DNA of 64,000 nt from Spirochaetota bacterium (GTDB taxonomy: Bacteria; Spirochaetota; UBA4802; UBA5550), in NCBI GenBank assembly GCA_025457915.1, contig JALOTL010000006.1:1-64000 (forward strand), read 5' to 3'. Position numbers and translations under genes: made by a program. Shown here one piece after another: positions 1 to 64,000 of the stretch. Below the pieces are notes generated by a model, which saw nothing but the letters and a program-made list of their open reading frames with translations, searched no databases and was not told where the DNA came from. Positions within the stretch are counted from its first letter, which is position 1, and each line of letters begins with the position of its first letter.

Positions 1-1508
1 CCATCACCGATAACTGTGGTTACAATTACCGGTTTTCCTGTTTGTTCCGAAATTCTGTTCGCTATCAATCCTGTAAAACCGTCAGGAGTATCGGTTAAAT
101 GAACGTGGATTATTTTTTCGCTTGATGCAATGCTCCCGGTTTCAATGTTTATCAATATTTCACTGCATAACCGGGATATAGTTTCCTTCCGGTCGAAATT
201 CATTTTATCTATCTGGCTGATTATGTCTTTCATCCTGGTATTATTGTGTTCAAGAAAAAAATTTACCGCCCATTCAGTCTTCCCTATTCTTCCCGGTGCA
301 TTTAAAAATGGAGAAATCTCCCAGGCAATTTTTTTTGAATTGATTTCATCTTCACCGGCCAGTAATGCCAGAGACGGATATAATTTTTTTTTATTCAGCG
401 CAAGAATTCCATTTTTGACAAGAATTCTGTTCTCGTCTATTAAAGGCACAATATCGGCAATACTGCCCAGCGCCACGAAACCGATTACCGATTCAATAAA
501 ATTTTTTATTTTTGGCGAACCCTCAAATGCCAGAGTCAGAAGGATCTCTAAAAACAAATCGATGCCTGAAAAAACCATATCATCAATATTATATTTTTTA
601 ATGACTTTTTCTATATTACTCAACCTGTCGCCTGTTAGCATCCTTGAGAAATCATCAAAGCTGTATGATGTGCAATTGATGAAGACATCATTAAAATCAT
701 TGTCTTTTTTGAATCCGTGATGGACGATAAATCCATTACCTGAATAATTTTTGACTAGCTCAATCAGTGTTTGGGGATCATCGATAGTCTTTTTTTGCAG
801 GATTATCCCATTGAGTATCTGCAGAAGATGAAACGATTCTTTCTCTTTTATTATAAGCGTGATTACTTTATCGTGTACCGGCAGGAATGACATAAGAAAA
901 GCATGGGTCAGCTTGAATGCAACCCCTACCCCGGACAGTTGTTTGAATGGATAACCGCATTCATCCAGTTTGGGATTTATTATTATCGCATCAGGAAGGC
1001 AGTCATCCTGTTCATGATGGTCAGTTATGATAACATCAATCCCAAGGCTCCTGGCATATTCGATTTGCTCACGGTCCTTTATGCCAGAATCAACTGTAAT
1101 AATTAAATTAACGTTGTTATCATTAAATTCATCTATGATCTCCATGGTCAAACCATATGTTTCTTCGCCATGAGTATATCTGATGTGAGGTTTTTTGAAT
1201 TTTTCCAAAAGGGTGTATAAAACCGCAAGAGAGGTTATGCCGTCCAAATCGGAATCGGCAAATATGCCGATATTTTCGCCTGTTGCCAGCGATTTTTTTA
1301 ATCTTGATACAGCGTCATGCATCCCCTGCATTGAATAAGGGCTGTAAAGCCTGTGTATGGGCGCATTCAAATATATGTGTATTTCGGATTTGGTCCGGTA
1401 ACCGCGGGCATTGATTATATGTGATACATGCCGTGGAATACGGAAGAGATCTTGATTTAATAAAATTTCATCAAGATTATAACTTCTTACTTGCCAGTTC
1501 TGCTTCAT
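1..1508 (-). CDS. recJ: Single-stranded-DNA-specific exonuclease RecJ (3' end outside window)
   Basis: RecJ is a 5'-3' ssDNA exonuclease of the DHH phosphoesterase family that acts in recombination and mismatch or gap repair. My own reverse-strand translation gives an open frame from the ATG at 1508 to the window edge, about 502 codons, against roughly 570 for typical RecJ, so the C-terminus is missing. Visible motifs are the DxDxDG motif (IFADSDLDGITS, about residue 80), VDSGI, and the diagnostic DHH in VIITDHHE. Later come a GVGVAFKL segment and NAPGRIG, typical of the RecJ core and DHHA1 part. The ATG overlaps the stop of the upstream RNase HI gene by one base (TAATG), so the two are probably translationally coupled. 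Identification is confident; only the end is unseen. Confidence 0.9.
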   Translation of the reverse strand, partial: MKQNWQVRSYNLDEILLNQDLFRIPRHVSHIINARGYRTKSEIHIYLNAPIHRLYSPYSMQGMHDAVSRLKKSLATGENIGIFADSDLDGITSLAVLYTLLEKFKKPHIRYTHGEETYGLTMEIIDEFNDNNVNLIITVDSGIKDREQIEYARSLGIDVIITDHHEQDDCLPDAIIINPKLDECGYPFKQLSGVGVAFKLTHAFLMSFLPVHDKVITLIIKEKESFHLLQILNGIILQKKTIDDPQTLIELVKNYSGNGFIVHHGFKKDNDFNDVFINCTSYSFDDFSRMLTGDRLSNIEKVIKKYNIDDMVFSGIDLFLEILLTLAFEGSPKIKNFIESVIGFVALGSIADIVPLIDENRILVKNGILALNKKKLYPSLALLAGEDEINSKKIAWEISPFLNAPGRIGKTEWAVNFFLEHNNTRMKDIISQIDKMNFDRKETISRLCSEILINIETGSIASSEKIIHVHLTDTPDGFTGLIANRISEQTGKPVIVTTVIGD

Positions 1509-2170
1509 TATGAAACTGAAGCTATTCCTTTATTTGCATAATAATCGGCTTTTTCGTTCAGATTTCTTGTTACATGTTCAATTTTAAAGTTCTTGATCTG
1601 CCTGATATAACCGATAGCTTCTTCATAAAGGGTTTTGATGGTTTCATTTTTAACTTTATAATCACCGTTGATTTGTTTGACAATCAGCTCCGAATCGGTT
1701 CTGAGTTTAAGATTTTTCGTATTAAAATAAACGGCGATTTTCAATGCCCGGATAAGAGCTGTATATTCCGCAAAATTATTCGTTCTTTTACCGATATACG
1801 AAGAGACCTTGCCAACCTGCCTGTCATCCGTATCGTATATTACAATTCCTATCCCGGCAGGTCCTGGATTTCCTTTTGAAGCGCCATCGGTATAAATTGT
1901 GAGGGATGAATCTACAGGAACCGCTGTAAGATCTGCGTCCCTGAAAATATCCCTCGTTTCATCTGCCGGCGAATCAAAACTTCCAGTATCGATTTTTTTT
2001 ATGATGACTTTCCTTTTGGTAACAGCCTTCTCATGCTTGCTCAACAAATTTCTCGCATTTTCGAGAACAGCAATTACGTCACTCTTCGAGCATTCCGCCA
2101 TTTCGGCGATTTTATCTAGGGATTTGTCTTCTGTTATAAGTTGAAGCACCCTGTCTATACTGAGAAGCAT
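1508..2170 (-). CDS. Ribonuclease HI family protein with N-terminal helical extension
   Basis: The C-terminal part, about residues 85-215, is an RNase H fold that cleaves RNA in RNA-DNA hybrids. Visible acidic residues are D in YTDGASKGNPGP, E in FAEYTAL, D in LRTDSELIV, and the closing HVTRNLNEKAD segment. The N-terminal ~60 residues look like a small helical, possibly helix-turn-helix-like, domain (sequence around AECSKSDVIAVLENA) followed by a basic linker. This N-terminus is not the usual hybrid-binding HBD, and I cannot name it. The gene lies between the zinc-ribbon gene and recJ, with a one-base overlap to recJ, which suggests one operon with a nucleic-acid maintenance theme. Confidence 0.85.
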   Translation of the reverse strand: MLLSIDRVLQLITEDKSLDKIAEMAECSKSDVIAVLENARNLLSKHEKAVTKRKVIIKKIDTGSFDSPADETRDIFRDADLTAVPVDSSLTIYTDGASKGNPGPAGIGIVIYDTDDRQVGKVSSYIGKRTNNFAEYTALIRALKIAVYFNTKNLKLRTDSELIVKQINGDYKVKNETIKTLYEEAIGYIRQIKNFKIEHVTRNLNEKADYYANKGIASVS

Positions 2171-2182
2171 ATTGACTCCGAT

Positions 2183-2908
2183 TTAATTGGAATAGATGAA
2201 TCTGCCGCAATTGGTGCAACTGACGAGTTTTTCCTTGTTCATTGCATCCATGGAAACGGATGGCGGCAGTTTAAAATTACATCCAGTGCATATTTCACCG
2301 TTTATTAAAGATATTGCCCTCCCTTCTTTAGAATTCAATAATTTCATGAATTTCAACGAGACCGCGGCGGATAGAGATCCATACAATGAATCAAACTCGG
2401 ATTTGTTTTTCATAATTTTTTGATTCATTATCTCAATCTCTTCATTGATTTTTAATAAATCATCGGAAACCTGTTTTTCTTTTATAATTAATTCATCACT
2501 TACTGATATTGAATTTTTTTCAAGATGTTCGATTTCATCTATTTTACTTAAAATTTTATCTTCAAGAGCATCCTTTGAGTTTTCAGCCTCATCTATTTCC
2601 ATTTCAAGCGCTTTGATCTCACGCTCGTTTTTAACTTCGTCTTTCCTGAGATGAAATTTTTTTAATTTATCATCTGTTGCGGCCAGTTCCAGTTCAAACT
2701 TTTTTAGTTCCATCTTGTTGAAGGTTATATTATCGGATAATGAAGCGATTTTTTTTTTGAAATCTGATAATTCTTTTTCCCAGAACAAACTGGATTTTTT
2801 TAATCTACCGATCGATTTCTGGAATTCCAAGATTTTGTTCCAGAATTCCTGCAGTTCAATCATGATTTTAATATCTGTATTCATTATAATTAACGATTTG
2901 CCGGGCAT
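2183..2908 (-). CDS. C4-type zinc-ribbon, coiled-coil protein (CT398/DUF164-like)
   Basis: Most of the protein is heptad-rich, charged coiled coil (K/E/L/I-rich from about residue 25 to 190). It ends in a zinc ribbon with two CxxC pairs, CTGC and CTNC, about 30 residues apart. This is the layout of the widespread CT398/DUF164 family, whose members are linked to secretion, sigma-54 or flagellar functions in some bacteria; the role here is unknown. No clear Shine-Dalgarno sequence marks the start. ATGs at 2908, 2884 and 2863 are all possible, and the family would fit the later ones. It is the first gene of the zinc ribbon-RNase HI-recJ run and sits 75 bases downstream of queA. Confidence 0.75.
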   Translation of the reverse strand: MPGKSLIIMNTDIKIMIELQEFWNKILEFQKSIGRLKKSSLFWEKELSDFKKKIASLSDNITFNKMELKKFELELAATDDKLKKFHLRKDEVKNEREIKALEMEIDEAENSKDALEDKILSKIDEIEHLEKNSISVSDELIIKEKQVSDDLLKINEEIEIMNQKIMKNKSEFDSLYGSLSAAVSLKFMKLLNSKEGRAISLINGEICTGCNFKLPPSVSMDAMNKEKLVSCTNCGRFIYSN

Positions 2909-2983
2909 ATTTAGAAATCATTGTTATGTAAATTTTGTCAAGCATACAATATTATTTTTTAATAAATGAGGTAAATAGAAGAA

Positions 2984-4021
2984 TTAAATAATCAGCATTG
3001 AATCGCCGTATGAAAAAAACCTGTAACGGTTTTCGACAGCATTTTTATATGCGCTCATTATTGTTTCATACCCGGCAAAAGCTGAAACAAGCATTAATAA
3101 CGTTGAATATGGAGTATGAAAATTTGTAAGCAGAGCATTTACTGAATTGATATCCCTTGGAGGAAAAATGAATATGTCTGTCTCCCCTGTTCCAGGTATG
3201 TTTTCATTACCATTATAGGTAGATTCTAAGACCCTCAATGATGTCGTTCCTATGGCAATGATTCTGCTCCCTGCTTTTCTTGCATTATTGATCGTTACGG
3301 CTGTAGATTCCGGAAGAATGAACTTTTCAGAATGCATTCTGTGATTGACGAGATTCTTTGTTCTTACCGGCATGAAAGTACCCCATGAGACATGAAGCGT
3401 TAAAAATGTGATGACGGCTCCTTTATTTGTAATTTTTTTCAGCATATCGTCTGTAAAATGAAGCCCGGCAGTGGGGGATGCAACAGCGCCAAAATGACTG
3501 GCATATACAGTCTGATATCTTTCAAAATCTGATTTTTCCGGGTTTCTTTTAATATAGGGAGGCAATGGAACATCTCCAATCCCTTTTAATGATTCAGCAT
3601 TAAGATGTGTGCCGGTATTAATTGTAATGGTATCTTCATTTTTTTCAACAACTTCAAATGCAAGCGAATCACATTTCAAAGGGTATAATTTTTCCCCGAT
3701 GATTAAACGCCTGTGACGGTTTGATACGGCCAGCCATCTATAGTCATCAATGGGCTTTATAAGAACAAGTTCGATTTTTCCTCCTGTTTTTCTTTTACAA
3801 TATATCCTTGAATTCAAAACTTTTGTGTCGTTAAAGACAAGCACGTCGCCTTGATTAATAAAATCCTGGAAATTCCTGAACGATCCATGCAGGAATTCAC
3901 CTGTTGATTTATTGATGACGAATAATCTGGATAAGTCTCTTTCCGGTAGCGGATTCTGTGCGATCAGTTCATCAGGCAGATTAAAAAAAAAATCATCGAG
4001 ATTGTATTCTTTTTTTAACAT
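2984..4021 (-). CDS. queA: S-adenosylmethionine:tRNA ribosyltransferase-isomerase
   Basis: QueA transfers and isomerises the ribose of SAM onto preQ1-modified tRNA to form epoxyqueuosine at the wobble position of GUN-anticodon tRNAs. The 345-residue protein is full length for the family. Recognisable segments are the N-terminal LPDELIAQNPLPERDLSRL, the central GDVPLPPYIKR, PTAGLHFTD and HVSWGTFMPVR, and the C-terminal TNFHTPYSTLLMLVSAFAG. The tRNA-Tyr (GUA) and tRNA-Asn (GUU) of this window are plausible substrates (inference). It lies 41 bases downstream of the SpoIID gene in the same orientation. Confidence 0.96.
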   Translation of the reverse strand: MLKKEYNLDDFFFNLPDELIAQNPLPERDLSRLFVINKSTGEFLHGSFRNFQDFINQGDVLVFNDTKVLNSRIYCKRKTGGKIELVLIKPIDDYRWLAVSNRHRRLIIGEKLYPLKCDSLAFEVVEKNEDTITINTGTHLNAESLKGIGDVPLPPYIKRNPEKSDFERYQTVYASHFGAVASPTAGLHFTDDMLKKITNKGAVITFLTLHVSWGTFMPVRTKNLVNHRMHSEKFILPESTAVTINNARKAGSRIIAIGTTSLRVLESTYNGNENIPGTGETDIFIFPPRDINSVNALLTNFHTPYSTLLMLVSAFAGYETIMSAYKNAVENRYRFFSYGDSMLII

Positions 4022-4062
4022 CGTATCGGAAAGCCGGATATATTATTGTTTTTCGCAAGGAA

Positions 4063-5229
4063 CTATTGTATGGATTCTGTTTTTTTAACTTTTGTCGCAA
4101 CAATTTTATCATTGATTTTGATAATTTCTATGTTTGAATAATAATTTTTTAATATGGATTTATAGTTATAGCCTTTTTCAGCCATTCCTTTTGCTCCCCA
4201 CTGGCACATACCTACCCCGTGTCCCCAGCCTTTTCCTGAAAGCAAGAAGCCGTCCTTATTTTTTTTTGCATTAAAGAAGGTACTCCTGATGACCGTTTCT
4301 GGAAATGCGAGTCTGAAATCGTTTCCTGTTATGTTCAGCATTCCATTTGAATGTATGATGGTAACATCTGTAATCCTTCCTGATTCCTTGTTGAATGAAA
4401 TTTTCTTGATTTTGCCTATACCGTGGAATTTTTTTGAGAGATATTTTTTCATATCAGATAATGACAGATGTGTTTCCCACGAATACTTTGTTGATTCTTT
4501 GCAGAAATCGCATTTCTTTGATTTTAAATATTCAAGATCACTCTTTTTCCATACATACTTATCATCAATGGTTTTACCGCCGCAGGTTGAATGGAAATAA
4601 CTGAGAATGGGATCATTGTTAAAGGTTATTACTTCGCCGGAAGTTTTCAATACGGCGTCACTGGATGCATTATTTTCAACAGCGATACCCCTGTACATTT
4701 GAGATTTGTTTGATGAATCAAGATCGTAAAGAGCCTGTTTGTTTCGCGCAAGGTGATAATATGTGTAAGTCCTGGCGGCAACGGCCTGCGCTTTGAGCGC
4801 CTCAATGTTCCATGAACTCGGTATTTCTGCAGGCACTACGCTGAGGAGATATTCATCAATTCTGAGCTTGTTTATCACCCAGAGCTTTCCCATTACATTG
4901 TGGATTTCCAGCATGCCCCTGTAGCTGTTTCCATTCAATGAAATCTGCGCATTTTTTGATTCCAGAAAAATTGGATTATTTACATTGTCCGGATTCATCA
5001 TTAACCGGTCTTTTTTTTCAGAGACGATTTTGCCGGTTTTTTTATCGGTAATCTTCATCTCGGAATCTGATTTTATTTCAACTGAATCAACGGTCTTGAG
5101 AAGCAGGACTCTTATATATTCCTTGTCGATGGAAAGTTTGTAATTTTTTTTCAGTAAATATTTTGAAGACGGGGTGCAGGAAAAAAATACCGCCAGGAAA
5201 CAGATTATTAATACACCCCATCTTTTCAT
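4063..5229 (-). CDS. SpoIID/LytB-domain lipoprotein
   Basis: A SpoIID-type protein; the family includes lytic transglycosylases and amidase enhancers acting on peptidoglycan. I place the start at the ATG at 5229, which gives a hydrophobic leader ending in FFSC, a likely lipobox, hence an envelope lipoprotein. The longer frame would run back into xerD. Diagnostic segments are AQAVAARTYTYYH, the glycine-rich FHSTCGGKT and the near-C-terminal HGVGMCQWGAKGMAEKG. The catalytic acid follows family practice, in the LSVVPAEIPSSWN region. The gene begins 10 bases after the xerD stop, so the two are probably co-transcribed. In non-sporulating diderms such proteins are thought to remodel the cell wall. 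Confidence 0.85.
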   Translation of the reverse strand: MKRWGVLIICFLAVFFSCTPSSKYLLKKNYKLSIDKEYIRVLLLKTVDSVEIKSDSEMKITDKKTGKIVSEKKDRLMMNPDNVNNPIFLESKNAQISLNGNSYRGMLEIHNVMGKLWVINKLRIDEYLLSVVPAEIPSSWNIEALKAQAVAARTYTYYHLARNKQALYDLDSSNKSQMYRGIAVENNASSDAVLKTSGEVITFNNDPILSYFHSTCGGKTIDDKYVWKKSDLEYLKSKKCDFCKESTKYSWETHLSLSDMKKYLSKKFHGIGKIKKISFNKESGRITDVTIIHSNGMLNITGNDFRLAFPETVIRSTFFNAKKNKDGFLLSGKGWGHGVGMCQWGAKGMAEKGYNYKSILKNYYSNIEIIKINDKIVATKVKKTESIQ

Positions 5230-5239
5230 GTGTTGAAGC

Positions 5240-6133
5240 TCAGGCTTTCGGATGGAATTTTTTATGTATTTCTTGCAGTTTCTTTTTTGCAAGATGAGTG
5301 TATATCTGGGTTGTTGATATGTCCATATGCCCGAGAAGTTCCTGAACAGATCTTACGTCCGCGCCATTTTCAATCATGTGGGTTGCAAATGAATGCCTCA
5401 GGGTATGAGGCGTAATATTTTTAATTATGCTGGTTCTCTTGACGTAATTTTTAAGGAGTCTCCACACGGATTTCCTGTTCAATTTTGAACCTTTCTTGCT
5501 GATAAACAGGAACATGGAATCCCTCGATCCGAGAATAACCGACCTTGATTCATTGCTATATTTTTTTAATAATCTTATCGCTTCCTCTCCCATTGGAACC
5601 ATGCGCTCCTTATTCCCCTTCCCAATAACATTTATATACGCCTTTTCAAAATCCACATCTCCGATTTTAATCTCAACAGCTTCGGATATTCTCAAACCGC
5701 AAGAATATAAAAGTTCGAACATTGTCTTATCCCTGAGTTCATAAATATCGCCCTCGGATATTGATCCGAAGAGGCTGTCGATTTCAGAAGATGTGAGAAA
5801 ATCCGGGAGTGATTTTTCAACATGAGGCGATTCAATTTTATTTGTCGGGTTTTCTATTTCTTCAAATTTATCGGATATGAAATTATAGAATTGTCGGATA
5901 GCCGCAAGAGATCTTGCCTGGGTTCTTGATGAATTCTTTTTCTTGTTTTTTTCATACCGCAGGAATTGCTGAATATCATCCTGTGTGGCATTAAAAATGC
6001 CTTTGTTTTTTGTTGTTAAAAAATCGCTGAATTTTTTAAGATCATAAGTATAAGAATAAACAGAGTTAGGTGAAAGGCCCTTCTCCACCTGTAAAAATTT
6101 TTTGAACCTCTTTATCGCCTGAATTTCTTTCAC
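5240..6133 (-). CDS. xerD: Tyrosine recombinase XerC/XerD
   Basis: Site-specific tyrosine recombinase of the type that resolves chromosome dimers at dif. It is 297 residues, typical length. The N-terminal SAM-like domain spans about residues 1-95. The catalytic set is visible: R in SCGLRISEA, K in the IGKGNKERMVP strand, HxxR in TPHTLRHSFATHM, H in LLGHMDIS, and the nucleophile Y in TQIYTHL. The C-terminus with KKFHPKA resembles the HPRA ending of XerD. The start is a GTG with an AGGGG Shine-Dalgarno upstream. No dif-like site was recognised here. XerC and XerD cannot be told apart with certainty from one copy. Confidence 0.9.
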   Translation of the reverse strand: MKEIQAIKRFKKFLQVEKGLSPNSVYSYTYDLKKFSDFLTTKNKGIFNATQDDIQQFLRYEKNKKKNSSRTQARSLAAIRQFYNFISDKFEEIENPTNKIESPHVEKSLPDFLTSSEIDSLFGSISEGDIYELRDKTMFELLYSCGLRISEAVEIKIGDVDFEKAYINVIGKGNKERMVPMGEEAIRLLKKYSNESRSVILGSRDSMFLFISKKGSKLNRKSVWRLLKNYVKRTSIIKNITPHTLRHSFATHMIENGADVRSVQELLGHMDISTTQIYTHLAKKKLQEIHKKFHPKA

Positions 6134-6147
6134 TTCACTACCCCTAA

Positions 6148-6162
6148 AGTGGTTTAACCACT
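6148..6162. promoter_or_regulatory. Palindrome just upstream of xerD
   Basis: AGTGGTT-T-AACCACT is a perfect 7-bp inverted repeat with a one-base centre. On the minus strand it lies immediately before the AGGGG Shine-Dalgarno of the GTG-initiated xerD gene. It is not followed by a U-run. It could be an operator or a small 5'-UTR hairpin limiting translation; no regulator is known. Confidence 0.35.
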
Positions 6163-6201
6163 CCTATAACTAAATATGATATATATTTGCCAGGTATGTT
6201 T

Positions 6202-6233
6202 AAAAAAATAAGTGTATTATATACACTTATTTT
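6202..6233 (-). terminator. Likely intrinsic terminator of the ABC export operon
   Basis: A 10-bp perfect inverted repeat (ATAAGTGTAT, spacer TAT, ATACACTTAT) extends by three A-T pairs. On the minus strand it is followed by a run of T. It lies about 110 bases after the end of the ABC ATPase gene and before xerD, so it would close the TolC-adaptor-ATPase transcript. The stem is AT-rich, so strength is uncertain; it could also work bidirectionally. Confidence 0.5.
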
Positions 6234-6344
6234 ATCGGTAATGTTTGATTATGTCTTAAAATACTGGGGGATAAAATGAAAAAAATTTGAAGAATTTTTA
6301 TAAAAAATATAATTATTACAAAGAATTGAATGATAATTAAATTT

Positions 6345-7094
6345 TCATGATGTTTTTTTGAATTTGTTTAGCTTTTTTGGATTATTTTTTTTTGATTTCT
6401 TAACAGCTGTATCTTCGATTATCAATCCATCCTTGAAAACAACTTTTCTTCTTGTATAGGCAGCCACATCCGGTTCATGAGTAACCATGATTATTGTTAT
6501 TCCCAATTCTTTATTTAATTTTGTGAACAAATTCATGATCTCTGTCGTATTAAAGGAATCTAGATTTCCAGTTGGTTCATCAGCAAGAATAATTGCAGGA
6601 TTATTAATAAGCGCTCTTGCGATAGCAACCCTTTGCTGTTCTCCGCCGGATAGGCTATTGGGATGATGCGCTTCCCTGCCTGAGAGCCCGACAAGGCTTA
6701 ATAGTTCTTTTGATTTCGTGGTTAATTCTTTTGAGGACATCCCGCCTTTATAAAACAGGGGCAATTCAACATTTTCCAAAGCAGATGTCCTCGAAAGCAG
6801 GTTGAATCCCTGGAAAACAAACCCGATTTTTCTATTTCTTATCTCAGCCTTGCTGTCTTTGCTGAGAGAACCGCCTTCTATGCCGTCAAGAATATATGTG
6901 CCTGAAGTAGGTGTATCCAGAAAACCTATGATATTCATGAAGGTTGATTTGCCGGATCCTGAACTTCCCATTATAGATACGTATTCGCCCCGTTTTATAT
7001 CGAGTGAAATACCTTTTATGGCCTTTACGCTCACCTCATCGCTGAGCTTGAACGTTTTAACGAGATCAATTACCTGAATTATTTTATGATCCAT
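6345..7094 (-). CDS. ABC transporter ATP-binding protein (MacB/LolD type)
   Basis: ATPase subunit of the MacB/LolD/FtsE-like subfamily. Visible motifs are Walker A GSSGSGKST (about residues 43-51), Q-loop in GFVFQGFNLL, signature LSGGEQQRVAIARAL, Walker B IILADEPTGNLDS and the H-loop MVTHEPDV. The length of 249 residues suits a stand-alone ATPase. The C-terminus is an unusual lysine-rich tail (KKSKKNNPKKLNKFKK). It starts one base after the periplasmic adaptor gene and is the last gene of the tolC-adaptor-ATPase operon. A MacB-type permease (four TM helices plus a large periplasmic domain) should accompany it, but the next 210 bases are non-coding and hold a probable terminator, so the partner is absent here. 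Confidence 0.92.
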   Translation of the reverse strand: MDHKIIQVIDLVKTFKLSDEVSVKAIKGISLDIKRGEYVSIMGSSGSGKSTFMNIIGFLDTPTSGTYILDGIEGGSLSKDSKAEIRNRKIGFVFQGFNLLSRTSALENVELPLFYKGGMSSKELTTKSKELLSLVGLSGREAHHPNSLSGGEQQRVAIARALINNPAIILADEPTGNLDSFNTTEIMNLFTKLNKELGITIIMVTHEPDVAAYTRRKVVFKDGLIIEDTAVKKSKKNNPKKLNKFKKTS

Positions 7095-7095
7095 G

Positions 7096-8205
7096 TTATT
7101 TTCCGGATTTATCGGTTTTAGTTACCTTGATCAGAACCTCGTCATCCTCTTTTACATTTTTTAATATTTCAGTATATGTATCACCGACAAGTCCCACCTT
7201 GACTTCTACTCTTTTTAAAGGGGTTTTTCCGACCAGGGCATTGCTTCTGATCCATATGAATTTTTTTCCACTTCCGTAATCGACTGAATCATCCGGATTG
7301 GCTATAAAGGCCTGATTGGGCACCCTCAATACCTTTTCTTTTTGATTAATTATTACTGTAGCGGTAACGGTCATTCCGGGTTTCAGGAGCAACTCATCAT
7401 TATCACAAACCACTACTGATTCGTAGGTAATCAATCCAGCCTTTGGAACCGGGTTTATTCGCACCTGGTTGATTTTACCGTAGAAGGTTTTTTCTGGAAA
7501 GGCGCTGACGGTAAACTGGACTTTCTGGTCTTTTTTTATGTTGCCGATGTCTGATTCGTCGATATTAATTATCAGGCGCATTCTTTTTAGATTCGGGGCT
7601 ATTTCAAAAAGCGGGAGATTTATGACTACAGGAAGATTCTCCTCCACTCTCCTGGAAATAACTATACCTGAAATCGGCGAGTGTATCCTTGTATTGTTGC
7701 GCTGGTTTAGGGCGTGCTGATAGTCAACCTGTATGGCTTTCATTTTCAGCTGAACTGATTTCAACCTGAATTCCGATTCCTGCATGCCCTTTTTGGAGAT
7801 CAGATTGTCCTTGTACATGTTTTTTTTCGCTTCAAGTTCTTCTTTTGCAACCTGCAGCTCAAGTTTTACACTGTCCTGCTGCGCGCTTATTTTCAACAGC
7901 TGCTGATCAAAATCAATTGAATTCAATTCGGCAAGAAGCTGGCCTTTTGAAACGTTGGAATTAAAATCGGCATATACCCTGCTGACAACTCCCGGGATTT
8001 TGCTTAGAATCTTGTAAGAATCAAGTACTTCGAGGCTTCCTGATACGGAAATGGTTTTTCTTACTTCACCCTTCGTTATTTTTTCGAAATCTAATTTCTT
8101 TTTTCCCTTGTTTCCACAGCTTTTCACCAGCGAGAAAATTACAAGAATTGAAACGGCCAATACTGCCAGTATTATGATTTTTTTCTTTGTTATTTTTTTT
8201 TGCAT
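7096..8205 (-). CDS. Periplasmic adaptor (membrane fusion protein, MacA/HlyD-like)
   Basis: Membrane-fusion protein bridging an inner-membrane transporter to TolC. It has an N-terminal membrane anchor (about residues 9-26) after a lysine-rich cytoplasmic start. Next is a split lipoyl/barrel-sandwich domain (SKIPGVVSRVYADFNSNVSKGQLLAEL and, after the coiled coil, NTRIHSPISGIVISR). The hairpin at about residues 105-165 is an alpha-helical coiled coil. The beta-barrel and membrane-proximal domains follow (VQFTVSAFPEKTFYGKI, KPGMTVTATVII). An AGGAG-type Shine-Dalgarno precedes the ATG, which overlaps the tolC-like gene by 16 bases. With the neighbouring ATPase this points to a MacAB-TolC-type exporter; the substrate is unknown. 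Confidence 0.9.
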   Translation of the reverse strand: MQKKITKKKIIILAVLAVSILVIFSLVKSCGNKGKKKLDFEKITKGEVRKTISVSGSLEVLDSYKILSKIPGVVSRVYADFNSNVSKGQLLAELNSIDFDQQLLKISAQQDSVKLELQVAKEELEAKKNMYKDNLISKKGMQESEFRLKSVQLKMKAIQVDYQHALNQRNNTRIHSPISGIVISRRVEENLPVVINLPLFEIAPNLKRMRLIINIDESDIGNIKKDQKVQFTVSAFPEKTFYGKINQVRINPVPKAGLITYESVVVCDNDELLLKPGMTVTATVIINQKEKVLRVPNQAFIANPDDSVDYGSGKKFIWIRSNALVGKTPLKRVEVKVGLVGDTYTEILKNVKEDDEVLIKVTKTDKSGK

Positions 8206-9554
8206 AAAGCCTCTTCTCCTAAACCGACAATCGTGGAAATCTTTGCGATAGTATTCATGTAATTATATATGGCTGAATTGTATCCCAGCTGGGCATTGAT
8301 CAGTGACACTTCGGCGTCCTGGAGCTCCAGCTGTGAAACGATTCCGTTTTCATAACTTTTCCTGGCCAGAAGCATGTTTTTTTCAGCATTTTTGATAATG
8401 AGTTTAGCGGTGTTTATCTGCTGGCTGAATTCATTCAGGTTATTAAAAAGGTTGCGGAGCATGTTTTTCATATTCATCTGGATGTCGCGTTCTTTGTAGA
8501 TAATTTTATTATACTCGTTTTTGGCCGCATCAACCTTTGCCTGTACGGCGCCGCTGCTATAAATGGATATTCGTGCACGAATAGCGGCATCAAACTTCGG
8601 CTCCCATTTTTTAGGTATAAAAACATCAGTGAATGTACTTGGATCCGAAATGCCGCCGTTTCTGAATCCCAGGGAAAACATGACGTCAACTTCCGGTTTG
8701 TGCCCGGCCTTTTCAATATCAATTTTAATTTTAGAAATACGCTTATGGATTTTTATGATCCTTATTTCAGGGAAATAGGATTCGCCGAGCTTATGAAGAT
8801 CTTCCAGTGTGAATTTTATTTCAGGTACTTCTTCAATCGGGATCATCGTCAGAGTCCTGCCGGTATCGGTCAGTCCCATGGCTGTATAAAGATTGTTTCT
8901 AATCTGTCGTTCATTGTTTTTCGCTTTTTCAAATTCGAGCTGAGCTTCATTGAAACCAATCTCGGCCTTTGATACGTCAAGGAGTGGCCTCTGGCCGCTG
9001 TTGAAAAGTCTTTTTGCAATACTTAATTTTTCCTTGTTCTTTTCCAATATTTTTTCCCTTGCGGCAAGGTTCTGCTGGGACATCTGATAAAGGTAATATG
9101 AATTTTTAACGTTGTATACAACGTCATTCATTACTTTTTGAGATTGGATCCTGGAGAGGTCCATTGATGTTCTGGCGGATTCTTGATAATTCTGATATTT
9201 GGCATTATAAATCGGATAAGCTGCCGTTAAGCCTGCAAAAAGACCGAACGTTGTATCAACTCCAGAAACAAGAAAAGAGGCATTGGGAGTTGAACTGGAT
9301 TTCATATATTCATATGTTTTAAGTTCACCGTTTATACTCAACCCGCCCAGACCTTTATAATACCTGTATTCAGCATACGCCCTTTCCTTGTCTTCCTTTG
9401 CAACAAAAATGTCCGGATGATTTTGCATGGCGATATTAATGCATTCAGGAAGTGTTATCTGCCTGGAAATATTTTTTTGATTTTGTGGATTTTCCTGAGC
9501 TGAGACAGAATAAACAATTAAAAAAAACACTATGATCGAACAAACATATCTCAT
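8190..9554 (-). CDS. TolC-family outer-membrane efflux protein
   Basis: Outer-membrane channel of the TolC (OEP) family, 454 residues. It has a clear signal peptide (hydrophobic residues 4-17, cleavage likely after VSAQ). Two repeated halves follow, each with long alanine/asparagine-rich helices. The first half has the LPECINIAMQNHPDI start typical of OEP proteins and RPLLDVSKAEIGFNEAQLEFEKAK. The second has the matching NGIVSQLELQDAEVSLINAQLGYNSAIY. The Shine-Dalgarno AGGA sits well before the ATG. It is the first gene of the export operon and is preceded by a good sigma-70-like promoter at 9609-9638. Confidence 0.92.
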   Translation of the reverse strand: MRYVCSIIVFFLIVYSVSAQENPQNQKNISRQITLPECINIAMQNHPDIFVAKEDKERAYAEYRYYKGLGGLSINGELKTYEYMKSSSTPNASFLVSGVDTTFGLFAGLTAAYPIYNAKYQNYQESARTSMDLSRIQSQKVMNDVVYNVKNSYYLYQMSQQNLAAREKILEKNKEKLSIAKRLFNSGQRPLLDVSKAEIGFNEAQLEFEKAKNNERQIRNNLYTAMGLTDTGRTLTMIPIEEVPEIKFTLEDLHKLGESYFPEIRIIKIHKRISKIKIDIEKAGHKPEVDVMFSLGFRNGGISDPSTFTDVFIPKKWEPKFDAAIRARISIYSSGAVQAKVDAAKNEYNKIIYKERDIQMNMKNMLRNLFNNLNEFSQQINTAKLIIKNAEKNMLLARKSYENGIVSQLELQDAEVSLINAQLGYNSAIYNYMNTIAKISTIVGLGEEALCKKK

Positions 9555-9608
9555 TATTGATCCTGTTGCTTAAAAAAAGCTAAAAATGATGTTTTTATAG
9601 ATTTGATC

Positions 9609-9638
9609 ATTTTAAATTGATTTAATGAAGTCTGTCAA
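9609..9638 (-). promoter_or_regulatory. Sigma-70-like promoter of the tolC-adaptor-ATPase operon
   Basis: On the minus strand TTGACA (9638-9633), an 18-base spacer and TAAAAT (9614-9609) form a near-consensus promoter. It would start transcription about 45-50 bases upstream of the tolC-like ATG. Confidence 0.6.
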
Positions 9639-9811
9639 CAAAATATCTCGCTTTGAGTAGTTTTATTATTATTCTTAAATATACATCAAAAATTAATTTA
9701 ATTTAATTATTCCTCAATTTTTTTATAATTCAGAATATAATATTAATTTTGAAAATAAAAAAATGCTATTGTTACCAATTTAACAATAATTATGAATCCA
9801 ATAAAAAATTA

Positions 9812-9839
9812 TTGACAGTAGCATGTCCCTGTTTAAAAG
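9812..9839 (+). promoter_or_regulatory. Promoter of the tRNA-Thr/tRNA-Tyr unit
   Basis: TTGACA at 9812-9817 is preceded by an A-tract (AAAAAATTATTGACA, identical to the one before tRNA-Asn). It is followed after 16 bases by the weak -10 TAAAAG at 9834-9839. Transcription would start about 10 bases before the mature tRNA-Thr. The -35 and A-tract are convincing; the -10 choice is not certain. Confidence 0.5.
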
Positions 9840-9856
9840 GGTTAGTCTAGTATGCC

Positions 9857-9929
9857 GCTGGCGTAGCTCAATCGGCAGAGCAGCTGATTTGTAATCAGCA
9901 TGTTGGGGGTTCAATTCCTCTCGCCAGCT
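9857..9929 (+). tRNA. tRNA-Thr (anticodon TGT)
   Basis: A cloverleaf can be folded by eye. Acceptor GCTGGCG pairs with CGCCAGC. The D-arm contains AGCTCAATCGGCAGAGC. The anticodon stem GCTGA/TCAGC encloses the loop TTTGTAA with anticodon TGT. The T-arm has GGTTCAATTCC. It is 73 nt, the CCA is not encoded, and it is followed after three bases by tRNA-Tyr. Confidence 0.95.
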
Positions 9930-9932
9930 CAC

Positions 9933-10014
9933 GGTGAGGTTCCCGAGTGGCTAAAGGGAGCAGACTGTAAATCTGCCGGCGATGCCTTCGGAGGTTCGAA
10001 TCCTCCCCTCACCA
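9933..10014 (+). tRNA. tRNA-Tyr (anticodon GTA)
   Basis: Class II tRNA of 82 nt with a long variable arm. Acceptor GGTGAGG pairs with CCTCACC. The anticodon stem GCAGA/TCTGC encloses the loop CTGTAAA with anticodon GTA. A variable-arm hairpin is around CGATGCCTTCGG, and the T-arm has GGTTCGAATCC. It is a QueA pathway substrate type (GUN anticodon). No obvious terminator follows; transcription may continue into the ThiF-like gene. Confidence 0.95.
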
Positions 10015-10069
10015 AAGAAAATTTCATCAATTCCATAACCTCTTTTTTCCCAAAAAAATTTTTCGTGTC

Positions 10070-10083
10070 ACAGGTAAACCTGT
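10070..10083. promoter_or_regulatory. Inverted repeat abutting the ThiF-like start codon
   Basis: ACAGGT-AA-ACCTGT, a perfect 6-bp inverted repeat, ends one base before the ATG at 10084. It would place a hairpin or operator over the ribosome-binding region. No other Shine-Dalgarno is obvious. Function unknown. Confidence 0.3.
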
Positions 10084-10827
10084 ATGATTTCCAGCCATGA
10101 AATGAAATTATATAAAAAGCAGCTGGGTATAAATGGGTGGGGAAAACAAATCCAGGATAAAATCAAAGAAACATCCGTTTTCATTGCCGGTGCCGGCGGT
10201 CTCGGGAGCCCGGTATCTTTATATCTTGCTGCTGCTGGAATAGGAAAATTGATCATCTGTGATAATGACAGGGTTGAGCATTCCAATCTCAACCGTCAGA
10301 TCCTCCATGGATTCAACGATATTAAACGGTTCAAAACAGATTCCGCATCCGACCGGCTTAAAGAATTAAATCCCTACATTGAAATCAAATTATACAATGA
10401 AAAAATCACAACAAACAATTCAATAAACCTGGTATCCGGAGCTGATATAATTGTTGACTGCCTTGATAATTTTCATACAAGATTTATCATTAATGAAGTA
10501 TCAGTAAAAAAAAGAATACCGATGGTTCATGCCGGAGTGGCCGAGATGAATGGGCAGGTTACTTTCATTTGTCCGCCTGAAACCGCCTGTCTGGAATGCT
10601 TTATGCCTAAAAAAAGTAAAAGAGGCTTCAGTATCGTGGGTGCAACCGCAGGTATTATAGGTTCCATCCAGGCCATGGAAGTAATTAAATATATCACGGG
10701 AACAGGGGTGAACCTGAAAAACAGGCTCCTTATTTTTGACGGTAAAAACAATCGTTTTGAATCGATAAATCTGTTCAGGAACCCGAATTGCAAGATATGC
10801 GGAAAAATTGACAGGAGGAGTCAATGA
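10084..10827 (+). CDS. ThiF/MoeB/HesA-family adenylyltransferase
   Basis: E1-like enzyme that adenylates the C-terminal glycine of a ubiquitin-like sulfur carrier (ThiS/MoaD type). It has the nucleotide-binding GAGGLGSPVSLYLAAAGIG (about residues 36-54), the DNDRVEHSNLNRQIL segment with the adenylation arginine, and DCLDNFHTRFIIN. Zinc ligands are in CLEC and CKIC. The C-terminal GIIGSIQAMEVIKYITG is typical. The loop between the zinc cysteine pair and the GIIGS helix is short and lacks the cysteine often seen in ThiF. No sulfur carrier, thiG or moaE gene is nearby, so thiamine, molybdopterin or other thiolation cannot be chosen. Internal starts at 10102 are possible. It overlaps the next ORF by four bases. 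Confidence 0.85.
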   Translation: MISSHEMKLYKKQLGINGWGKQIQDKIKETSVFIAGAGGLGSPVSLYLAAAGIGKLIICDNDRVEHSNLNRQILHGFNDIKRFKTDSASDRLKELNPYIEIKLYNEKITTNNSINLVSGADIIVDCLDNFHTRFIINEVSVKKRIPMVHAGVAEMNGQVTFICPPETACLECFMPKKSKRGFSIVGATAGIIGSIQAMEVIKYITGTGVNLKNRLLIFDGKNNRFESINLFRNPNCKICGKIDRRSQ

Positions 10828-11147
10828 GCACAAAAGTAAAAATCATCGGATTATTCAGCGTCATCATTCTTGGGATAACCGGGTATTTATATTTCAGGTA
10901 CTACTTCACTTATGAACAAAAAAATATCCTGCTGAGGAAGGTCGATACCATAACCGGTCAAAATCTTACCGTTACCGTTTTCGGGTTCGACGGCAGAATC
11001 ATCAAACGATGGATTAATATTAAAAAAATAAGTTCAGGACGGATAAGAGAAAATACCGGGGAAAGAAATTACACTTATTTTTATACAAAAGACAACAAGT
11101 ATGTCCAGATACCGGATTCGGTGTGGTACATAGCCGAAGAGGAATAA
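10824..11147 (+). CDS. Small membrane-anchored protein, unknown function
   Basis: 107 residues with one N-terminal transmembrane segment (about residues 7-27, VKIIGLFSVIILGITGYLYF). A small, probably extracytoplasmic, beta-rich domain follows with NLTVTVFGFDGRIIKRW and TYFYTKDNKYVQIP. I do not recognise the family. The ATG overlaps the ThiF-like stop (ATGA) and the gene ends two bases before recG. It is therefore very likely a real translated member of this operon although it has no named relatives that I can recall. Confidence 0.7.
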   Translation: MSTKVKIIGLFSVIILGITGYLYFRYYFTYEQKNILLRKVDTITGQNLTVTVFGFDGRIIKRWINIKKISSGRIRENTGERNYTYFYTKDNKYVQIPDSVWYIAEEE

Positions 11148-11148
11148 A

Positions 11149-13242
11149 TTGCTTGAATCCGGCATCCAGACACTAAAAGGGATAGGTCCGCAAAAAGCAA
11201 GTCTGATAAAAAAAGAGGCCGGTATAGGCTCAGTCGGTGATCTTCTTTATTATCTCCCGCGACGATACCTTGACAGGTCATCGTTTAAAAAAATCAAGGA
11301 TTGCTTTGAAAATGAAATTGCAACAATTTCAGGGACAATTATAGAATCTGCTGTTACAGGTTATAAAAAAAAACATCTCGATGTAATTATTGACGACGGG
11401 TCAGACTCTTTGACCGCTGTTTTTTTCGGCGGATTGAATTATTTTAAAAAAATTTTCAATCCCGGAGATCAGATAATACTGGCAGGGAAGATTTCTTTTT
11501 TCGGTAAAAAGCAAATGGTTCATCCTGATTTTGATTTCCTTGATGAATCATCATCGATACAATCAATCAACACAGGAAGGATCGTACCCCTTTACAGATC
11601 GACTGAAAAACTCCGTGCTGCCGGGTTCGATTCCAGGGGGTTCCGGAGAATAATACGAAGCGCAATAGACCTTTATTTGAATGATATGTCGGAAATTCAT
11701 GATTCATCGATCATATCAAAAAACGGACTCCCGGGCATACGGGATGCAATATCAGCCCTGCACTTCCCTGAATCTTTCAGTCAGGCATCGGATGCAAGAG
11801 ACAGGCTGGTGTACGATGAAATTTTTTTTATACTTTTCCTTTTTCTTTTCATAAAAAAGAAATCAAGGGAAACGACATCAAAAATAACAGTCCATACGGA
11901 TCTCTCAAAATTTGATGCGTTCATATCAAGCCTGCCGTTCCAGCTTACTCCCGACCAGGCATTATCCATTGAAGAAATAAAAAAAGATATTCTCTCCGGA
12001 TATCCGATGAACAGGCTGCTGCAGGGCGACGTTGGCTCCGGAAAGACCGCAGTTTCAATAGCTGCTTCCCTTATTGCAGCCGGAACAGGTCGACAGACCG
12101 CCCTGATGGCTCCCACTGAAATTCTGGCATCACAGCATTATTCTACTTTTAATAAATTTCTTTCAGGCATCGGAATGCACATTGATCTGCTTACAGGAGG
12201 CACTTCCCGGTCAGACAGGAAAACCATATATGAATCTCTGGCCTCCGGTAAAACAGATATAATCATCGGGACACACGCCCTGCTCCAGCCTGAATTAAAA
12301 TTCAATAAACTCGGACTGATAGTCATCGACGAACAGCACCGGTTCGGGGTGGAGCAGAGATCTGAACTGCGGAAAAAGGGCGTTGATGCCGATCTTCTCG
12401 TAATGACTGCCACGCCGATACCGAGATCACTTTCATTGACCCTGTACGGTGACCTTGATATTTCACAGATAAAAACCAGACCATCAAACAGGATACCGGT
12501 AAAAACTCTTGCCTTCCCCTCGTCCAGGCGCAGGGGGGTTTACAATTCTATTGAAAATTATATCAGCCAGGGCCGCCAGATTTATTATGTTCTTCCGATA
12601 ATCGACGATTCCGAAAAGACCGAACTCAAATCCGTCATGTCGGAATATGAGAATCTTAAAAATAATATTTTCAGGCACAGAAGGGTCGAATTGCTTCACG
12701 GGAGGATGAAACAGCAGGAAAAAGATGTTACAATGAAAAAATTTGCCTCTGGTGAAATAGACATGCTGGTTTCGACAACTGTAATCGAAGTCGGCGTCGA
12801 CGTTCCGAACGCGAGTGTAATCATTATCGAGCACTCTGACAGATTCGGGCTGTCCCAGCTGCACCAGTTAAGAGGCAGGGTCGGTAGAGGCATCCATCAG
12901 TCATTCTGCATACTTCTCTACCAGGATAACATATCTGAAGATTCACTCAAAAGGATAAACATCATCAAGGAAACAGATGACGGCTTTGAAATATCCGAGC
13001 AGGACCTTGTCATGCGCGGTTCAGGTGAACTGATTGGCTCGAAACAGCACGGGTACGACGAATTATTTGAATTTACCGATTTATCAAAGGATTCAGAAAT
13101 GATAATGAAGGCAAGAAGTGACGCAATTGCTGCTGTAAATTCCGATAATCCCGGTCGTTATATTGACATCATAAAAAAAACAAGGTACAGAAGGATACTT
13201 GACTTATTATACCGCGAAAATATTCAGACAATAATTTCATAG
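11149..13242 (+). CDS. recG: ATP-dependent DNA helicase RecG
   Basis: RecG remodels stalled replication forks and Holliday junctions. The 697-residue protein has the N-terminal wedge/OB domain (LKGIGPQKASLIKKE, DLLYYLPRRYLDRS). Superfamily-2 helicase motifs follow: LLQGDVGSGKTAVS (motif I), DEQHRFGVEQR (DExH box), MTATPIPRSL (motif III), TTVIEVGVDVPNASV (motif V) and QLRGRVGRG (motif VI). The C-terminal part contains MRGSGELIGSKQHG. The start is a TTG at 11149, supported by AGAGGA six bases upstream within the end of the preceding gene. The gene ends two bases from a convergent unknown gene, without a visible terminator. Confidence 0.97.
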   Translation: MLESGIQTLKGIGPQKASLIKKEAGIGSVGDLLYYLPRRYLDRSSFKKIKDCFENEIATISGTIIESAVTGYKKKHLDVIIDDGSDSLTAVFFGGLNYFKKIFNPGDQIILAGKISFFGKKQMVHPDFDFLDESSSIQSINTGRIVPLYRSTEKLRAAGFDSRGFRRIIRSAIDLYLNDMSEIHDSSIISKNGLPGIRDAISALHFPESFSQASDARDRLVYDEIFFILFLFLFIKKKSRETTSKITVHTDLSKFDAFISSLPFQLTPDQALSIEEIKKDILSGYPMNRLLQGDVGSGKTAVSIAASLIAAGTGRQTALMAPTEILASQHYSTFNKFLSGIGMHIDLLTGGTSRSDRKTIYESLASGKTDIIIGTHALLQPELKFNKLGLIVIDEQHRFGVEQRSELRKKGVDADLLVMTATPIPRSLSLTLYGDLDISQIKTRPSNRIPVKTLAFPSSRRRGVYNSIENYISQGRQIYYVLPIIDDSEKTELKSVMSEYENLKNNIFRHRRVELLHGRMKQQEKDVTMKKFASGEIDMLVSTTVIEVGVDVPNASVIIIEHSDRFGLSQLHQLRGRVGRGIHQSFCILLYQDNISEDSLKRINIIKETDDGFEISEQDLVMRGSGELIGSKQHGYDELFEFTDLSKDSEMIMKARSDAIAAVNSDNPGRYIDIIKKTRYRRILDLLYRENIQTIIS

Positions 13243-13244
13243 AT

Positions 13245-14186
13245 TCATCCGAATATTGTTCTTTCAATGAATCGTTTATAAACCACCATGTTGGATAAAC
13301 CGAACCAATCAGCTCCTTTAATCTTCAACAGCTTTTCCCGGGATATGGTTTTCTCTGGAGGCATCCTGGAGATAATATCATTATATCTTGCATTGAAATT
13401 TTTTAATTCTATTGAATATCTTTTTTCGATGATGTCCTTGAATTCTTCATATGCCTGAATACTGTCAAAACTGATATCCAGGGCATTGATGTTCTGCTCA
13501 AACCATATTAAAATCTTCATTTTTATAAATTCATGAGGATAAAACTTAACAGCCATATTCCCCTTGGAATATTTATAGCAAAAGCCGAATTTCTGAGTTT
13601 CAAAACGAACCATAATAATTTTAAATAAACTCAGAGGTCCGAGGTGATAAATAAACAGCTGCTTTTTTGATTCTTCAATGTTGAAATATTTTTTTATGTT
13701 TTCAATTTCGTCTATGATTATTTTATAAATAAAAGCATCGTATTCATTGCTGACGTTCAGAGATGGTTTTCTAATGAAATTAATTAACATTTTTTTTACA
13801 TTTAAATTTATCATTTCGGCGGTTATGGTCTTTTCTGTAAAATAAAATGACGCATTCAGATCTTTTTTTTCGTTTTCAAAGAGCGTGAAATCCAGATCGA
13901 TTATATACGGTTCTTTAGTATTCCATGACTTGGTTCCCTTTACCGTAAAATGAAATTGATCTTTATCGGATATCTTTATCTGTTCCGGTTTTCTGTTTAA
14001 TTTATAATCATCAGCGGGCGCTGATTCAATTTTTAACGGTTTTTTTTCATCTGACTTTTCTAAGTTTCCGATAGCCGTTCCGGCTTCGTCTCCCAGTAAA
14101 TCTTCTACGTCAATTTCATCAGTTTCTGAAATATTATCGAGATCCGGATTTTCAATATCAGATAAAATTTGATCGATTTCATCCAT
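13245..14186 (-). CDS. Acidic N-terminus protein, unknown function
   Basis: I do not recognise this 313-residue protein. The first ~60 residues are strongly acidic and probably disordered (DEIDQILSDIENPDLDN, DEIDVEDLLGDEAG). The rest is a mixed alpha/beta soluble region with many aromatic residues and no signal peptide. A segment near the C-terminus (EKLLKIKGADWFGLSNMVVYKRFI) is the most conserved-looking part. The ATG at 14186 has a GAGG Shine-Dalgarno six bases upstream; an in-frame TTG at 14198 overlaps the ftsH stop but lacks one. It follows ftsH closely and is probably co-transcribed with it. Confidence 0.7.
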   Translation of the reverse strand: MDEIDQILSDIENPDLDNISETDEIDVEDLLGDEAGTAIGNLEKSDEKKPLKIESAPADDYKLNRKPEQIKISDKDQFHFTVKGTKSWNTKEPYIIDLDFTLFENEKKDLNASFYFTEKTITAEMINLNVKKMLINFIRKPSLNVSNEYDAFIYKIIIDEIENIKKYFNIEESKKQLFIYHLGPLSLFKIIMVRFETQKFGFCYKYSKGNMAVKFYPHEFIKMKILIWFEQNINALDISFDSIQAYEEFKDIIEKRYSIELKNFNARYNDIISRMPPEKTISREKLLKIKGADWFGLSNMVVYKRFIERTIFG

Positions 14187-14194
14187 TAATATCC

Positions 14195-16132
14195 TCAATC
14201 AGGTTCGGATTGGTTTTCTCTTTCTTCTTTATCTTCCTTTCTATGATCGTTTTTATTTTTTCCCGTGCCTCCGTTTTGAAGTGGAGGAAGTTCACCGCCT
14301 TCCATTATTATTTTTATTTCTTCTGTGTTGAGTGTTTCGCGTTCGATAAGATTTTTTGCAAGGCTGTCAAGTTTCTGCCAGTATTTTTTCAGAATTTTTC
14401 TCGCATCGTTCCTGCAGTTATCTATTATAGCATTGACCTCCTCATCGATGATCTGGGCTGTCGCTTCGCTGTAGTCCCTGTGCTGAGATATTTCTCTGCC
14501 AAGGAAAATTTGTTCGTTTCTTTTACCGAATGTGAGCAGGCCCAGTTTTTCGCTCATTCCCCATTCACACACCATGCGCCTTGCGATGTCAGACGCACGT
14601 TCAAGGTCATTGCTCGAACCCGTCGTGACTTCGTTGAATTTTATCTCCTCAACAATGTGTCCCCCAAAAAGAATTTTTATCTGGTTCAGCCAGTATCCCT
14701 TCGAGTGAAGGTGCTTGTCCTCTTCAGGGAGCTGCATGGTAAGCCCCAGAGCCCTGCCCCTGGGAATTATTGTGACCTTGTGGACCGGATCGGAACCCGT
14801 CAGAACACCGAGAATTGCGTGACCGCCTTCATGATAGGCGATTATTTCTTTTTCCTTGTCGGAAATAAGTATGGACCTTCTTTCCGGCCCCATCAACACC
14901 TTGTCCTTTGCATCCTCCATGTCAGGCATTGAAACACGTTTTTTATTTCTTCTGGCGGCAAGCAGGGCTGCCTCATTGACAAGATTGGCCAGATCCGCTC
15001 CGGTGAAACCCGGCGTTCCTCTGGCGATTATTTTGAGATCGACCTCCCTGGATAATGGTATTTTTTTTGAATGTACCGCCAGTATTTTTTCCCGGCCCTT
15101 TATGTCGGGAATATCCACGACAACCTGCCTGTCAAATCTACCGGGTCTTAATAGCGCCGGGTCGAGAACGTCGGGCCTGTTTGTCGCCGCTATGATAATT
15201 ACGCCTTCGTTCATTTCAAACCCGTCCATTTCAACAAGAAGCTGGTTGAGAGTCTGTTCTCTTTCATCGTGACCGCCTCCAAGGCCGGCGCCCCTGAGCC
15301 TGCCGACGGCATCAATTTCATCGATGAATATTATGCATGGTGCGCTTTTTTTGCCCTGGTCGAAAAGATCCCTGACCCTCGATGCGCCGACGCCGACGAA
15401 CATTTCGACGAAATCTGATCCGCTGATTGAAAAAAACGGAACACCGGCCTCCCCGGCTATCGCCCTTGCCAGCAGTGTTTTACCGGTTCCCGGAGGGCCC
15501 ATCAAAAGTACTCCCTTTGGAATTTTCGCGCCGATATTTATGAATTTTTTCGGTTCTTTTAAAAATTCCACGACCTCGTTCAGCTCTTCCTTGGCCTCGT
15601 CCACACCGGCTACGTCTTCAAATGTTACCCTGTTTTTCGTATCCGGATATAACCTTGCCTTGCTTTTGCCGAAAGAAAGCGCCTTGTTGCCGGTCGATTG
15701 AAGCTGGCGGATCATGATAAACCATATGAAACCGAAAAATAACAGCCATGGAAGGAAGTTGAGCAGACCCTTCAAAAATATATTGTCATCGTCGAATTTG
15801 CCTTCGACCTTGATCCCGCTCGCTATCAATAATCTCATCAGGTCCTGGTCTTCATAAGGGATCGAAGTAATAAAATCATATTTCTCTTTGTCGGATAATC
15901 CTTTTATGATGGGTTTTTTTTGTTCTATCTGTTTTTTATCCTTGAGATAAACGAAAATCTTTTTATTATTTTCAATGGTGACCCTTGATATTTCCTTGTT
16001 ATTAATTTTTTGAATGAAATCGCTGTATGTGAGATATTTGGTTTCGGTATCAGACTGGTTTAACTGAAAAATAGCGACCAGCAATACGGCTATCATCATG
16101 AAAAGTGCGATTTGTTTTACGGTTTTATTCAT
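14195..16132 (-). CDS. ftsH: ATP-dependent zinc metalloprotease FtsH
   Basis: Membrane-anchored AAA+ protease degrading misassembled membrane proteins and regulatory targets. Two TM helices flank a small periplasmic domain (about residues 6-24 and 125-142). The AAA domain shows Walker A GPPGTGKT (about 211-218), Walker [14 protein letters not shown], and the second region of homology [11 protein letters not shown]. The zinc protease site is HEGGH (about 433-437). The tail is charged ([15 protein letters not shown]). AGGAG precedes twin ATGs at 16135 and 16132; the second has better spacing. It lies downstream of tilS, a classic neighbour. Confidence 0.98.
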
Positions 16133-16210
16133 CATAGTCTCCTGAAATTTATGGCTCTCACACACGGAAAAATTTTTTCAAGTTAAATCTGCGGCGGATG
16201 AGAAATAAAT

Positions 16211-17629
16211 TTAATCAAATTTCCTGAATATAGCAATAATTTTTTTTCCGCCTCCGGTTACAATAAAATCTCGACCTACCCTGTTTGAGCGGCCATTAAT
16301 AATCCCCGGCATGAAGGCGGCGATTTTATTGTTGAACACCAGTAGAGGAACGTCATTTTTAAAATCCATGTCAAGTTTCTTTTCATTCATAATCTTTTTA
16401 ATTTTTTTTGTCCCGGCTTCCGTTTCCATTCTGTCACCGGGCTTCCAGTTTCTTATTGAAATACTTGTTTTTGCTTCGAGTTCTATGAAAACAGCTGAAT
16501 TTTCATTTTTATGGATTTTAAAATATTCGTAATCTACTGACATTACGGTTATGGTAATACCCGGTTCCTTCATGTATACTTCACAAGGATCTGACGAACC
16601 CAGGTCAATAATATATTCCCAACCTGAATTCATTTTTTTCATGGTGGGATGGTTATTGATTTTTAAAAATTCAATACCATTGATGAGTTGTACTTCTATT
16701 TCAATGCCGGTTTTTTTATAAAGCGATTTTCTTTTTTTAACTGGAAAAATATTCTTAAAAATTTGTTCATAGGCATGTTTTTCTATGGAAATGCAGAATT
16801 CATCTCTTAATATCTTTTGAATCAAAAATCTCATAAGCCGCAGATTACCTTTAAGATCGCCGCATCTTAAATAAATACCGTCAACCCGTTTTTCAACGGT
16901 TTTTTCCATAAATTCACAGGTGAGAGATTCAAGCAATTTTTCATTCTCATTTGCATAATCCGCAATTGAAATTATGGATTCCTCAATCATCGGGAACCTG
17001 TACTCTATGCCGGGTATTATTTTATTCCGGATATAATTCCTCCGGTGTTCTTCAAGTGAATTACTGGAATCCTCCCTCCATGGTATACTGTTGTCATTCA
17101 AGTATCCGTATATTTCACGTGAGGATACGCACAGGAGCGGCCTGATTATATGATTTCTTTCAGGTCTGACCCCGCGCAGGCCGTACAGTCCCGTGCCGGT
17201 AAAAATTCTCATGAGAATAGTTTCTACATTATCGCTCCTGGAATGAGCCATGGTGATCTTATCATAGTGCCCTTCATTCCGGATCTTTTCAAGGCTGGAA
17301 TAACGATGGTTCCTTGCTTGTTCTTCAAAAGACATTTTTTTCAATTTATTTTTTTTGAAATCATGACGTTCGAGAAACAGTCTGATAGAGTGCCTGTCGC
17401 ACAATTCCGTTAAAAATAACTCGTCGGAATCGGATTCAGCACCGCGCATCATGTGGTTGAGATGAAAGGCGCCAAGATCGAGTTTTAAATCAGCCGCAAG
17501 GGCCAGCAGGACATGAAACAGGGCCATTGAGTCCTTGCCGGCGGAAATGGACATCAGAATACTGTCGCCTGCCGTGACAAGATTATGATTTAAAATATAA
17601 TCATGTATTTTATTAAAGAATAAATCCAT
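16211..17629 (-). CDS. tilS: tRNA(Ile)-lysidine synthase
   Basis: TilS converts C34 of the CAU-anticodon tRNA-Ile to lysidine so that it reads AUA. The ATP-binding PP-loop appears as SISAGKDSMALFH, a SAGKDS variant of the usual SGGxDS. The family segments HLNHMMRGAESDSDE, MAHSRSDNVETILMRIFTGTG and IRPLLCVSSREIYGYL follow. The C-terminal tRNA-binding region carries WKPGDRM. I set the start at the ATG at 17629, which has AGGA five bases upstream; the frame stays open 33 codons further with no such signal. It is divergent from the phosphohexomutase gene and followed by ftsH. Confidence 0.93.
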   Translation of the reverse strand: MDLFFNKIHDYILNHNLVTAGDSILMSISAGKDSMALFHVLLALAADLKLDLGAFHLNHMMRGAESDSDELFLTELCDRHSIRLFLERHDFKKNKLKKMSFEEQARNHRYSSLEKIRNEGHYDKITMAHSRSDNVETILMRIFTGTGLYGLRGVRPERNHIIRPLLCVSSREIYGYLNDNSIPWREDSSNSLEEHRRNYIRNKIIPGIEYRFPMIEESIISIADYANENEKLLESLTCEFMEKTVEKRVDGIYLRCGDLKGNLRLMRFLIQKILRDEFCISIEKHAYEQIFKNIFPVKKRKSLYKKTGIEIEVQLINGIEFLKINNHPTMKKMNSGWEYIIDLGSSDPCEVYMKEPGITITVMSVDYEYFKIHKNENSAVFIELEAKTSISIRNWKPGDRMETEAGTKKIKKIMNEKKLDMDFKNDVPLLVFNNKIAAFMPGIINGRSNRVGRDFIVTGGGKKIIAIFRKFD

Positions 17630-17759
17630 GGTAATCCTAAATATTACACATATTATCCCTACCTCTTTATGTAAATAATTAATTCCTTGAAAGATAAATT
17701 CGTTTGAAACAGGATTTTGTTCATTCATGAAATCAACAAACCATGTTTAAATAATTTTC

Positions 17760-17788
17760 TTGATATTATTGCCTGAATGATTTAATTT
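17760..17788 (+). promoter_or_regulatory. Possible promoter of the phosphohexomutase gene
   Basis: TTGATA (17760-17765), 17-base spacer, TAATTT (17783-17788). Transcription would start about 17795, very close to the first ATG at 17800. That would favour the later in-frame ATGs at 17815/17818, which follow an AGAGGA. Match to consensus is modest. Confidence 0.3.
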
Positions 17789-17799
17789 AATATAAAAAA

Positions 17800-19563
17800 A
17801 TGACAAAAAGAGGAATGATGGAAGATAATATCAAGAAACTAATAGTCGAGTGGACTAAACCGCCATATGACAAGGAAACCATACGAGAGATCGCCGATCT
17901 GCTTGATTCTTCAAATGAAAGCGAACTTCTGGAGAGGTTTCATTCAAGGCTGGAATTCGGAACCGGGGGATTAAGGGGCATCATCGGCGCGGGTACGAAC
18001 CGCATGAATGTATATACGGTGGGCATGGCCACTCAGGGCCTGTCCAATTATATAAAAGAGACCAGGAAAGAATTAAACGGCGTTGTAATCGCAAGGGATT
18101 CCAGGAGGATGTCAGATGAGTTCGCGCGGGAGGCCGCTTCAATTCTTGCCGGGAACGGGATCAGGGTCTTTTATTTCAATGATATAACCCCCACCCCCTT
18201 TGCCTCTTACGCGATAAGGGAACTGAATGCGGTATCGGGAATAGTCATCACCGCCAGCCACAATCCGTCCGAATATAACGGGTACAAGGTATACTGGGAA
18301 GACGGCGGACAAATCGTTCCCCCTCACGATAAAAACATCATTGAGAGGGTCAATGCCGTTAGCAGCATCGAAATGATAAAAAAAACGGCCTTCGACAAGG
18401 CTGTAAATTCTGGTATCATCAAGATCATTGACAGGGAAATTACTGATTCTTATTTGAAACGTCTTGAAAAAGCCTCTTTCAGAACGAAGGGGAAATCCAA
18501 TCTGAAGATTGCTTACAGCCCGATACACGGTACCGGCTACAGGATTGTTCCGGAAATGTTCAAATCTTTCGGCTTTGAAAATATTTTTATCGTGGAACAG
18601 CAGTCCGTACCGGATGGAAATTTTCCAACGGTAAAATATCCCAATCCTGAAGAAAGGGAAACCATGGAGGCCGTAATAAGCCTCGCTGCAAAAAAAGATG
18701 CTGATCTGCTGCTGGCAACCGATCCTGACGCAGACAGAATGGGCGTAGGTTTCAAGGATTCAAACGGGAAATATATCCTGATAAACGGCAACCAGATAGG
18801 CTGTATGCTTGAATACTATATTCTGAACCGCCTTAAAGAATCGTCAAGAATGCCGTCCGAACCAGCAGTTGTTAAAACCATTGTAACATCGGATCTTCAA
18901 AAAGAAATCGCCATGGACTTCGGTTGCAGGATCGACGACGTGCTGACGGGATTCAAATGGATCGCATCCAGGATGAAAAAATACGACGAGGACGGGTCGC
19001 CTGAATTCATTTTTGGAGGAGAGGAAAGCTATGGGTATTTGCCGGTTGATTTCGTAAGGGATAAAGACGCGGTAAGTTCCTGTTATTTCTTCGCGGAAAT
19101 GGCGGACTGGCTTGACGCCAGGGGCTCTTCTCTTTCCCGATTTCTCGATGAAATCTATTTGAAGTATTCGCTCTATCTTGAGTCACTGCATTCTCTTACC
19201 CTCAAGGGTATAGACGGCAATGAAAAGATCGTCGGTATAATGAAAAAATTCAGGGATAATCCGCCCGGGGAATTTTCGGGGATAAAGGTAGGCAAAATAT
19301 GGGACCTGAAATCACTTATCTCGATTGACATGACAACGGGAAAATCAGAGCCCATCAGCGGTCTTCCACCGTCAGATGTTCTTCAATTTTTTCTTATAGA
19401 CGGATCAAAGATCACTCTCAGGCCGTCCGGAACAGAGCCGAAGATAAAATTCTATTTCAGCGTGAGGGATAAGGCCCGGCCGGAAAATCTGCCGGAAGGC
19501 AAGGAGGGGATAAAGATAAAGCTTGAGGAATTCAAGAACGACCTTTTGAAAAAAATCGGGTGA
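17800..19563 (+). CDS. Phosphohexomutase (phosphoglucomutase/phosphomannomutase, PGM2-like)
   Basis: Alpha-D-phosphohexomutase interconverting hexose 1- and 6-phosphates. At 587 residues it is the long PGM2/PgcA-type. All four signature regions are present: the phosphoserine loop TASHNPSEYNGYK, the metal loop DPDADRMGV, the sugar loop GGEESYGYLP, and the phosphate-binding RPSGTEPKIKFYF. The early GTGGLRGIIGAGTNRMN is typical of this subgroup. The ATG at 17800 has no Shine-Dalgarno; ATGs at 17815 or 17818 just after AGAGGA are alternatives. It is a single-gene unit convergent with ybeY. A second, shorter phosphohexomutase (glmM-like) is encoded at about 26 kb. Confidence 0.92.
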   Translation: MTKRGMMEDNIKKLIVEWTKPPYDKETIREIADLLDSSNESELLERFHSRLEFGTGGLRGIIGAGTNRMNVYTVGMATQGLSNYIKETRKELNGVVIARDSRRMSDEFAREAASILAGNGIRVFYFNDITPTPFASYAIRELNAVSGIVITASHNPSEYNGYKVYWEDGGQIVPPHDKNIIERVNAVSSIEMIKKTAFDKAVNSGIIKIIDREITDSYLKRLEKASFRTKGKSNLKIAYSPIHGTGYRIVPEMFKSFGFENIFIVEQQSVPDGNFPTVKYPNPEERETMEAVISLAAKKDADLLLATDPDADRMGVGFKDSNGKYILINGNQIGCMLEYYILNRLKESSRMPSEPAVVKTIVTSDLQKEIAMDFGCRIDDVLTGFKWIASRMKKYDEDGSPEFIFGGEESYGYLPVDFVRDKDAVSSCYFFAEMADWLDARGSSLSRFLDEIYLKYSLYLESLHSLTLKGIDGNEKIVGIMKKFRDNPPGEFSGIKVGKIWDLKSLISIDMTTGKSEPISGLPPSDVLQFFLIDGSKITLRPSGTEPKIKFYFSVRDKARPENLPEGKEGIKIKLEEFKNDLLKKIG

Positions 19564-19564
19564 A

Positions 19565-20011
19565 TCAGATTATTGAAAGCAACTCGTTTTCCTTATCAAG
19601 CATTATATCGGCATCAGTTTCATTTCGTTCATGATCGTATCCGAGCAGGTGAAGAATTCCATGGACAACCAGTCTTTTTAATTCTTCCCTAATTTCTGAT
19701 CCTGAAGATTGCTCGAGAGCCTTTTCTATGGATATGAAAATATCCCCGAGATGTTTTTTCCCGTCAGGAAGACAAATCTTTTCACCTTCGCCGTAGGCAA
19801 ATGATATGACGTCGGTCGGTCGATTTTTTTTCCTGAATTTGCGGTTTATTGTCTTAATATATGTATTTCCGGTCAGTATTATGGAAAAACTTGAATCGCG
19901 CATTTTCAGGTAATCAGCCGCCTTTTTTGCGATCAGCTGCGTGCTTTTTTTCGTGATCCCGTAGAATGGGAGATCAATATCTTCCGCAAAAACGCTAATG
20001 TCACACGACAT
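19565..20011 (-). CDS. ybeY: Endoribonuclease YbeY (rRNA maturation factor)
   Basis: Zinc-dependent single-strand endoribonuclease involved in 16S rRNA 3' processing and ribosome quality control. The metal-binding H-x3-H-x5-H motif is seen as HGILHLLGYDH near residue 115. The preceding strand contains RPTDVISFAYGEG, a family hallmark. The length of 148 residues is typical. The start overlaps the end of the HD-receptor gene by 11 bases, making it the last gene of the aspS-phoH-pgpH-ybeY run. Confidence 0.95.
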   Translation of the reverse strand: MSCDISVFAEDIDLPFYGITKKSTQLIAKKAADYLKMRDSSFSIILTGNTYIKTINRKFRKKNRPTDVISFAYGEGEKICLPDGKKHLGDIFISIEKALEQSSGSEIREELKRLVVHGILHLLGYDHERNETDADIMLDKENELLSII

Positions 20012-22277
20012 GTTTGGCCAACTTCTCCTCCAGATTTTTTACATCTTCCCTGTCCGGATATTCTATTCTGCTGTGGTAAAGACCGTTCAGTATTTTTAAA
20101 AAGGATTGCTGCACTATGTTGAGTTCAGCCATGGATAAATCCGAATAATCAAGCTCGCCTTCGTTGAGCTTGTTGTAGACAATCCTCCGGACAAGGCCTT
20201 CAAGCTGCGCTTTGTTGGGATTTTTAAGCGATCTTGACGCAGCCTCGATGACGTCCGCCAGCATTACTACCGCAGTTTCTTTTTTACTTGGTCTCGGACC
20301 GGGATACTGGAAATCGGTTTTTGCTATAGATTCGCTTGCGCCGTTAGAATCAATGGTCTCAAGAGCCTGATGGTAGAAATAACTCATTATGGATTCTCCG
20401 TGATGCTCCCTGATGAAATCTATAACCTGTTCCGGTATATCGTTCTCCCGGGCGATCTCGACGCCCTTTTGTACATGTGAAATTATCAGCTGGGAATACT
20501 GTCTGGGGCTGAGTGTTCTCGCCCTGGGATCGGTAACCCCGTTCTCGATGAAAAGATTAGCATCATTTATTTTACCGATATCATGATAGAAAGCGCCTAC
20601 CCGCGCCAGCATATAATTGGCGTTCAGGTCCTTACAGGCGGCCTCGGACATGGTGGATACGATAAGTGAGTGATGATACGTACCGGGCGCGTTAAGAAGC
20701 ATTGTTTTGAATATGTCCGCGTTAAGGTCTGAAAGCTCGAGCAGTTTGAATTTTGTCGTGATGCTGAAAACGTTTTCATAAAGCGGGAGGATACCGAGAA
20801 CCAGAATGGAATTTATCAATCCGTTTCCGAGGCTGAAATGGAGCATTTTGAACGTGTTGATCAGCGGGATCTCCTCTATGAGAGATATTGCTATCATCAG
20901 CAGGGAATTTATCAATCCCACGATGAGTCCGCCCTTCAGAAAGTCAGTCCGCTTGTCAACGTTTTCATTTACCACAACTCCAAGCAGGGCCGAACTGAAT
21001 GACAGCATGATGGTGGACATTTCTCCGCCGCTCAGCATCACGGTGATAAAAATCACGTTCATCCCGACGATAAGAGCAAGGTAAATATTATAAAGAATGG
21101 CCACTATCATTGTAACGAACGGTATTGGAAGCAATAAAACGAAAATGAATTTGGAGGTCATTATGTTTTCAGATCGCGAAATGAAAAATGCGTAAGTAAT
21201 AAAAAAAGCCATGAGGGTAAATGTAATTATCGTCGATTTCCTGTCGGGGATGAGGGACCTGCTGTACCTGATTATAAAGTATCCGAAAACGATAAAGAAA
21301 AGTACCTGCATCAGCAGAATCCCGGTTATATAACGTATATGATACGTTCTCGTGCTGTCGTTAAGGATCTTGATGTTATGCATGTGTTCCGCGGTTATAG
21401 TGTCTCCTCTTCTTACGATCGTCTGCCCTTTTTGAAGCGACCCCATAACGGGTTTGATGGCTTTCGCCGCCTCCCTTATCCTCCTTTTTGATTCCTCGGG
21501 ATTGAATCTGATATTCGGCCTTAGGGTATTTTTAACAATATCCACCACCGCGGATAACGTGCCCTGGGGAAGGTTTGGTGCAATTGAATAGCATATATTA
21601 TAGACCCTTTCACGCACATCGTTGATGCTCTTCATGTCGGTAATATTCCTGGAGACTTCATCAAAATCAGTCTGCGTGTTTATCGTGCGAATTTTTACAT
21701 TCTTGTTGGGAAGATTGATGGGATTAATATATGGGGAATCAAGAACGCCCATGTCGTCATCATCGTATATGTATATCATTATGTTTGAAAGAAGCTTCTT
21801 CAATTGCTGTGGATTGTTGTACTTCAGCAGTTCGAGAAGTATCCTGTCGTTGAATTGAAGATATTGCGGCGTCCTTGCTTTTAATGACATCAACTGAAAC
21901 GTCAGGTCTTCTGTGCCCAGAGGAGGATTTTCTTCCAGGGTATTGGCGACATTGTTGATAAGCTGGTTTATGATATTAAGCCTGTCAGTCAATATTCCGG
22001 CATCTTTATCGAAGACCAGCGGAACCTCTTCAGAGGCCCTCTTCATCTTCATGAATGTCTCTGATTCGTTTTTATAATTTATATCCCTTGGGACCCGTAC
22101 ATCCTCCCTTGCAGTCTCACCGATCGTATAATCATAGGTCGAACCGAGGATATTCAGCGAGAGATACAGGGTGGATAAAAGGATAATGGCCGCTACACTG
22201 TAAAGGGATAACCTTGCAGGCGGGCTGTTTTTGATAATATCGAGCAGCTGGAATGAGATTTTATATCTGGATCTCAT
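20001..22277 (-). CDS. pgpH: 7TM-HD-domain cyclic-di-AMP phosphodiesterase (PgpH/YqfF family)
   Basis: Large membrane protein with an N-terminal helix at about residues 25-48 and an extracytoplasmic 7TMR-HDED region (about 50-300). A block of seven TM helices (about 305-490) and a C-terminal HD phosphohydrolase domain follow. The HD domain shows GTYHHSLIVSTM, the metal-binding FYHDIGKI and REHHGESIMSYFYH. Family members hydrolyse c-di-AMP. Linkage with phoH and ybeY is conserved widely. It starts 14 bases after phoH ends. No diadenylate cyclase gene is in the window. Confidence 0.9.
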   Translation of the reverse strand: MRSRYKISFQLLDIIKNSPPARLSLYSVAAIILLSTLYLSLNILGSTYDYTIGETAREDVRVPRDINYKNESETFMKMKRASEEVPLVFDKDAGILTDRLNIINQLINNVANTLEENPPLGTEDLTFQLMSLKARTPQYLQFNDRILLELLKYNNPQQLKKLLSNIMIYIYDDDDMGVLDSPYINPINLPNKNVKIRTINTQTDFDEVSRNITDMKSINDVRERVYNICYSIAPNLPQGTLSAVVDIVKNTLRPNIRFNPEESKRRIREAAKAIKPVMGSLQKGQTIVRRGDTITAEHMHNIKILNDSTRTYHIRYITGILLMQVLFFIVFGYFIIRYSRSLIPDRKSTIITFTLMAFFITYAFFISRSENIMTSKFIFVLLLPIPFVTMIVAILYNIYLALIVGMNVIFITVMLSGGEMSTIMLSFSSALLGVVVNENVDKRTDFLKGGLIVGLINSLLMIAISLIEEIPLINTFKMLHFSLGNGLINSILVLGILPLYENVFSITTKFKLLELSDLNADIFKTMLLNAPGTYHHSLIVSTMSEAACKDLNANYMLARVGAFYHDIGKINDANLFIENGVTDPRARTLSPRQYSQLIISHVQKGVEIARENDIPEQVIDFIREHHGESIMSYFYHQALETIDSNGASESIAKTDFQYPGPRPSKKETAVVMLADVIEAASRSLKNPNKAQLEGLVRRIVYNKLNEGELDYSDLSMAELNIVQQSFLKILNGLYHSRIEYPDREDVKNLEEKLAKHVV

Positions 22278-22291
22278 AAATGCCTGTCATT

Positions 22292-23248
22292 CTACTCTTC
22301 TTTTTCATAGGCTTCAACTATTTTTTCTACTACCGGGTGGCGTGAAATATCCTGTTTGTTGAATTGTATGAAAGAGATATCATCGATGCCTTTCAAAATT
22401 TTTTTCGCGTGCAGCAACCCGGATGATTTCGGATGCTCCAGATCTATCTGCGTATCGTCTCCGGAAATTACAATTCTTGAATTATTGCCCATCCTGGTAA
22501 GAAACATCTTCATCTGGGCGATAGTGGTGTTCTGGGCCTCATCGAGAATTATAAACGAATTGCTGAGAGTCCTGCCCCTCATGTAAGCAAGCGGCGCTAC
22601 CTCGATAACCTTATTCTCCATGTATTTGGATATACGTTCAAAGGGCATAAGAATAAACAGTGCATCATACAGCGGCCTGAGATACGGATTGATTTTTTCT
22701 ATGAGGTCGCCGGGAAGATATCCGAGATTTTCTCCGGCTTCGACTGCCGGACGCGTGAGAACTATGCGTTCCACTTTCGCATTCAGAAGCATGTGTATCC
22801 CGACTGTAACCGCAAGGTATGTTTTCCCGGTTCCCGCGGGGCCCGTGGCAAAAGTAATCGGCTTGTTAAAAATAGAGGTCATGTAGTTGGCCTGATTGAT
22901 TGTCCGGGGAACCACAACTTTCCCCGAGTCAGGGATTGTGATCTTGAGCTTGTTTATCGTGTCGGGCTTGAGGTCGTGTCCGGCTATGATCGAGGAGGAC
23001 AGATATTTAAGATCGAAATCGTCAAATTCATAAGTATCACCCTTGAGATAAAGCAGGTCGGTCATTACATGAAGGAGTTTCAACGCGGAATCGATTTTAT
23101 CCCTGACGGATTTCAGTATAAGCTTGTTGCCTCTCGGTATTATTTCGACGCCGGTATACTCCTCAATTTTTCTTATGTTGATGTCATTAGGACCGCACAG
23201 GCGTTTGTAAATTGATATATCGTCGATTTCAAAATCGGTTTCTACCAT
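22292..23248 (-). CDS. phoH: PhoH family ATPase
   Basis: PhoH-like P-loop ATPase, probably RNA-associated (YbeZ-type). It has an N-terminal KH-like region and then Walker A in TGPAGTGKTYLAV (about residue 135). It also has VEAGENLGYLPGDL and the DExx-like Walker B SFIILDEAQNTT, and later RIVISGDDTQIDL. The ATG at 23248 is one base after the aspS stop and has GAGAGA upstream; the longer frame reading into aspS is not needed. The context with pgpH and ybeY is the standard conserved cluster. Confidence 0.93.
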   Translation of the reverse strand: MVETDFEIDDISIYKRLCGPNDINIRKIEEYTGVEIIPRGNKLILKSVRDKIDSALKLLHVMTDLLYLKGDTYEFDDFDLKYLSSSIIAGHDLKPDTINKLKITIPDSGKVVVPRTINQANYMTSIFNKPITFATGPAGTGKTYLAVTVGIHMLLNAKVERIVLTRPAVEAGENLGYLPGDLIEKINPYLRPLYDALFILMPFERISKYMENKVIEVAPLAYMRGRTLSNSFIILDEAQNTTIAQMKMFLTRMGNNSRIVISGDDTQIDLEHPKSSGLLHAKKILKGIDDISFIQFNKQDISRHPVVEKIVEAYEKEE

Positions 23249-23249
23249 T

Positions 23250-25025
23250 CTATCTCTCAACAACCTTTATGGAAAGCTCCCTCAGCTGCTTATCCGAAAC
23301 GGGAGAGGGGGCATCGCTCATAAGGCACTGTCCTTTCTGTGTTTTTGGAAAGGCGATAACGTCCCGTATGGAATTTCTGTTCAGCAGAATCATGAGCACC
23401 CTGTCGAGACCCAGCGCGATGCCGCCGTGGGGCGGGGCTCCGTATTTCAGCGCGTCGAGAAGAAAGGAAAACTTGATTTTCGCTTCTTCCTCAGAAATCC
23501 CGAGAACAGAAAACATTTTGCTCTGAAGCTCGGTATTGTTTATCCTTATGGATCCGCCCCCAATTTCGGAGCCGTTTAGCACGACATCATAGGCATACGC
23601 CTTGACTTTATCCACATCCTCAGGCCTCAGACCGTCAAGCATGCCGATATGTTCCGGCACCGGCGAAGTGAAGGGATGGTGTTTTGCCTGGAATCTTTTT
23701 TCCTCATCGTCGTATTCAAGGAGAGGGAAATCGGTGACCCAGAGAAAATTCAGCTTGTTGTCGTCTATCATCTGAAGATCCCTGGCGATTTTAATTCTCA
23801 TTTTTGACAACGTGTCATTTACCACCTTTTGCCTGTCGACCGCAAAAAACAAGATTGACGGATCCTTAAGGGAAAATTTATTAATTATTCCCTGTTTTTC
23901 CTGCTGGGTTATGAATTTTGATATGCCGCCCTCTATGTTCCCGTTGTTGAATTTAAACATCGGGAAACCCTTTGCTCCGTATATTTTCACGTGCTCTGAA
24001 TAATCATCTATGATCTTCCTGGATATCCTGCCGTCATCGGGAACGCATACGCCCTTTATTACCCCTCCGGATTGAAGCGCGTTCGAAAACACGTTGAATT
24101 CAGAATTTTTGAATACATCCGTACAGTCAACGATCTCCAGGCCGAACCTTGTGTCTGGAGCGTCGGTTCCGTATTTGCTCATGACCTCGTCATATGTCAT
24201 TCTTGGAAATGGCGTCTGTATGTCCCTTCCGGAAACATCCTTCACGATGACATGGAGGAGCCCTTCAATTATTTCCATTACCATGTCCGGGGTTACGAAA
24301 GAAAGCTCGAGATCTATCTGAGTGAATTCAGGCTGTCTGTCATTCCTGAGGTCTTCATCCCTGAAGCACTTCACTATCTGGAAATACCTGTCATAACCCG
24401 ATATCATAAGGATCTGTTTAAAAAGCTGGGGTGATTGCGGCAGGGCGTAAAATTCGCCTTTGTTTATCCTGCTGGGGACAAGAAAATCCCTGGCGCCTTC
24501 CGGTGTTGATTTATTCAGCATGGGTGTTTCAATTTCCAAAAACCTGTTTTCAGAAAGGAATTTTCGGCTGGACTGCATGAGAATATGCCGTTTGACAATG
24601 GCATCTTTCATGTATTCACGCCTGAGGTCCAGGAACCTGTATTTCAGCCTTGTCTCTTCGTTCAGGGTGTCCCTCGTATCTATAGGAAAAGGAGGTGGAA
24701 CGGATGTATTCAGGATTTTGACCGTTTCGGCCTCTATCTCTATATCGCCGGTTGGAAGGTTCGGATTAATAGTTTCTTTTGACCTTTCCCTTACCTTCCC
24801 CGTGACGATTATCACGTATTCGGATTTTAATTTTTCAGCAGTTTCAAGATTTTGCGGTGATGTGGATGAGTCAAATACGATCTGCAATAGTCCTGAAATA
24901 TCCCTCATTTCAATGAATATTATTCCGCCAAGATCCCTTTTTGTCTCAACCCATCCCGTCAGCAGGACATTTTTGCCGCTGTCGGTTTTTTTCACTTCGC
25001 CACAATAACTTCTGCTACTGTACAT
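23250..25025 (-). CDS. aspS: Aspartyl-tRNA synthetase
   Basis: Class II synthetase of bacterial type, 591 residues. The N-terminal OB anticodon-binding domain carries VLLTGWVETKRDLGGIIF. Motif 2 is FRDEDLRNDRQPEFTQIDLE and the bacterial GAD insertion is at about 290-415. Motif 3 is GGIALGLDRVLM near the C-terminus. Whether it charges tRNA-Asn as well (non-discriminating type) cannot be decided from inspection; no gatCAB or asnS gene is in the window to settle it. It is the first gene of the aspS-phoH-pgpH-ybeY run. Confidence 0.97.
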   Translation of the reverse strand: MYSSRSYCGEVKKTDSGKNVLLTGWVETKRDLGGIIFIEMRDISGLLQIVFDSSTSPQNLETAEKLKSEYVIIVTGKVRERSKETINPNLPTGDIEIEAETVKILNTSVPPPFPIDTRDTLNEETRLKYRFLDLRREYMKDAIVKRHILMQSSRKFLSENRFLEIETPMLNKSTPEGARDFLVPSRINKGEFYALPQSPQLFKQILMISGYDRYFQIVKCFRDEDLRNDRQPEFTQIDLELSFVTPDMVMEIIEGLLHVIVKDVSGRDIQTPFPRMTYDEVMSKYGTDAPDTRFGLEIVDCTDVFKNSEFNVFSNALQSGGVIKGVCVPDDGRISRKIIDDYSEHVKIYGAKGFPMFKFNNGNIEGGISKFITQQEKQGIINKFSLKDPSILFFAVDRQKVVNDTLSKMRIKIARDLQMIDDNKLNFLWVTDFPLLEYDDEEKRFQAKHHPFTSPVPEHIGMLDGLRPEDVDKVKAYAYDVVLNGSEIGGGSIRINNTELQSKMFSVLGISEEEAKIKFSFLLDALKYGAPPHGGIALGLDRVLMILLNRNSIRDVIAFPKTQKGQCLMSDAPSPVSDKQLRELSIKVVER

Positions 25026-25212
25026 TTTGATCCATCCAGGCCATGCTTTTATATCATATATCGTTTATACTTAATCAAGATATCCGATACATCAATTTGG
25101 GTTGGTAGATTTTTAACTGTTCTTTGTCAAGCTTAAAAAAAAGAGGCCGTTAATGAAAGATTTTAATCTGAAAATAATTTATACAGAAAAAAACTGTTTA
25201 TTGGCGCAATAA

Positions 25213-26574
25213 TTACATTTTAATAAACTGACTGAAGGATCTGTAAATGAGAGATGCCTGTTCCGGTGTTTTACCCTCAGCGATTATCCTCATCAATGGT
25301 TCAGTATTTGATTTTCTGATATGGACCCATCCCCCGGAAAATGATTTATCTCTGATGAAATCAATCCTGAATCCGTCTGAATAGTTCTGCTTCTCACCTT
25401 TATAAATATTTTTTAATTTGCCTATTCTGCGTTCAATATTTTTGTCATTGATTCTGGCTTTGCCTTTGATGATATGATAGGAAGGTATTTCCGAACGGAT
25501 TTTGGCGATGGTAGTTTTTCTCGCAGCCATCATTTCAAGTATATAAGCTATTCCCGCCAGGCTGTCCCTGCCGAAATGTATTTCAGGGGAAATCACTCCG
25601 CCGTTGCCCTCACCGCCTATCCTGGCCCTGACATGCCTCATTTTTTCAACAACGTTTATTTCGCCGACTTTTGCCCGGTAAAATTCGGCGCCATGCGATC
25701 TTGCGACATCTTCAACGGCCCTGGTCGTTGAAAGATTTACAACGACGGGGCCGACTTTTTTTGAAAGAAGATGTTCGGAGACAAGCGTGATTGTATATTC
25801 CTCGCCGATTGGATTGCCTTCATTGTCGACAACGGCAAGCCTGTCCGCGTCAGGATCCTGCGCGAACCCGATATCCGCATTTTCTGAAAGAACAGTTTTT
25901 TTAAGTTCTGTAAGGTTTTCCGGGACAGGTTCGGCTCCCCGTGAAAAATCACCGTTCAGCGAACAGTTTATTGAAGTGACCCTGCAGCCGAGCATTTCCA
26001 GCATTTTAATGGTTATGGCGGATCCCGCACCGTTGACAGAATCAAGAACTACTTTGAAGGAGAATTTTTTTATTTTTTCGATATTGACGGCTGAAAGGAC
26101 CTTCGCTATATGAATCTCGCTGGATTTATCTTCCATCCTGTAAATCCGGCCGAAGGAATTCCATTTTTCCCCGGTATAATCAGATCCCAGAAACCGGAGG
26201 AATTTTTTCATCTGCTTTTCATTGAGGAACGAACCAGTGGAAGATACGAGCTTGAAGGCGTTCCATTCGACTGGATTGTGAGATGCTGAAACTATTATTC
26301 CGCCGTCGGTGCCAAGTTCTTCAACCATTACCTGGACCGTGGGTGTCGGAACTATTCCGACGTCTATCACCTCGCAGCCGAACATTGAAAGGCTGTTCGC
26401 CAGGATGCCGGATACGGCGCTTCCGGTAGGCCTCGTATCCCTGCCGAGCACGATCTTGCCGCGGCTGGTATACTTTGCAAACGCCCCTGCCGTTTGAACA
26501 ACAAGATCCGGGGTGAAGGTTTCGCCGATTACACCCCTTATGCCGGAAACGCTCTTCATGAGATTAGAGCGCAT
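25213..26574 (-). CDS. glmM: Phosphoglucosamine mutase-like phosphohexomutase
   Basis: Alpha-phosphohexomutase of the GlmM/ManB group, 453 residues. It likely makes glucosamine-1-phosphate for cell-wall precursors. Signature loops are VSASHNPVEWNAFK (phosphoserine), DPDADRLAVVD (metal), GGEGNGGVI (sugar) and RKSNTEP (phosphate). The GGEGNGG and SNTEP forms resemble the archaeal-type or mixed phosphoglucosamine/phosphomannomutases more than classical bacterial GlmM (GGEQSGH, RPSGTEP), so the exact substrate is uncertain. The ATG at 26574 is preceded by GGAAGG and lies one base past the secA stop, so it is co-transcribed with secA. Confidence 0.75.
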   Translation of the reverse strand: MRSNLMKSVSGIRGVIGETFTPDLVVQTAGAFAKYTSRGKIVLGRDTRPTGSAVSGILANSLSMFGCEVIDVGIVPTPTVQVMVEELGTDGGIIVSASHNPVEWNAFKLVSSTGSFLNEKQMKKFLRFLGSDYTGEKWNSFGRIYRMEDKSSEIHIAKVLSAVNIEKIKKFSFKVVLDSVNGAGSAITIKMLEMLGCRVTSINCSLNGDFSRGAEPVPENLTELKKTVLSENADIGFAQDPDADRLAVVDNEGNPIGEEYTITLVSEHLLSKKVGPVVVNLSTTRAVEDVARSHGAEFYRAKVGEINVVEKMRHVRARIGGEGNGGVISPEIHFGRDSLAGIAYILEMMAARKTTIAKIRSEIPSYHIIKGKARINDKNIERRIGKLKNIYKGEKQNYSDGFRIDFIRDKSFSGGWVHIRKSNTEPLMRIIAEGKTPEQASLIYRSFSQFIKM

Positions 26575-26575
26575 A

Positions 26576-29320
26576 TCAGCCCTTCCGGCTTCTCCTGGTC
26601 TTTTTCCTTTTTACACCGCCCTCGATTTCGGAATCGATGTCCGATGATCTTGATCCTGGCCTTCTAGGCGTAGAGCCTGTTGAAACAGGTATGCCGCCGG
26701 CGCCGAATTGCTCGAGCTCGGCATGATATTCATCACCTATAACCTGGAACTCCCGATTTTCTTCCTCGACGATCTGGTCAACCTGGACCTTCATCATGTA
26801 TTCTATTATTTCCTCTTTCATGGCGGTCAGCATTTCGTTGAATTTATGGAAACCCTCGATCTTATATTCGACGAGGGGATTTTTTTCACCGTATCCAAGG
26901 GTCCATATGCCGTCGCGAAGCTCGTCCATCGCAAGCAGGTGTTCCCTCCACTTGCTGTCGATAACCTGCAGTGTTATGAGTCTTTCAAGGGTTCTCATGT
27001 TTGAGGAACCAAGCTGTTCCTCCCTGTTTTTATACCTGCCGATGAACTTGGAGCTGAATTTTTCCGCAAATTCATCATATGAAATCTCATAGGGATTTAA
27101 TTCATCGAAATTTATTTCTATCGTATATTTATATTTTGCCCAATTTTTAATACCGTTCATGTCCCATTCTTCGGGATGGCGTCCTTCTCCGGTAAACCGG
27201 TCAAGGTTGTATTTGCAGATGTCGTTGATATAAGACGAGAGTTTCATGGATATGTCCTCTCCGTCCAGAATTTCATTCCTCTCCTTATAAATAAATTCCC
27301 TCTGCGAGCTCATTACATCATCGTATTCGAGAAGGTGCTTCCTGATTTCAAAGTTTCTTCCCTCAACCCTTTTCTGTGCGCTGGCTATGGCCTTGGAAAC
27401 CATCGGGCTTTCAATTTCCTGACCTTCTTCCATTCCAAGTCTCTGCATCACCGAGCTGATCCTTTCGGATCCGAAAAGCCTCATGAGGTCGTCTTCCAAT
27501 GACAGGTAAAATCTCGAAGAACCGGAGTCGCCCTGTCGTCCCGACCTTCCCCTGAGCTGGTTGTCGATGCGCCGCGCCTCGTGCCTCTCCGTTCCAAGAA
27601 TGTGCAGTCCGCCGGCCTTTACGACCTTTTCGTGGTTCTCATTCCATTCCAGTCCGCCCCGGATAATATTCTTGGCCTTGTGCCTGTCCTGGCCCTGCAT
27701 CTTATCAGAAATTTCTTCTGCCTTTTTAAAGTTCGAGGTTAATATCAAAAGCTTGAATTCATCCCAGGCTTTTATATCGTGCACCGGGATGTGTTCGTCC
27801 ATTTCATCGACATATGTTCTTTTTCCGCCCAGTACAATGTCCGTTCCGCGGCCCGCCATGTTCGTAGCGATCGTCACGGACGAAGGACTGCCGGCTTCGG
27901 CAATAATCTGGGCCTCTTTCTGGTGATACTTGGCGTTCAATACGTTGTGGAAAATTCCTTTTGATTGAAGGAGTTTTGACAGTTTTTCGGATTTTTCAAT
28001 TGAAATCGTTCCGACAAGTAACGGTCTCCCCGCGGTTGAAAGCTCTATTATCTCGTTCACGATCGCGTTGTATTTTTCCTTTTCTGTCCTGTATATCCTG
28101 TCAGAATGATCCTGCCTCACCATCGGCATGTTGGTCGGTATGACGGCAACATCGAGATTGTAGATCTTCTTGAACTCAACGGCCTCGGTGTCAGCGGTAC
28201 CGGTCATACCAGCGAGCTTTTTATACATCCTGAAAAAATTCTGGAAGGTGACGGTTGCAAGCGTCTGGGTTTCCCTCGCGATAGTGACGTTCTCCTTGGC
28301 TTCGAGGGCCTGGTGCAACCCGTCGGAGTACCTCCTTCCCGGCATCAGGCGTCCGGTGAACTCGTCGACTATGACAACCTGTCCTTCGTTTACTATGTAA
28401 TCAATGTCCTTGTTGAAAATTGTATGGGCCTTCAGGGCCTGGTTGACATGATGTACGATCTCAATGTTTCTGTTGTCATAAAGGTTGTCTATTTTTAAAA
28501 GCTTTTCGACGTGCCTCACGCCGCCCTCCGTCAGCGTGACGATCCTGTCCTTCTCGTTGACCTCGAAATCCTCTCCGTCCCTCAGGCTTGGGATGATCTT
28601 GTTGATAAGATAATACTTTTTCGTGGACTCCTCAGTTGATCCGGATATGATCAGCGGGGTTCTTGCCTCGTCTATCAGGATGGAGTCCACTTCGTCAACA
28701 ATCGCGTAATTAAGCTCCTTGTGGACCCTCAGGCTCTTGTGCTCGACCATGTTGTCGCGCAGGTAGTCGAAGCCGAATTCATTGTTCGTGCCGTATGTGA
28801 TGTCGCACCTGTAAGCGGCCTGTCTTTCCTGGTGATCAAGATCATGAAGTATTACACCGACGTCAAGGCCCAGGAAATTATATATTGTGCCCATCCACAT
28901 CGAGTCGCGTTTGGCGAGATAGTCATTGACCGTTACGACATGCACCCCCCTTCCCGTCAGCGCGTTGAGATATACGGGAAGCGTGGCCACCAGCGTTTTG
29001 CCCTCCCCGGTTTTCATTTCTGAAATTCTGCCCTGGTGAAGAACGATCCCTCCCATCATCTGGACATCAAAGTGCCTCATGCCGAGGGTTCTCACTGATC
29101 CCTCTCGGACCACCGCGAAGGCCTCCGGGAGAAGCGAGTCAAGTTCTTCGCCCCTGTCGATCCTCATCCTGAACTCGGAGGTTTTTTCCTTGAGTTCGTC
29201 CGTAGATAGTTTTTTTATTTCTGGTTCGAAGGAATTTATTTTCTGAACTATCGGAATAAGCTTTTTAATGTCCCTGTCATGCTTTGTTCCGAAAAAAAAG
29301 CTGAAAATCTGGTCAATCAT
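26576..29320 (-). CDS. secA: Protein translocase ATPase SecA
   Basis: SecA drives preproteins through SecYEG. The start is set at ATG 29320, preceded by AGGAAG, giving 914 residues; the frame continues 36 codons upstream. Walker A MKTGEGKT lies at 102-109. The family segments VNDYLAKRDSMWMG, YGTNNEFGFDYLRDNM, DEVDSILIDEARTPLIISG, GTISIEKSEKLS and TNMAGRGTDIVLGG are all present, as is RGRSGRQGDSGSSRFYLSLEDDLMRLFG. The usual C-terminal cysteine-rich zinc motif is absent; the protein ends in an arginine/lysine-rich tail. It sits between hflX and glmM. Confidence 0.98.
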   Translation of the reverse strand: MIDQIFSFFFGTKHDRDIKKLIPIVQKINSFEPEIKKLSTDELKEKTSEFRMRIDRGEELDSLLPEAFAVVREGSVRTLGMRHFDVQMMGGIVLHQGRISEMKTGEGKTLVATLPVYLNALTGRGVHVVTVNDYLAKRDSMWMGTIYNFLGLDVGVILHDLDHQERQAAYRCDITYGTNNEFGFDYLRDNMVEHKSLRVHKELNYAIVDEVDSILIDEARTPLIISGSTEESTKKYYLINKIIPSLRDGEDFEVNEKDRIVTLTEGGVRHVEKLLKIDNLYDNRNIEIVHHVNQALKAHTIFNKDIDYIVNEGQVVIVDEFTGRLMPGRRYSDGLHQALEAKENVTIARETQTLATVTFQNFFRMYKKLAGMTGTADTEAVEFKKIYNLDVAVIPTNMPMVRQDHSDRIYRTEKEKYNAIVNEIIELSTAGRPLLVGTISIEKSEKLSKLLQSKGIFHNVLNAKYHQKEAQIIAEAGSPSSVTIATNMAGRGTDIVLGGKRTYVDEMDEHIPVHDIKAWDEFKLLILTSNFKKAEEISDKMQGQDRHKAKNIIRGGLEWNENHEKVVKAGGLHILGTERHEARRIDNQLRGRSGRQGDSGSSRFYLSLEDDLMRLFGSERISSVMQRLGMEEGQEIESPMVSKAIASAQKRVEGRNFEIRKHLLEYDDVMSSQREFIYKERNEILDGEDISMKLSSYINDICKYNLDRFTGEGRHPEEWDMNGIKNWAKYKYTIEINFDELNPYEISYDEFAEKFSSKFIGRYKNREEQLGSSNMRTLERLITLQVIDSKWREHLLAMDELRDGIWTLGYGEKNPLVEYKIEGFHKFNEMLTAMKEEIIEYMMKVQVDQIVEEENREFQVIGDEYHAELEQFGAGGIPVSTGSTPRRPGSRSSDIDSEIEGGVKRKKTRRSRKG

Positions 29321-29370
29321 GATATCTTCCTGTAAGATTATAAAAAAATTGCCGACGGCGCACGGTACCG

Positions 29371-29383
29371 CCCGGATTCCGGG
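29371..29383. promoter_or_regulatory. GC-rich hairpin in the secA leader
   Basis: CCCGGA-T-TCCGGG is a perfect 6-bp GC-rich inverted repeat about 50-60 bases upstream of the secA ATG. The adjacent GGCGGTACCGTGCGCC can extend or compete with it. It is not followed by U on the coding strand, so it is not a terminator. It could shape the secA 5'-UTR. Confidence 0.35.
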
Positions 29384-29401
29384 AAAAAATAAATATGTAC
29401 A

Positions 29402-29428
29402 ATTATTTAACAAAATGTTATAAGTCAA
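29402..29428 (-). promoter_or_regulatory. Possible promoter of secA-glmM
   Basis: On the minus strand TTGACT, 15 bases, AATAATTGTA. The same -35/-10 spacing and the same ten bases AATAATTGTA occur in front of tRNA-Asn. It lies just after the hflX stop, so secA could have its own promoter inside the longer run. The 15-base spacing is short. Confidence 0.35.
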
Positions 29429-29438
29429 TCACAAATAA

Positions 29439-30560
29439 TCATTTGGATGATTGTACTTTTTGGGAAAGTTCAAAAATCTTGATTTTAAGTTCTTCAATTC
29501 CATTTTCAGATAAAATTGATCCCGAAAGCGATCCGGAATAAAAAGCAGGTATTCGCCCGATGCCGTTATCTGATACAAGATCGGTTTTATTGAAAAACAT
29601 AATGACCGGTTTGTCGGAGCACCCGAGCCTTGAAATCTCCGAATTCACTGTATTCAGATTGGATTCGATGTCCGGGGCGGAAATATCCACGACATGAAGG
29701 ATTGCATCGGCAAACCTTATCTCTTCGAGCGTAGACCTGAATGAATCTATGAGATTGGCGGGAAGATTGCGTATGAATCCCACTGTATCTGTAAAGAGCA
29801 CCGATTTCCCGTTCCCCATGTAAGCCTTCCTGGTATACGAATCCAGCGTTGCGAAGAGCCTGTTCTCGACGAATAGATCATCCCTGGCAAATTTATTTAT
29901 CAGTGTCGATTTACCCGCGTTGGTATAGCCGACAACGGCCAGAATGAACTCTCCGCGTCTTCCCTTCCTTGCTACATTCCTGTGCTTTTTTATTCCTTCA
30001 AGTTTTTTTGAAAGCAGGGTTATCCGGTGCAGGACATGCCGCCTGTCTGTTTCGAGCATTTTTTCTCCCGGTCCGCGGGTACCAATCCCGCCGCCGAGCC
30101 TTGAGAGCACGCCTCCCAATCCCTTTAATCTCGGGAGTATATATTTTAGCTGGGCCAGCTCGACCTGGATTTTCGCCTCTGCGCTCCTTGCCCGCATCGC
30201 GAAAATATCCATTATAATTTCAGTCCTTCCCACGACCCTGCATTTCAATCTTTCTTCAAGGTTCCTGACAGGGGCGGGCCTGATATTGTTCAAATCAAAA
30301 ACAATCAGCCGTAATTTTTTTTGATTTATCAACTCGATCATCTCTTCGATGAATCCTTTTCCGATTATATATGCTGGATCTATTTTTTCCCTTGTAATTA
30401 TTCTTTTTTCCTCGACTACTGCGCCTGCCGTCCTGACGAGCATTTCAAGCTCGTCAAGGGAATACCGAACAGGTTCCGGATCGGCACCCTTCATTTTAAT
30501 TCCAATTATAAAGGCCTTCTCGTCGATGGAAGAAGAAATTCTATTTACCGAGGCATCCAT
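29439..30560 (-). CDS. hflX: GTPase HflX
   Basis: Ribosome-associated GTPase of the HflX family, 373 residues. The N-terminal domain carries the glycine-rich SRLGGGIGTRGPGE hallmark (about residues 151-165) and a helical hairpin. The G domain follows with G1 VVGYTNAGKST, G2/G3 FATLDSYTRK and DTVGFIRNLP, and G4 NKTD. It probably splits or rescues stalled ribosomes. Its start overlaps the DUF192 gene end by 20 bases. Confidence 0.95.
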   Translation of the reverse strand: MDASVNRISSSIDEKAFIIGIKMKGADPEPVRYSLDELEMLVRTAGAVVEEKRIITREKIDPAYIIGKGFIEEMIELINQKKLRLIVFDLNNIRPAPVRNLEERLKCRVVGRTEIIMDIFAMRARSAEAKIQVELAQLKYILPRLKGLGGVLSRLGGGIGTRGPGEKMLETDRRHVLHRITLLSKKLEGIKKHRNVARKGRRGEFILAVVGYTNAGKSTLINKFARDDLFVENRLFATLDSYTRKAYMGNGKSVLFTDTVGFIRNLPANLIDSFRSTLEEIRFADAILHVVDISAPDIESNLNTVNSEISRLGCSDKPVIMFFNKTDLVSDNGIGRIPAFYSGSLSGSILSENGIEELKIKIFELSQKVQSSK

Positions 30561-31023
30561 ATTGCGTGATTATACAGCCGGGTTTTATTTTATTTTTATC
30601 AAACCAGCCCCTGTTGACCTCCAGTGCGTACATGGCAGGTTTCCGGGAAGGATAAGTTGCGGAAATATCGAGCGGTCTCATGTCGTGTATTTCGTTAATG
30701 GTAAAATTTTTAGCGGCATATGCGATGCTGAGGGGGATAAAGGTATTTTTCATCCAGAAATTCTGTTTCGATTCAGAGGTAAAGACAAACAGCATTCCTT
30801 CATCTTCAGGAAGCCTGTTTATGAACATCAGCCCGTAGTGTCTTCTGTCGTCCGTATCTGCAACATAGGCCTTGAGAAAAACTTTTTTCCCAACGGAATT
30901 AATAATGGTTATTCTGCAGGTTGGATAGGCATCGAGGCGTTTTAAACCTTCATCAGGCGAAGCAAAAACACATGGCGCGGCTATGAAAAATAATAAAAGC
31001 GCTGTGTTTTTAAAATTCACCAT
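30541..31023 (-). CDS. DUF192 exported protein
   Basis: 160 residues with an N-terminal signal peptide (LLLFFIAAPCVFA). A DUF192 domain follows, marked by RRHYGLMFINRLPEDEGMLFVF and FWMKNTFIPLSIAY. DUF192 proteins are small periplasmic or secreted beta-barrel-like domains without an established function. The gene overlaps the preceding envelope-protein gene by 14 bases and hflX by 20, so all three are probably translated from one message. Confidence 0.85.
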   Translation of the reverse strand: MVNFKNTALLLFFIAAPCVFASPDEGLKRLDAYPTCRITIINSVGKKVFLKAYVADTDDRRHYGLMFINRLPEDEGMLFVFTSESKQNFWMKNTFIPLSIAYAAKNFTINEIHDMRPLDISATYPSRKPAMYALEVNRGWFDKNKIKPGCIITQYGCLGK

Positions 31024-31816
31024 GATATTCTATTCTGAGCACCCTGTTCAGCGTCCTGTTCGTCTGGAGAAGAAGGTCGAATTCTATGCTGAGCTGTTCC
31101 AGATATGTGTATCTAACGCCGAAATTAACAAGCCATTTTTTTGTTCTGCCGAGATTCCAGTAAACCCTTTCGGTTTCTGCTTTGATTCTGAAATACTCGC
31201 CCAGCGGAACGTCAATCCCGAGAAAATACGATGAGTCCTTGGGAATAAAATCCGGCTGGGTCGGGACCCTTGCGCCGTAGCTTATATACTGTTCCGAATC
31301 GAACAGGTATATGGTATTTGTTATTACAGCATAAGGGCCGTATATTGTTCTGTCCAGTTGATTTTTTGATTTGCTGCTGTATTTTTTTCTTAAATACTTA
31401 TACCCATAATAAGGCGGGAAAAGGAAGCCCTTCTTTTTGTCTATGGTGTCATATACCTTTCCGTCTTTTCCGATATAAAATGAATCATAACCGATCGCGA
31501 TTCCAATGGGAAAGTTTTCCGTCCCGTCGGTGAATTTTATCTTTGTAACGACTCCGGGTATATTGAACCTGGGCTTGTCTTTGCCTATCAGGTTTTGAAT
31601 ATCCGTCGATGCGCCAAGGAACATAGCATCGTGAAGGCCGACAAATGTCTTGAAGTTCACCCCCCCGTTGTCATATCCCAGAAAATTAAATTCATATGTT
31701 CCCCTTCCGATGGTGAAGGCGGTCGGGGTGTCGATGACGTTTGGCCGTTTTGTCTGGGCATACGCCCCTGAAGATATCAGCAATAAACCGACGAATATCA
31801 ATAAATGCTTTTTCAT
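31010..31816 (-). CDS. Predicted outer-membrane beta-barrel protein, unknown
   Basis: 268 residues with a signal peptide (LLIFVGLLLISSGAYAQ). Alternating hydrophobic/aromatic strands follow, typical of an outer-membrane barrel (for example GIAIGYDSFYIG, WLVNFGVRYTYLEQLSIEFDLLLQ, VLRIEYHGEF). It ends in a phenylalanine, as many barrels do. The early RGTYEFNFLGYDNGGVNFKTFVGL resembles the opening of spirochaete outer-membrane proteins, but I cannot name a family. Lies between a PorV-like gene and the DUF192 gene. Confidence 0.7.
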   Translation of the reverse strand: MKKHLLIFVGLLLISSGAYAQTKRPNVIDTPTAFTIGRGTYEFNFLGYDNGGVNFKTFVGLHDAMFLGASTDIQNLIGKDKPRFNIPGVVTKIKFTDGTENFPIGIAIGYDSFYIGKDGKVYDTIDKKKGFLFPPYYGYKYLRKKYSSKSKNQLDRTIYGPYAVITNTIYLFDSEQYISYGARVPTQPDFIPKDSSYFLGIDVPLGEYFRIKAETERVYWNLGRTKKWLVNFGVRYTYLEQLSIEFDLLLQTNRTLNRVLRIEYHGEF

Positions 31817-31897
31817 GTCGCGACCCTAGGTGTGGATTAAAAGCTATGATATTTATCGGTATCTGAGGGATTTTTTTCAGCATTATTCGGGGTTTAA

Positions 31898-33112
31898 TCA
31901 GTCATTATCGATTTTTTTAACGCCTTTCCTTTTATCCTCCGGCTCCTTTTTTCTTTCATCCCACTCGTTCTCCTTCCTCAACTTCATTATCTCTTCGATA
32001 TCCTTTATTTTCCTGTCGATTTTTTTATGGTAAGGATTGTAATCCCTGGTTGTTTTAAATTCCTTCAGCGCGGATTCCATGTCATCAGCAACGTATGATT
32101 TTATCCCTTTATTATAATGATAATCGGCGTCCTTTATGTCATCAACCGTAACCACCTTGGGGATGAGCTTGAAGGTTACATTGAATGAATATACCGGTCC
32201 GAAAACCTTGTTTTCGGAGAATGAAGAATCAATTGTAAATGTAACGTTTTTTATGACAAAATTGAAGCCCAGTCCCAGGGAGTAAGTATTTCCGTTGTTG
32301 AACTGGTAGCCGCCCCTGAGCGATATAATTTCAAGATAGGATATCTCCGCGCCCATATTCAGTCTGAAGCTTTCATTGAAACCGTGCGTGAAATCGTATA
32401 TATCCGATACATTTATAAGGTTTTCAGTGGCGTCGAGGTTGAATCCGAACCATTTGGTCAGTTTGTAAGACATCCCGAGACGGAGCATTCTCGGAAGAGG
32501 GTCATTTTTCACCCTGGTCCCGAGATTCAGTATGGATATGCCTATGTGGAAATTTTTCACCGGAGCGTCAAACGGGGAGTACATGTTGAATCCCTTCAGG
32601 AATCCGAAATCCACCGCGAAAGAATTGAGAAAAAGCGTGTTCACCCTCTGGTATATGTACTTCGCGGAAAGGCCGAGGTAAAAAAGTTCAAAATCATATC
32701 CATAACCTACGGTAGTGTTGCCGGTATAATAAGTGACCTCGCCGGTTTTGATGCCGTTCGCATCGATTTTATCGAACGAGGGGACCCAGAATAACGTATT
32801 GATTATACCGATGTTACCGCCGAGCATCGGAAACGCGATTCCTATGTTCTCCAGCCTGGAGTCTTCAATAAGCTCCTGGTGGAACAATGACAGGACAGGG
32901 TATTTAAGGGTGCCAAGACCGGCAGGATTGTAGTACAGCGTATTGATGTCATTGGTTTCAGCTGTATAGGCCTCGCCCATACCGAGGGACCTGCTCCCCA
33001 CGCCAAGCTCAAGAAATTCAGCACTGGAGGTGCCGACGGACCCGGCCGCAAAAAGGCAAGTATTCGATAAAATAATTATGGATGATGCTATTAGTTTTAT
33101 TACTTTCAACAT
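31898..33112 (-). CDS. PorV/UPF0164-like outer-membrane protein with C-terminal helical repeat tail
   Basis: 404 residues with a signal peptide (SIIILSNTCLFA). It has the family opening AEFLELGVGSRSLGMGEAYTAETNDINTLYYNPAGLGTL, typical of PorV/UPF0164 (FadL-like barrel) proteins known from spirochaetes and Bacteroidetes. Barrel strands continue to about residue 315. The last ~80 residues are different: soluble and helical with a TPR-like unit (HYNKGIKSYVADDMESALKEFK) and a lysine/glutamate-rich tail. A periplasmic protein-interaction domain fused to an outer-membrane barrel is therefore likely. Upstream is the unknown gene next to nadA. Confidence 0.75.
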   Translation of the reverse strand: MLKVIKLIASSIIILSNTCLFAAGSVGTSSAEFLELGVGSRSLGMGEAYTAETNDINTLYYNPAGLGTLKYPVLSLFHQELIEDSRLENIGIAFPMLGGNIGIINTLFWVPSFDKIDANGIKTGEVTYYTGNTTVGYGYDFELFYLGLSAKYIYQRVNTLFLNSFAVDFGFLKGFNMYSPFDAPVKNFHIGISILNLGTRVKNDPLPRMLRLGMSYKLTKWFGFNLDATENLINVSDIYDFTHGFNESFRLNMGAEISYLEIISLRGGYQFNNGNTYSLGLGFNFVIKNVTFTIDSSFSENKVFGPVYSFNVTFKLIPKVVTVDDIKDADYHYNKGIKSYVADDMESALKEFKTTRDYNPYHKKIDRKIKDIEEIMKLRKENEWDERKKEPEDKRKGVKKIDND

Positions 33113-33170
33113 TCACATTGATCCGAAAGAAAAAAAGGAGATATATTTAAGCACGTTATCAGCGGAAAAA

Positions 33171-34325
33171 CTATTTATGCAACAATAATTTTATTATGGA
33201 GTTGCTGTCTACGGGACGTTTGATCATTTCTGTTAAAAGAATATCGCCGAATTCATAATTAAGCTTGTTTATCTCGCGTGTAAGAATGTCAAAATCTTCA
33301 GGTCCGGAAAAAATAATGATCGAGGTGCTGGAAACATGGATTACGGCGGAAGATTCCCGTAATATTTCCGTCAGCTTTGACAGGAGATAATTTACTATAA
33401 ACGATGATTCGTTTATTTTCGAAGAAACCGTTTTTATTCTCAGGCAGCGTATTTCGTCTTTTTTGTCGAACGTGCTGATAATATAGTCGATAACGCGGTA
33501 TTTTTCCAAAAGCCCGGCATGTTTTAAAAGACTTCCGGAATAAATGAATTTTTCCATCAGTAATAATAATAATGAAAGGTTCTTCCTGATAATTCCGTAT
33601 ATTATTTCGATTTCGTTATGCAATAATATTTTCACGGCAAGAACCGGAGGCGGGGGATACAATCTCGGGTCATTGGCCGATCCGGATATATCCCGGTAAG
33701 CGGCCGATGAAATTCTTTCGGAACATACAAGATAAACTCCAGTATAGTCAGATTTCCCGGGATTGAACTTCCTGGACAGGAATTCATCGCCTTTAATCCT
33801 GGATCTTTCAAGGATAATACCCTTCTCGGATTCGAATATTTCATCCAGGATGGGATCCATCCGGCCGATCAGCAGGTCTGCGGATTCGTCATCCGGTAAA
33901 TCCGTAATTGATGGACGGTAGCATTTTTCCTCTGGTTCGAACAGCATGTATGCAAATCCATGGAGACCGGATGCCGCCATCGCTTTTTTTACGGCATCCC
34001 GGAGAACATGGAAGTCAATAACGGGCGATGATTTGTATATTTCACGGGGATCGATGTTTTTGCTGATAGACGCGTCGAGGTTAAGAAGGTTCTTTGTCAT
34101 GTAGAAAAGCTCATGCAGTTTTCGCAATGCATCGGCCGGTTTGATTTGTTCTTCAGGCTGTCCCGGAATGGCCGGTCCCTCGTTTTGCTTTATCCTGTTT
34201 ACGAGACTTTGCAATTCGGCGTTGAATGTTTTCTGCCTGATGATATTAATTCCCTCTCCGCTTCGGATTGAATCGGGAGTCTTTTTTTCATCATCCGGAA
34301 TATTTATATTAATTTCCTCGTCCAA
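33171..34325 (-). CDS. Cytoplasmic protein of unknown function
   Basis: 384 residues, no signal peptide and no transmembrane helix that I would trust (the LSLLLLLMEKFIY stretch is short). It has an acidic disordered N-terminus (DEEININIPDDEKKTPDS), a middle alpha/beta region with DFHVLRDAVKKAMAASGLHGFAYMLFEPEEKCY, and a C-terminal domain with strand/helix alternation (SAVIHVSSTSIIIFSGPEDFDILTREINKL). The middle might be a divergent GAF-like domain, but this is only an impression. It begins 12 bases after nadA and probably shares its transcript. Confidence 0.6.
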   Translation of the reverse strand: MDEEININIPDDEKKTPDSIRSGEGINIIRQKTFNAELQSLVNRIKQNEGPAIPGQPEEQIKPADALRKLHELFYMTKNLLNLDASISKNIDPREIYKSSPVIDFHVLRDAVKKAMAASGLHGFAYMLFEPEEKCYRPSITDLPDDESADLLIGRMDPILDEIFESEKGIILERSRIKGDEFLSRKFNPGKSDYTGVYLVCSERISSAAYRDISGSANDPRLYPPPPVLAVKILLHNEIEIIYGIIRKNLSLLLLLMEKFIYSGSLLKHAGLLEKYRVIDYIISTFDKKDEIRCLRIKTVSSKINESSFIVNYLLSKLTEILRESSAVIHVSSTSIIIFSGPEDFDILTREINKLNYEFGDILLTEMIKRPVDSNSIIKLLLHK

Positions 34326-34337
34326 CCCGTTCCTCTT

Positions 34338-35240
34338 TCAATAAGAAAGCTCAAGCATGCGGTCGAGTGGAATTTTCGCAAGGGCCGCTGTTTCATCGTC
34401 AACCTTCACTTCGTACAGCTCCTCCCTAAGAGATTGTAAAAGTTTAGACAGGTCGATTTTTTTCATGTTGGGACATATGAATGAATCACCCGCGGGGATG
34501 AATTCAATATTGCCATTTACCTTTTTCAGCTTGTGGATGAGGGCGGACTCGGTGCCCACAATAATCCTTTTTTTGTCGGTCGAAGCCGCGAATTTCACCA
34601 TTTCGCCCGTTGAAAGCGCAGCATCGGCAAGCTCTATAACCTCGGGTCTGCATTCCGGATGGACGATTACATAGGCGTCCGGGTGGGATGCTTTTACCTC
34701 GCGCAGCATTTCAACGGTAAACTTTTCATGTGTCGGACAAAATCCATCGCTCAGTATGATTTTTTTCGAGGTGAACCGCTGGACGTAACTTCCCAGATTC
34801 TTGTCGGGAACGAATATTATTTCATTCGAATCGATCCGGTCGACAATCTTTCTGGCGTTTGATGATGTGCATATGACGTTTGAAACCGTCTTAACCTCGG
34901 CGGTGGAATTAATATATGTAACGACCCTGGCGCCCGGATGCTTTCTTTTAAGCACCCTTACCTTTTCGGCGTCTATCATGTCAGCCATGGGACAGCCTGC
35001 AGACAGGTCGGGAAGAAGGACCTTTTTGTCGGGAGAAAGGATTGATGCGGATTCTGCCATGAAATGTACGCCGCAGAAAACTATGATGGAGGCCTTTGTC
35101 TGCGAGGCGATCCTGGCAAGTTCAAGCGAGTCGCCGGTATAATCGGCAATATCCTGTATTTCTGGATTCTGGTAATTGTGGGCCATTATTACGGCATTTT
35201 TTTGTTTCGCAAGGTCTTTTATTTCATCAAATATATTCAT
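34338..35240 (-). CDS. nadA: Quinolinate synthase
   Basis: NadA condenses iminoaspartate and dihydroxyacetone phosphate to quinolinate in NAD synthesis, using a [4Fe-4S] cluster. The 300-residue form is typical. Visible features are AHNYQNPEIQDIADYTGDSLELA and three cluster cysteines (in SAGCPMAD, DGFCPTH or HPECRPE, and SFICPNMK). FCGVHFMAESA and VGTESALIHKL are also seen. No nadB or nadC is present in the window. First gene of the nadA-unknown-PorV-barrel-DUF192-hflX run and divergent from tRNA-Asn. Confidence 0.95.
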   Translation of the reverse strand: MNIFDEIKDLAKQKNAVIMAHNYQNPEIQDIADYTGDSLELARIASQTKASIIVFCGVHFMAESASILSPDKKVLLPDLSAGCPMADMIDAEKVRVLKRKHPGARVVTYINSTAEVKTVSNVICTSSNARKIVDRIDSNEIIFVPDKNLGSYVQRFTSKKIILSDGFCPTHEKFTVEMLREVKASHPDAYVIVHPECRPEVIELADAALSTGEMVKFAASTDKKRIIVGTESALIHKLKKVNGNIEFIPAGDSFICPNMKKIDLSKLLQSLREELYEVKVDDETAALAKIPLDRMLELSY

Positions 35241-35365
35241 TTGCCGTCTTAACCCTGATAATAAACATTAACAAATACACTTTATAATAACGATGAATTT
35301 ACCGTTCATGGTCAATATATCAAGATAAAATTGAACGCCCATGAATTTTTTACAAAAAAAAATTA

Positions 35366-35392
35366 TTGACACTTGCGGGTGCTGAGAATAAT
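35366..35392 (+). promoter_or_regulatory. Promoter of tRNA-Asn
   Basis: An A-tract followed by TTATTGACA gives -35 TTGACA at 35366-35371. After 15 bases comes AATAAT at 35387-35392 (alternatively TAATTG with a 17-base spacer). The 15-mer AAAAAATTATTGACA is identical to that before tRNA-Thr. The mature tRNA starts about 60 bases downstream, so a 5' leader would be removed. Confidence 0.5.
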
Positions 35393-35453
35393 TGTAACAC
35401 AATATGCTCGGTGCGGTTTGCCGGGCAGACGCAAAACAATTACCGATCAATAT

Positions 35454-35526
35454 TCCCCTGTAGCTCAGTCGGTAGAGCAGTTGGCTGTTAACCAATTGGT
35501 CGTAGGTTCGAGTCCTACCGGGGGAG
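35454..35526 (+). tRNA. tRNA-Asn (anticodon GTT)
   Basis: 73-nt cloverleaf. Acceptor TCCCCTG pairs with CGGGGGA (one G-U pair). The D-arm contains AGCTCAGTCGGTAGAGC. The anticodon stem GTTGG/CCAAT encloses the loop CTGTTAA with anticodon GTT. The T-arm has GTAGGTTCGAGTCCTAC. CCA is not encoded. It stands alone, with its own promoter and terminator. Confidence 0.96.
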
Positions 35527-35565
35527 CATAAGGCCCGCTCCTCGCCTATAAAAGAAGGAGCCTTG

Positions 35566-35602
35566 GATAAGGGTTTCACGGTAGTGAAGCCCTTATCTTT
35601 TT
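35566..35602 (+). terminator. Intrinsic terminator of tRNA-Asn
   Basis: A 14-bp stem GATAAGGGTTTCAC / GTGAAGCCCTTATC (one G-U pair) with a GGTA loop is directly followed by TTTTT. This is the clearest intrinsic terminator in the window. Confidence 0.92.
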
Positions 35603-35642
35603 CAAAAATCTATAATTTGATTAAAAAATAAATCGATGAAGT

Positions 35643-37793
35643 TTATATTTTCATTTTATTGGCGCTTTTCGGCGTAATTTTTTTATACCGCTTCTTCATC
35701 CAGTTTTTCAGGTCAGAAATATACCACTTCGAGAATCTCCTGTCGCTCGGACCGCCGGCGATATTGGTATGGGCCTCATCCTTTGAAAAATCAGTTACAA
35801 AACGAAATGACGGGAAAAATGTCGTGAGGCGTCCCGCCGCACGGTAGATCTGTCCCTGGTGGATTGTCGCCCTTCCCCCCGGAAGCGGATATGGTCCCCT
35901 GTCAAAGCCGAGAATCCTCGGCAGTTTGCCGTCAAAAAGAATATTCTTAAAAAGCACACCGTGCGTTTTTCCCCAGGGAATGGGTTTAACGCCGAGATAT
36001 TTTTCAATCGCGCCGGTATAGATTTCATCGCGGGATTTTCCGCCGAACCATGCGGACTTTTTCGCGAGAAGTATCCTGTCGAAGTTCTGGTAAAAATCGA
36101 CAAACAGGCCTGTTTCCTTTCCGAAAAAATCAACCGCTCCTTCACCCATGCCATTTTTACCAAAAACCTCGAGAAAAAGCCCCCGGTATAATTCCTCGAA
36201 AAGATAGGCGGCTTTTGAATCAAGTGAATATTCACAATTCCAATCCCTCAGGACTCTGCCCTGCTCGGTATCGGGGAGCAGGGGTCTTATGATTTTCATG
36301 AAAAGCTCGGCCTGCAGCGAATATACGTCATAATGCATTTTGAAAACATCTTCGGGAGTGAAAGAATCACCCTTTTCAAGGATATCATTGATCCTGTCTG
36401 CACGGTATGATCCCATGGGCATGTTTATGGGCTTCACTTTACCGTATTTATTCAAATCATGATTTGCCGTTGCGAAAAAGCCTTTAACGGGATTATACGC
36501 CCTGGGCAGATCGCGGTAGTTTACAAGACCTTTCCAGTTATTTTTTTTATCCCATCCCGGGAGCGGTATGAATCCGCTAACACCCGGACGCCTTTTTGGG
36601 ACAAGTCCCGACATCTGGAAGCCGATGTTGCCGTGCCTGTCAGCAAGCACCCAGTTCCAGAACGCTTCAATCTGGCCAAGGGCGTCCATGCCCTCCCTCA
36701 CGTTCCGCGCGTCCCAGAGTTTGAGAAAGTACTTCATTGACTGCAAACCGGATTCGGCCGCAGTCCATCTGCTAGAAAGATAATAGCCGTTTTCTGACGG
36801 ATCGCCGTTAAGTACTCCGTGATCATTTTCATAAAAGGTCAGCTCGACTGGAGTTTTCTTTTTCCGGAGGATAAACTCCTTTCGGACCTCGAAGTCCTTC
36901 CATTTCCCGTCATACCGGTACCGGCCGTTTTTACATTCTTCAATCCAGGAATCGATGCAGTCAATGAAGGCATATGTAACGCCCCAGGACAGATCGTTGC
37001 TGCGCCCGATGATAAATGCCGGCGCGCCTGCCATTGTTGCACCGATAATGTATCGTCCCCCGATATCCGCCGCCATCTCATACCAGACGTTCGGCAGCCT
37101 GTTCACCTCGAGGTGAGGATCGTTTGACAGGATCGGCTTTCCCGACGCGGTCTTCTTTCCCGAGATGACCCAGTTGTTGGATGCCATCATCCTCGGAACG
37201 GCTTTCCCCCAGAGGGTTTCCGGCGGTACGACCTTTTCCTGAAGTTTGACTTTTTTCAGGAGTCCGACGTCCAGCCCCTTAAGATTCCCTGGAAATAGTT
37301 CTTCGAGCAACGGGACCGGGACATTATTCTGGACCATTTCGACGAACATGCGCTCCATTTCATCCTGGGATTGCGAAAGTGTCAAATAACCTGCCATCCG
37401 CGCGATAATGATGGTGTGCTCGGCCTTCCATGCTTCAGGTCGGTAGCCCAATAATTTGAATTCACCGGGGATGCTTTCATTAAAAGCGTCATTCACCCCC
37501 TGAACGTACGAATCGAGGACCTGTTTCTCGAGATCGCCGATACCAGCGATGTATCTTTCCGTGTTTCCGCGCCAGTTCATTTTTCTGAAGAAGGTATCGA
37601 TTTGAAGAGAAGTATCGCTGGAATCAAGAAGTTCGCTAAGCCTTCCTTCGCCCAGTATCCGCATAAGGATCATCTGCATGCCCCTGTCCCTGGCATGCAT
37701 ATATCCCATCCCGTAATACACGTCGGCTTTATTTTCCGCCTCTATGTGAGGAATGCCATTCTCATCACGGTATATCGTTATATTCTTTTTCAT
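35643..37793 (-). CDS. Penicillin-acylase-family N-terminal nucleophile hydrolase without signal peptide
   Basis: Family S45 Ntn hydrolase; members cleave amide bonds (beta-lactam side chains, acyl-homoserine lactones, other N-acyl substrates) after autocatalytic splitting into two chains. The expected nucleophile serine follows the alanine in MMASNNWVISGKK (about residue 205), and SNDPHLE comes shortly after. The N-terminal YRDENGIPHIEAENKADVYYGMGYMHARDR is the family alpha-chain start. AGGAG lies six bases before the ATG, so the start is firm, yet no signal peptide exists, unlike most periplasmic relatives. The substrate is unknown. It stands alone, downstream of a compound palindrome. Confidence 0.88.
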   Translation of the reverse strand: MKKNITIYRDENGIPHIEAENKADVYYGMGYMHARDRGMQMILMRILGEGRLSELLDSSDTSLQIDTFFRKMNWRGNTERYIAGIGDLEKQVLDSYVQGVNDAFNESIPGEFKLLGYRPEAWKAEHTIIIARMAGYLTLSQSQDEMERMFVEMVQNNVPVPLLEELFPGNLKGLDVGLLKKVKLQEKVVPPETLWGKAVPRMMASNNWVISGKKTASGKPILSNDPHLEVNRLPNVWYEMAADIGGRYIIGATMAGAPAFIIGRSNDLSWGVTYAFIDCIDSWIEECKNGRYRYDGKWKDFEVRKEFILRKKKTPVELTFYENDHGVLNGDPSENGYYLSSRWTAAESGLQSMKYFLKLWDARNVREGMDALGQIEAFWNWVLADRHGNIGFQMSGLVPKRRPGVSGFIPLPGWDKKNNWKGLVNYRDLPRAYNPVKGFFATANHDLNKYGKVKPINMPMGSYRADRINDILEKGDSFTPEDVFKMHYDVYSLQAELFMKIIRPLLPDTEQGRVLRDWNCEYSLDSKAAYLFEELYRGLFLEVFGKNGMGEGAVDFFGKETGLFVDFYQNFDRILLAKKSAWFGGKSRDEIYTGAIEKYLGVKPIPWGKTHGVLFKNILFDGKLPRILGFDRGPYPLPGGRATIHQGQIYRAAGRLTTFFPSFRFVTDFSKDEAHTNIAGGPSDRRFSKWYISDLKNWMKKRYKKITPKSANKMKI

Positions 37794-38149
37794 TGATCAC
37801 TCCTGTGCGATGAAATCATTCTGTTTACTCAATTAAACTTGATATAACAAAATTAATATACCATGCCTGTGAAGATGATAATGAATTTGTTTTATCTTAA
37901 AAATTGAAATCCAGTTGCGTTATTCCTGTTTATAAATTAGGTCTTTGCCGGTTAAATGTCAAGTTTGACAGGTTAAATCAATACTGCGGGCATGAAACGT
38001 TAAAACAGGGATGCAAATCCGGCTTTATGAAATTAGAGCAAGGCATAATATATGTGCGCATATAAACCGGGAAATGTAATAATATGGATAAATGCATTGA
38101 TAATTGTACAATCGTAGCGCCTATTGCATGAATCGCAGAAACGATAATT
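37794..38149. other. Intergenic region between the B2 gene and the penicillin-acylase gene
   Basis: 356 bases without a convincing gene; a 78-codon minus frame overlapping the end of B2 has no coding character. It contains the repeat/palindrome cluster at 37950-37978. A minus-strand TTGACA with a weak -10 (TAATTT after 17 bases) is a candidate promoter for the acylase gene. Confidence 0.6.
37950..37978. promoter_or_regulatory. Operator-like compound repeat upstream of the acylase gene
   Basis: Two copies of GGTTAAAT (37950-37957 and 37971-37978) are spaced exactly 21 bp start to start, two helical turns. They flank and partly overlap the palindrome TGTCAA-GT-TTGACA (37957-37970). The left half of the palindrome is the minus-strand -35 TTGACA of a possible acylase promoter, so a dimeric regulator could cover it. 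Confidence 0.35.
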
Positions 38150-39292
38150 TTACTGCAGCTTCTTGATGTTGTGGGTATAATCAGTTCTATAAAATTTTGG
38201 GTCCTTGTATCCAATGCCCGGCAGCCAGTTGATTACGATCCCGGCCATTATCCTGCCCCTGGGTGAAACCGACACCCACAGACCCGGTGAAACCTCCTCA
38301 ATTTTCATCCAGCCGGGATAAAAATTAAACTGGAGCAGCTGGTCATAGTTGAAGTTGACGATCATTGAGGCGAGGAGGGAATTGTATTTATCCAGAAATA
38401 TACCGCCGCTGTAAACCATGCTTACCGTTTTCCCGGCCCCCACCAGATTAACCACGACCAGCCTTTTGGTCCTTGTGCCGAAACCGAAAGACAGAGCCAT
38501 ACCGTTGTCCCATTTGTATGATAGGCCGAATATTTCGTTCATGCCCCAGTATACGAATAAATGATAGTGCCTGTTGTCGAAAAACGGGAATTTCCATTTT
38601 AATGAAAAATACTGACCGACGTTTTCGAGCGATTTGTCGGGAAACATGAAGGTCGGCTGCATGTCCCAGTTCGCCATGTTAAGCGATTTGTATAGATTCT
38701 TTACAGGTTCGATGCTTACAAGGAACGGCGCCAGAAGATCGAAAATCCAGAGGTCCGCAACCGGGTCGATAGTTCGTCCCTTGTAATAACCGTTTTCAAC
38801 CACTTCGTTCAGCCAGTGATATGCGTAATAGGTAGTAAAAGCGAAAAAATGAGGTGCCGGAATATTATAATAATTGAAATAATCCACGAGAGACCCGTAA
38901 ATAATCCCGCCCCCGATGAGGTGGAGACTGTAGTTCGGGGGCCACTTCGCCCTTTTATCAATGGTCATGGGAAAGACTTCGGTCTCGAGGAAATTTTTCC
39001 AGCCACCGGTATATTTTACCGCGTCAACCGGATGACTGATGTTTTTCCAAATAGTTGCATGGCTTCCCATGTAAGGAATCCTGAAAATGTTGTGGTCGTT
39101 TCCTGGCCGGCCCTGGAAAATATCAAAACCGCCGTTCAGCATCATGTTGAGCGGATTAAAGCGGTATTCCGATCCGTAATCCTTTCCTGTATAAAATCCA
39201 TAAGTTGGACAGAAAAGGCTTTTCTCATTTGCAAGGATTTCAAATGGAGTTGAAATAACTATCAAGAGAATAAAAGTTTTAAGCAGCCGCAT
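38150..39292 (-). CDS. B2: outer-membrane-type protein, second copy of the B family
   Basis: The start at ATG 39292 gives a signal peptide (RLLKTFILLIVISTPFEILA); the frame extends 22 codons further without one. The ~380-residue protein is a clear paralogue of B1. Shared segments are SHP near residue 90, (Y/W)SLHLxGG, a helix with NE(V/A)VE, then D-x-(V/I)AD-x-x-x-FD-x-LA-x-FL. In the C-terminal half both have (D)(K/R)(Y/N)N(S/A)LL, YP followed by IE, and GL(W/F). The C-terminal half alternates aromatic and small residues like an outer-membrane barrel. Not recognised as a named family; the HP/E/D arrangement loosely recalls DUF3943-type barrels. Last gene of the A1-B1-A2-B2 run. Confidence 0.7.
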   Translation of the reverse strand: MRLLKTFILLIVISTPFEILANEKSLFCPTYGFYTGKDYGSEYRFNPLNMMLNGGFDIFQGRPGNDHNIFRIPYMGSHATIWKNISHPVDAVKYTGGWKNFLETEVFPMTIDKRAKWPPNYSLHLIGGGIIYGSLVDYFNYYNIPAPHFFAFTTYYAYHWLNEVVENGYYKGRTIDPVADLWIFDLLAPFLVSIEPVKNLYKSLNMANWDMQPTFMFPDKSLENVGQYFSLKWKFPFFDNRHYHLFVYWGMNEIFGLSYKWDNGMALSFGFGTRTKRLVVVNLVGAGKTVSMVYSGGIFLDKYNSLLASMIVNFNYDQLLQFNFYPGWMKIEEVSPGLWVSVSPRGRIMAGIVINWLPGIGYKDPKFYRTDYTHNIKKLQ

Positions 39293-39399
39293 CCGGTCAA
39301 ACCCGCATCGTTCCGGTTCTCTTATGAAGTCTGATATAATTGTAAATAAATATTTCATTAAGATTTATTGTGCAAAATAATTCAATCTGTCTCAAGAAT

Positions 39400-40467
39400 T
39401 CAAATATGAAATCCTAAAGAAAATTCGACTCCAAGCTCGCTGAAGGATATTGATTTGCTCCAATCATAATATGTCGTTACCCCGCGCTTAAGGTTAACAC
39501 TCGTCAGGCAGTAAATGGCATTGAAACCGAAGGTCAGCGGCGCCCACCTGTCCAGGGATACATGCGGCCCCAGACCGAAGCGCATGGTGTACCCAGTCAC
39601 CCTTGAAGAGTAATTGATATAATTCAAGGGATAAATATGGTTGTCTCCAATTTTCATCAGGTCCAGGTAGAAAATGCCGGTTTTTCTCAATGCCGGAGCG
39701 GTTGAAAGTCTTCCGTCGATCAATGTTCCGAAGAGCGCGTAGGTATTGATATAAAAGCTTAAATTCCTGTTATTGGTATTGAAAATCCAGTTAATAACCG
39801 GCCCCGCTGACCAGTACTTGAATGTCATCAGGCGGCCGCTTGTAAACACCTTCGTTGGATCCATCGCCCTTTCGATTTTTTCCAGAAACATGCCGTGTAT
39901 AATATCCGTGAAAACAACTTCGTAGCCATATCTGCCCCTTACACCGAACTTGATGCCGGTGAAATCAAGCCACCTCTTTTGCGGAAATTTAATTGATGGC
40001 GCCATTAGATCAAGGTTTACGGACCAGTTTACGGAATAGTTGAGCATTCGAAAATCGAAATAGCCGTATGTTGCGACAAGGGACGGATTTTTTATATCAT
40101 AAGCTTTTTTTTCCTTCTTTGCAAGTTCACCCGTAATCGTGGAATAACCTGCGGATATCCCGATCCAGAGAAATGAATCATGGAAACCTGCCAGCGGGGC
40201 ATTGTAAGCCGGGTCTGTATCCTGTTTCTTTTTTTCATTTATTTTTATCTTTGCCGGGCCGTCAAAGAATATATCTTTTACCATGTCGCGGCGAATGACC
40301 TCTCTTTTCCCGTCTGCGTTAACATAAATAACGGAATTATCAGTCACCTTGTCAATCTTTCCGGTTATTATTTTACCGCTGTTCAGTAAAATTTCATCTG
40401 GAAACGCCAGGAAAGGAATTAAGACCATTGAAAGCGAAAAAATTGTTTTTTTTATTCCGAGTTTCAT
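39400..40467 (-). CDS. A2: exported barrel-like protein with one N-terminal beta repeat
   Basis: Signal peptide (TIFSLSMVLIPFLAFPDE), then one copy of a small beta module (ILLNSGKIITGKIDKVTDN ... IRRDMVKDIFF, about residues 28-72). A linker rich in K/D comes next, and then a ~260-residue barrel-like domain ending in FSLGFHI. The barrel domain is clearly homologous to A1 (both contain GDNHIYPxNYxNYS, GYTMRFGxGPH and RxWAP or KWAP). The frame's first codon is a TTG; the ATG at 40467 is the better start. Not recognised as a named family. It begins 22 bases after B1 ends. Confidence 0.7.
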   Translation of the reverse strand: MKLGIKKTIFSLSMVLIPFLAFPDEILLNSGKIITGKIDKVTDNSVIYVNADGKREVIRRDMVKDIFFDGPAKIKINEKKKQDTDPAYNAPLAGFHDSFLWIGISAGYSTITGELAKKEKKAYDIKNPSLVATYGYFDFRMLNYSVNWSVNLDLMAPSIKFPQKRWLDFTGIKFGVRGRYGYEVVFTDIIHGMFLEKIERAMDPTKVFTSGRLMTFKYWSAGPVINWIFNTNNRNLSFYINTYALFGTLIDGRLSTAPALRKTGIFYLDLMKIGDNHIYPLNYINYSSRVTGYTMRFGLGPHVSLDRWAPLTFGFNAIYCLTSVNLKRGVTTYYDWSKSISFSELGVEFSLGFHI

Positions 40468-40489
40468 ATGCAATAGTATGGGCTTCCCA

Positions 40490-41572
40490 TTAAATGTGCC
40501 ATCCGAAACCGAAAGGCATGTTGATATTCATACCGAATACCGGTCTCTTCTTGCCGTTGATGGCAAAAAACAAACCTATGTCCATATCTTCGATTCTAAT
40601 TGCCGGCGGATAAACGTTAAGGCGCACGAGATAATCCTGCGTGCCGTGAAATATAAGCGACCACAGCAGGGCATTGTTCCTGTCATAATATATGCCGGCG
40701 GCGAGCTTGGTCTGGTGGGCCGTATCTGTAAGCGTGGTTCCATGACGGAATGGATTTACCACCGCGACGCCGGAGCTGATGCTTATATAGTCGTTTCCTG
40801 TCGTATTGATGCTCACGCCGAACATGTAGTGCATTCCCATGATGATAAAAGGCCTTACCTTCTTTCCGAAAACATACGGTCGGAACACATAGCTGCCGCT
40901 GGCATTGTTTATCTGAAGGCTCTTCAAGTCCATGATGGGTTGACCGTACCATGCCCTCATCTGCAGGTTGTTGTAGAAAAATTTTGTTATCGAATCGTTC
41001 AAAAAAAGAAAACAGGCTAGAAAATCGAAAAAATAAAAATCCGCTATATGGTCTATGGCGTAAAGTTTGTTCGGCGTTTCCTCGACGGCTTCATTTCCAA
41101 GACGGGTTGCGTAAACCGTTATGAATGCAAAAATATATGGAAGAAAAAATCCCTGATAATCATAGTATTCTGCCATGGTCCGGAAATCATACGCGCCGCC
41201 GACCAGATGCAGGGACCAGTTCGGAAGACCCGGCACTCCGAATAATTCGTTTGTTATCAGCTTTCTGACTCCGCCTGAGCGTCTTATCGTCTTGATGGGA
41301 TGAGAAACCTGGTTTATTATTTTTGAATGTTTTCTTAGATACTGATACTGATTGAATGCTTTGGGTTCCTGAACTGTATCGAAGGCCAGGTTAAGGTAAT
41401 AAGTGATAGGAAAAAAATCATAATTCAAAGTGCGCGTGTCTTCATTATAAAGCAAATGAGGCTTGATGCTTCTCTCCCTGTTTTCATCGGCAAAAGATGA
41501 TGAGGTTGAAAACATGATCAAAACAGACAGGGGAAATAAAAAAAAGAATTTTCTTATCCGTTTTAAAAACAT
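40490..41572 (-). CDS. B1: outer-membrane-type protein, first copy of the B family
   Basis: 360 residues with a signal peptide (FFFLFPLSVLIMFSTSSSFA). The first half is helical and holds conserved-looking polar residues: SHPIKTIRRSGG, NWSLHLVGGAYDFRTMAEYYDYQ, GNEAVEE and DHIADFYFFDFLACFLF. The second half is barrel-like and ends in GWHI. Pairwise comparison by eye with B2 shows co-linear matches over the whole length. Family unknown. The histidine and acidic residues inside the helical part could form an active site, as in outer-membrane lipid-modifying enzymes, but this is speculation. Confidence 0.7.
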   Translation of the reverse strand: MFLKRIRKFFFLFPLSVLIMFSTSSSFADENRERSIKPHLLYNEDTRTLNYDFFPITYYLNLAFDTVQEPKAFNQYQYLRKHSKIINQVSHPIKTIRRSGGVRKLITNELFGVPGLPNWSLHLVGGAYDFRTMAEYYDYQGFFLPYIFAFITVYATRLGNEAVEETPNKLYAIDHIADFYFFDFLACFLFLNDSITKFFYNNLQMRAWYGQPIMDLKSLQINNASGSYVFRPYVFGKKVRPFIIMGMHYMFGVSINTTGNDYISISSGVAVVNPFRHGTTLTDTAHQTKLAAGIYYDRNNALLWSLIFHGTQDYLVRLNVYPPAIRIEDMDIGLFFAINGKKRPVFGMNINMPFGFGWHI

Positions 41573-41664
41573 GGAATAATACCATTTGGCAGTAAACTAT
41601 TGCTGATCAATCCGTATTTCACTTCAGCGCGCTTCGATTGATATTCATTACACATATAATACCG

Positions 41665-42927
41665 TCAAATATACAGCCCGAGCGAGAGTTCTAACCCGAA
41701 TTCCCCGACCGGCATTGTTTTCTTCCAGTCATAGTACGAGGTGATTCCCCTTCGTAATTTCAATACCGAACTTGAATAAATCGCGTTTGCGCCGATGGTT
41801 ACCGGCGCCCATTTATTGAAACTCATATGTGGACCGATTCCGAAACGCATGGTATATCCGCCAACTTTTGTCGAATAGTTCACATAGTTGAAGGGATAAA
41901 TATGGTTGTCCCCGATCCCCAATAGATCCAGGTAAAACAGGCCGGTTTTTCTGGTGGCCACTGCAGATGCAAGTCTGCCGTCTATTATGGTACCAAAGGC
42001 CGCGTATAGATTCAATAAAAAACTAAAATTATCTCCAGGCGGGCTGATGATAAAATCAATTACCGGTCCTGTTCCCCAGTATTTGTACGTAAGGAGCCTG
42101 CCCTTCGTCATAGTTTTCACGTCGGCTGAATGCTGGATTTTTTTTGCGAAATTGCCGTGCCTTATGCTGCTGGTGATATCAGAGTTGCCGTACCTTGCCT
42201 TTACACCGAATTTAATACCCGTTAAATCAACGCTTTTCTTGCGCGCAAATTTTATGGCCGGCAGCATCAGGTCGAGATCCGCGGACCAGTTGAAAACATA
42301 GCTTGTAAGCTCGTATTCTAAAAAACCATAAGTCGCGACCATCAGGGGCTGTTTCAGCTTGAACGCCCTGTTCTCTTTTTTCAACAATTCACCGTACATC
42401 TCCCCAAAAGCAACGGCAACAGATATTCTCATGAAGGAATCCATGAATCCGCCGGATACGGTACCTGAAGATAAATTCGATTCAACCGTTCCGGTACCGT
42501 CCGGCTTTCCGGATTTTTTCGAATCATTCGCGAAATTTATTGTATTGCCCGTTTCTCCCAGAAAAACCCTTTCGACTGAATCCCGCCTGATTTCAGATTT
42601 TTTCGCGTCCGGGAGCGTGTATGCTATCGAGGTTGCCGTGATCTGATTGATTCTGCAGTCGATGATTCCGCCTTCCCTGAGGTAAATACTGTCATGTATA
42701 TTTTTCAGGAAAAGGATCTGCTGACCGTTTTTATATATTATTTTTGATACTTTTTCAAGATCCTCTTCGCCGAAGAGTGAAAAGCCCGCGGGTTTGTATT
42801 CAATCTTTTTTTTGGTTATCCGTATTATTTCACCTTCAAGCATTCTACCGTTCTTCAAATGTATTTCATCTGCATGGAGAATACATGCCGTAAAGACAAT
42901 GACCATAATGAATCCGATCATCCTCAT
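41665..42927 (-). CDS. A1: exported barrel-like protein with two N-terminal beta repeats
   Basis: 420 residues with a signal peptide (IGFIMVIVFTACILHADE). Two tandem copies of a small beta module follow: IHLKNGRMLEGEIIRITKKKIEYK and, about 50 residues later, IYLREGGIIDCRINQITATSIAYT ending in IRRDSVERVFLG. A Ser/Gly-rich linker (about 130-160) leads to a C-terminal barrel-like domain with GDNHIYPFNYVNYS and GYTMRFGIGPHMSFNKWAP, ending LSLGLYI. Paralogue of A2, which keeps only one beta module. An AGGG precedes the ATG. First gene of the four-gene run; its promoter should be in the 313-base gap upstream. Confidence 0.7.
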   Translation of the reverse strand: MRMIGFIMVIVFTACILHADEIHLKNGRMLEGEIIRITKKKIEYKPAGFSLFGEEDLEKVSKIIYKNGQQILFLKNIHDSIYLREGGIIDCRINQITATSIAYTLPDAKKSEIRRDSVERVFLGETGNTINFANDSKKSGKPDGTGTVESNLSSGTVSGGFMDSFMRISVAVAFGEMYGELLKKENRAFKLKQPLMVATYGFLEYELTSYVFNWSADLDLMLPAIKFARKKSVDLTGIKFGVKARYGNSDITSSIRHGNFAKKIQHSADVKTMTKGRLLTYKYWGTGPVIDFIISPPGDNFSFLLNLYAAFGTIIDGRLASAVATRKTGLFYLDLLGIGDNHIYPFNYVNYSTKVGGYTMRFGIGPHMSFNKWAPVTIGANAIYSSSVLKLRRGITSYYDWKKTMPVGEFGLELSLGLYI

Positions 42928-43240
42928 CTTGATTCCCTATATACGGAAGACTTATTTATAAATAAAGTCGGTTTAATCATGTTCATATTGATTTTATCAT
43001 TTTTTCCAATATAAAAAATAACTGTATAATTACATAATTTTTAATATAAAAGATGAAATTAATCATTTGATTAATATACCGATGATATTTATCAAGATAA
43101 TTTTGTTGTTTAATATTGAATTAATTGAAAACTGTTAAACATGGCATGACTTGTTGACAGGCATGAATTGAGGATTGGTACAGGTCTTATCGGCTGATCA
43201 TCATTCGGGTTTAAATCAAGACTGGATATCAAGTCCGGGA
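42928..43240. other. AT-rich intergenic region upstream of the A1-B1-A2-B2 run
   Basis: 313 bases between the SulP gene end and A1. Very AT-rich, no gene seen. It contains the palindrome at 43059-43074 and is expected to hold the A1 promoter; no single -35/-10 pair stands out. Confidence 0.6.
43059..43074. promoter_or_regulatory. Palindrome upstream of A1
   Basis: TTAATCA-TT-TGATTAA, a perfect 7-bp inverted repeat, about 130-150 bases upstream of the A1 ATG. It could be an operator; in such AT-rich DNA chance is a real alternative. Confidence 0.25.
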
Positions 43241-45469
43241 TCAATTTTCTTCAAGGGTTTTAAGCTCGATAAGGTTCAGCCTCAGCCTTCTTGCAATCTC
43301 GCAGGCGAGCCGGTAATAAAAAATTCCCGCGATTTCGGGGTATTCCGCGGTTATCACGTCGAAGTTTTCACGCTTCATTACATAAAGCTCTACATCCCCG
43401 ATCGCCATCGCATCGGCTGATCGGTTTTCAAGATTTAAAAACGACATGTCGCCGAAAAAATCTCCGCGGCCGAAAGAAGCCAGATGATGGGTCGTTCCGT
43501 TAACAAGGGGGAGTTCTATTCTAATGCCGCCTTTTTTTATAAAATATATCTCTCCGCCGGCATCGCCGAAGGTGAAAATTTTTTCCCCATCCGTGAAAAC
43601 TTTTTCCTGTATCCTGCCTGATAGAGTGGAAAGGGCCTTATCGGACGCGCCTTTGAAGAATTCAAACTCCGAAAGGTTCAGGGATTTTTTCTGGAGCGAC
43701 CTGTCCGAATATTCAATGAGTAATTCGTCCTCCACCCATTCAAGGGCGTTATCAAGCTCGTGGAAAAAAATTACCACCTGGTCTTCCGGCAGGAATCCCA
43801 GCGTCTCCAGATAACGGCGTACGTTCTGCCCGGTGGGTACGCTTTGAGGCACGGAGGCGAAGATGAGCAGACCGCCGTTTTCAGTTATTTTCGATTTTAT
43901 CTGGGTGAGCATATTGGCTGCGGTGAAATCAACCGACAGGACCCGCCGCATGTCCAGTATGAAATACCTGCAAATTCCGATATATGGCTCAATCCGGGTG
44001 TAAAGCTGGTCGGTCGTTCCGAAAAAAAGCTGTCCCTGCAGTTCCAGTATCAGGGTTTCCTTCCCCTTGATTTCAAGTATCTCCAGTTCGGATGAAAGCC
44101 GGCTTTTTTTGGAGTATATCTGGTTCCCGAGAGCTATTCTTCTGACAACAGGGAACCGAAGCTGTTCCCTGAGAAACAGGGCGATGGCGAGGCTTATCCC
44201 GACAGCCGCTGCCGCAATCAGGCTCATGCTCAGCGCGGCTATTACAACGGCTAGAATTACGATAAAATCGAATATGGTCGACCTGTGACGCAGAAGCTGT
44301 AAACTTTTCCTGTCAACCATTCTCACGCCCACCACCAGCAGGACCCCTGCCAGAGATGCGAGAGGAATCCATGCGATATATTTTACAAAAAGCACAAGGA
44401 CGATGAGGGAGCTGATGCCTGCGATTATGCCGGATGCCCTGGTTATTCCTCCGCTGTAGATGTTGACAAGTGTCCCTCCCATCGTGCCCGAGCCCGGACT
44501 GCCGCCGAAAAATGCGGAAGCCATGTTCGCCACTCCCTGCCCTACTAGTTCCCTGTTCGAATCATGCCTTGTGCCGGTAATGACGTCAAGGACGACGCAG
44601 GTTTTTAATGTGTCTATGGAAAGCAGGACCCCGAGCGTGAGAGTCGGGACAAGGAACCTTGTCATGCTGGAAAAGGTCAATGACGGGAAAGTGGATAAAT
44701 TGTACGCCACGGATGAATAAATATCCGCCGGTGAAACGTTAATACTACCTATTATTAAACTGTTGTCGCGGACCAGCAGGAGGTTTTCGTTAAAAAAGGC
44801 CAGGATAAAATAGCAGCAGATGCCGGCAGCGAGCGCGGCTATTGAGGCCGGTATTTGTTTCATCACTTTTGGCGTTATAAGCATAATTATGATTGTAACC
44901 ATTCCCACGAGTATGCTTTCCCATCTCCACAGCCCCGGGGATATAACTCCGGATAAAACAGACGTATCCTTGGGAATGCCCAGGAGCCTTGGGAACTGTC
45001 CTATGAATATCAATATCCCGACGCTGCTCAGGTATCCGGCCACTACCGGATATGGTATGTATTTTATGAAAGTCCCGCCCTTAATAAAACCGATGACCAG
45101 CTGGATCAGGCCTGCACCGAAAGCTATGAGATAAATATAAAGAGGAATCAGTTCAATGGCAGTGTTACCGGCAGATACGGTTTCGATCGCAAAAACTGAA
45201 AGTACTGCAGCCGCAGGAGCGCAGGGGGAAGATACGAGGCGCTTGGTTCCGCCGAAAATCGGGGCGATGATACCCAGGACCACCGAGCCTATTATCCCCG
45301 CAACCGCACCTTTTGCGGTGAATTGCTGTCCCAGCGGCGCGAATATTATCAGACCGTATGCTATCGCTGAAGGCAAAGCCACGAGCATGGCTGCGAATCC
45401 GCCGGTAAGATTCCCCATGATGGTCGATTTTCCGTGTTTTAATTTTTGAATAAGGTCCTTCAATGGCAA
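43241..45469 (-). CDS. SulP-family anion transporter with STAS and cyclic-nucleotide-binding domains
   Basis: 742 residues. The membrane domain (about residues 20-420) has the SulP hallmark GLIIFAPLGQQF region, a serine/proline-rich stretch (KRLVSSPCAPAAAVL) and about 10-12 TM helices, with FFGGSPGSGTMGGT in the middle. A STAS domain follows (about 440-560, LILELQGQLFFGTTDQLYTRI, FILDMRRVLSVDFTAANML). A CRP-type cNMP-binding domain (about 600-725) contains GEIYFIKKGGIRIEL and GRGDFFGDMSFL. The start codon is a TTG. As the last gene of cysC-cysD-cysN it probably imports sulfate. The cNMP domain suggests allosteric control. Confidence 0.88.
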   Translation of the reverse strand: MPLKDLIQKLKHGKSTIMGNLTGGFAAMLVALPSAIAYGLIIFAPLGQQFTAKGAVAGIIGSVVLGIIAPIFGGTKRLVSSPCAPAAAVLSVFAIETVSAGNTAIELIPLYIYLIAFGAGLIQLVIGFIKGGTFIKYIPYPVVAGYLSSVGILIFIGQFPRLLGIPKDTSVLSGVISPGLWRWESILVGMVTIIIMLITPKVMKQIPASIAALAAGICCYFILAFFNENLLLVRDNSLIIGSINVSPADIYSSVAYNLSTFPSLTFSSMTRFLVPTLTLGVLLSIDTLKTCVVLDVITGTRHDSNRELVGQGVANMASAFFGGSPGSGTMGGTLVNIYSGGITRASGIIAGISSLIVLVLFVKYIAWIPLASLAGVLLVVGVRMVDRKSLQLLRHRSTIFDFIVILAVVIAALSMSLIAAAAVGISLAIALFLREQLRFPVVRRIALGNQIYSKKSRLSSELEILEIKGKETLILELQGQLFFGTTDQLYTRIEPYIGICRYFILDMRRVLSVDFTAANMLTQIKSKITENGGLLIFASVPQSVPTGQNVRRYLETLGFLPEDQVVIFFHELDNALEWVEDELLIEYSDRSLQKKSLNLSEFEFFKGASDKALSTLSGRIQEKVFTDGEKIFTFGDAGGEIYFIKKGGIRIELPLVNGTTHHLASFGRGDFFGDMSFLNLENRSADAMAIGDVELYVMKRENFDVITAEYPEIAGIFYYRLACEIARRLRLNLIELKTLEEN

Positions 45470-45555
45470 GTTTTCTCTAGTCAGGTAATTGTATATATAT
45501 AATATATCGTCGGTTTATTCGGAGGAAATATCAGAATTTTATGGAAGCTTTATGA

Positions 45556-47358
45556 TCACCAGATCCGGAATATCACTCCTTTATTCTGGAGATCCTCCTT
45601 GATCATCCCGACAGCCTCATCAAGGTTTTCTATCGTGGGGATGTAGAGATCGTATTTCATGTCCGTCGAACCCTCGTCGCCTACCCATACGGCTTCAATT
45701 GACTCTGGGTTTACGGTCGTTTTGATTATTTCAAGATCATACTGGGTGAGGTCGATGGCTGTGACTATCAGGATAATACCGGCATCCAGGAGTATATTGG
45801 ACACCTCTGAAAGCCTCCTGATGTGCTCCTCCGCATTTTCCTTTCTGTCCCTGACTTTGATGTCGGCATCGACGCCGTAAAGCACGTTGCCGATCCCAAG
45901 GAAATAAACGAATTTCCCTTCATCAAACAGGCTTTTTTCAAGGGCCCTTGCAAGGGTTTTCTTGCCGACATCCTTACCCCCGGTTATAAGAATCAGCATG
46001 GATTTCTGGTTGTATCTTTCGTACCTTTTGTCTAAGGGGATCGCGCTTCGTTCCCATTTGTAGTTTCTGAGCAGGACCATGTCCCTTACCCATGATTGCC
46101 TGTCGTCAAGCGATTCAATTATTATTCCTCCGCCTGCTATTTCAAAATCATCCACGATGACGAACCTGCTGGTCAGGGGATTGTCTTCAGCGAGGTCGAA
46201 TGCCGCGGCCTTGGACAGGTTAAGGATGCACTCTGCGACGTCATGCCTGTCAACCTGGTCTTTCCCGGTGCAATCATCAAGGCTTTCAGCGTCGATCATC
46301 CTTAATATTGAATCAAGCTTCATCGGCACCTTGAAAGTCCCGGTTTTAAGAATGTATTCCTTTTTTTTCATAAGCGGCATCTTACCGAGCCAGAAAAGGC
46401 TGACCCTCATCATCGAAGAAACCGTCGGCTGTTTCTCCCCGGCTTTAGCGGCAAGCTCGCCCCTTTTTATGAATATCTGCTCATCCAGGGTTAAGCCTGT
46501 CGTGGACGGAGCGGCCATCATTTCGCCTGGCGCGGAATTGAATGATTCTATGCTTTTCACCCTGCTTTTTTTTCCGGATGGGTAGAATACTATACCGTCA
46601 CCGATATTTATGGATCCGGCATCTATAGTTCCGGCCACGATCCTCCTTCCGTCGCCGAATTTAGTAAACTTGTATACGTCCTGTACCGGCATTCTGAACG
46701 GCTTCAACACCGGGCTTTCGTACGGGATGAAATCATCGAGCAGTTCAAGTACGCTTTTTCCCGAGTACCATCCCATTGAATTGTTTCCCGGGGTTATGTT
46801 GTCCCCGTTTCTGCCGCTCACAGGTATGAAAAGCTTCGGCTCGACTTTGAGCCCCCTGAGAAAATTCCCGTATTCCGACACGATGCCGTCATAAACGGAT
46901 TTTTCGTATCCGACGAGGTCCATCTTGTTCACGAGGACGGCTATTTGCCTGACCCCCAGCATGGAAAGAAGGAAGCCGTGTCGCCTGGAATTTTCCCTGA
47001 TTCCCTCTTCAGCATCAATGACGAGGAGCGCGGCTTCTGCCCTTGAAGCGCCGGTAATCATGTTTTTCAAGAATTCGATATGTCCCGGCGCGTCTATGAT
47101 GATAAAATCGCGTTTGACGGTCTTGAAGAAAACCCTTGCGGCGTCGATTGTTATGCCCTGTGATTGTTCATCCTTCAGTGCGTCGATCAGGAAAGCGTAT
47201 TCGAATGGCTTTGAATTGATTTCGCAGTTGTTTTTAACCTGCTCAAGCTTGCCCTCGGGAAGGGAGTCGGTATCCGCAAGGAGCCTGCCCACTATGGTGC
47301 TTTTACCGTGATCGACGTGCCCCACGAACACGAGGTTTAGTTTTTCGCGGAGTCCCAT
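45556..47358 (-). CDS. cysN: Sulfate adenylyltransferase GTPase subunit fused to a degenerate APS-kinase domain
   Basis: CysN activates sulfate to APS together with CysD. The G domain shows GHVDHGKST (13-21), [15 protein letters not shown] and NKMDLVGY, then two beta-barrel domains to about residue 430. The last ~147 residues resemble an APS-kinase (CysC) domain, but the P-loop is GGKDVGKKT and the DGD motif is replaced by GIGN, so it is probably catalytically dead or altered. A separate intact cysC is two genes upstream. The ATG at 47358 is one base after the cysD stop; the longer frame is not needed. Confidence 0.9.
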
Positions 47359-47359
47359 G

Positions 47360-48241
47360 TCACATGTATCCGTCGCGTCTGAGGGTTTCAAGTCCCCCGC
47401 CGTCGTCTTTGTCCTGGGCCCTGCCGGACCTTTCGGCGATGTTTTTAAGTTTCCCGCTTTTCAGTTCTTCGATAACTTCATCAACCGAAGCGGATTCCGA
47501 TTCTATCGGCATGGTACACGGCCAGCAGCCGAGAGACCTGTATCTTTTTTTATCGCCCTTGTTGTAATATAGCGAAACAGTGGGTATGCCCTCTCTCCTG
47601 ATGTATTCCCAGATGTTGAGTTCGGTCCAGTCGAGAAGCGGGTGGATCCTCACATGGGTCCCGGGCGCGAAATCCGTCTTGTACTGGTTCCAGAATTCCG
47701 GCGGCTGGTCCCCGATGTTCCATTCGCTCTGCCTGTCCCTCGGTGAAAAATATCTTTCCTTCGATCGCGAGCCCTCTTCGTCGGCCCTTACGCCTACGAT
47801 AACTCCTGTAAAGGGTTCCTTGTTGGTGTCTACAGCGTATTCCCCGGCCCTGTGATCGAATTTAAAGCGCCTGCCCTTTCCGTTCAGCGTGTTCACAAGG
47901 GCCGTTGTTTTAAGGTTCCTGCAGCAGGTTATCCTGTCCACGGTACCGTCAGGATAGGTCTTCTTTGCCGCGATGGCCTCGTCGTTAACTCCGTAGATCA
48001 TGGTAAGGTTCCATTCACGGGTCAGCCTGTCGCGATATTCAATCATTTCAGGAATTTTATAGAGAGTGTCTATGTGGACAAGGGGTATGGGAACATGGCC
48101 GAAAAAGGCCTTCCTCGTCAGCCAGAGAAGAACCGTCGAGTCCTTGCCTATGGACCAGAGCATGCAGAGGTTCTTGAAATTCGCATACGCCTCGCGTATT
48201 ATGTGAACTCCTATGTTTTCCAGTCGGTCAAGATGGTCCAT
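47360..48241 (-). CDS. cysD: Sulfate adenylyltransferase subunit 2
   Basis: CysD is the PP-loop ATP pyrophosphatase subunit forming APS from sulfate and ATP. The PP-loop motif [12 protein letters not shown] lies at about residues 30-41. Other family segments are [20 protein letters not shown]-like ([11 protein letters not shown]), [21 protein letters not shown] and [15 protein letters not shown], with GCWPCTMPI near the C-terminus. It is 293 residues, normal length. It lies between cysC (6 bases) and cysN (1 base) in one operon. Confidence 0.96.
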
Positions 48242-48247
48242 TTTGTT

Positions 48248-48793
48248 TCATCCGTGGATGTATCCTTCCAGCTTCGACAATAAATACGCGAAGGACTCTT
48301 CTAAACTATTGCCGGCGGTATTTATCGTTATTTCAGGATTTACCGGCGGTTCATACGGATCGTCAATCCCGGTAAAATTTTTTAATTCCCCGGATCTTGC
48401 CTTTCCATAGAGCCCCTTGACGTCCCTTTTTTCGCACTCATTCAGAGGTGTAGACACGTAGACCTCGATAAACTTTTTGCAGAGGCCCCGCGCATGCTCC
48501 CTTGATTCAACGTAAGGTGAAATCAGGGATGTAATCGCTATCACGCCGTTTCTCTCGAGAAGAGACGCTATGTATGCCGTTCTTTTTATATGGCTGTTTC
48601 TATCTTCCCTGCTGAAACCGGTATTCGGGAATATGGCCCTCAAAGTATCACCATCCAGCAGTTCAACCCTTTCCCCGTTTTTTTTGAAATGATCGTTTAA
48701 CATGACTGCGAGCGTAGTCTTACCGGATCCCGATAAACCCGTGAACCATACGACGAATGACGACGGCTGTTTGTCCTGTAAATCCATTTCCAT
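48248..48793 (-). CDS. cysC: Adenylylsulfate kinase
   Basis: CysC phosphorylates APS to PAPS, the sulfuryl donor. P-loop GLSGSGKTT is at 19-27 and the DGD motif (LLDGDTLR) at 47-49. SREDRNSHIKR and the lid region with KGLYGKARSGELKNFTGIDDPYE, all canonical, make this the likely active kinase of the operon. Length 181 residues. A promoter with TTGACA lies just upstream, so cysC-cysD-cysN-sulP is one transcription unit. Confidence 0.96.
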   Translation of the reverse strand: MEMDLQDKQPSSFVVWFTGLSGSGKTTLAVMLNDHFKKNGERVELLDGDTLRAIFPNTGFSREDRNSHIKRTAYIASLLERNGVIAITSLISPYVESREHARGLCKKFIEVYVSTPLNECEKRDVKGLYGKARSGELKNFTGIDDPYEPPVNPEITINTAGNSLEESFAYLLSKLEGYIHG

Positions 48794-49027
48794 AAATCGA
48801 TGTCAGATGATTTCAGAGAAGCTGATGGGGTTTGTCAAGATAATATAATTCATATATATTATTTTATTTTTTAACCATATGGAAATTCATTCTTAAAGCA
48901 AAACAATTAAGAAAAACATTAAACATTTAATATATTTGTTCAATTTGTACTCTATTTTATAAAGGATCAAATTTTTTTCATTTACAATTTATCAAACAAA
49001 GGATTTTTTTATCACAGGGGTTGAATT
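48794..49027. other. Divergent regulatory region between cysC and pstS
   Basis: 234 AT-rich bases. It carries the minus-strand cys promoter (48810-48838) and, for pstS, a weak plus-strand pair TTGTTC (48936-48941), 16 bases, TATAAA (48958-48963). AGGGG lies before the pstS ATG. I saw no convincing Pho-box or Cys-regulator site. Confidence 0.5.
48810..48838 (-). promoter_or_regulatory. Promoter of the cysC-cysD-cysN-sulP operon
   Basis: On the minus strand TTGACA (48838-48833), a 17-base spacer, TGAAAT (48815-48810). The start of transcription would fall about ten bases before the cysC ATG, leaving a very short leader. A second in-frame ATG six bases on may be used. Confidence 0.45.
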
Positions 49028-49963
49028 ATGAAACGCATTTCAATATACCTTGTCACGGCATTGCTCGGCCTGGCATCCTGCGCGCCGCAGGCACAGGATG
49101 TAAAAGAAGCAATAACAATATCAGGCGCCTGGGCACTTTATCCGCTGACCGTTAAATGGGCGGAGGAATATAAAAAAATCCGCAAGGGAATCAAAATAAA
49201 TGTCATGGCAGGCGGCGCCGGCAAGGGAATGGCTGACGTGCTTTCCGGGATAGTGGACATTGCCGCCGTATCGAGGGAAATATATCCAGATGAAAAGAAC
49301 AGGGGAGCCTGTCATTTCCCCGTGGCGATTGATGCCGTAATTCCAACCGCAAACTCGGCCAATCCCGTCATCTCTGCATTGCTAAAAAAAGGAATTAAAC
49401 GTGAACAAATTAGAAGTTTATGGATAACCGGCAATCCGAAAACCTGGGGCGGTCTTGCGGGCACATCGGACAATACCGCAATCAATCTGTATACAAGATC
49501 AGACTCCTGCGGGGCGGCGGAAACCTGGGCAGGTTTCATTTTAAATAAACAGGAAGACCTCAAGGGGACAGGCGTTTACGGGGATCCCGGAATAGTTGAG
49601 GCCGTAAAAAAAGACCCGTCCGGCATGGGATATAATAATGTCAATTTCGCATACGATGCTTCGACTAAAAGGCCCGTAGCCGGCATATTCGTGGTGCCTG
49701 TTGATTTCAATGGGAACGGCATCATAGATAAAAATGAAAATTTTTACAATTCACGCGATGAGCTGATGTCGGCCATTTCCTCAGGAAAGTTCCCCTTCCC
49801 CCCGGCCAGGCGCCTTTATTTTGTGACAAAGGGCAAACCGGCAAAAAAGGAATTAAAGGAATTCATCAGGTGGGTGCTTACTCATGGAAGGAGCTTTGTG
49901 GATGAAACGGGTTATATAAATATCCCGGAAAAAGATTCAAGAAATGAATTAAAAAGGTTGTGA
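49028..49963 (+). CDS. pstS: Phosphate ABC transporter substrate-binding lipoprotein (PstS-like)
   Basis: 311 residues with a lipoprotein signal peptide ending LASC (residues 1-18). The early SGAWALYPLTVKWAEEYKK and GAGKGMADVLSGIVDIAAVSREI match the PstS pattern, and YTRSDSCGAAETWAGFIL is the ligand-loop region. An AGGGG Shine-Dalgarno precedes the ATG. It is followed at 7 bases by pstC. Adjacency to cysC raises sulfate as an alternative ligand, but the fold signature is that of phosphate binders. Confidence 0.85.
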   Translation: MKRISIYLVTALLGLASCAPQAQDVKEAITISGAWALYPLTVKWAEEYKKIRKGIKINVMAGGAGKGMADVLSGIVDIAAVSREIYPDEKNRGACHFPVAIDAVIPTANSANPVISALLKKGIKREQIRSLWITGNPKTWGGLAGTSDNTAINLYTRSDSCGAAETWAGFILNKQEDLKGTGVYGDPGIVEAVKKDPSGMGYNNVNFAYDASTKRPVAGIFVVPVDFNGNGIIDKNENFYNSRDELMSAISSGKFPFPPARRLYFVTKGKPAKKELKEFIRWVLTHGRSFVDETGYINIPEKDSRNELKRL

Positions 49964-49970
49964 CCTGAAT

Positions 49971-50900
49971 ATGCCGCTCCCATCATTTATCCCTTTCAAG
50001 GGTCTGTCTGCCGGAAAATTTAAGAACATCTCCGCAAGGACCCTTTTTTTAATTGCCGCGCTGTTTATAAACTTCATTCTCTTATCGATCATTATATGGC
50101 TGACTGTGAAATCCGCCCCGGTATGGGTCGAAAAATCCATCCCGGGGCTTCTTCTTTCACAGGTCTGGTTTCCCGCCAGGGGCGGATTCGGAATGTTTTC
50201 ATTCATTATCGGCACCGTTCTTTCCACTCTCCTTGCGGTAATACTGGCAGCGCCTCCGGCCATTCTTTCCGCCATATATCTTCATGAATACGCGTCAAAA
50301 AAAATCATGACGGCCGGCAGGACGCTTATTGACCTTCTTGCCGGGATACCGTCCGTGGTATTCGGCCTGTGGGGGATTATTACGGTCGTACCGCTAGTCA
50401 GGAACCACATCGCACCTGCCTTTGGAATTAATACGACCGGTTACTGCCTTCTTTCCTGCGGTCTGGTTCTTTCCATAATGATAGTTCCCGTCATCATGCT
50501 GATGGTGATTGAGGTCCTGGATGGCATACCGAACGAGCTGCGGGAATCCTCCCTTGCGCTCGGCGCAACGAGATGGCAGACCGTCAAACATGTTGTCATG
50601 CGCATGGCATATCCCGGCATTCTTTCAGCCGTGGCCCTGGGCATATCCCGCGCCATCGGTGAAACCATGGCCGTTCTCATGGTGGCGGGAAACGTACCGG
50701 CCGTCCCATCGTCAGTGTTCGAACCGGTCTACCCGCTCCCGGCCCTCATTGCTAACAATTACGGCGAGATGCTTTCAATACCGTTGTACGACTCCGCCCT
50801 CATGTTCTCCGCGCTGGTGCTTCTGGCGATGGTGCTTGTTTTCAACATCGGTCTGCATATCTTTAAAAAAACAGCGCGATACGGCGGTCAGACTTCATGA
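49971..50900 (+). CDS. pstC: Phosphate ABC transporter permease PstC
   Basis: 309 residues with six predicted TM helices. The permease EAA-like loop contains ELRESSLALGATRWQTVKHVVM, and SRAIGETMAVLMVAGN is a typical PstC segment. IPSVVFGLWGI is also a family hallmark. Its stop overlaps the pstA ATG by four bases, indicating coupled translation. Confidence 0.92.
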   Translation: MPLPSFIPFKGLSAGKFKNISARTLFLIAALFINFILLSIIIWLTVKSAPVWVEKSIPGLLLSQVWFPARGGFGMFSFIIGTVLSTLLAVILAAPPAILSAIYLHEYASKKIMTAGRTLIDLLAGIPSVVFGLWGIITVVPLVRNHIAPAFGINTTGYCLLSCGLVLSIMIVPVIMLMVIEVLDGIPNELRESSLALGATRWQTVKHVVMRMAYPGILSAVALGISRAIGETMAVLMVAGNVPAVPSSVFEPVYPLPALIANNYGEMLSIPLYDSALMFSALVLLAMVLVFNIGLHIFKKTARYGGQTS

Positions 50901-51745
50901 AAGGAAGGATTATTGAGGAAAAAATATTCACGCTCCTGATGGCCTTCTCGTCGCTTGCTATTTTTGCGTCGCTTATCCTGCTGATAGGCTCGGTGATCTT
51001 CAAGGGCGCACCGGCCCTGGACCTTGCCATGGTCACGGAAGCTCCTTCCGGCGGATTTTATCTGGGGAAAAAAGGAGGGGTGCTTAATGCCATTCTCGGG
51101 TCGTTTTTCCTTGCCGGAGGGGCGGTCTTCATCTCTCTTGTTCTTTCAATACCGATCGTGATGTACATAAACCACTATTCATCAAAAGGCTCCCTGCTGA
51201 ATACCGCCACACGGTTTTCAATAGACGTCCTGAGCGGCGTTCCATCAATCATTTTCGGTGTTTTCGGATTCTCGATCATGATAATTCTCGGGATTAAGGC
51301 CTCGCTGCTCGGCGGAATGATAACGGTCGCCATGCTTGTCCTCCCGGTCATGTGCCGGGCCGTTGACGAGGTCGCGAGGCTGGTACCGGAAGAGCTGCCT
51401 GAGTCAGTCCATGCCCTGGGGGCAACCAGATACGACGTCATAAAAGTTTCGCTGAGGCAGATCCTTCCTGGAATATTGACGGCCATAATGATTTCATTCG
51501 GCCGGGCGATCGGGGACGCCGCATCGGTCCTTTTTACAGCCGGTTTTACCGATGAAATGCCGCTTTCACTTTTACAGCCGGCCGCCACGCTTCCGCTTTC
51601 AATATTTTTCCAGATAAATTCGCCAGTGGCGGAGGTTCAAAACAGGGCCTACGCCTCGGCTCTCATTCTTACAGCGGTGATTCTTTCAATAAGCCTCTCT
51701 GTAAGGATAATCGCCTCGAAAATGAAAAAAAAAGTGGTTAAATGA
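50897..51745 (+). CDS. pstA: Phosphate ABC transporter permease PstA
   Basis: 282 residues with six predicted TM helices. The hallmark segments are GVPSIIFGVFGF, the EAA loop LPESVHALGATRYDVIKVSLRQ and FGRAIGDAASVLFTAGF. It pairs with PstC to form the membrane channel. Starts inside the end of pstC and is followed after 8 bases by pstB. Confidence 0.92.
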   Translation: MKGRIIEEKIFTLLMAFSSLAIFASLILLIGSVIFKGAPALDLAMVTEAPSGGFYLGKKGGVLNAILGSFFLAGGAVFISLVLSIPIVMYINHYSSKGSLLNTATRFSIDVLSGVPSIIFGVFGFSIMIILGIKASLLGGMITVAMLVLPVMCRAVDEVARLVPEELPESVHALGATRYDVIKVSLRQILPGILTAIMISFGRAIGDAASVLFTAGFTDEMPLSLLQPAATLPLSIFFQINSPVAEVQNRAYASALILTAVILSISLSVRIIASKMKKKVVK

Positions 51746-51753
51746 AATAAACA

Positions 51754-52506
51754 ATGCCGCATGTTAAAGTGAATAAATTCAATCTCTATTTCGGAAATGA
51801 TCATATTCTGAAGGATATTGATGTTTCAATTCCGGATAAACAGATTACCGTGATAATAGGACCCTCGGGATGCGGAAAGACGACACTGTTAAAATCATTC
51901 AACAGGTTGATTGATTTGCAGGATAATGTGAAGACCGACGGAAGGATTTTAATCGACGGTGAGGATGTTTTTTCCCGGAACGCTGATTTATGTTCTATAA
52001 GGAAAAAAATGGGGCTTCTTCTTCAAAAGCCATATCCCCTTCCCATGTCGATATACGACAACGTCGCATACGGTCCCAGGATTCACGGGTTGAAGAAAGG
52101 CGGGGATCTTGACGGATTAGTTGAACATTATCTCAAAGAAGCAAGCCTCTGGGACGAAGTGAAAGGAAGGCTTCACGCTCCCGCCGGCAATCTGTCCCTG
52201 GGACAGCAGCAGAGGCTGTGCCTTGCCAGGGGGCTGGCCGTTGAACCGGAAATAATCCTTGCGGATGAACCTACGTCCGCGCTGGATCCGCTTTCAACAG
52301 CAAGGATAGAAAAAACTTTTATAAAACTCAAAAAGAGCTACACCATCATCGCCGTAACACATATCCTGAGACAGGCGAAAAGAATCGCTGATTATGTAAT
52401 ATTCATGTATTACGGGCGTGTGATCGAGCACGGTCCAGCGTCAAAAGTGCTCGAAAATCCCGAAAAAGATGTAACAAAGGAATATGTAAACGGCGTCATC
52501 AGTTAA
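51754..52506 (+). CDS. pstB: Phosphate ABC transporter ATPase PstB
   Basis: 250 residues. Walker A GPSGCGKTT (about 36-44), the PstB-type ILIDGEDVF, Q-loop MGLLLQKPYPLPMSIYDNVAYGPR, signature LSLGQQQRLCLARGLAVEPEIILADEPTSALDP, and ending with EYVNGVIS. No phoU gene follows; the next gene is convergent and its end overlaps pstB by eight bases. Confidence 0.94.
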   Translation: MPHVKVNKFNLYFGNDHILKDIDVSIPDKQITVIIGPSGCGKTTLLKSFNRLIDLQDNVKTDGRILIDGEDVFSRNADLCSIRKKMGLLLQKPYPLPMSIYDNVAYGPRIHGLKKGGDLDGLVEHYLKEASLWDEVKGRLHAPAGNLSLGQQQRLCLARGLAVEPEIILADEPTSALDPLSTARIEKTFIKLKKSYTIIAVTHILRQAKRIADYVIFMYYGRVIEHGPASKVLENPEKDVTKEYVNGVIS

Positions 52507-53383
52507 GCCGCTCAATGTCGATATCGCCCGTCCCGGTCATGGCAAGGCTTTTCTTCCACAGTAATTTTCCGAAATCCGGGTCAGGGGAAAGTCTGGGCGT
52601 CTTTTTTTTCATGAACCTGTAATACCCTCCGGTCAGGCCTTCCATTTCAGGAGAAGTCGCAAGATATATGGCGGTCCTGGCGGCTTTTTCAGGTTTCGGG
52701 AAAGTCAGCTGGATGATGGCATCCGCCATCTGGGGTATTATTCCGGGTTTATCAGCGATACCGGAAGCCACCGGCCCCGGGTCGACCGCATTGACGGTAA
52801 CGCCTGTCCCGTGAAGCCTTTCGGCAAGCTCCAGAGTGAAATGGACGATCGCGAGCTTTGATCTGCCGTAGGAGCCCATCAATGAAAAACTCCCCTTTCG
52901 TCCCTCAAGGTCGTCCGGATTCAACCGAACAATCCTGTGAGTATCGGAAGAAACATTTATTATCCGCGACGGGGATCCGCTGACCAGGCTGCGCATAATG
53001 AGAATGGTGAACTGAAACATTGCAAGGTAATTTACGGCGAAAGTCGATTCATAGCCGTCCTCGGTTTTACTGAAACCGCGGTTTACCTGGCCGGCGTTGT
53101 TGACGAGTATGTGCAGTGGTTTTTTTAACGACATGAATTCTGAAGCCGCCCTGCGTATGTCCTTCTGGGATGAAAAGTCGCACAATAACATTTCTGTTTT
53201 TCTTCCGGTCGACGAGGATATTTCATCGGCGGCACTGCGGCACTTTCCGGGATTCCGCCCCAATATCATCACATCCGCGCCCATGCCTGCCAGTATACGC
53301 GCCACGGCCTTCCCATGACCGCTTGTCGCGCCTGTAACAAGGCACCTTCTGCCGCTTAAATCCATTTTTTCCTCAGCGTTCAT
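52499..53383 (-). CDS. Short-chain dehydrogenase/reductase (retinol-dehydrogenase-like)
   Basis: 294-residue classical SDR. The cofactor motif is TGATSGHGKAVA near residue 18, then NNAG (about 93). The catalytic serine is in INVSSDTHR and the active-site YGRSK at about 170. Resembles retinol/WW-domain oxidoreductases, which act on lipid alcohols or ketones. It ends at the 3' of pstB on the other strand. The ATG lies inside the sulfotransferase gene (11-base overlap) with GAGG upstream, making it the last gene of the five-gene operon. Substrate unknown. Confidence 0.87.
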   Translation of the reverse strand: MNAEEKMDLSGRRCLVTGATSGHGKAVARILAGMGADVMILGRNPGKCRSAADEISSSTGRKTEMLLCDFSSQKDIRRAASEFMSLKKPLHILVNNAGQVNRGFSKTEDGYESTFAVNYLAMFQFTILIMRSLVSGSPSRIINVSSDTHRIVRLNPDDLEGRKGSFSLMGSYGRSKLAIVHFTLELAERLHGTGVTVNAVDPGPVASGIADKPGIIPQMADAIIQLTFPKPEKAARTAIYLATSPEMEGLTGGYYRFMKKKTPRLSPDPDFGKLLWKKSLAMTGTGDIDIERLN

Positions 53384-54638
53384 CGGTCTTTTCCTCCGGT
53401 ATGCTGAATCTCTTCATGTAGGCATTGAAGCCTTCTTTTATTATCACCTTTTCGAGACCGAAATCTTCAAGCCTGTACCTGTGCTTACCGTGCTTGTGCT
53501 GCGGGTTCCTTTCCGTCCATCTGTCTACCCTGTCCGCATCTTCCCGGTTGAAAGGAATCTTCAGAAATCCATAAATGTCACTCATAACTGTTTCTGGATT
53601 CTTCATCAAGTCTGAATAATAAACATCCATGAAATTATCCGCGCCGTGCTTATCCCTTATATCCATTGAATGACGGACCATCTTCAATGCTTTCCTGCTC
53701 CAGTGCCTTCCGATTTCCGAAGGATCAATGTCGTCGCTGAAAACGCCGTACGCATGGGAAACCATGCTGCAGAAAGAGGCCACCACCCTGGACGGGTCCC
53801 TGTGGGTCTGTATTATTTTAGCCCCCGGGAACACTTTGAATATTTCGTCAAAATGCTCCATGTGCTGCGGGGTCTTAAGTATCCACCTTCCACCGGGATT
53901 CTGCCACTGAAGATACTGCAGAACCTTTTTATAATATTCATAGGCGCCGGTATGGTCCTGTCCTTCGAGCCAGTTTGAGAAGGATGGCACCCTCATCGTG
54001 GCCTCCGGTACCGTGCTCCAGAAGTCGAAATCAAACAGGAGGCAATCCTCCTCGGGGCCTCTCGCGTCTATGGGGTGTATCGCGAAAAAGTCCGGAGCCA
54101 TAAATTTCAGGGCGTACTGCGCGGTAAGCGCCATTCTGACCCTCGGATCCTCACGGCCCTTCTTTTTTTCTTTCAATGGCGCCGGATTTATCGCTTCCCA
54201 TGAGGCCAGGAAGCGGAAGTTTTTTTCATCGGACGCGATCAGGCGGTGCAGCATTGTTGTCCCGGTCCTCTGCAGCCCTATGATAAAAACCGGGTCTTCC
54301 ATCTTCACAGCCAGAATTTCAGGTTTTTTTTTAAAAGCTTCTTCGATTTTAAGCCTGTTGGAAAGAAAACGGACAAGGTTCTGTTTTATCATGAATCTGC
54401 CGAATGGATGCAGCCTGGCCTCAAGGTCTATCGAATCGAGCAAAAGTTCCATTCTTTCCAGGAAAGACCTGTTGCCGAAATCATCAAGACCGGTTTTTTT
54501 TGATGCGGTCCTGATGAAATCTCTTGCATCAAAACGTTTTTTTCTGAAAAATCCGCCGATTAAGTTAATTAAGGAAATAACAGCTGGCCTGTGAGGCTTC
54601 CGGTATTCAGTCGATGTAGTTTTAATCGGAGAATTCAT
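53373..54638 (-). CDS. PAPS-dependent sulfotransferase family protein
   Basis: 421 residues. The 5'-phosphosulfate binding loop is GLQRTGTTMLHRL at about 121-133 and the 3'-phosphate binding motif THRDPSRVVASF at about 278-289. This is the Sulfotransfer_3-like group acting on small molecules or lipids rather than on carbohydrates in the Golgi. The protein has no signal peptide and no strong TM helix except possibly an N-terminal hydrophobic patch, so it is cytoplasmic. The donor PAPS would be supplied by the neighbouring cysDNC operon. The acceptor is unknown; neighbours suggest a hydroxylated lipid/sterol-like molecule. Confidence 0.88.
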   Translation of the reverse strand: MNSPIKTTSTEYRKPHRPAVISLINLIGGFFRKKRFDARDFIRTASKKTGLDDFGNRSFLERMELLLDSIDLEARLHPFGRFMIKQNLVRFLSNRLKIEEAFKKKPEILAVKMEDPVFIIGLQRTGTTMLHRLIASDEKNFRFLASWEAINPAPLKEKKKGREDPRVRMALTAQYALKFMAPDFFAIHPIDARGPEEDCLLFDFDFWSTVPEATMRVPSFSNWLEGQDHTGAYEYYKKVLQYLQWQNPGGRWILKTPQHMEHFDEIFKVFPGAKIIQTHRDPSRVVASFCSMVSHAYGVFSDDIDPSEIGRHWSRKALKMVRHSMDIRDKHGADNFMDVYYSDLMKNPETVMSDIYGFLKIPFNREDADRVDRWTERNPQHKHGKHRYRLEDFGLEKVIIKEGFNAYMKRFSIPEEKTDER

Positions 54639-54655
54639 TCAATCCATCCTTGACG

Positions 54656-55759
54656 TTATTTCAGGTGTTTGACTTCGTTTATTTTAACAACCCTGGTCGC
54701 CGGCTGCGGGTGATGTTCGGCCTTCACCCACCTGAGGAGCATCGTTCCATGCCTGTGGCCGACCGTGTCAATCCAGTTTCCTGTCCCCGGGTCTGTTTTT
54801 GAAACCACAATTCTTACGGATCCGCCGTCGCCGTATTTTGCCGTATACTGATTGACCCATACAGGGAAATACCTGTAATCAAGGGATTCCATCCAGTGGT
54901 TGTTGAGCTGGAAGTTCCAGCATTCGCATACCGGCGGGACCACGTCTATGACAAGAGCCTCATCGTCTTCAAGCCGCCAGTATCCGTGGTAATAGCAGAT
55001 ATTCGGATCGCCCATCGCCGCGAGCGATGTCGAGGGATCGAATTTTGGGAGTTCGTTTTCATGTTTGCTGAATCCCTCCGCCCAGTTGGTGAACAGTGTC
55101 GCGGCTCCAAGGACTATTTTAGATGCGATTGTCAGGTTCTGCTCGATTTTTTCCGCGGTCATCGGGGATGGCTTTCCGTCACCGCCTAGTCTCTCTATCC
55201 GGAGATCGGCTATTTTTTCGCTCTTCCTGTCGGCGAACGTCTGCCGGATTATGAGGGATGACGTCTCGGACTTCATCGGCAGCCAGTTTCCTTTTTTCTC
55301 CGAACGGCTCAGAATGATATCAACTGTCCCGTCATTTCCTGTAATCATGTCCTTCCCGTCAAGATACCCGGTCTCACCCTGCGCACCCCCGATTCCATAA
55401 TTGCCCTTGTAAGTTCCAAAAGCTATATGATGTATGGTGCCCCTCGTACCGGTAATCCTGTATTCGTATTCGCCGCTAATGCTCGCATACTGGTAATAGT
55501 TGTCCGGATTGTCCGCCCCCATCTTGGCGGTTTCATGGATCGGCCTGAAAAGCACCGGAGTTTTCGGATCGGAGTTTTCAACAAACGCCTCGACAATGGC
55601 CCTTGTAATCCTGCTCAGATACCTGTAGCCCTCCGCGCGGTCCAGCGGATCCTTCGGAGAGGATTCTCTCAGTATGTTCTGGCCGGCCATCTTGAGCGTC
55701 TCGCAGAAATCGCTCCATACCGCTCCACTCATCAGCCGTTCGATTGAATCATTGGACAT
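54656..55759 (-). CDS. DUF1214-domain protein
   Basis: 367 residues, soluble and without signal peptide. The C-terminal region shows the DUF1214-type pattern (CECWNFQLNNHWMESLDYR, then GGSVRIVVSKTDPGTGNWIDTVGHRHGTMLLRWV). The N-terminal part has AEGYRYLSRITRAIVEAFVE. Proteins of this type are common next to sulfotransferases and dehydrogenases in lipid/steroid-related clusters of other bacteria, but no reaction is established. Lies between the sulfotransferase and the 3-beta-HSD-like gene. Confidence 0.78.
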   Translation of the reverse strand: MSNDSIERLMSGAVWSDFCETLKMAGQNILRESSPKDPLDRAEGYRYLSRITRAIVEAFVENSDPKTPVLFRPIHETAKMGADNPDNYYQYASISGEYEYRITGTRGTIHHIAFGTYKGNYGIGGAQGETGYLDGKDMITGNDGTVDIILSRSEKKGNWLPMKSETSSLIIRQTFADRKSEKIADLRIERLGGDGKPSPMTAEKIEQNLTIASKIVLGAATLFTNWAEGFSKHENELPKFDPSTSLAAMGDPNICYYHGYWRLEDDEALVIDVVPPVCECWNFQLNNHWMESLDYRYFPVWVNQYTAKYGDGGSVRIVVSKTDPGTGNWIDTVGHRHGTMLLRWVKAEHHPQPATRVVKINEVKHLK

Positions 55760-55791
55760 GACCGCTCTCCTTTATTTCGATTTGGTTTATT

Positions 55792-56832
55792 TTAAGATAC
55801 CGGGACGATCGCGTCCCCTGAATAATTCCTGACAAGCCACTCCACGGTCTCCCTGAACGCGTCATCAAGTGAATAAATCGGTTCGTATCCGAAATCCCTC
55901 TTCGCTTTTTCATGTATGAAGGTATGGTCGACGCAGGTCTGCATCACCGCGAAGGTGCAGAAGGTGGACCGTGGATAGATCCTCTCTGCGATCCAGGCCA
56001 TGGCATACGCGAGCTTAAAGGGAATTGATTTCCTGGCGGGCGGAATTTCAAGGCATGCCAGAAATGGTTCAAGAAAAGTGAAAAAGTTCGATGCGGGATA
56101 ATGGTCCGTTATGAAATAACACTGTCCAGCGACAGGGGAACCGGGATACAGGTTTTTAGCGGCCATGACATGCGCGTGCGCGGCATTCCCGCTGTAAACA
56201 TGGCTGAAGCAGGCCGATCCGTCCCCGAGCCTTATATTGAACCCGGACCTGGCAGCCTCTACGAGGCCCGGCAGGTGGTATCTGTCGCCCGGGCCGTATA
56301 TTCCCGCGGGCCTGAGGGAGCATGTCGAAATCCCGTTTTTGCCGTTTGACGATATCACCTCGATTTCCGACTCCATCTTTGTCCTTGAATAATGATCGCT
56401 ATGGCCATTTTCAGGATAAGGCAGGGATTCATCCCCATATACGATAGGCTTCATTCCGTGTATCACCACGTCAATCGAGCTGGTATTGACCAGACGCGTT
56501 ACTCCGTTTTTTATGCAGGCTGCTATTATATTTCTGGTTCCATGTATATTTACTTCATCAAATCTGGCCGCAGGCACCCGCGGGTTCCAGACCTCGGCGG
56601 CCATGTGGAAAACGGTATCGACCCCGTCGCAGGCCCTGTCCACATCGTGCCTGTTTCTGACGTCCCCCTTCAGATATTCAATCGCCGCGCAGCCGGGAAA
56701 AGGTTTTATGTCAAGCACCCTGATTGGATATCCCTCGTCCGCAAGGAGTTTTACAGCGGCAGTCCCGAGCATGCCGGACCCGCCCGTCACGAGGCACCTG
56801 CCGAGTTTATTTTTTTTTAAGGCCTTCTTCAT
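55792..56832 (-). CDS. NAD(P)-dependent 3-beta-hydroxysteroid-dehydrogenase-like epimerase/dehydratase
   Basis: 346-residue extended SDR. The cofactor motif is TGGSGMLGTAAVKLL (about 17-31), the catalytic serine lies in NTSSIDVV, and YSRTKMESE is the active-site YxxxK. Other features are LRPAGIYGPGD and the C-terminal DDAFRETVEWL. The overall pattern fits the 3-beta-HSD/Erg26 family, enzymes that oxidise 3-hydroxyls of sterols, bile acids and related terpenoids. The ATG overlaps the upstream SDR stop by four bases. Confidence 0.85.
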   Translation of the reverse strand: MKKALKKNKLGRCLVTGGSGMLGTAAVKLLADEGYPIRVLDIKPFPGCAAIEYLKGDVRNRHDVDRACDGVDTVFHMAAEVWNPRVPAARFDEVNIHGTRNIIAACIKNGVTRLVNTSSIDVVIHGMKPIVYGDESLPYPENGHSDHYSRTKMESEIEVISSNGKNGISTCSLRPAGIYGPGDRYHLPGLVEAARSGFNIRLGDGSACFSHVYSGNAAHAHVMAAKNLYPGSPVAGQCYFITDHYPASNFFTFLEPFLACLEIPPARKSIPFKLAYAMAWIAERIYPRSTFCTFAVMQTCVDHTFIHEKAKRDFGYEPIYSLDDAFRETVEWLVRNYSGDAIVPVS

Positions 56833-57662
56833 GTATTTAATCCCTGAATTTTAGATCGATAGAGTTTGCGTATGTTTTTTCCGAAAAGGATTATTGCAAA
56901 TCTCCTGGCCATGACAATGGATGTAACTGACTGTATCGCACTGTTTATTTTACCGGGCACGACGCTGGGCCTTTTACCGAGACTGCCGAGGGCCTCCCTG
57001 ACAACAGGACCGGTCTTCATGATAATTATACCCGGAACGGATTCCACGTCCGGATTTCCTTCCCGCCATGCCGGGGTGTCCGTCGGACCCGGCGATACTG
57101 ACAATACGTCGATTCCAGCGGATTTTAATTCATCCCAGAGGGATTCTCCGAGAACGAGATTATATGCCTTTGTCGCGGCATAATTCGCTACAATCGGGGT
57201 CCCCTGATATGCGGACATTGAAGAAAGGAATATAACGCCTCCCCTGCCGCGGGACTTCATCAGTCCCGCGAATTCTCTTGTGAGCAGCAGCGGGGCACGG
57301 CAGTTGACATACAACGTATTGAGAAGTTCATTTACGGAGGCATTGAGAAATTCACCGACAGGCCCGGTCCCGGCGTTGTTTACGAGGAGTCCCACATCAC
57401 GGCCGGCAACCGCTTTTTTCACTGATTTCAGAAAATCAGGTCCCGAGAGATCCTCTTCAACCGGGTTTGCTGATATACCGTAAAGGCGTGAAAGCCGCCT
57501 TGAAAGCTCTATCAACTCTTTTTTCTTTTTATCGACCATTATTAAATCAAATCCTGCCCGGGCGAGCTGTACGGCGAATTCAGCTCCTATCCCGCAGGCG
57601 CATCCTGTAACAATGGCGCAGGGTCCGTATTTTTTTAAAAAAAATTTATCTTCGAACTTCAT
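56829..57662 (-). CDS. Short-chain dehydrogenase/reductase (17-beta-HSD12/KAR-like)
   Basis: 277-residue classical SDR. The cofactor motif is TGCACGIGAEFAVQLARAG (about 19-37), NNAGTG near 93, FLSSMSAYQGTP holds the catalytic serine, and YAATKAY the YxxxK. VSPGPTDTPAW follows. The pattern resembles 17-beta-hydroxysteroid or 3-ketoacyl-type reductases. It is the first gene of the five-gene minus-strand operon and divergent from the PAS/GGDEF gene. Confidence 0.87.
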   Translation of the reverse strand: MKFEDKFFLKKYGPCAIVTGCACGIGAEFAVQLARAGFDLIMVDKKKKELIELSRRLSRLYGISANPVEEDLSGPDFLKSVKKAVAGRDVGLLVNNAGTGPVGEFLNASVNELLNTLYVNCRAPLLLTREFAGLMKSRGRGGVIFLSSMSAYQGTPIVANYAATKAYNLVLGESLWDELKSAGIDVLSVSPGPTDTPAWREGNPDVESVPGIIIMKTGPVVREALGSLGKRPSVVPGKINSAIQSVTSIVMARRFAIILFGKNIRKLYRSKIQGLNT

Positions 57663-57925
57663 GGATCGATTGATTCATATCAGAATGTTGATGCTTATTT
57701 TATCCCGGCTTTTATAATTTCAAGAACAATTGAATATTTTGTTAAATTATTTAATATTTGATCAATATTAACCGGGATAACTGACATAGACTTTGAATGA
57801 TTTATAATGAATTTATCATACGATGAAAAAAACTGGACATTTAGTTCATATTATATTAACCTCCAATTATGTCACCGTATTATCATTTCGTAAATATACC
57901 CGCACATTGAAACAGCAGTATTTGT
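57663..57925. other. Divergent intergenic region with nested inverted repeats
   Basis: 263 AT-rich bases between the SDR operon and the GGDEF gene. It holds TTAATATT-TGATC-AATATTAA (57751-57771), an 8-bp perfect inverted repeat. A spaced 9-bp pair TTATCCCGG (57700-57708)/CCGGGATAA (57772-57780) partly brackets it. Either could be an operator for one or both divergent units. No promoter pair is clearly better than others. Confidence 0.4.
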
Positions 57926-60900
57926 ATGGACAGATTTATTAACAATTTATTGAAAAAATATCAGAATGAAAGCTTCGACATGAAGCTGAAATCGAGGTTC
58001 ATGCTCATTCTCGGTTTCTTCCTGGTAGTTCTAATAATCGCATCCAGCCTGTACACTCTCTACATGCAGTCCATTGACATTAAAAGCGAGTATCTTTTCA
58101 TACAGCTGGCGATTTTATGCAGCCTTATTTTAATTCTTATAAGCATTTTCATCATTCTCAAGGGATATTACTACACAGGCACCCACCTGATGCTTATAAC
58201 CGGTTATACCTGCGTGTGGCTCGTTATGATAGTCGACAAGACGCATATCCTTTCGAGGCTCAATACTATATCCTATGCCATAGCGCTGGTTTCATTGATA
58301 ACCCTCGTCATCAAGGATAAAAAATATCCCATCTTTATCTATCCGGGGGCCAACATAGCGGCGCTGGCAGGATACATGTATTATTTCAACAGCGAGCTCA
58401 ACCTTCCGCTGTATGTGCTGGTTGATCACATATCCGGAAACATTATTTCGATGATCGGAGCTTCGATTGTCGGATATAATATCTTCCTGATAAACAAACG
58501 GTCCCTGGAACGGGCGGAAAGTGAAATCAAAACCAGGGAGCTTACCGAAAAGACCCTCCGGGAAAACGAGGAAAAATACAGGCTCCTCGCGGACAATGCG
58601 AGCGATATCATATTCACCGTTGATCTGGAACTTCGATTCAAATACATAAGCCCCTCCGTCGTCAGGCTGAGGGGTTTTACGGTCGAGGAAGCCCTTGCCC
58701 AGACCGCTCGGGATGCGCTGACGCCGGAGTCAATGATCAACGGGGCCAGAGCCCTTCATGATGAACTTGAAAAGGAAGCGGCTGGAAATGCAGACCCTCA
58801 CCGCACGAGGGTCCTGGAGCTTGAACAGAGATGCAAGGACGGAAGCACTATCTGGACGGAGACTACTTTTTCCGGCCTGAGAAATGAGCATGGCGTCCTT
58901 GTCGGTTTCATCGGCATAACAAGGGACATCAGCCAGCGCAAAAAAACTGAATCCGAATTGATAAAGAGCGAGGCGCTGAACCGCAGAATAATAGACACGG
59001 CGATGGAGGGTATCCTCCGGATGGACGGCGAACACAGGATTACATACGTAAATAAACGGATATCTGAATTGCTCGGATATTCAATGAAGGAACTTCTTGG
59101 AATAAATATTGAACTCCTTCTTTTTGAAAACGATCTTCCAGACCATAAAATAAAAATGGAAAACAGAAAGAAAAATCTTTCTGATATTTATGAAAGACGA
59201 TTTAAATGCAAGAATGGAAATGAAAAATGGTTCATCATATCGGCAGTACCCATAATGGACATCAAAAGGGAATATGCCGGATCTTTCGCGATGCTTACAG
59301 ACATAACAGAAAGAAAAAAAACAGAAGAGATGCTTAAAGCGGAAGAGCTGAGACTCTATTCTCTCCTGTCCCTTTCCCAGAAATCATACAGGTTGAGCGA
59401 AAAAGACATCATACAATCGGCCCTTGAGGAAGCTGTCATTCTGACTGGCAGCAAAATAGGTTATTGCCACTTTGTAAACGAAGACCAGGAAACGATTGAA
59501 CTCGTCTGCTGGTCCAGGGAAACACTGAAGGAATGTACTGCCGCGCCGGAAAAACATTATCCCCTTTCCTCGGCAGGAGTCTGGGCGGACAGCGCCAGAA
59601 TGAAAATGCCCGTGATCCATAACAATTATAATAATCTCCCTGAAAAACGCGGCCTGCCCAGGGGCCACTCAGAAGTCGGCAGGCACCTCAGCGTACCCGT
59701 CATTGAAGACGACAGGGTCCGCGTCATAATGGGCGTCGGCAACAAAAATTTGGACTACACCAACACGGATGTAAGGCAGCTACAGCTGTCTGCTAACGAA
59801 ACATGGAAAATTATTAGAAGAAAAAGGATAGAGGAAGCACTGAAGGAAAGCGAGCATAGATACAGGCACCTTCTCAGCAACATCCCGGACGTTATTTTTT
59901 CACTTGATGATGAAGGAAGGATCTCTTACATTTCTCCGCCCATAGAATCCATATCCGGGTACAGCACCTCTGAAATCATTGGAAAAAATTTTATTGAGAT
60001 TGTTCATCAACCGGACCGGCCTGTTGCCGATTCGCATATCAAGTCGGTCATGTCAGGAAAGGACTCCACATCAGAATACCGGATAAAAAGCAAGTCCGGT
60101 GATAAAATCTGGATAAGAATTTCAAGCCATCCGGACATGATCAACGGCAAAGTGAAGGGGCTTCAGGGCACCATTACCGACATAACAGACCGGAAAAACG
60201 CCGAGGCCGAACAGGGGAAGCTTACTGCGATAATTGAAACCAGTTCGGACCTGATAGGCATCGCCGATCTGGCCGGAAAAATGCTCTATATCAACGAAGC
60301 CGGTAAGCGGATGCTCGGGCTGGATTCCCCGGACATGGTCCCGGCCATCACCATGTCCGACTTTATAATCCCGGAAGACTCTGAAAGGGTCATTAGCGAT
60401 ATCAGCGCCAACAGCCTTGAAAAAAACGGATGCAACATCGAATTCAGGATTAAAAATTTTTCCATTAACAAATCAATTCCCGTCGAAATGAACGCATTTT
60501 CGATCACCGAAAAGGAAACCGGCGAAAGCATCGCGCTTGCCGTAATAATAAGGGACATTACCGAAAGAAAACGCTCGGAGCGCGCCCTCATTGAACTCGC
60601 GACGTCGGATCCCCTTACGGGAATATTCAACCGGAGGCGCTTTTTTGAACTTTCAAGCAAGGAGTTTAAAAACGCGCTTCTCAACAGCCTGAATCTTTCA
60701 GTTTTAATGATAGACGCGGATCATTTCAAGGATGTGAACGATAAATACGGTCATGCGATCGGGGACCAGGTCCTGACAGGAATAGTCGTCAGATTGAAAA
60801 AATGCCTCCGCGATTCGGACATCCTCGCACGTTACGGCGGCGAGGAATTCGTGATCCTGATGCCCGGCGCGGACATAAAAACAGCCTCGGTTGTCGCCGA

Positions 60901-61108
60901 AAGGCTGAGGGAGGAGGTAAAAAAATCCCCGATCCCCACATCCAGGGTATCCCTGCCCATAACCATAAGCATAGGCGTATCGGTCCTTATCGAGAATATC
61001 GATCTCACTATTGACGATCTGGTTAACAGGGCCGACCAGGCCATGTATGAAGCAAAAAATTCAGGAAGGGACTGTGTACGGTTAATCGAAAAAACACTCT
61101 CGAAATGA
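57926..61108 (+). CDS. Membrane diguanylate cyclase with PAS-PAS-GAF-PAS-PAS-GGDEF
   Basis: 1060 residues. The N-terminus has about six TM helices (residues 25-190). PAS1 follows (about 215-335, RLLADNASDIIFTVD), then PAS2 (345-465, MEGILRMDGEHRITYVN). A GAF_2-type domain comes next (475-625; SKIGYCHFVNEDQ, HYPLSSAGVWAD, GRHLSVPV, MGVGNKNLDY). PAS3 (640-760, SNIPDVIFSLDDEGRISYISPP), PAS4 (765-885) and a C-terminal GGDEF domain complete it. The GGDEF active-site loop is GGEEF (971-975) and RDSD five residues before it is a product-inhibition I-site. Hence a likely active c-di-GMP synthase. No EAL or PilZ neighbour. Divergent from the SDR-sulfotransferase operon. Confidence 0.92.
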   Translation: MDRFINNLLKKYQNESFDMKLKSRFMLILGFFLVVLIIASSLYTLYMQSIDIKSEYLFIQLAILCSLILILISIFIILKGYYYTGTHLMLITGYTCVWLVMIVDKTHILSRLNTISYAIALVSLITLVIKDKKYPIFIYPGANIAALAGYMYYFNSELNLPLYVLVDHISGNIISMIGASIVGYNIFLINKRSLERAESEIKTRELTEKTLRENEEKYRLLADNASDIIFTVDLELRFKYISPSVVRLRGFTVEEALAQTARDALTPESMINGARALHDELEKEAAGNADPHRTRVLELEQRCKDGSTIWTETTFSGLRNEHGVLVGFIGITRDISQRKKTESELIKSEALNRRIIDTAMEGILRMDGEHRITYVNKRISELLGYSMKELLGINIELLLFENDLPDHKIKMENRKKNLSDIYERRFKCKNGNEKWFIISAVPIMDIKREYAGSFAMLTDITERKKTEEMLKAEELRLYSLLSLSQKSYRLSEKDIIQSALEEAVILTGSKIGYCHFVNEDQETIELVCWSRETLKECTAAPEKHYPLSSAGVWADSARMKMPVIHNNYNNLPEKRGLPRGHSEVGRHLSVPVIEDDRVRVIMGVGNKNLDYTNTDVRQLQLSANETWKIIRRKRIEEALKESEHRYRHLLSNIPDVIFSLDDEGRISYISPPIESISGYSTSEIIGKNFIEIVHQPDRPVADSHIKSVMSGKDSTSEYRIKSKSGDKIWIRISSHPDMINGKVKGLQGTITDITDRKNAEAEQGKLTAIIETSSDLIGIADLAGKMLYINEAGKRMLGLDSPDMVPAITMSDFIIPEDSERVISDISANSLEKNGCNIEFRIKNFSINKSIPVEMNAFSITEKETGESIALAVIIRDITERKRSERALIELATSDPLTGIFNRRRFFELSSKEFKNALLNSLNLSVLMIDADHFKDVNDKYGHAIGDQVLTGIVVRLKKCLRDSDILARYGGEEFVILMPGADIKTASVVAERLREEVKKSPIPTSRVSLPITISIGVSVLIENIDLTIDDLVNRADQAMYEAKNSGRDCVRLIEKTLSK

Positions 61109-61161
61109 GCCCACTGGTCCATGAAAATAATGCACATTACCTGTCACGTTAATAACTGGTT

Positions 61162-61572
61162 TTAATGTGTTTTTTCCTCATCGCAGATGTTTTTTCTTAT
61201 ATTTTCAGCCAGATCGGTTATATCAACACCCTCAAGGTTTTTCAATACCAGATCTTCAAGGCCATCTGATATTAGTTTAAGGTCGGCCGGGAACGGATGG
61301 TGATCGAATATGAAAACGAAGTATGCGCGGTGGCTTTTTGTTATTTTCATTCCGAATTCAGTGAAATAAACGCTTCCGCCGTCTTTCAATAAAACGCCAG
61401 ACATCACGGTATCCTCTCCGCTTTTCAGCATCCCGCCCCTGTCGTCATACAGAATTGAATAATCGTCTGCTTCAAAAATTCTGTATTCGCTGGCAGTTTC
61501 ATGTAGTGCGGAAATAAATGATTTAATCCCCAGGAATCTGTAATCGATGTATGGTCTGGAAGAAAATTGCAT
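61162..61572 (-). CDS. Small soluble protein, unknown function
   Basis: About 136 residues from the ATG at 61572, which follows a GGGGA Shine-Dalgarno; a longer frame back to 61665 exists. No signal peptide or TM helix. Alternating strand-helix pattern with DYSILYDDRGGML, SVYFTEFGMKITKSHRAYFVFIFDHHP. No family recognised. It converges with the GGDEF gene. Confidence 0.5.
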   Translation of the reverse strand: MQFSSRPYIDYRFLGIKSFISALHETASEYRIFEADDYSILYDDRGGMLKSGEDTVMSGVLLKDGGSVYFTEFGMKITKSHRAYFVFIFDHHPFPADLKLISDGLEDLVLKNLEGVDITDLAENIRKNICDEEKTH

Positions 61573-61830
61573 ATTGTTCCCCGCATGAGTATTCATGCCA
61601 ATATTACTATTATATCTTTTTCGTGCAAGTTTGTTATTAGATAAATTAATTATTTTAATTTGCATTATTTATAGACATCTGTATGATGATTCTGTATTGT
61701 AATCGAAAAACAAGCAAGAGTTGCACTTGAAAACTTCAATTGAATCGGATAATCCAGTTATTTTAGACTATCTTGAAAATTCAGGTATAAAATTTTTCTC
61801 CTCACGTGTATCATTGAAAAAACTTTAAAG

Positions 61831-62775
61831 ATGGCAAATAAATTTTTAATAACCCAAATTAAATCAATCAACATTAATGAAATTTTATTTGATTTTGTAT
61901 TAATTGTTTATTCTGAATTTTTTCTTTACGGAATAATTACCGGGGGACGCTGGTTTGTTGAACTGATGGGGCTCAATGCCTTTTTACTGGCAGGGGTATT
62001 CATAGATTTTTTTATAATTTGGTACCTTGGAATCGTTTTAAAAAGTTACTGGGCTTTCCCCGATAAAATATGGTTGAAGATCCTGACGGGAATCGCGGCA
62101 ATCTGGATACTGGTCTCGCTCCATTTCGGCATCGGAATCAACTCAACGGATATCTTCGAACCCGACATGATCAGCCTCTGGATATTCGGATACATGCTTG
62201 TTATGATAGGAATCTGCGGCGGAATGATTTTCGCCTTCACTGAATTTTCACGGAAAAAAAACATATCCGCGGCCAGATTCAACGCCCTTAAAAAACTGTT
62301 TCCTTTCGGGCTCTGGGCCATGAATATTTACCTGGCATACTACATTCTTGAAACAATTCATTTCAAAAAAATACTTCCCGGTATAGTTTTATGGGCAGTC
62401 CTTACCGGATCAGGATTCGCGGTTTTTCATTTCCTGGAGAAAAAGGCCCTGGCCAAGAACGGCTCAATTTTTCCGGATAAATTCCGAAAATTTTCAAAAA
62501 GATACATCCTCCCTTTCATAATAATAACTCTCCTGTGCCTGTGGGATGAAATATATATCTGGGGAAAAATCACACCCGCACTTAAAAGAAATGAGAGCGT
62601 TTCAGCGGCAGGCCTCATGGTTTATCTTTTTTTCTCCGGGATCATCCCTATGAGGCTCATGCTCGTTTTCCAGCCGCCTGTAAATATCTACAATATTCTA
62701 ATTGGGCTCTTCAGCATGGGTTATTTCATTATTTCCTTATTAAATCTGCTGAAATCGATTTTCCCGCAGGGATAA
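61831..62775 (+). CDS. Multi-pass membrane protein, unknown function
   Basis: 314 residues with about eight TM helices distributed over the full length (for example FFLYGIITGG, FLLAGVFIDFFIIWYLGIVL, IWILVSLHFGIGI, LWIFGYMLVMIGICGGMIF, FIIITLLCLWDEIY, ILIGLFSMGYFIISLLNLL). Loops are lysine-rich. No motif or family recognised. Stand-alone gene; no clear Shine-Dalgarno before the ATG. Confidence 0.65.
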   Translation: MANKFLITQIKSININEILFDFVLIVYSEFFLYGIITGGRWFVELMGLNAFLLAGVFIDFFIIWYLGIVLKSYWAFPDKIWLKILTGIAAIWILVSLHFGIGINSTDIFEPDMISLWIFGYMLVMIGICGGMIFAFTEFSRKKNISAARFNALKKLFPFGLWAMNIYLAYYILETIHFKKILPGIVLWAVLTGSGFAVFHFLEKKALAKNGSIFPDKFRKFSKRYILPFIIITLLCLWDEIYIWGKITPALKRNESVSAAGLMVYLFFSGIIPMRLMLVFQPPVNIYNILIGLFSMGYFIISLLNLLKSIFPQG

Positions 62776-62818
62776 AATACTTCAAAAAATTTTGATGGTA
62801 AAAATTTTTTTTGATCGA

Positions 62819-63286
62819 TCAATCGAGTATCCTTTTCCCGCGGGAGCTGAAGGATATACCCTGCTGTCCCTTGGTTCCTATCATAATCGACTCGATTATC
62901 GGTTCATTTACTGCATTTTCCGCTGACCATCTCACGATAAAACTGGCACCCGGTCCTCCGGTCAGATCTGATTCCCTGATGACAAAAGTCAGGGCTTCAA
63001 TCGGTTTAATATAACGCCGTTCCTTTGCATAGCTTCTTACCAGTTTCCCCGATGTGTCGTGATAATCTACTGACATGATCGTTATGGCCTGTTTCATGTC
63101 TATGTTGCGGATGCTCAGCGTAACCGCCAGATCGAATTCTCTATTTTTATCACCGTGATAAATTGATGAATACACCGGAACATAAACAATCCCCGATTTC
63201 ACTTTCCCCGCACTTTTTGTAAAAACGTTATGGGGCATCAATAAAATAAACGCGGATAATAAAACAGCAATTTTAAATTTTAGCAT
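62819..63286 (-). CDS. DUF3124 exported protein
   Basis: 155 residues with a signal peptide (AVLLSAFILLMPHNVFT). A DUF3124 domain follows: VYVPVYSSIYHGDKNREFDLAVTLSIRN, IMSVDYHDTSGKLVRS, GGPGASFIVRW, IIESIMIGTKGQQGISFSSRG. The family function is unknown; it is often found with cation/proton antiporters and TrkA-type proteins. A GGAAGG lies upstream of the ATG. It lies 23 bases downstream of the antiporter gene and is probably co-transcribed. Confidence 0.82.
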   Translation of the reverse strand: MLKFKIAVLLSAFILLMPHNVFTKSAGKVKSGIVYVPVYSSIYHGDKNREFDLAVTLSIRNIDMKQAITIMSVDYHDTSGKLVRSYAKERRYIKPIEALTFVIRESDLTGGPGASFIVRWSAENAVNEPIIESIMIGTKGQQGISFSSRGKRILD

Positions 63287-63309
63287 TTTATCCCTTCCTT
63301 CCCGTGAAA

Positions 63310-64000
63310 TTAAATTGATTTAATAAACTGTTCAAACTTTTTCCTGCTTTCACTGTCCCCTATGACGGCCAGATAATCATCCGGCATGACAATGAAAGAT
63401 GTTTCCGGATTCGGGATTACATTCCCATCCCTTAAAACAGCAACGATTGACGCTCCAGTACTGGTCCGGATTTTTAAATCGCCTATGGCTTTCCCTGCCG
63501 CACTGCTATTTTTATCCAATACATACCAGCCAGTTTCCAGGAAAAGCGAAGAATCCTTCATCTTTAACAGTAATTCCTTGTCAATTCTGTCATTTATAAA
63601 CAGACCGTAATTCTTTCTCCTTATGTCGTCAGAGATACGCTGTATTGACCCGGCGGAAATTCCGAGGTGAAGCAGGGATTTTCGCAACATCTCAAGACCG
63701 CCCTCAAATTCCGGCTGAATAACTTCATTTACACCCGTCTTTTCAAGACCGCGCGCCCCGTCCTCGCTCCCGGATCTCGCTATGATCACGAGTCTGTTAT
63801 TTATTTTTTTTGATGCTGATGCGATTTCAATGGCAATCCATGAAGAAGGAACTGTTATTATCAGGAGAATCGAATCCATCAAACATGATGCATTTAATAC
63901 CGGCTCCGATGATGCATCCCCGTATATGGCCGGGAAGCCGGAGTTTTTGGCCGCCTCAAACCTCCTGTAATCCTGCTCAATTATTATAAAACTGAAACCA
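63310..64000 (-). CDS. C-terminal part of a KefB/CPA2-type cation/proton antiporter (5' end outside window)
   Basis: The frame runs from the right edge: EQDYRRFEAAKNSGFPAIYGDASSEPVLNASC is the second half of a TrkA-N (NAD-binding) domain. A TrkA-C/regulatory region follows (GKAIGDLKIRTSTGASIVAVLRDGNVIPNPETSFIVMPDDYLAVIGD). This is the cytoplasmic regulatory end of CPA2-family transporters such as KefB/KefC. The membrane domain lies outside the window, so a stand-alone TrkA protein is also possible. The ATG at 63882 is internal. Confidence 0.75.
   Translation of the reverse strand, partial: GFSFIIIEQDYRRFEAAKNSGFPAIYGDASSEPVLNASCLMDSILLIITVPSSWIAIEIASASKKINNRLVIIARSGSEDGARGLEKTGVNEVIQPEFEGGLEMLRKSLLHLGISAGSIQRISDDIRRKNYGLFINDRIDKELLLKMKDSSLFLETGWYVLDKNSSAAGKAIGDLKIRTSTGASIVAVLRDGNVIPNPETSFIVMPDDYLAVIGDSESRKKFEQFIKSI

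Follow-up and report, generated by a model that had tools for sequence, protein, structure and literature searches.

The DNA analyzed here (the window, 64,000 nucleotides) is part of contig C18 (271,916 bp) in a 3.66-Mb draft genome of a Spirochaetota bacterium. The ORF list contained four minus-strand genes, arranged head to tail in the order A1-B1-A2-B2, which encode two types of protein (Table 1). The alternation described in the first-pass annotation was thus recovered with every gene in its place. In BLASTP comparisons A1 and A2 were 45% identical over 362 amino acids (E = 4e-117), and B1 and B2 were 28% identical over 359 amino acids (E = 1e-39). The genes are separated by 92, 16, and 41 bp, which would allow a single transcript. 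Promoter-like sites at the cluster were found at the frequency of shuffled sequences. The cluster is bordered by gene-free stretches of 313 bp on the A1 side and 356 bp on the B2 side, beyond which lie genes for a sulfate permease (43241-45469) and a penicillin amidase (35643-37793), respectively. The GC content of the cluster is about that of the window mean, and nothing suggests an artefact. The adjacent positions 43241-54638 form a sulfate-use neighborhood with genes for the sulfate permease, which has a cyclic-nucleotide domain, CysN/CysD-like proteins, APS kinase, a substrate-binding ABC transporter, and sulfotransferase. Positions 31898-33112 encode a member of UPF0164, a family whose function is unknown.

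Table 1. Genes and domains of the A1-B1-A2-B2 cluster, in window positions
Feature	Position	Strand	Description	Basis
A1, 420 aa	41665..42927	-	Signal peptide, two Lepto_7-like N-terminal repeats, C-terminal probable outer-membrane beta-barrel	ORF; NF047433 E 9.6e-10
A1 C-terminal region, residues 158-420	41665..42456	-	Conserved across the A family	Alignment, search of 393 genomes
B1, 360 aa	40490..41572	-	Signal peptide, helical Lipocone-like domain, beta-rich C-terminal half	ORF
B1 Lipocone-like domain, residues 100-205	40958..41275	-	Invariant N118, H122, N160, E161, E164, D174, A177, D178	DUF2279 profile match
A2, 357 aa, TTG start	39400..40473	-	Signal peptide, one Lepto_7-like repeat, C-terminal probable beta-barrel	ORF; NF047433 E 3.7e-6
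B2, 402 aa as called	38150..39358	-	Lipocone-like domain, beta-rich C-terminal half	ORF
B2 Lipocone-like domain	38672..38989	-	H146, E185, E188, D198, D202	Aligned to B1

The N termini of all four proteins carry a hydrophobic segment (mean hydropathy 1.7-2.0) with a plausible cleavage site at its end; for B2, an alternative start at residue 23 gave a better signal peptide. Segments that resemble the signal peptides proposed earlier were found in each protein, and export of both types, probably to the outer membrane, is likely. The earlier view that neither family is a recognized one also held, as neither A nor B has a Pfam annotation. The short segments that had been listed as shared were only partly retained in the wider families. 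For A, GYTMRFG-GP recurred family-wide in the form GYT-R-G-GP, and GDNHIYP was particular to A1 and A2. For B, LHL-GG, NE-VE, and D..AD...F were kept in relatives, and SHP was not.

All 13 long A proteins matched Lepto_7_Nterm (NF047433), a Leptospira N-terminal domain, with a best E value of 8.5e-13. A1 contains two stretches of this domain and A2 contains one; their scores of 38.1 and 26.6 bits are both below the cut-off of 43 bits. No family match was obtained for the C-terminal ~260 residues. A1 ends in a hydrophobic residue, as barrel proteins do, and a match to OMP_b-brl was obtained for two of the 13 members (best E 0.017). The AlphaFold model of A was poor. The barrel-like C-terminal halves suggested for all four proteins are plausible, with weak support from the amphipathic-strand test (p 0.05-0.44 for A and 0.13-0.34 for B). 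A is probably an order-specific combination of a Leptospira-type N-terminal domain with an outer-membrane barrel. A PDB sequence search with A gave no match, and literature searches on the Leptospira N-terminal domain and on the relatives found nothing.

Searches for B covered 393 genomes of the phylum and 46 genomes of the order, and six genomes carried it; as the assemblies are drafts, some absences of A or B may be gaps. A search with a closer sequence set led to Spirochaetes bacteria RBG_13_51_14 and RBG_16_49_21 as the nearest named records. Neither Pfam nor NCBIfam assigned B to a family, and none of the seven B members matched in a Pfam search, including above-cut-off matches to PF10043 (DUF2279) and PF13084 (DUF3943). 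The PDB sequence search with B returned designed helical proteins only. In the helical half of B, the residues N118, H122, G125, N160, E161, E164, D174, A177, and D178 (B1 numbering) were present in all seven homologues, and W208, Q211, P212, and N223 were common to the seven beyond it.

The resulting motifs N-x3-H, NE-x2-E, and D-x2-AD fit the signature of the recently described Lipocone superfamily (PMC12419801): a histidine in helix 2, a glutamate in helix 3 with an aspartate or glutamate at the end of that helix, and an aspartate in helix 4 that is followed downstream by a polar residue. H122, E161, and D174/D178 supply the histidine, glutamate, and aspartate in the right order, with helices taken from a low-confidence model. 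E164 and D178 are invariant as the acid at the end of helix 3 and the polar residue of helix 4; the helix-4 glycine occurs in several homologues and is missing from B1 and B2. AlphaFold models built from 4- and 2-row alignments had pLDDT values of 32 (B1) and 33 (A). The helices of the B1 model (residues 119-140, 144-165, and 175-189) agree with the signature at this very low confidence (mean pLDDT 32). The H/E/D site that had been suspected in the helical half of B is likely. Lipocone members with shown activity are PTDSS1/2 and TelC. The DUF2279 and DUF3943 Lipocones are reported to belong to the outer membrane and to be, in almost every case, fused with or linked to barrels; as many as three DUF3943 proteins can stand side by side (PMC12419801).

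Both DUF2279 and DUF3943 are common in the order, and B was compared with their profiles. With the full-length DUF2279 profile a score of 24.4 was obtained against a null of 16.3 (sd 2.9; p 0.015, 600 shuffles). After trimming to the domain plus flank, the score was 24.5 against a null of 13.6 (sd 2.6; z 4.1) and was reached by 0 of 400 shuffles; the motif had been noticed before testing and was used for the trimming. The local alignment of 102-119 columns placed histidine on histidine and glutamate on glutamate unprompted, and extended to where the beta half begins. Among unrelated control families, z values ranged from -0.8 to 0.2. The A family, which was not expected to be related, reached z 2.47 in the full-length test through a 25-column beta stretch, so that this test is not fully clean. 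Searching B's own genome with the full-length DUF2279 profile did not find B at E values up to 1. For DUF3943, a conserved-letter test gave p ≤0.003 and another profile test p 0.03. Membership of B in DUF3943 was rejected, since the first trimmed profile test gave p 0.37 and PF13084 did not match. The lone sub-threshold DUF3943 match in this genome is on contig C44, away from B. DUF3943 and B did not overlap in the family (5 and 5 of 20 genomes), a complementarity that is not significant (chance ~0.19).

These results could also be read to mean that B is an unrelated order-specific outer-membrane family, in which the conserved H/E/D residues bind metal or hold the fold and short polar motifs on hydrophobic helices have come to look like those of Lipocones by convergence. 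Such a reading would account for the lack of a Pfam match, the low hhalign probabilities for B against these profiles (1.5-8%), and the negative outcome of the first DUF3943 test. It does not sit well with an unprompted DUF2279 alignment in register at H and E over more than a hundred columns, nor with a trimmed score beyond all shuffles while the control families stayed at the null level, and we consider it a possible but less likely account. As judged from sequence comparison, remote homology of B to DUF2279 proteins, rather than membership of either Pfam family, has moderate support.

Among the 46 genomes of the order, A and B are linked in this genome only. Three genomes (G042, G097, and G122) have a single B gene of B1 type at 38-39% identity to B1, located between a class II tRNA synthetase gene (read as asparaginyl type) and a DNA polymerase IV gene. 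The B gene of G162 is of B2 type, with 47% identity to B2 (B2 against B1, 28%); it adjoins chorismate synthase and is accompanied in its genome only by a short divergent A-like gene. G146 has a distant B gene and lacks A. Long A genes were found in ten genomes including this one. Outside this genome they never share a contig with B and lie in different contexts, and six genomes (G102, G107, G135, G198, G087, and G170) have a long A gene and no B.

The gene trees of the two families differ. A1 and A2 are sisters with a support of 99/99. In the B tree, B2 and the G162 protein are split from B1 and the proteins of genus g3 with a support of 99-100%. The AU test rejected sisterhood of B1 and B2, and forcing them together cost 96-97 log units. 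By these comparisons B1 and B2 are ancient paralogues, each with orthologues of its own, and A1 and A2 are recent sisters. The B genes parted long before the A genes, so that no A-B pair was duplicated together, barring homogenization of the A genes by gene conversion.

The first-pass annotation had read the four genes as a pair duplicated with its order kept, and had concluded that both proteins work together; A and B would then be a dedicated two-protein complex copied as a unit. The alternating order and short gaps in this genome agree with this proposal, as does the frequent adjacency of Lipocone and barrel genes elsewhere (PMC12419801). However, the survey of genomes for A-B adjacency, for which unlinked genes had been named beforehand as the adverse outcome, found A and B unlinked in G042, G097, and G122, and each of them occurs alone (long A in six genomes, B in G146). 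The trees likewise contradict co-duplication, although gene conversion among the A genes could rescue the idea. An obligate two-gene module is thus mostly unsupported, and a dedicated complex appears improbable. A and B may still be partners in this one species. If the present reading is right, a neat A-B-A-B order can arise without duplication of a pair, which calls for caution in inferring function from gene order in a single genome.

The contexts of A in relatives were also inspected. In four genomes of genus g3, A lies in the order 7TMR-DISM hybrid kinase, LytTR regulator, A, B12/radical-SAM enzyme, AMP-ligase, and acyltransferase (L044:1997-11270 in G122, with the same order in G042, G097, and G107). 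The kinase is split into shorter ORFs in two of the four genomes, the acyltransferase is malonyl-transferase-like, and the AMP-ligase and acyltransferase are also kept in G198. The cluster has the appearance of a regulated pathway for lipids or polyketides. A further A gene in G042 and G102 follows a kinase-like gene and precedes an ECF sigma factor, a weakly DUF4384-like gene, and a caspase-barrel fusion. In the fusions, a caspase (Peptidase_C14) domain is joined to an A-type barrel (L043:9624-11615 in G102, E 1.7e-11; L040:7953-10046 in G042). DUF3943 and DUF2279 genes were tried as partners of an A barrel and rejected, because their matches were on other contigs or far from A.

The position of A beside a histidine kinase and a LytTR regulator and ahead of the biosynthetic genes in g3, together with the sigma factor and caspase-barrel fusion in G042 and G102, would fit a role as sensor or target barrel of envelope signaling; its place beside B would then be a chance assembly of two outer-membrane gene types. 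Against this, none of the kinase, sigma factor, radical-SAM, or caspase genes of the relatives adjoins the A genes of the window, and the context in relatives may concern lipid synthesis and not sensing. A signaling role of A is regarded as tentative.

The reading that we prefer, with a probability of about 0.5, is that B1 and B2 are divergent outer-membrane Lipocones or close relatives, nearest to YfiM-DUF2279, that act on lipid head groups, and that A is an optional barrel companion. B would be exported and would comprise a helical cone, in which one helix bears H122, the following one has E161/E164 at its end, and the final one carries D174/D178, and a beta-rich C-terminal half that lies in or at the outer membrane. 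The cone may hold a lipid tail, and an outer-membrane or carrier lipid may have its phosphate-linked head group swapped or cleaved at the H/E/D site; this chemistry is proposed by analogy with PTDSS1/2 and TelC of the Lipocone superfamily. An A gene would have come to lie beside each B gene in this species, and A may help to place or serve B. As a companion of B it is neither ancestral nor required. A more speculative extension is that B represents an additional Lipocone family, restricted to a single spirochaete order and combining cone and outer-membrane beta-domain in one chain. In this species, two such enzymes would each have acquired an unrelated barrel as companion, which would make a pair of outer-membrane lipid-editing units that differ in age. 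If the assignment is true, B would be a new, unannotated outer-membrane branch of the Lipocone superfamily and would place lipid-head-group chemistry in the outer membrane of uncultured spirochaetes.

Three known systems resemble these proteins. The N-terminal domain of the Leptospira LA_0442/LA_0875 (NF047433) and LB_137 family proteins is matched by all 13 long A proteins, but A1 and A2 fall under the curated cut-off and the barrel half of A is without a family match. YfiM-Griddle (DUF3943, PF13084), which is known beside barrels and up to three in a row (PMC12419801), shares with B an N-x3-H-x3-G motif, a paired glutamate, and an aspartate 13-14 residues on. The spacing also fits that of B, with 34 from H to E in DUF3943. 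B differs in its weak profile support, its lack of a PF13084 match, and the absence of the R, S, and GE motifs. This genome also encodes one DUF2279 protein of Lipocone-barrel layout (G000:C10:49829-50815; L128, L140). YfiM-DUF2279 (PF10043) occurs in the same order as B, and there, like B, comprises exported proteins of 300-380 amino acids in which a beta-rich half comes after a helical H / E-x2-D / D-x2-AD domain. B differs in lacking a PF10043 match and the GGADK-GH and PxLD motifs and in having E164 for the aspartate (E-x2-E instead of E-x2-D). The spacing fits, with a distance from H to E of 41 in DUF2279 and 39 in B, and the D-x2-AD motif is common to both.
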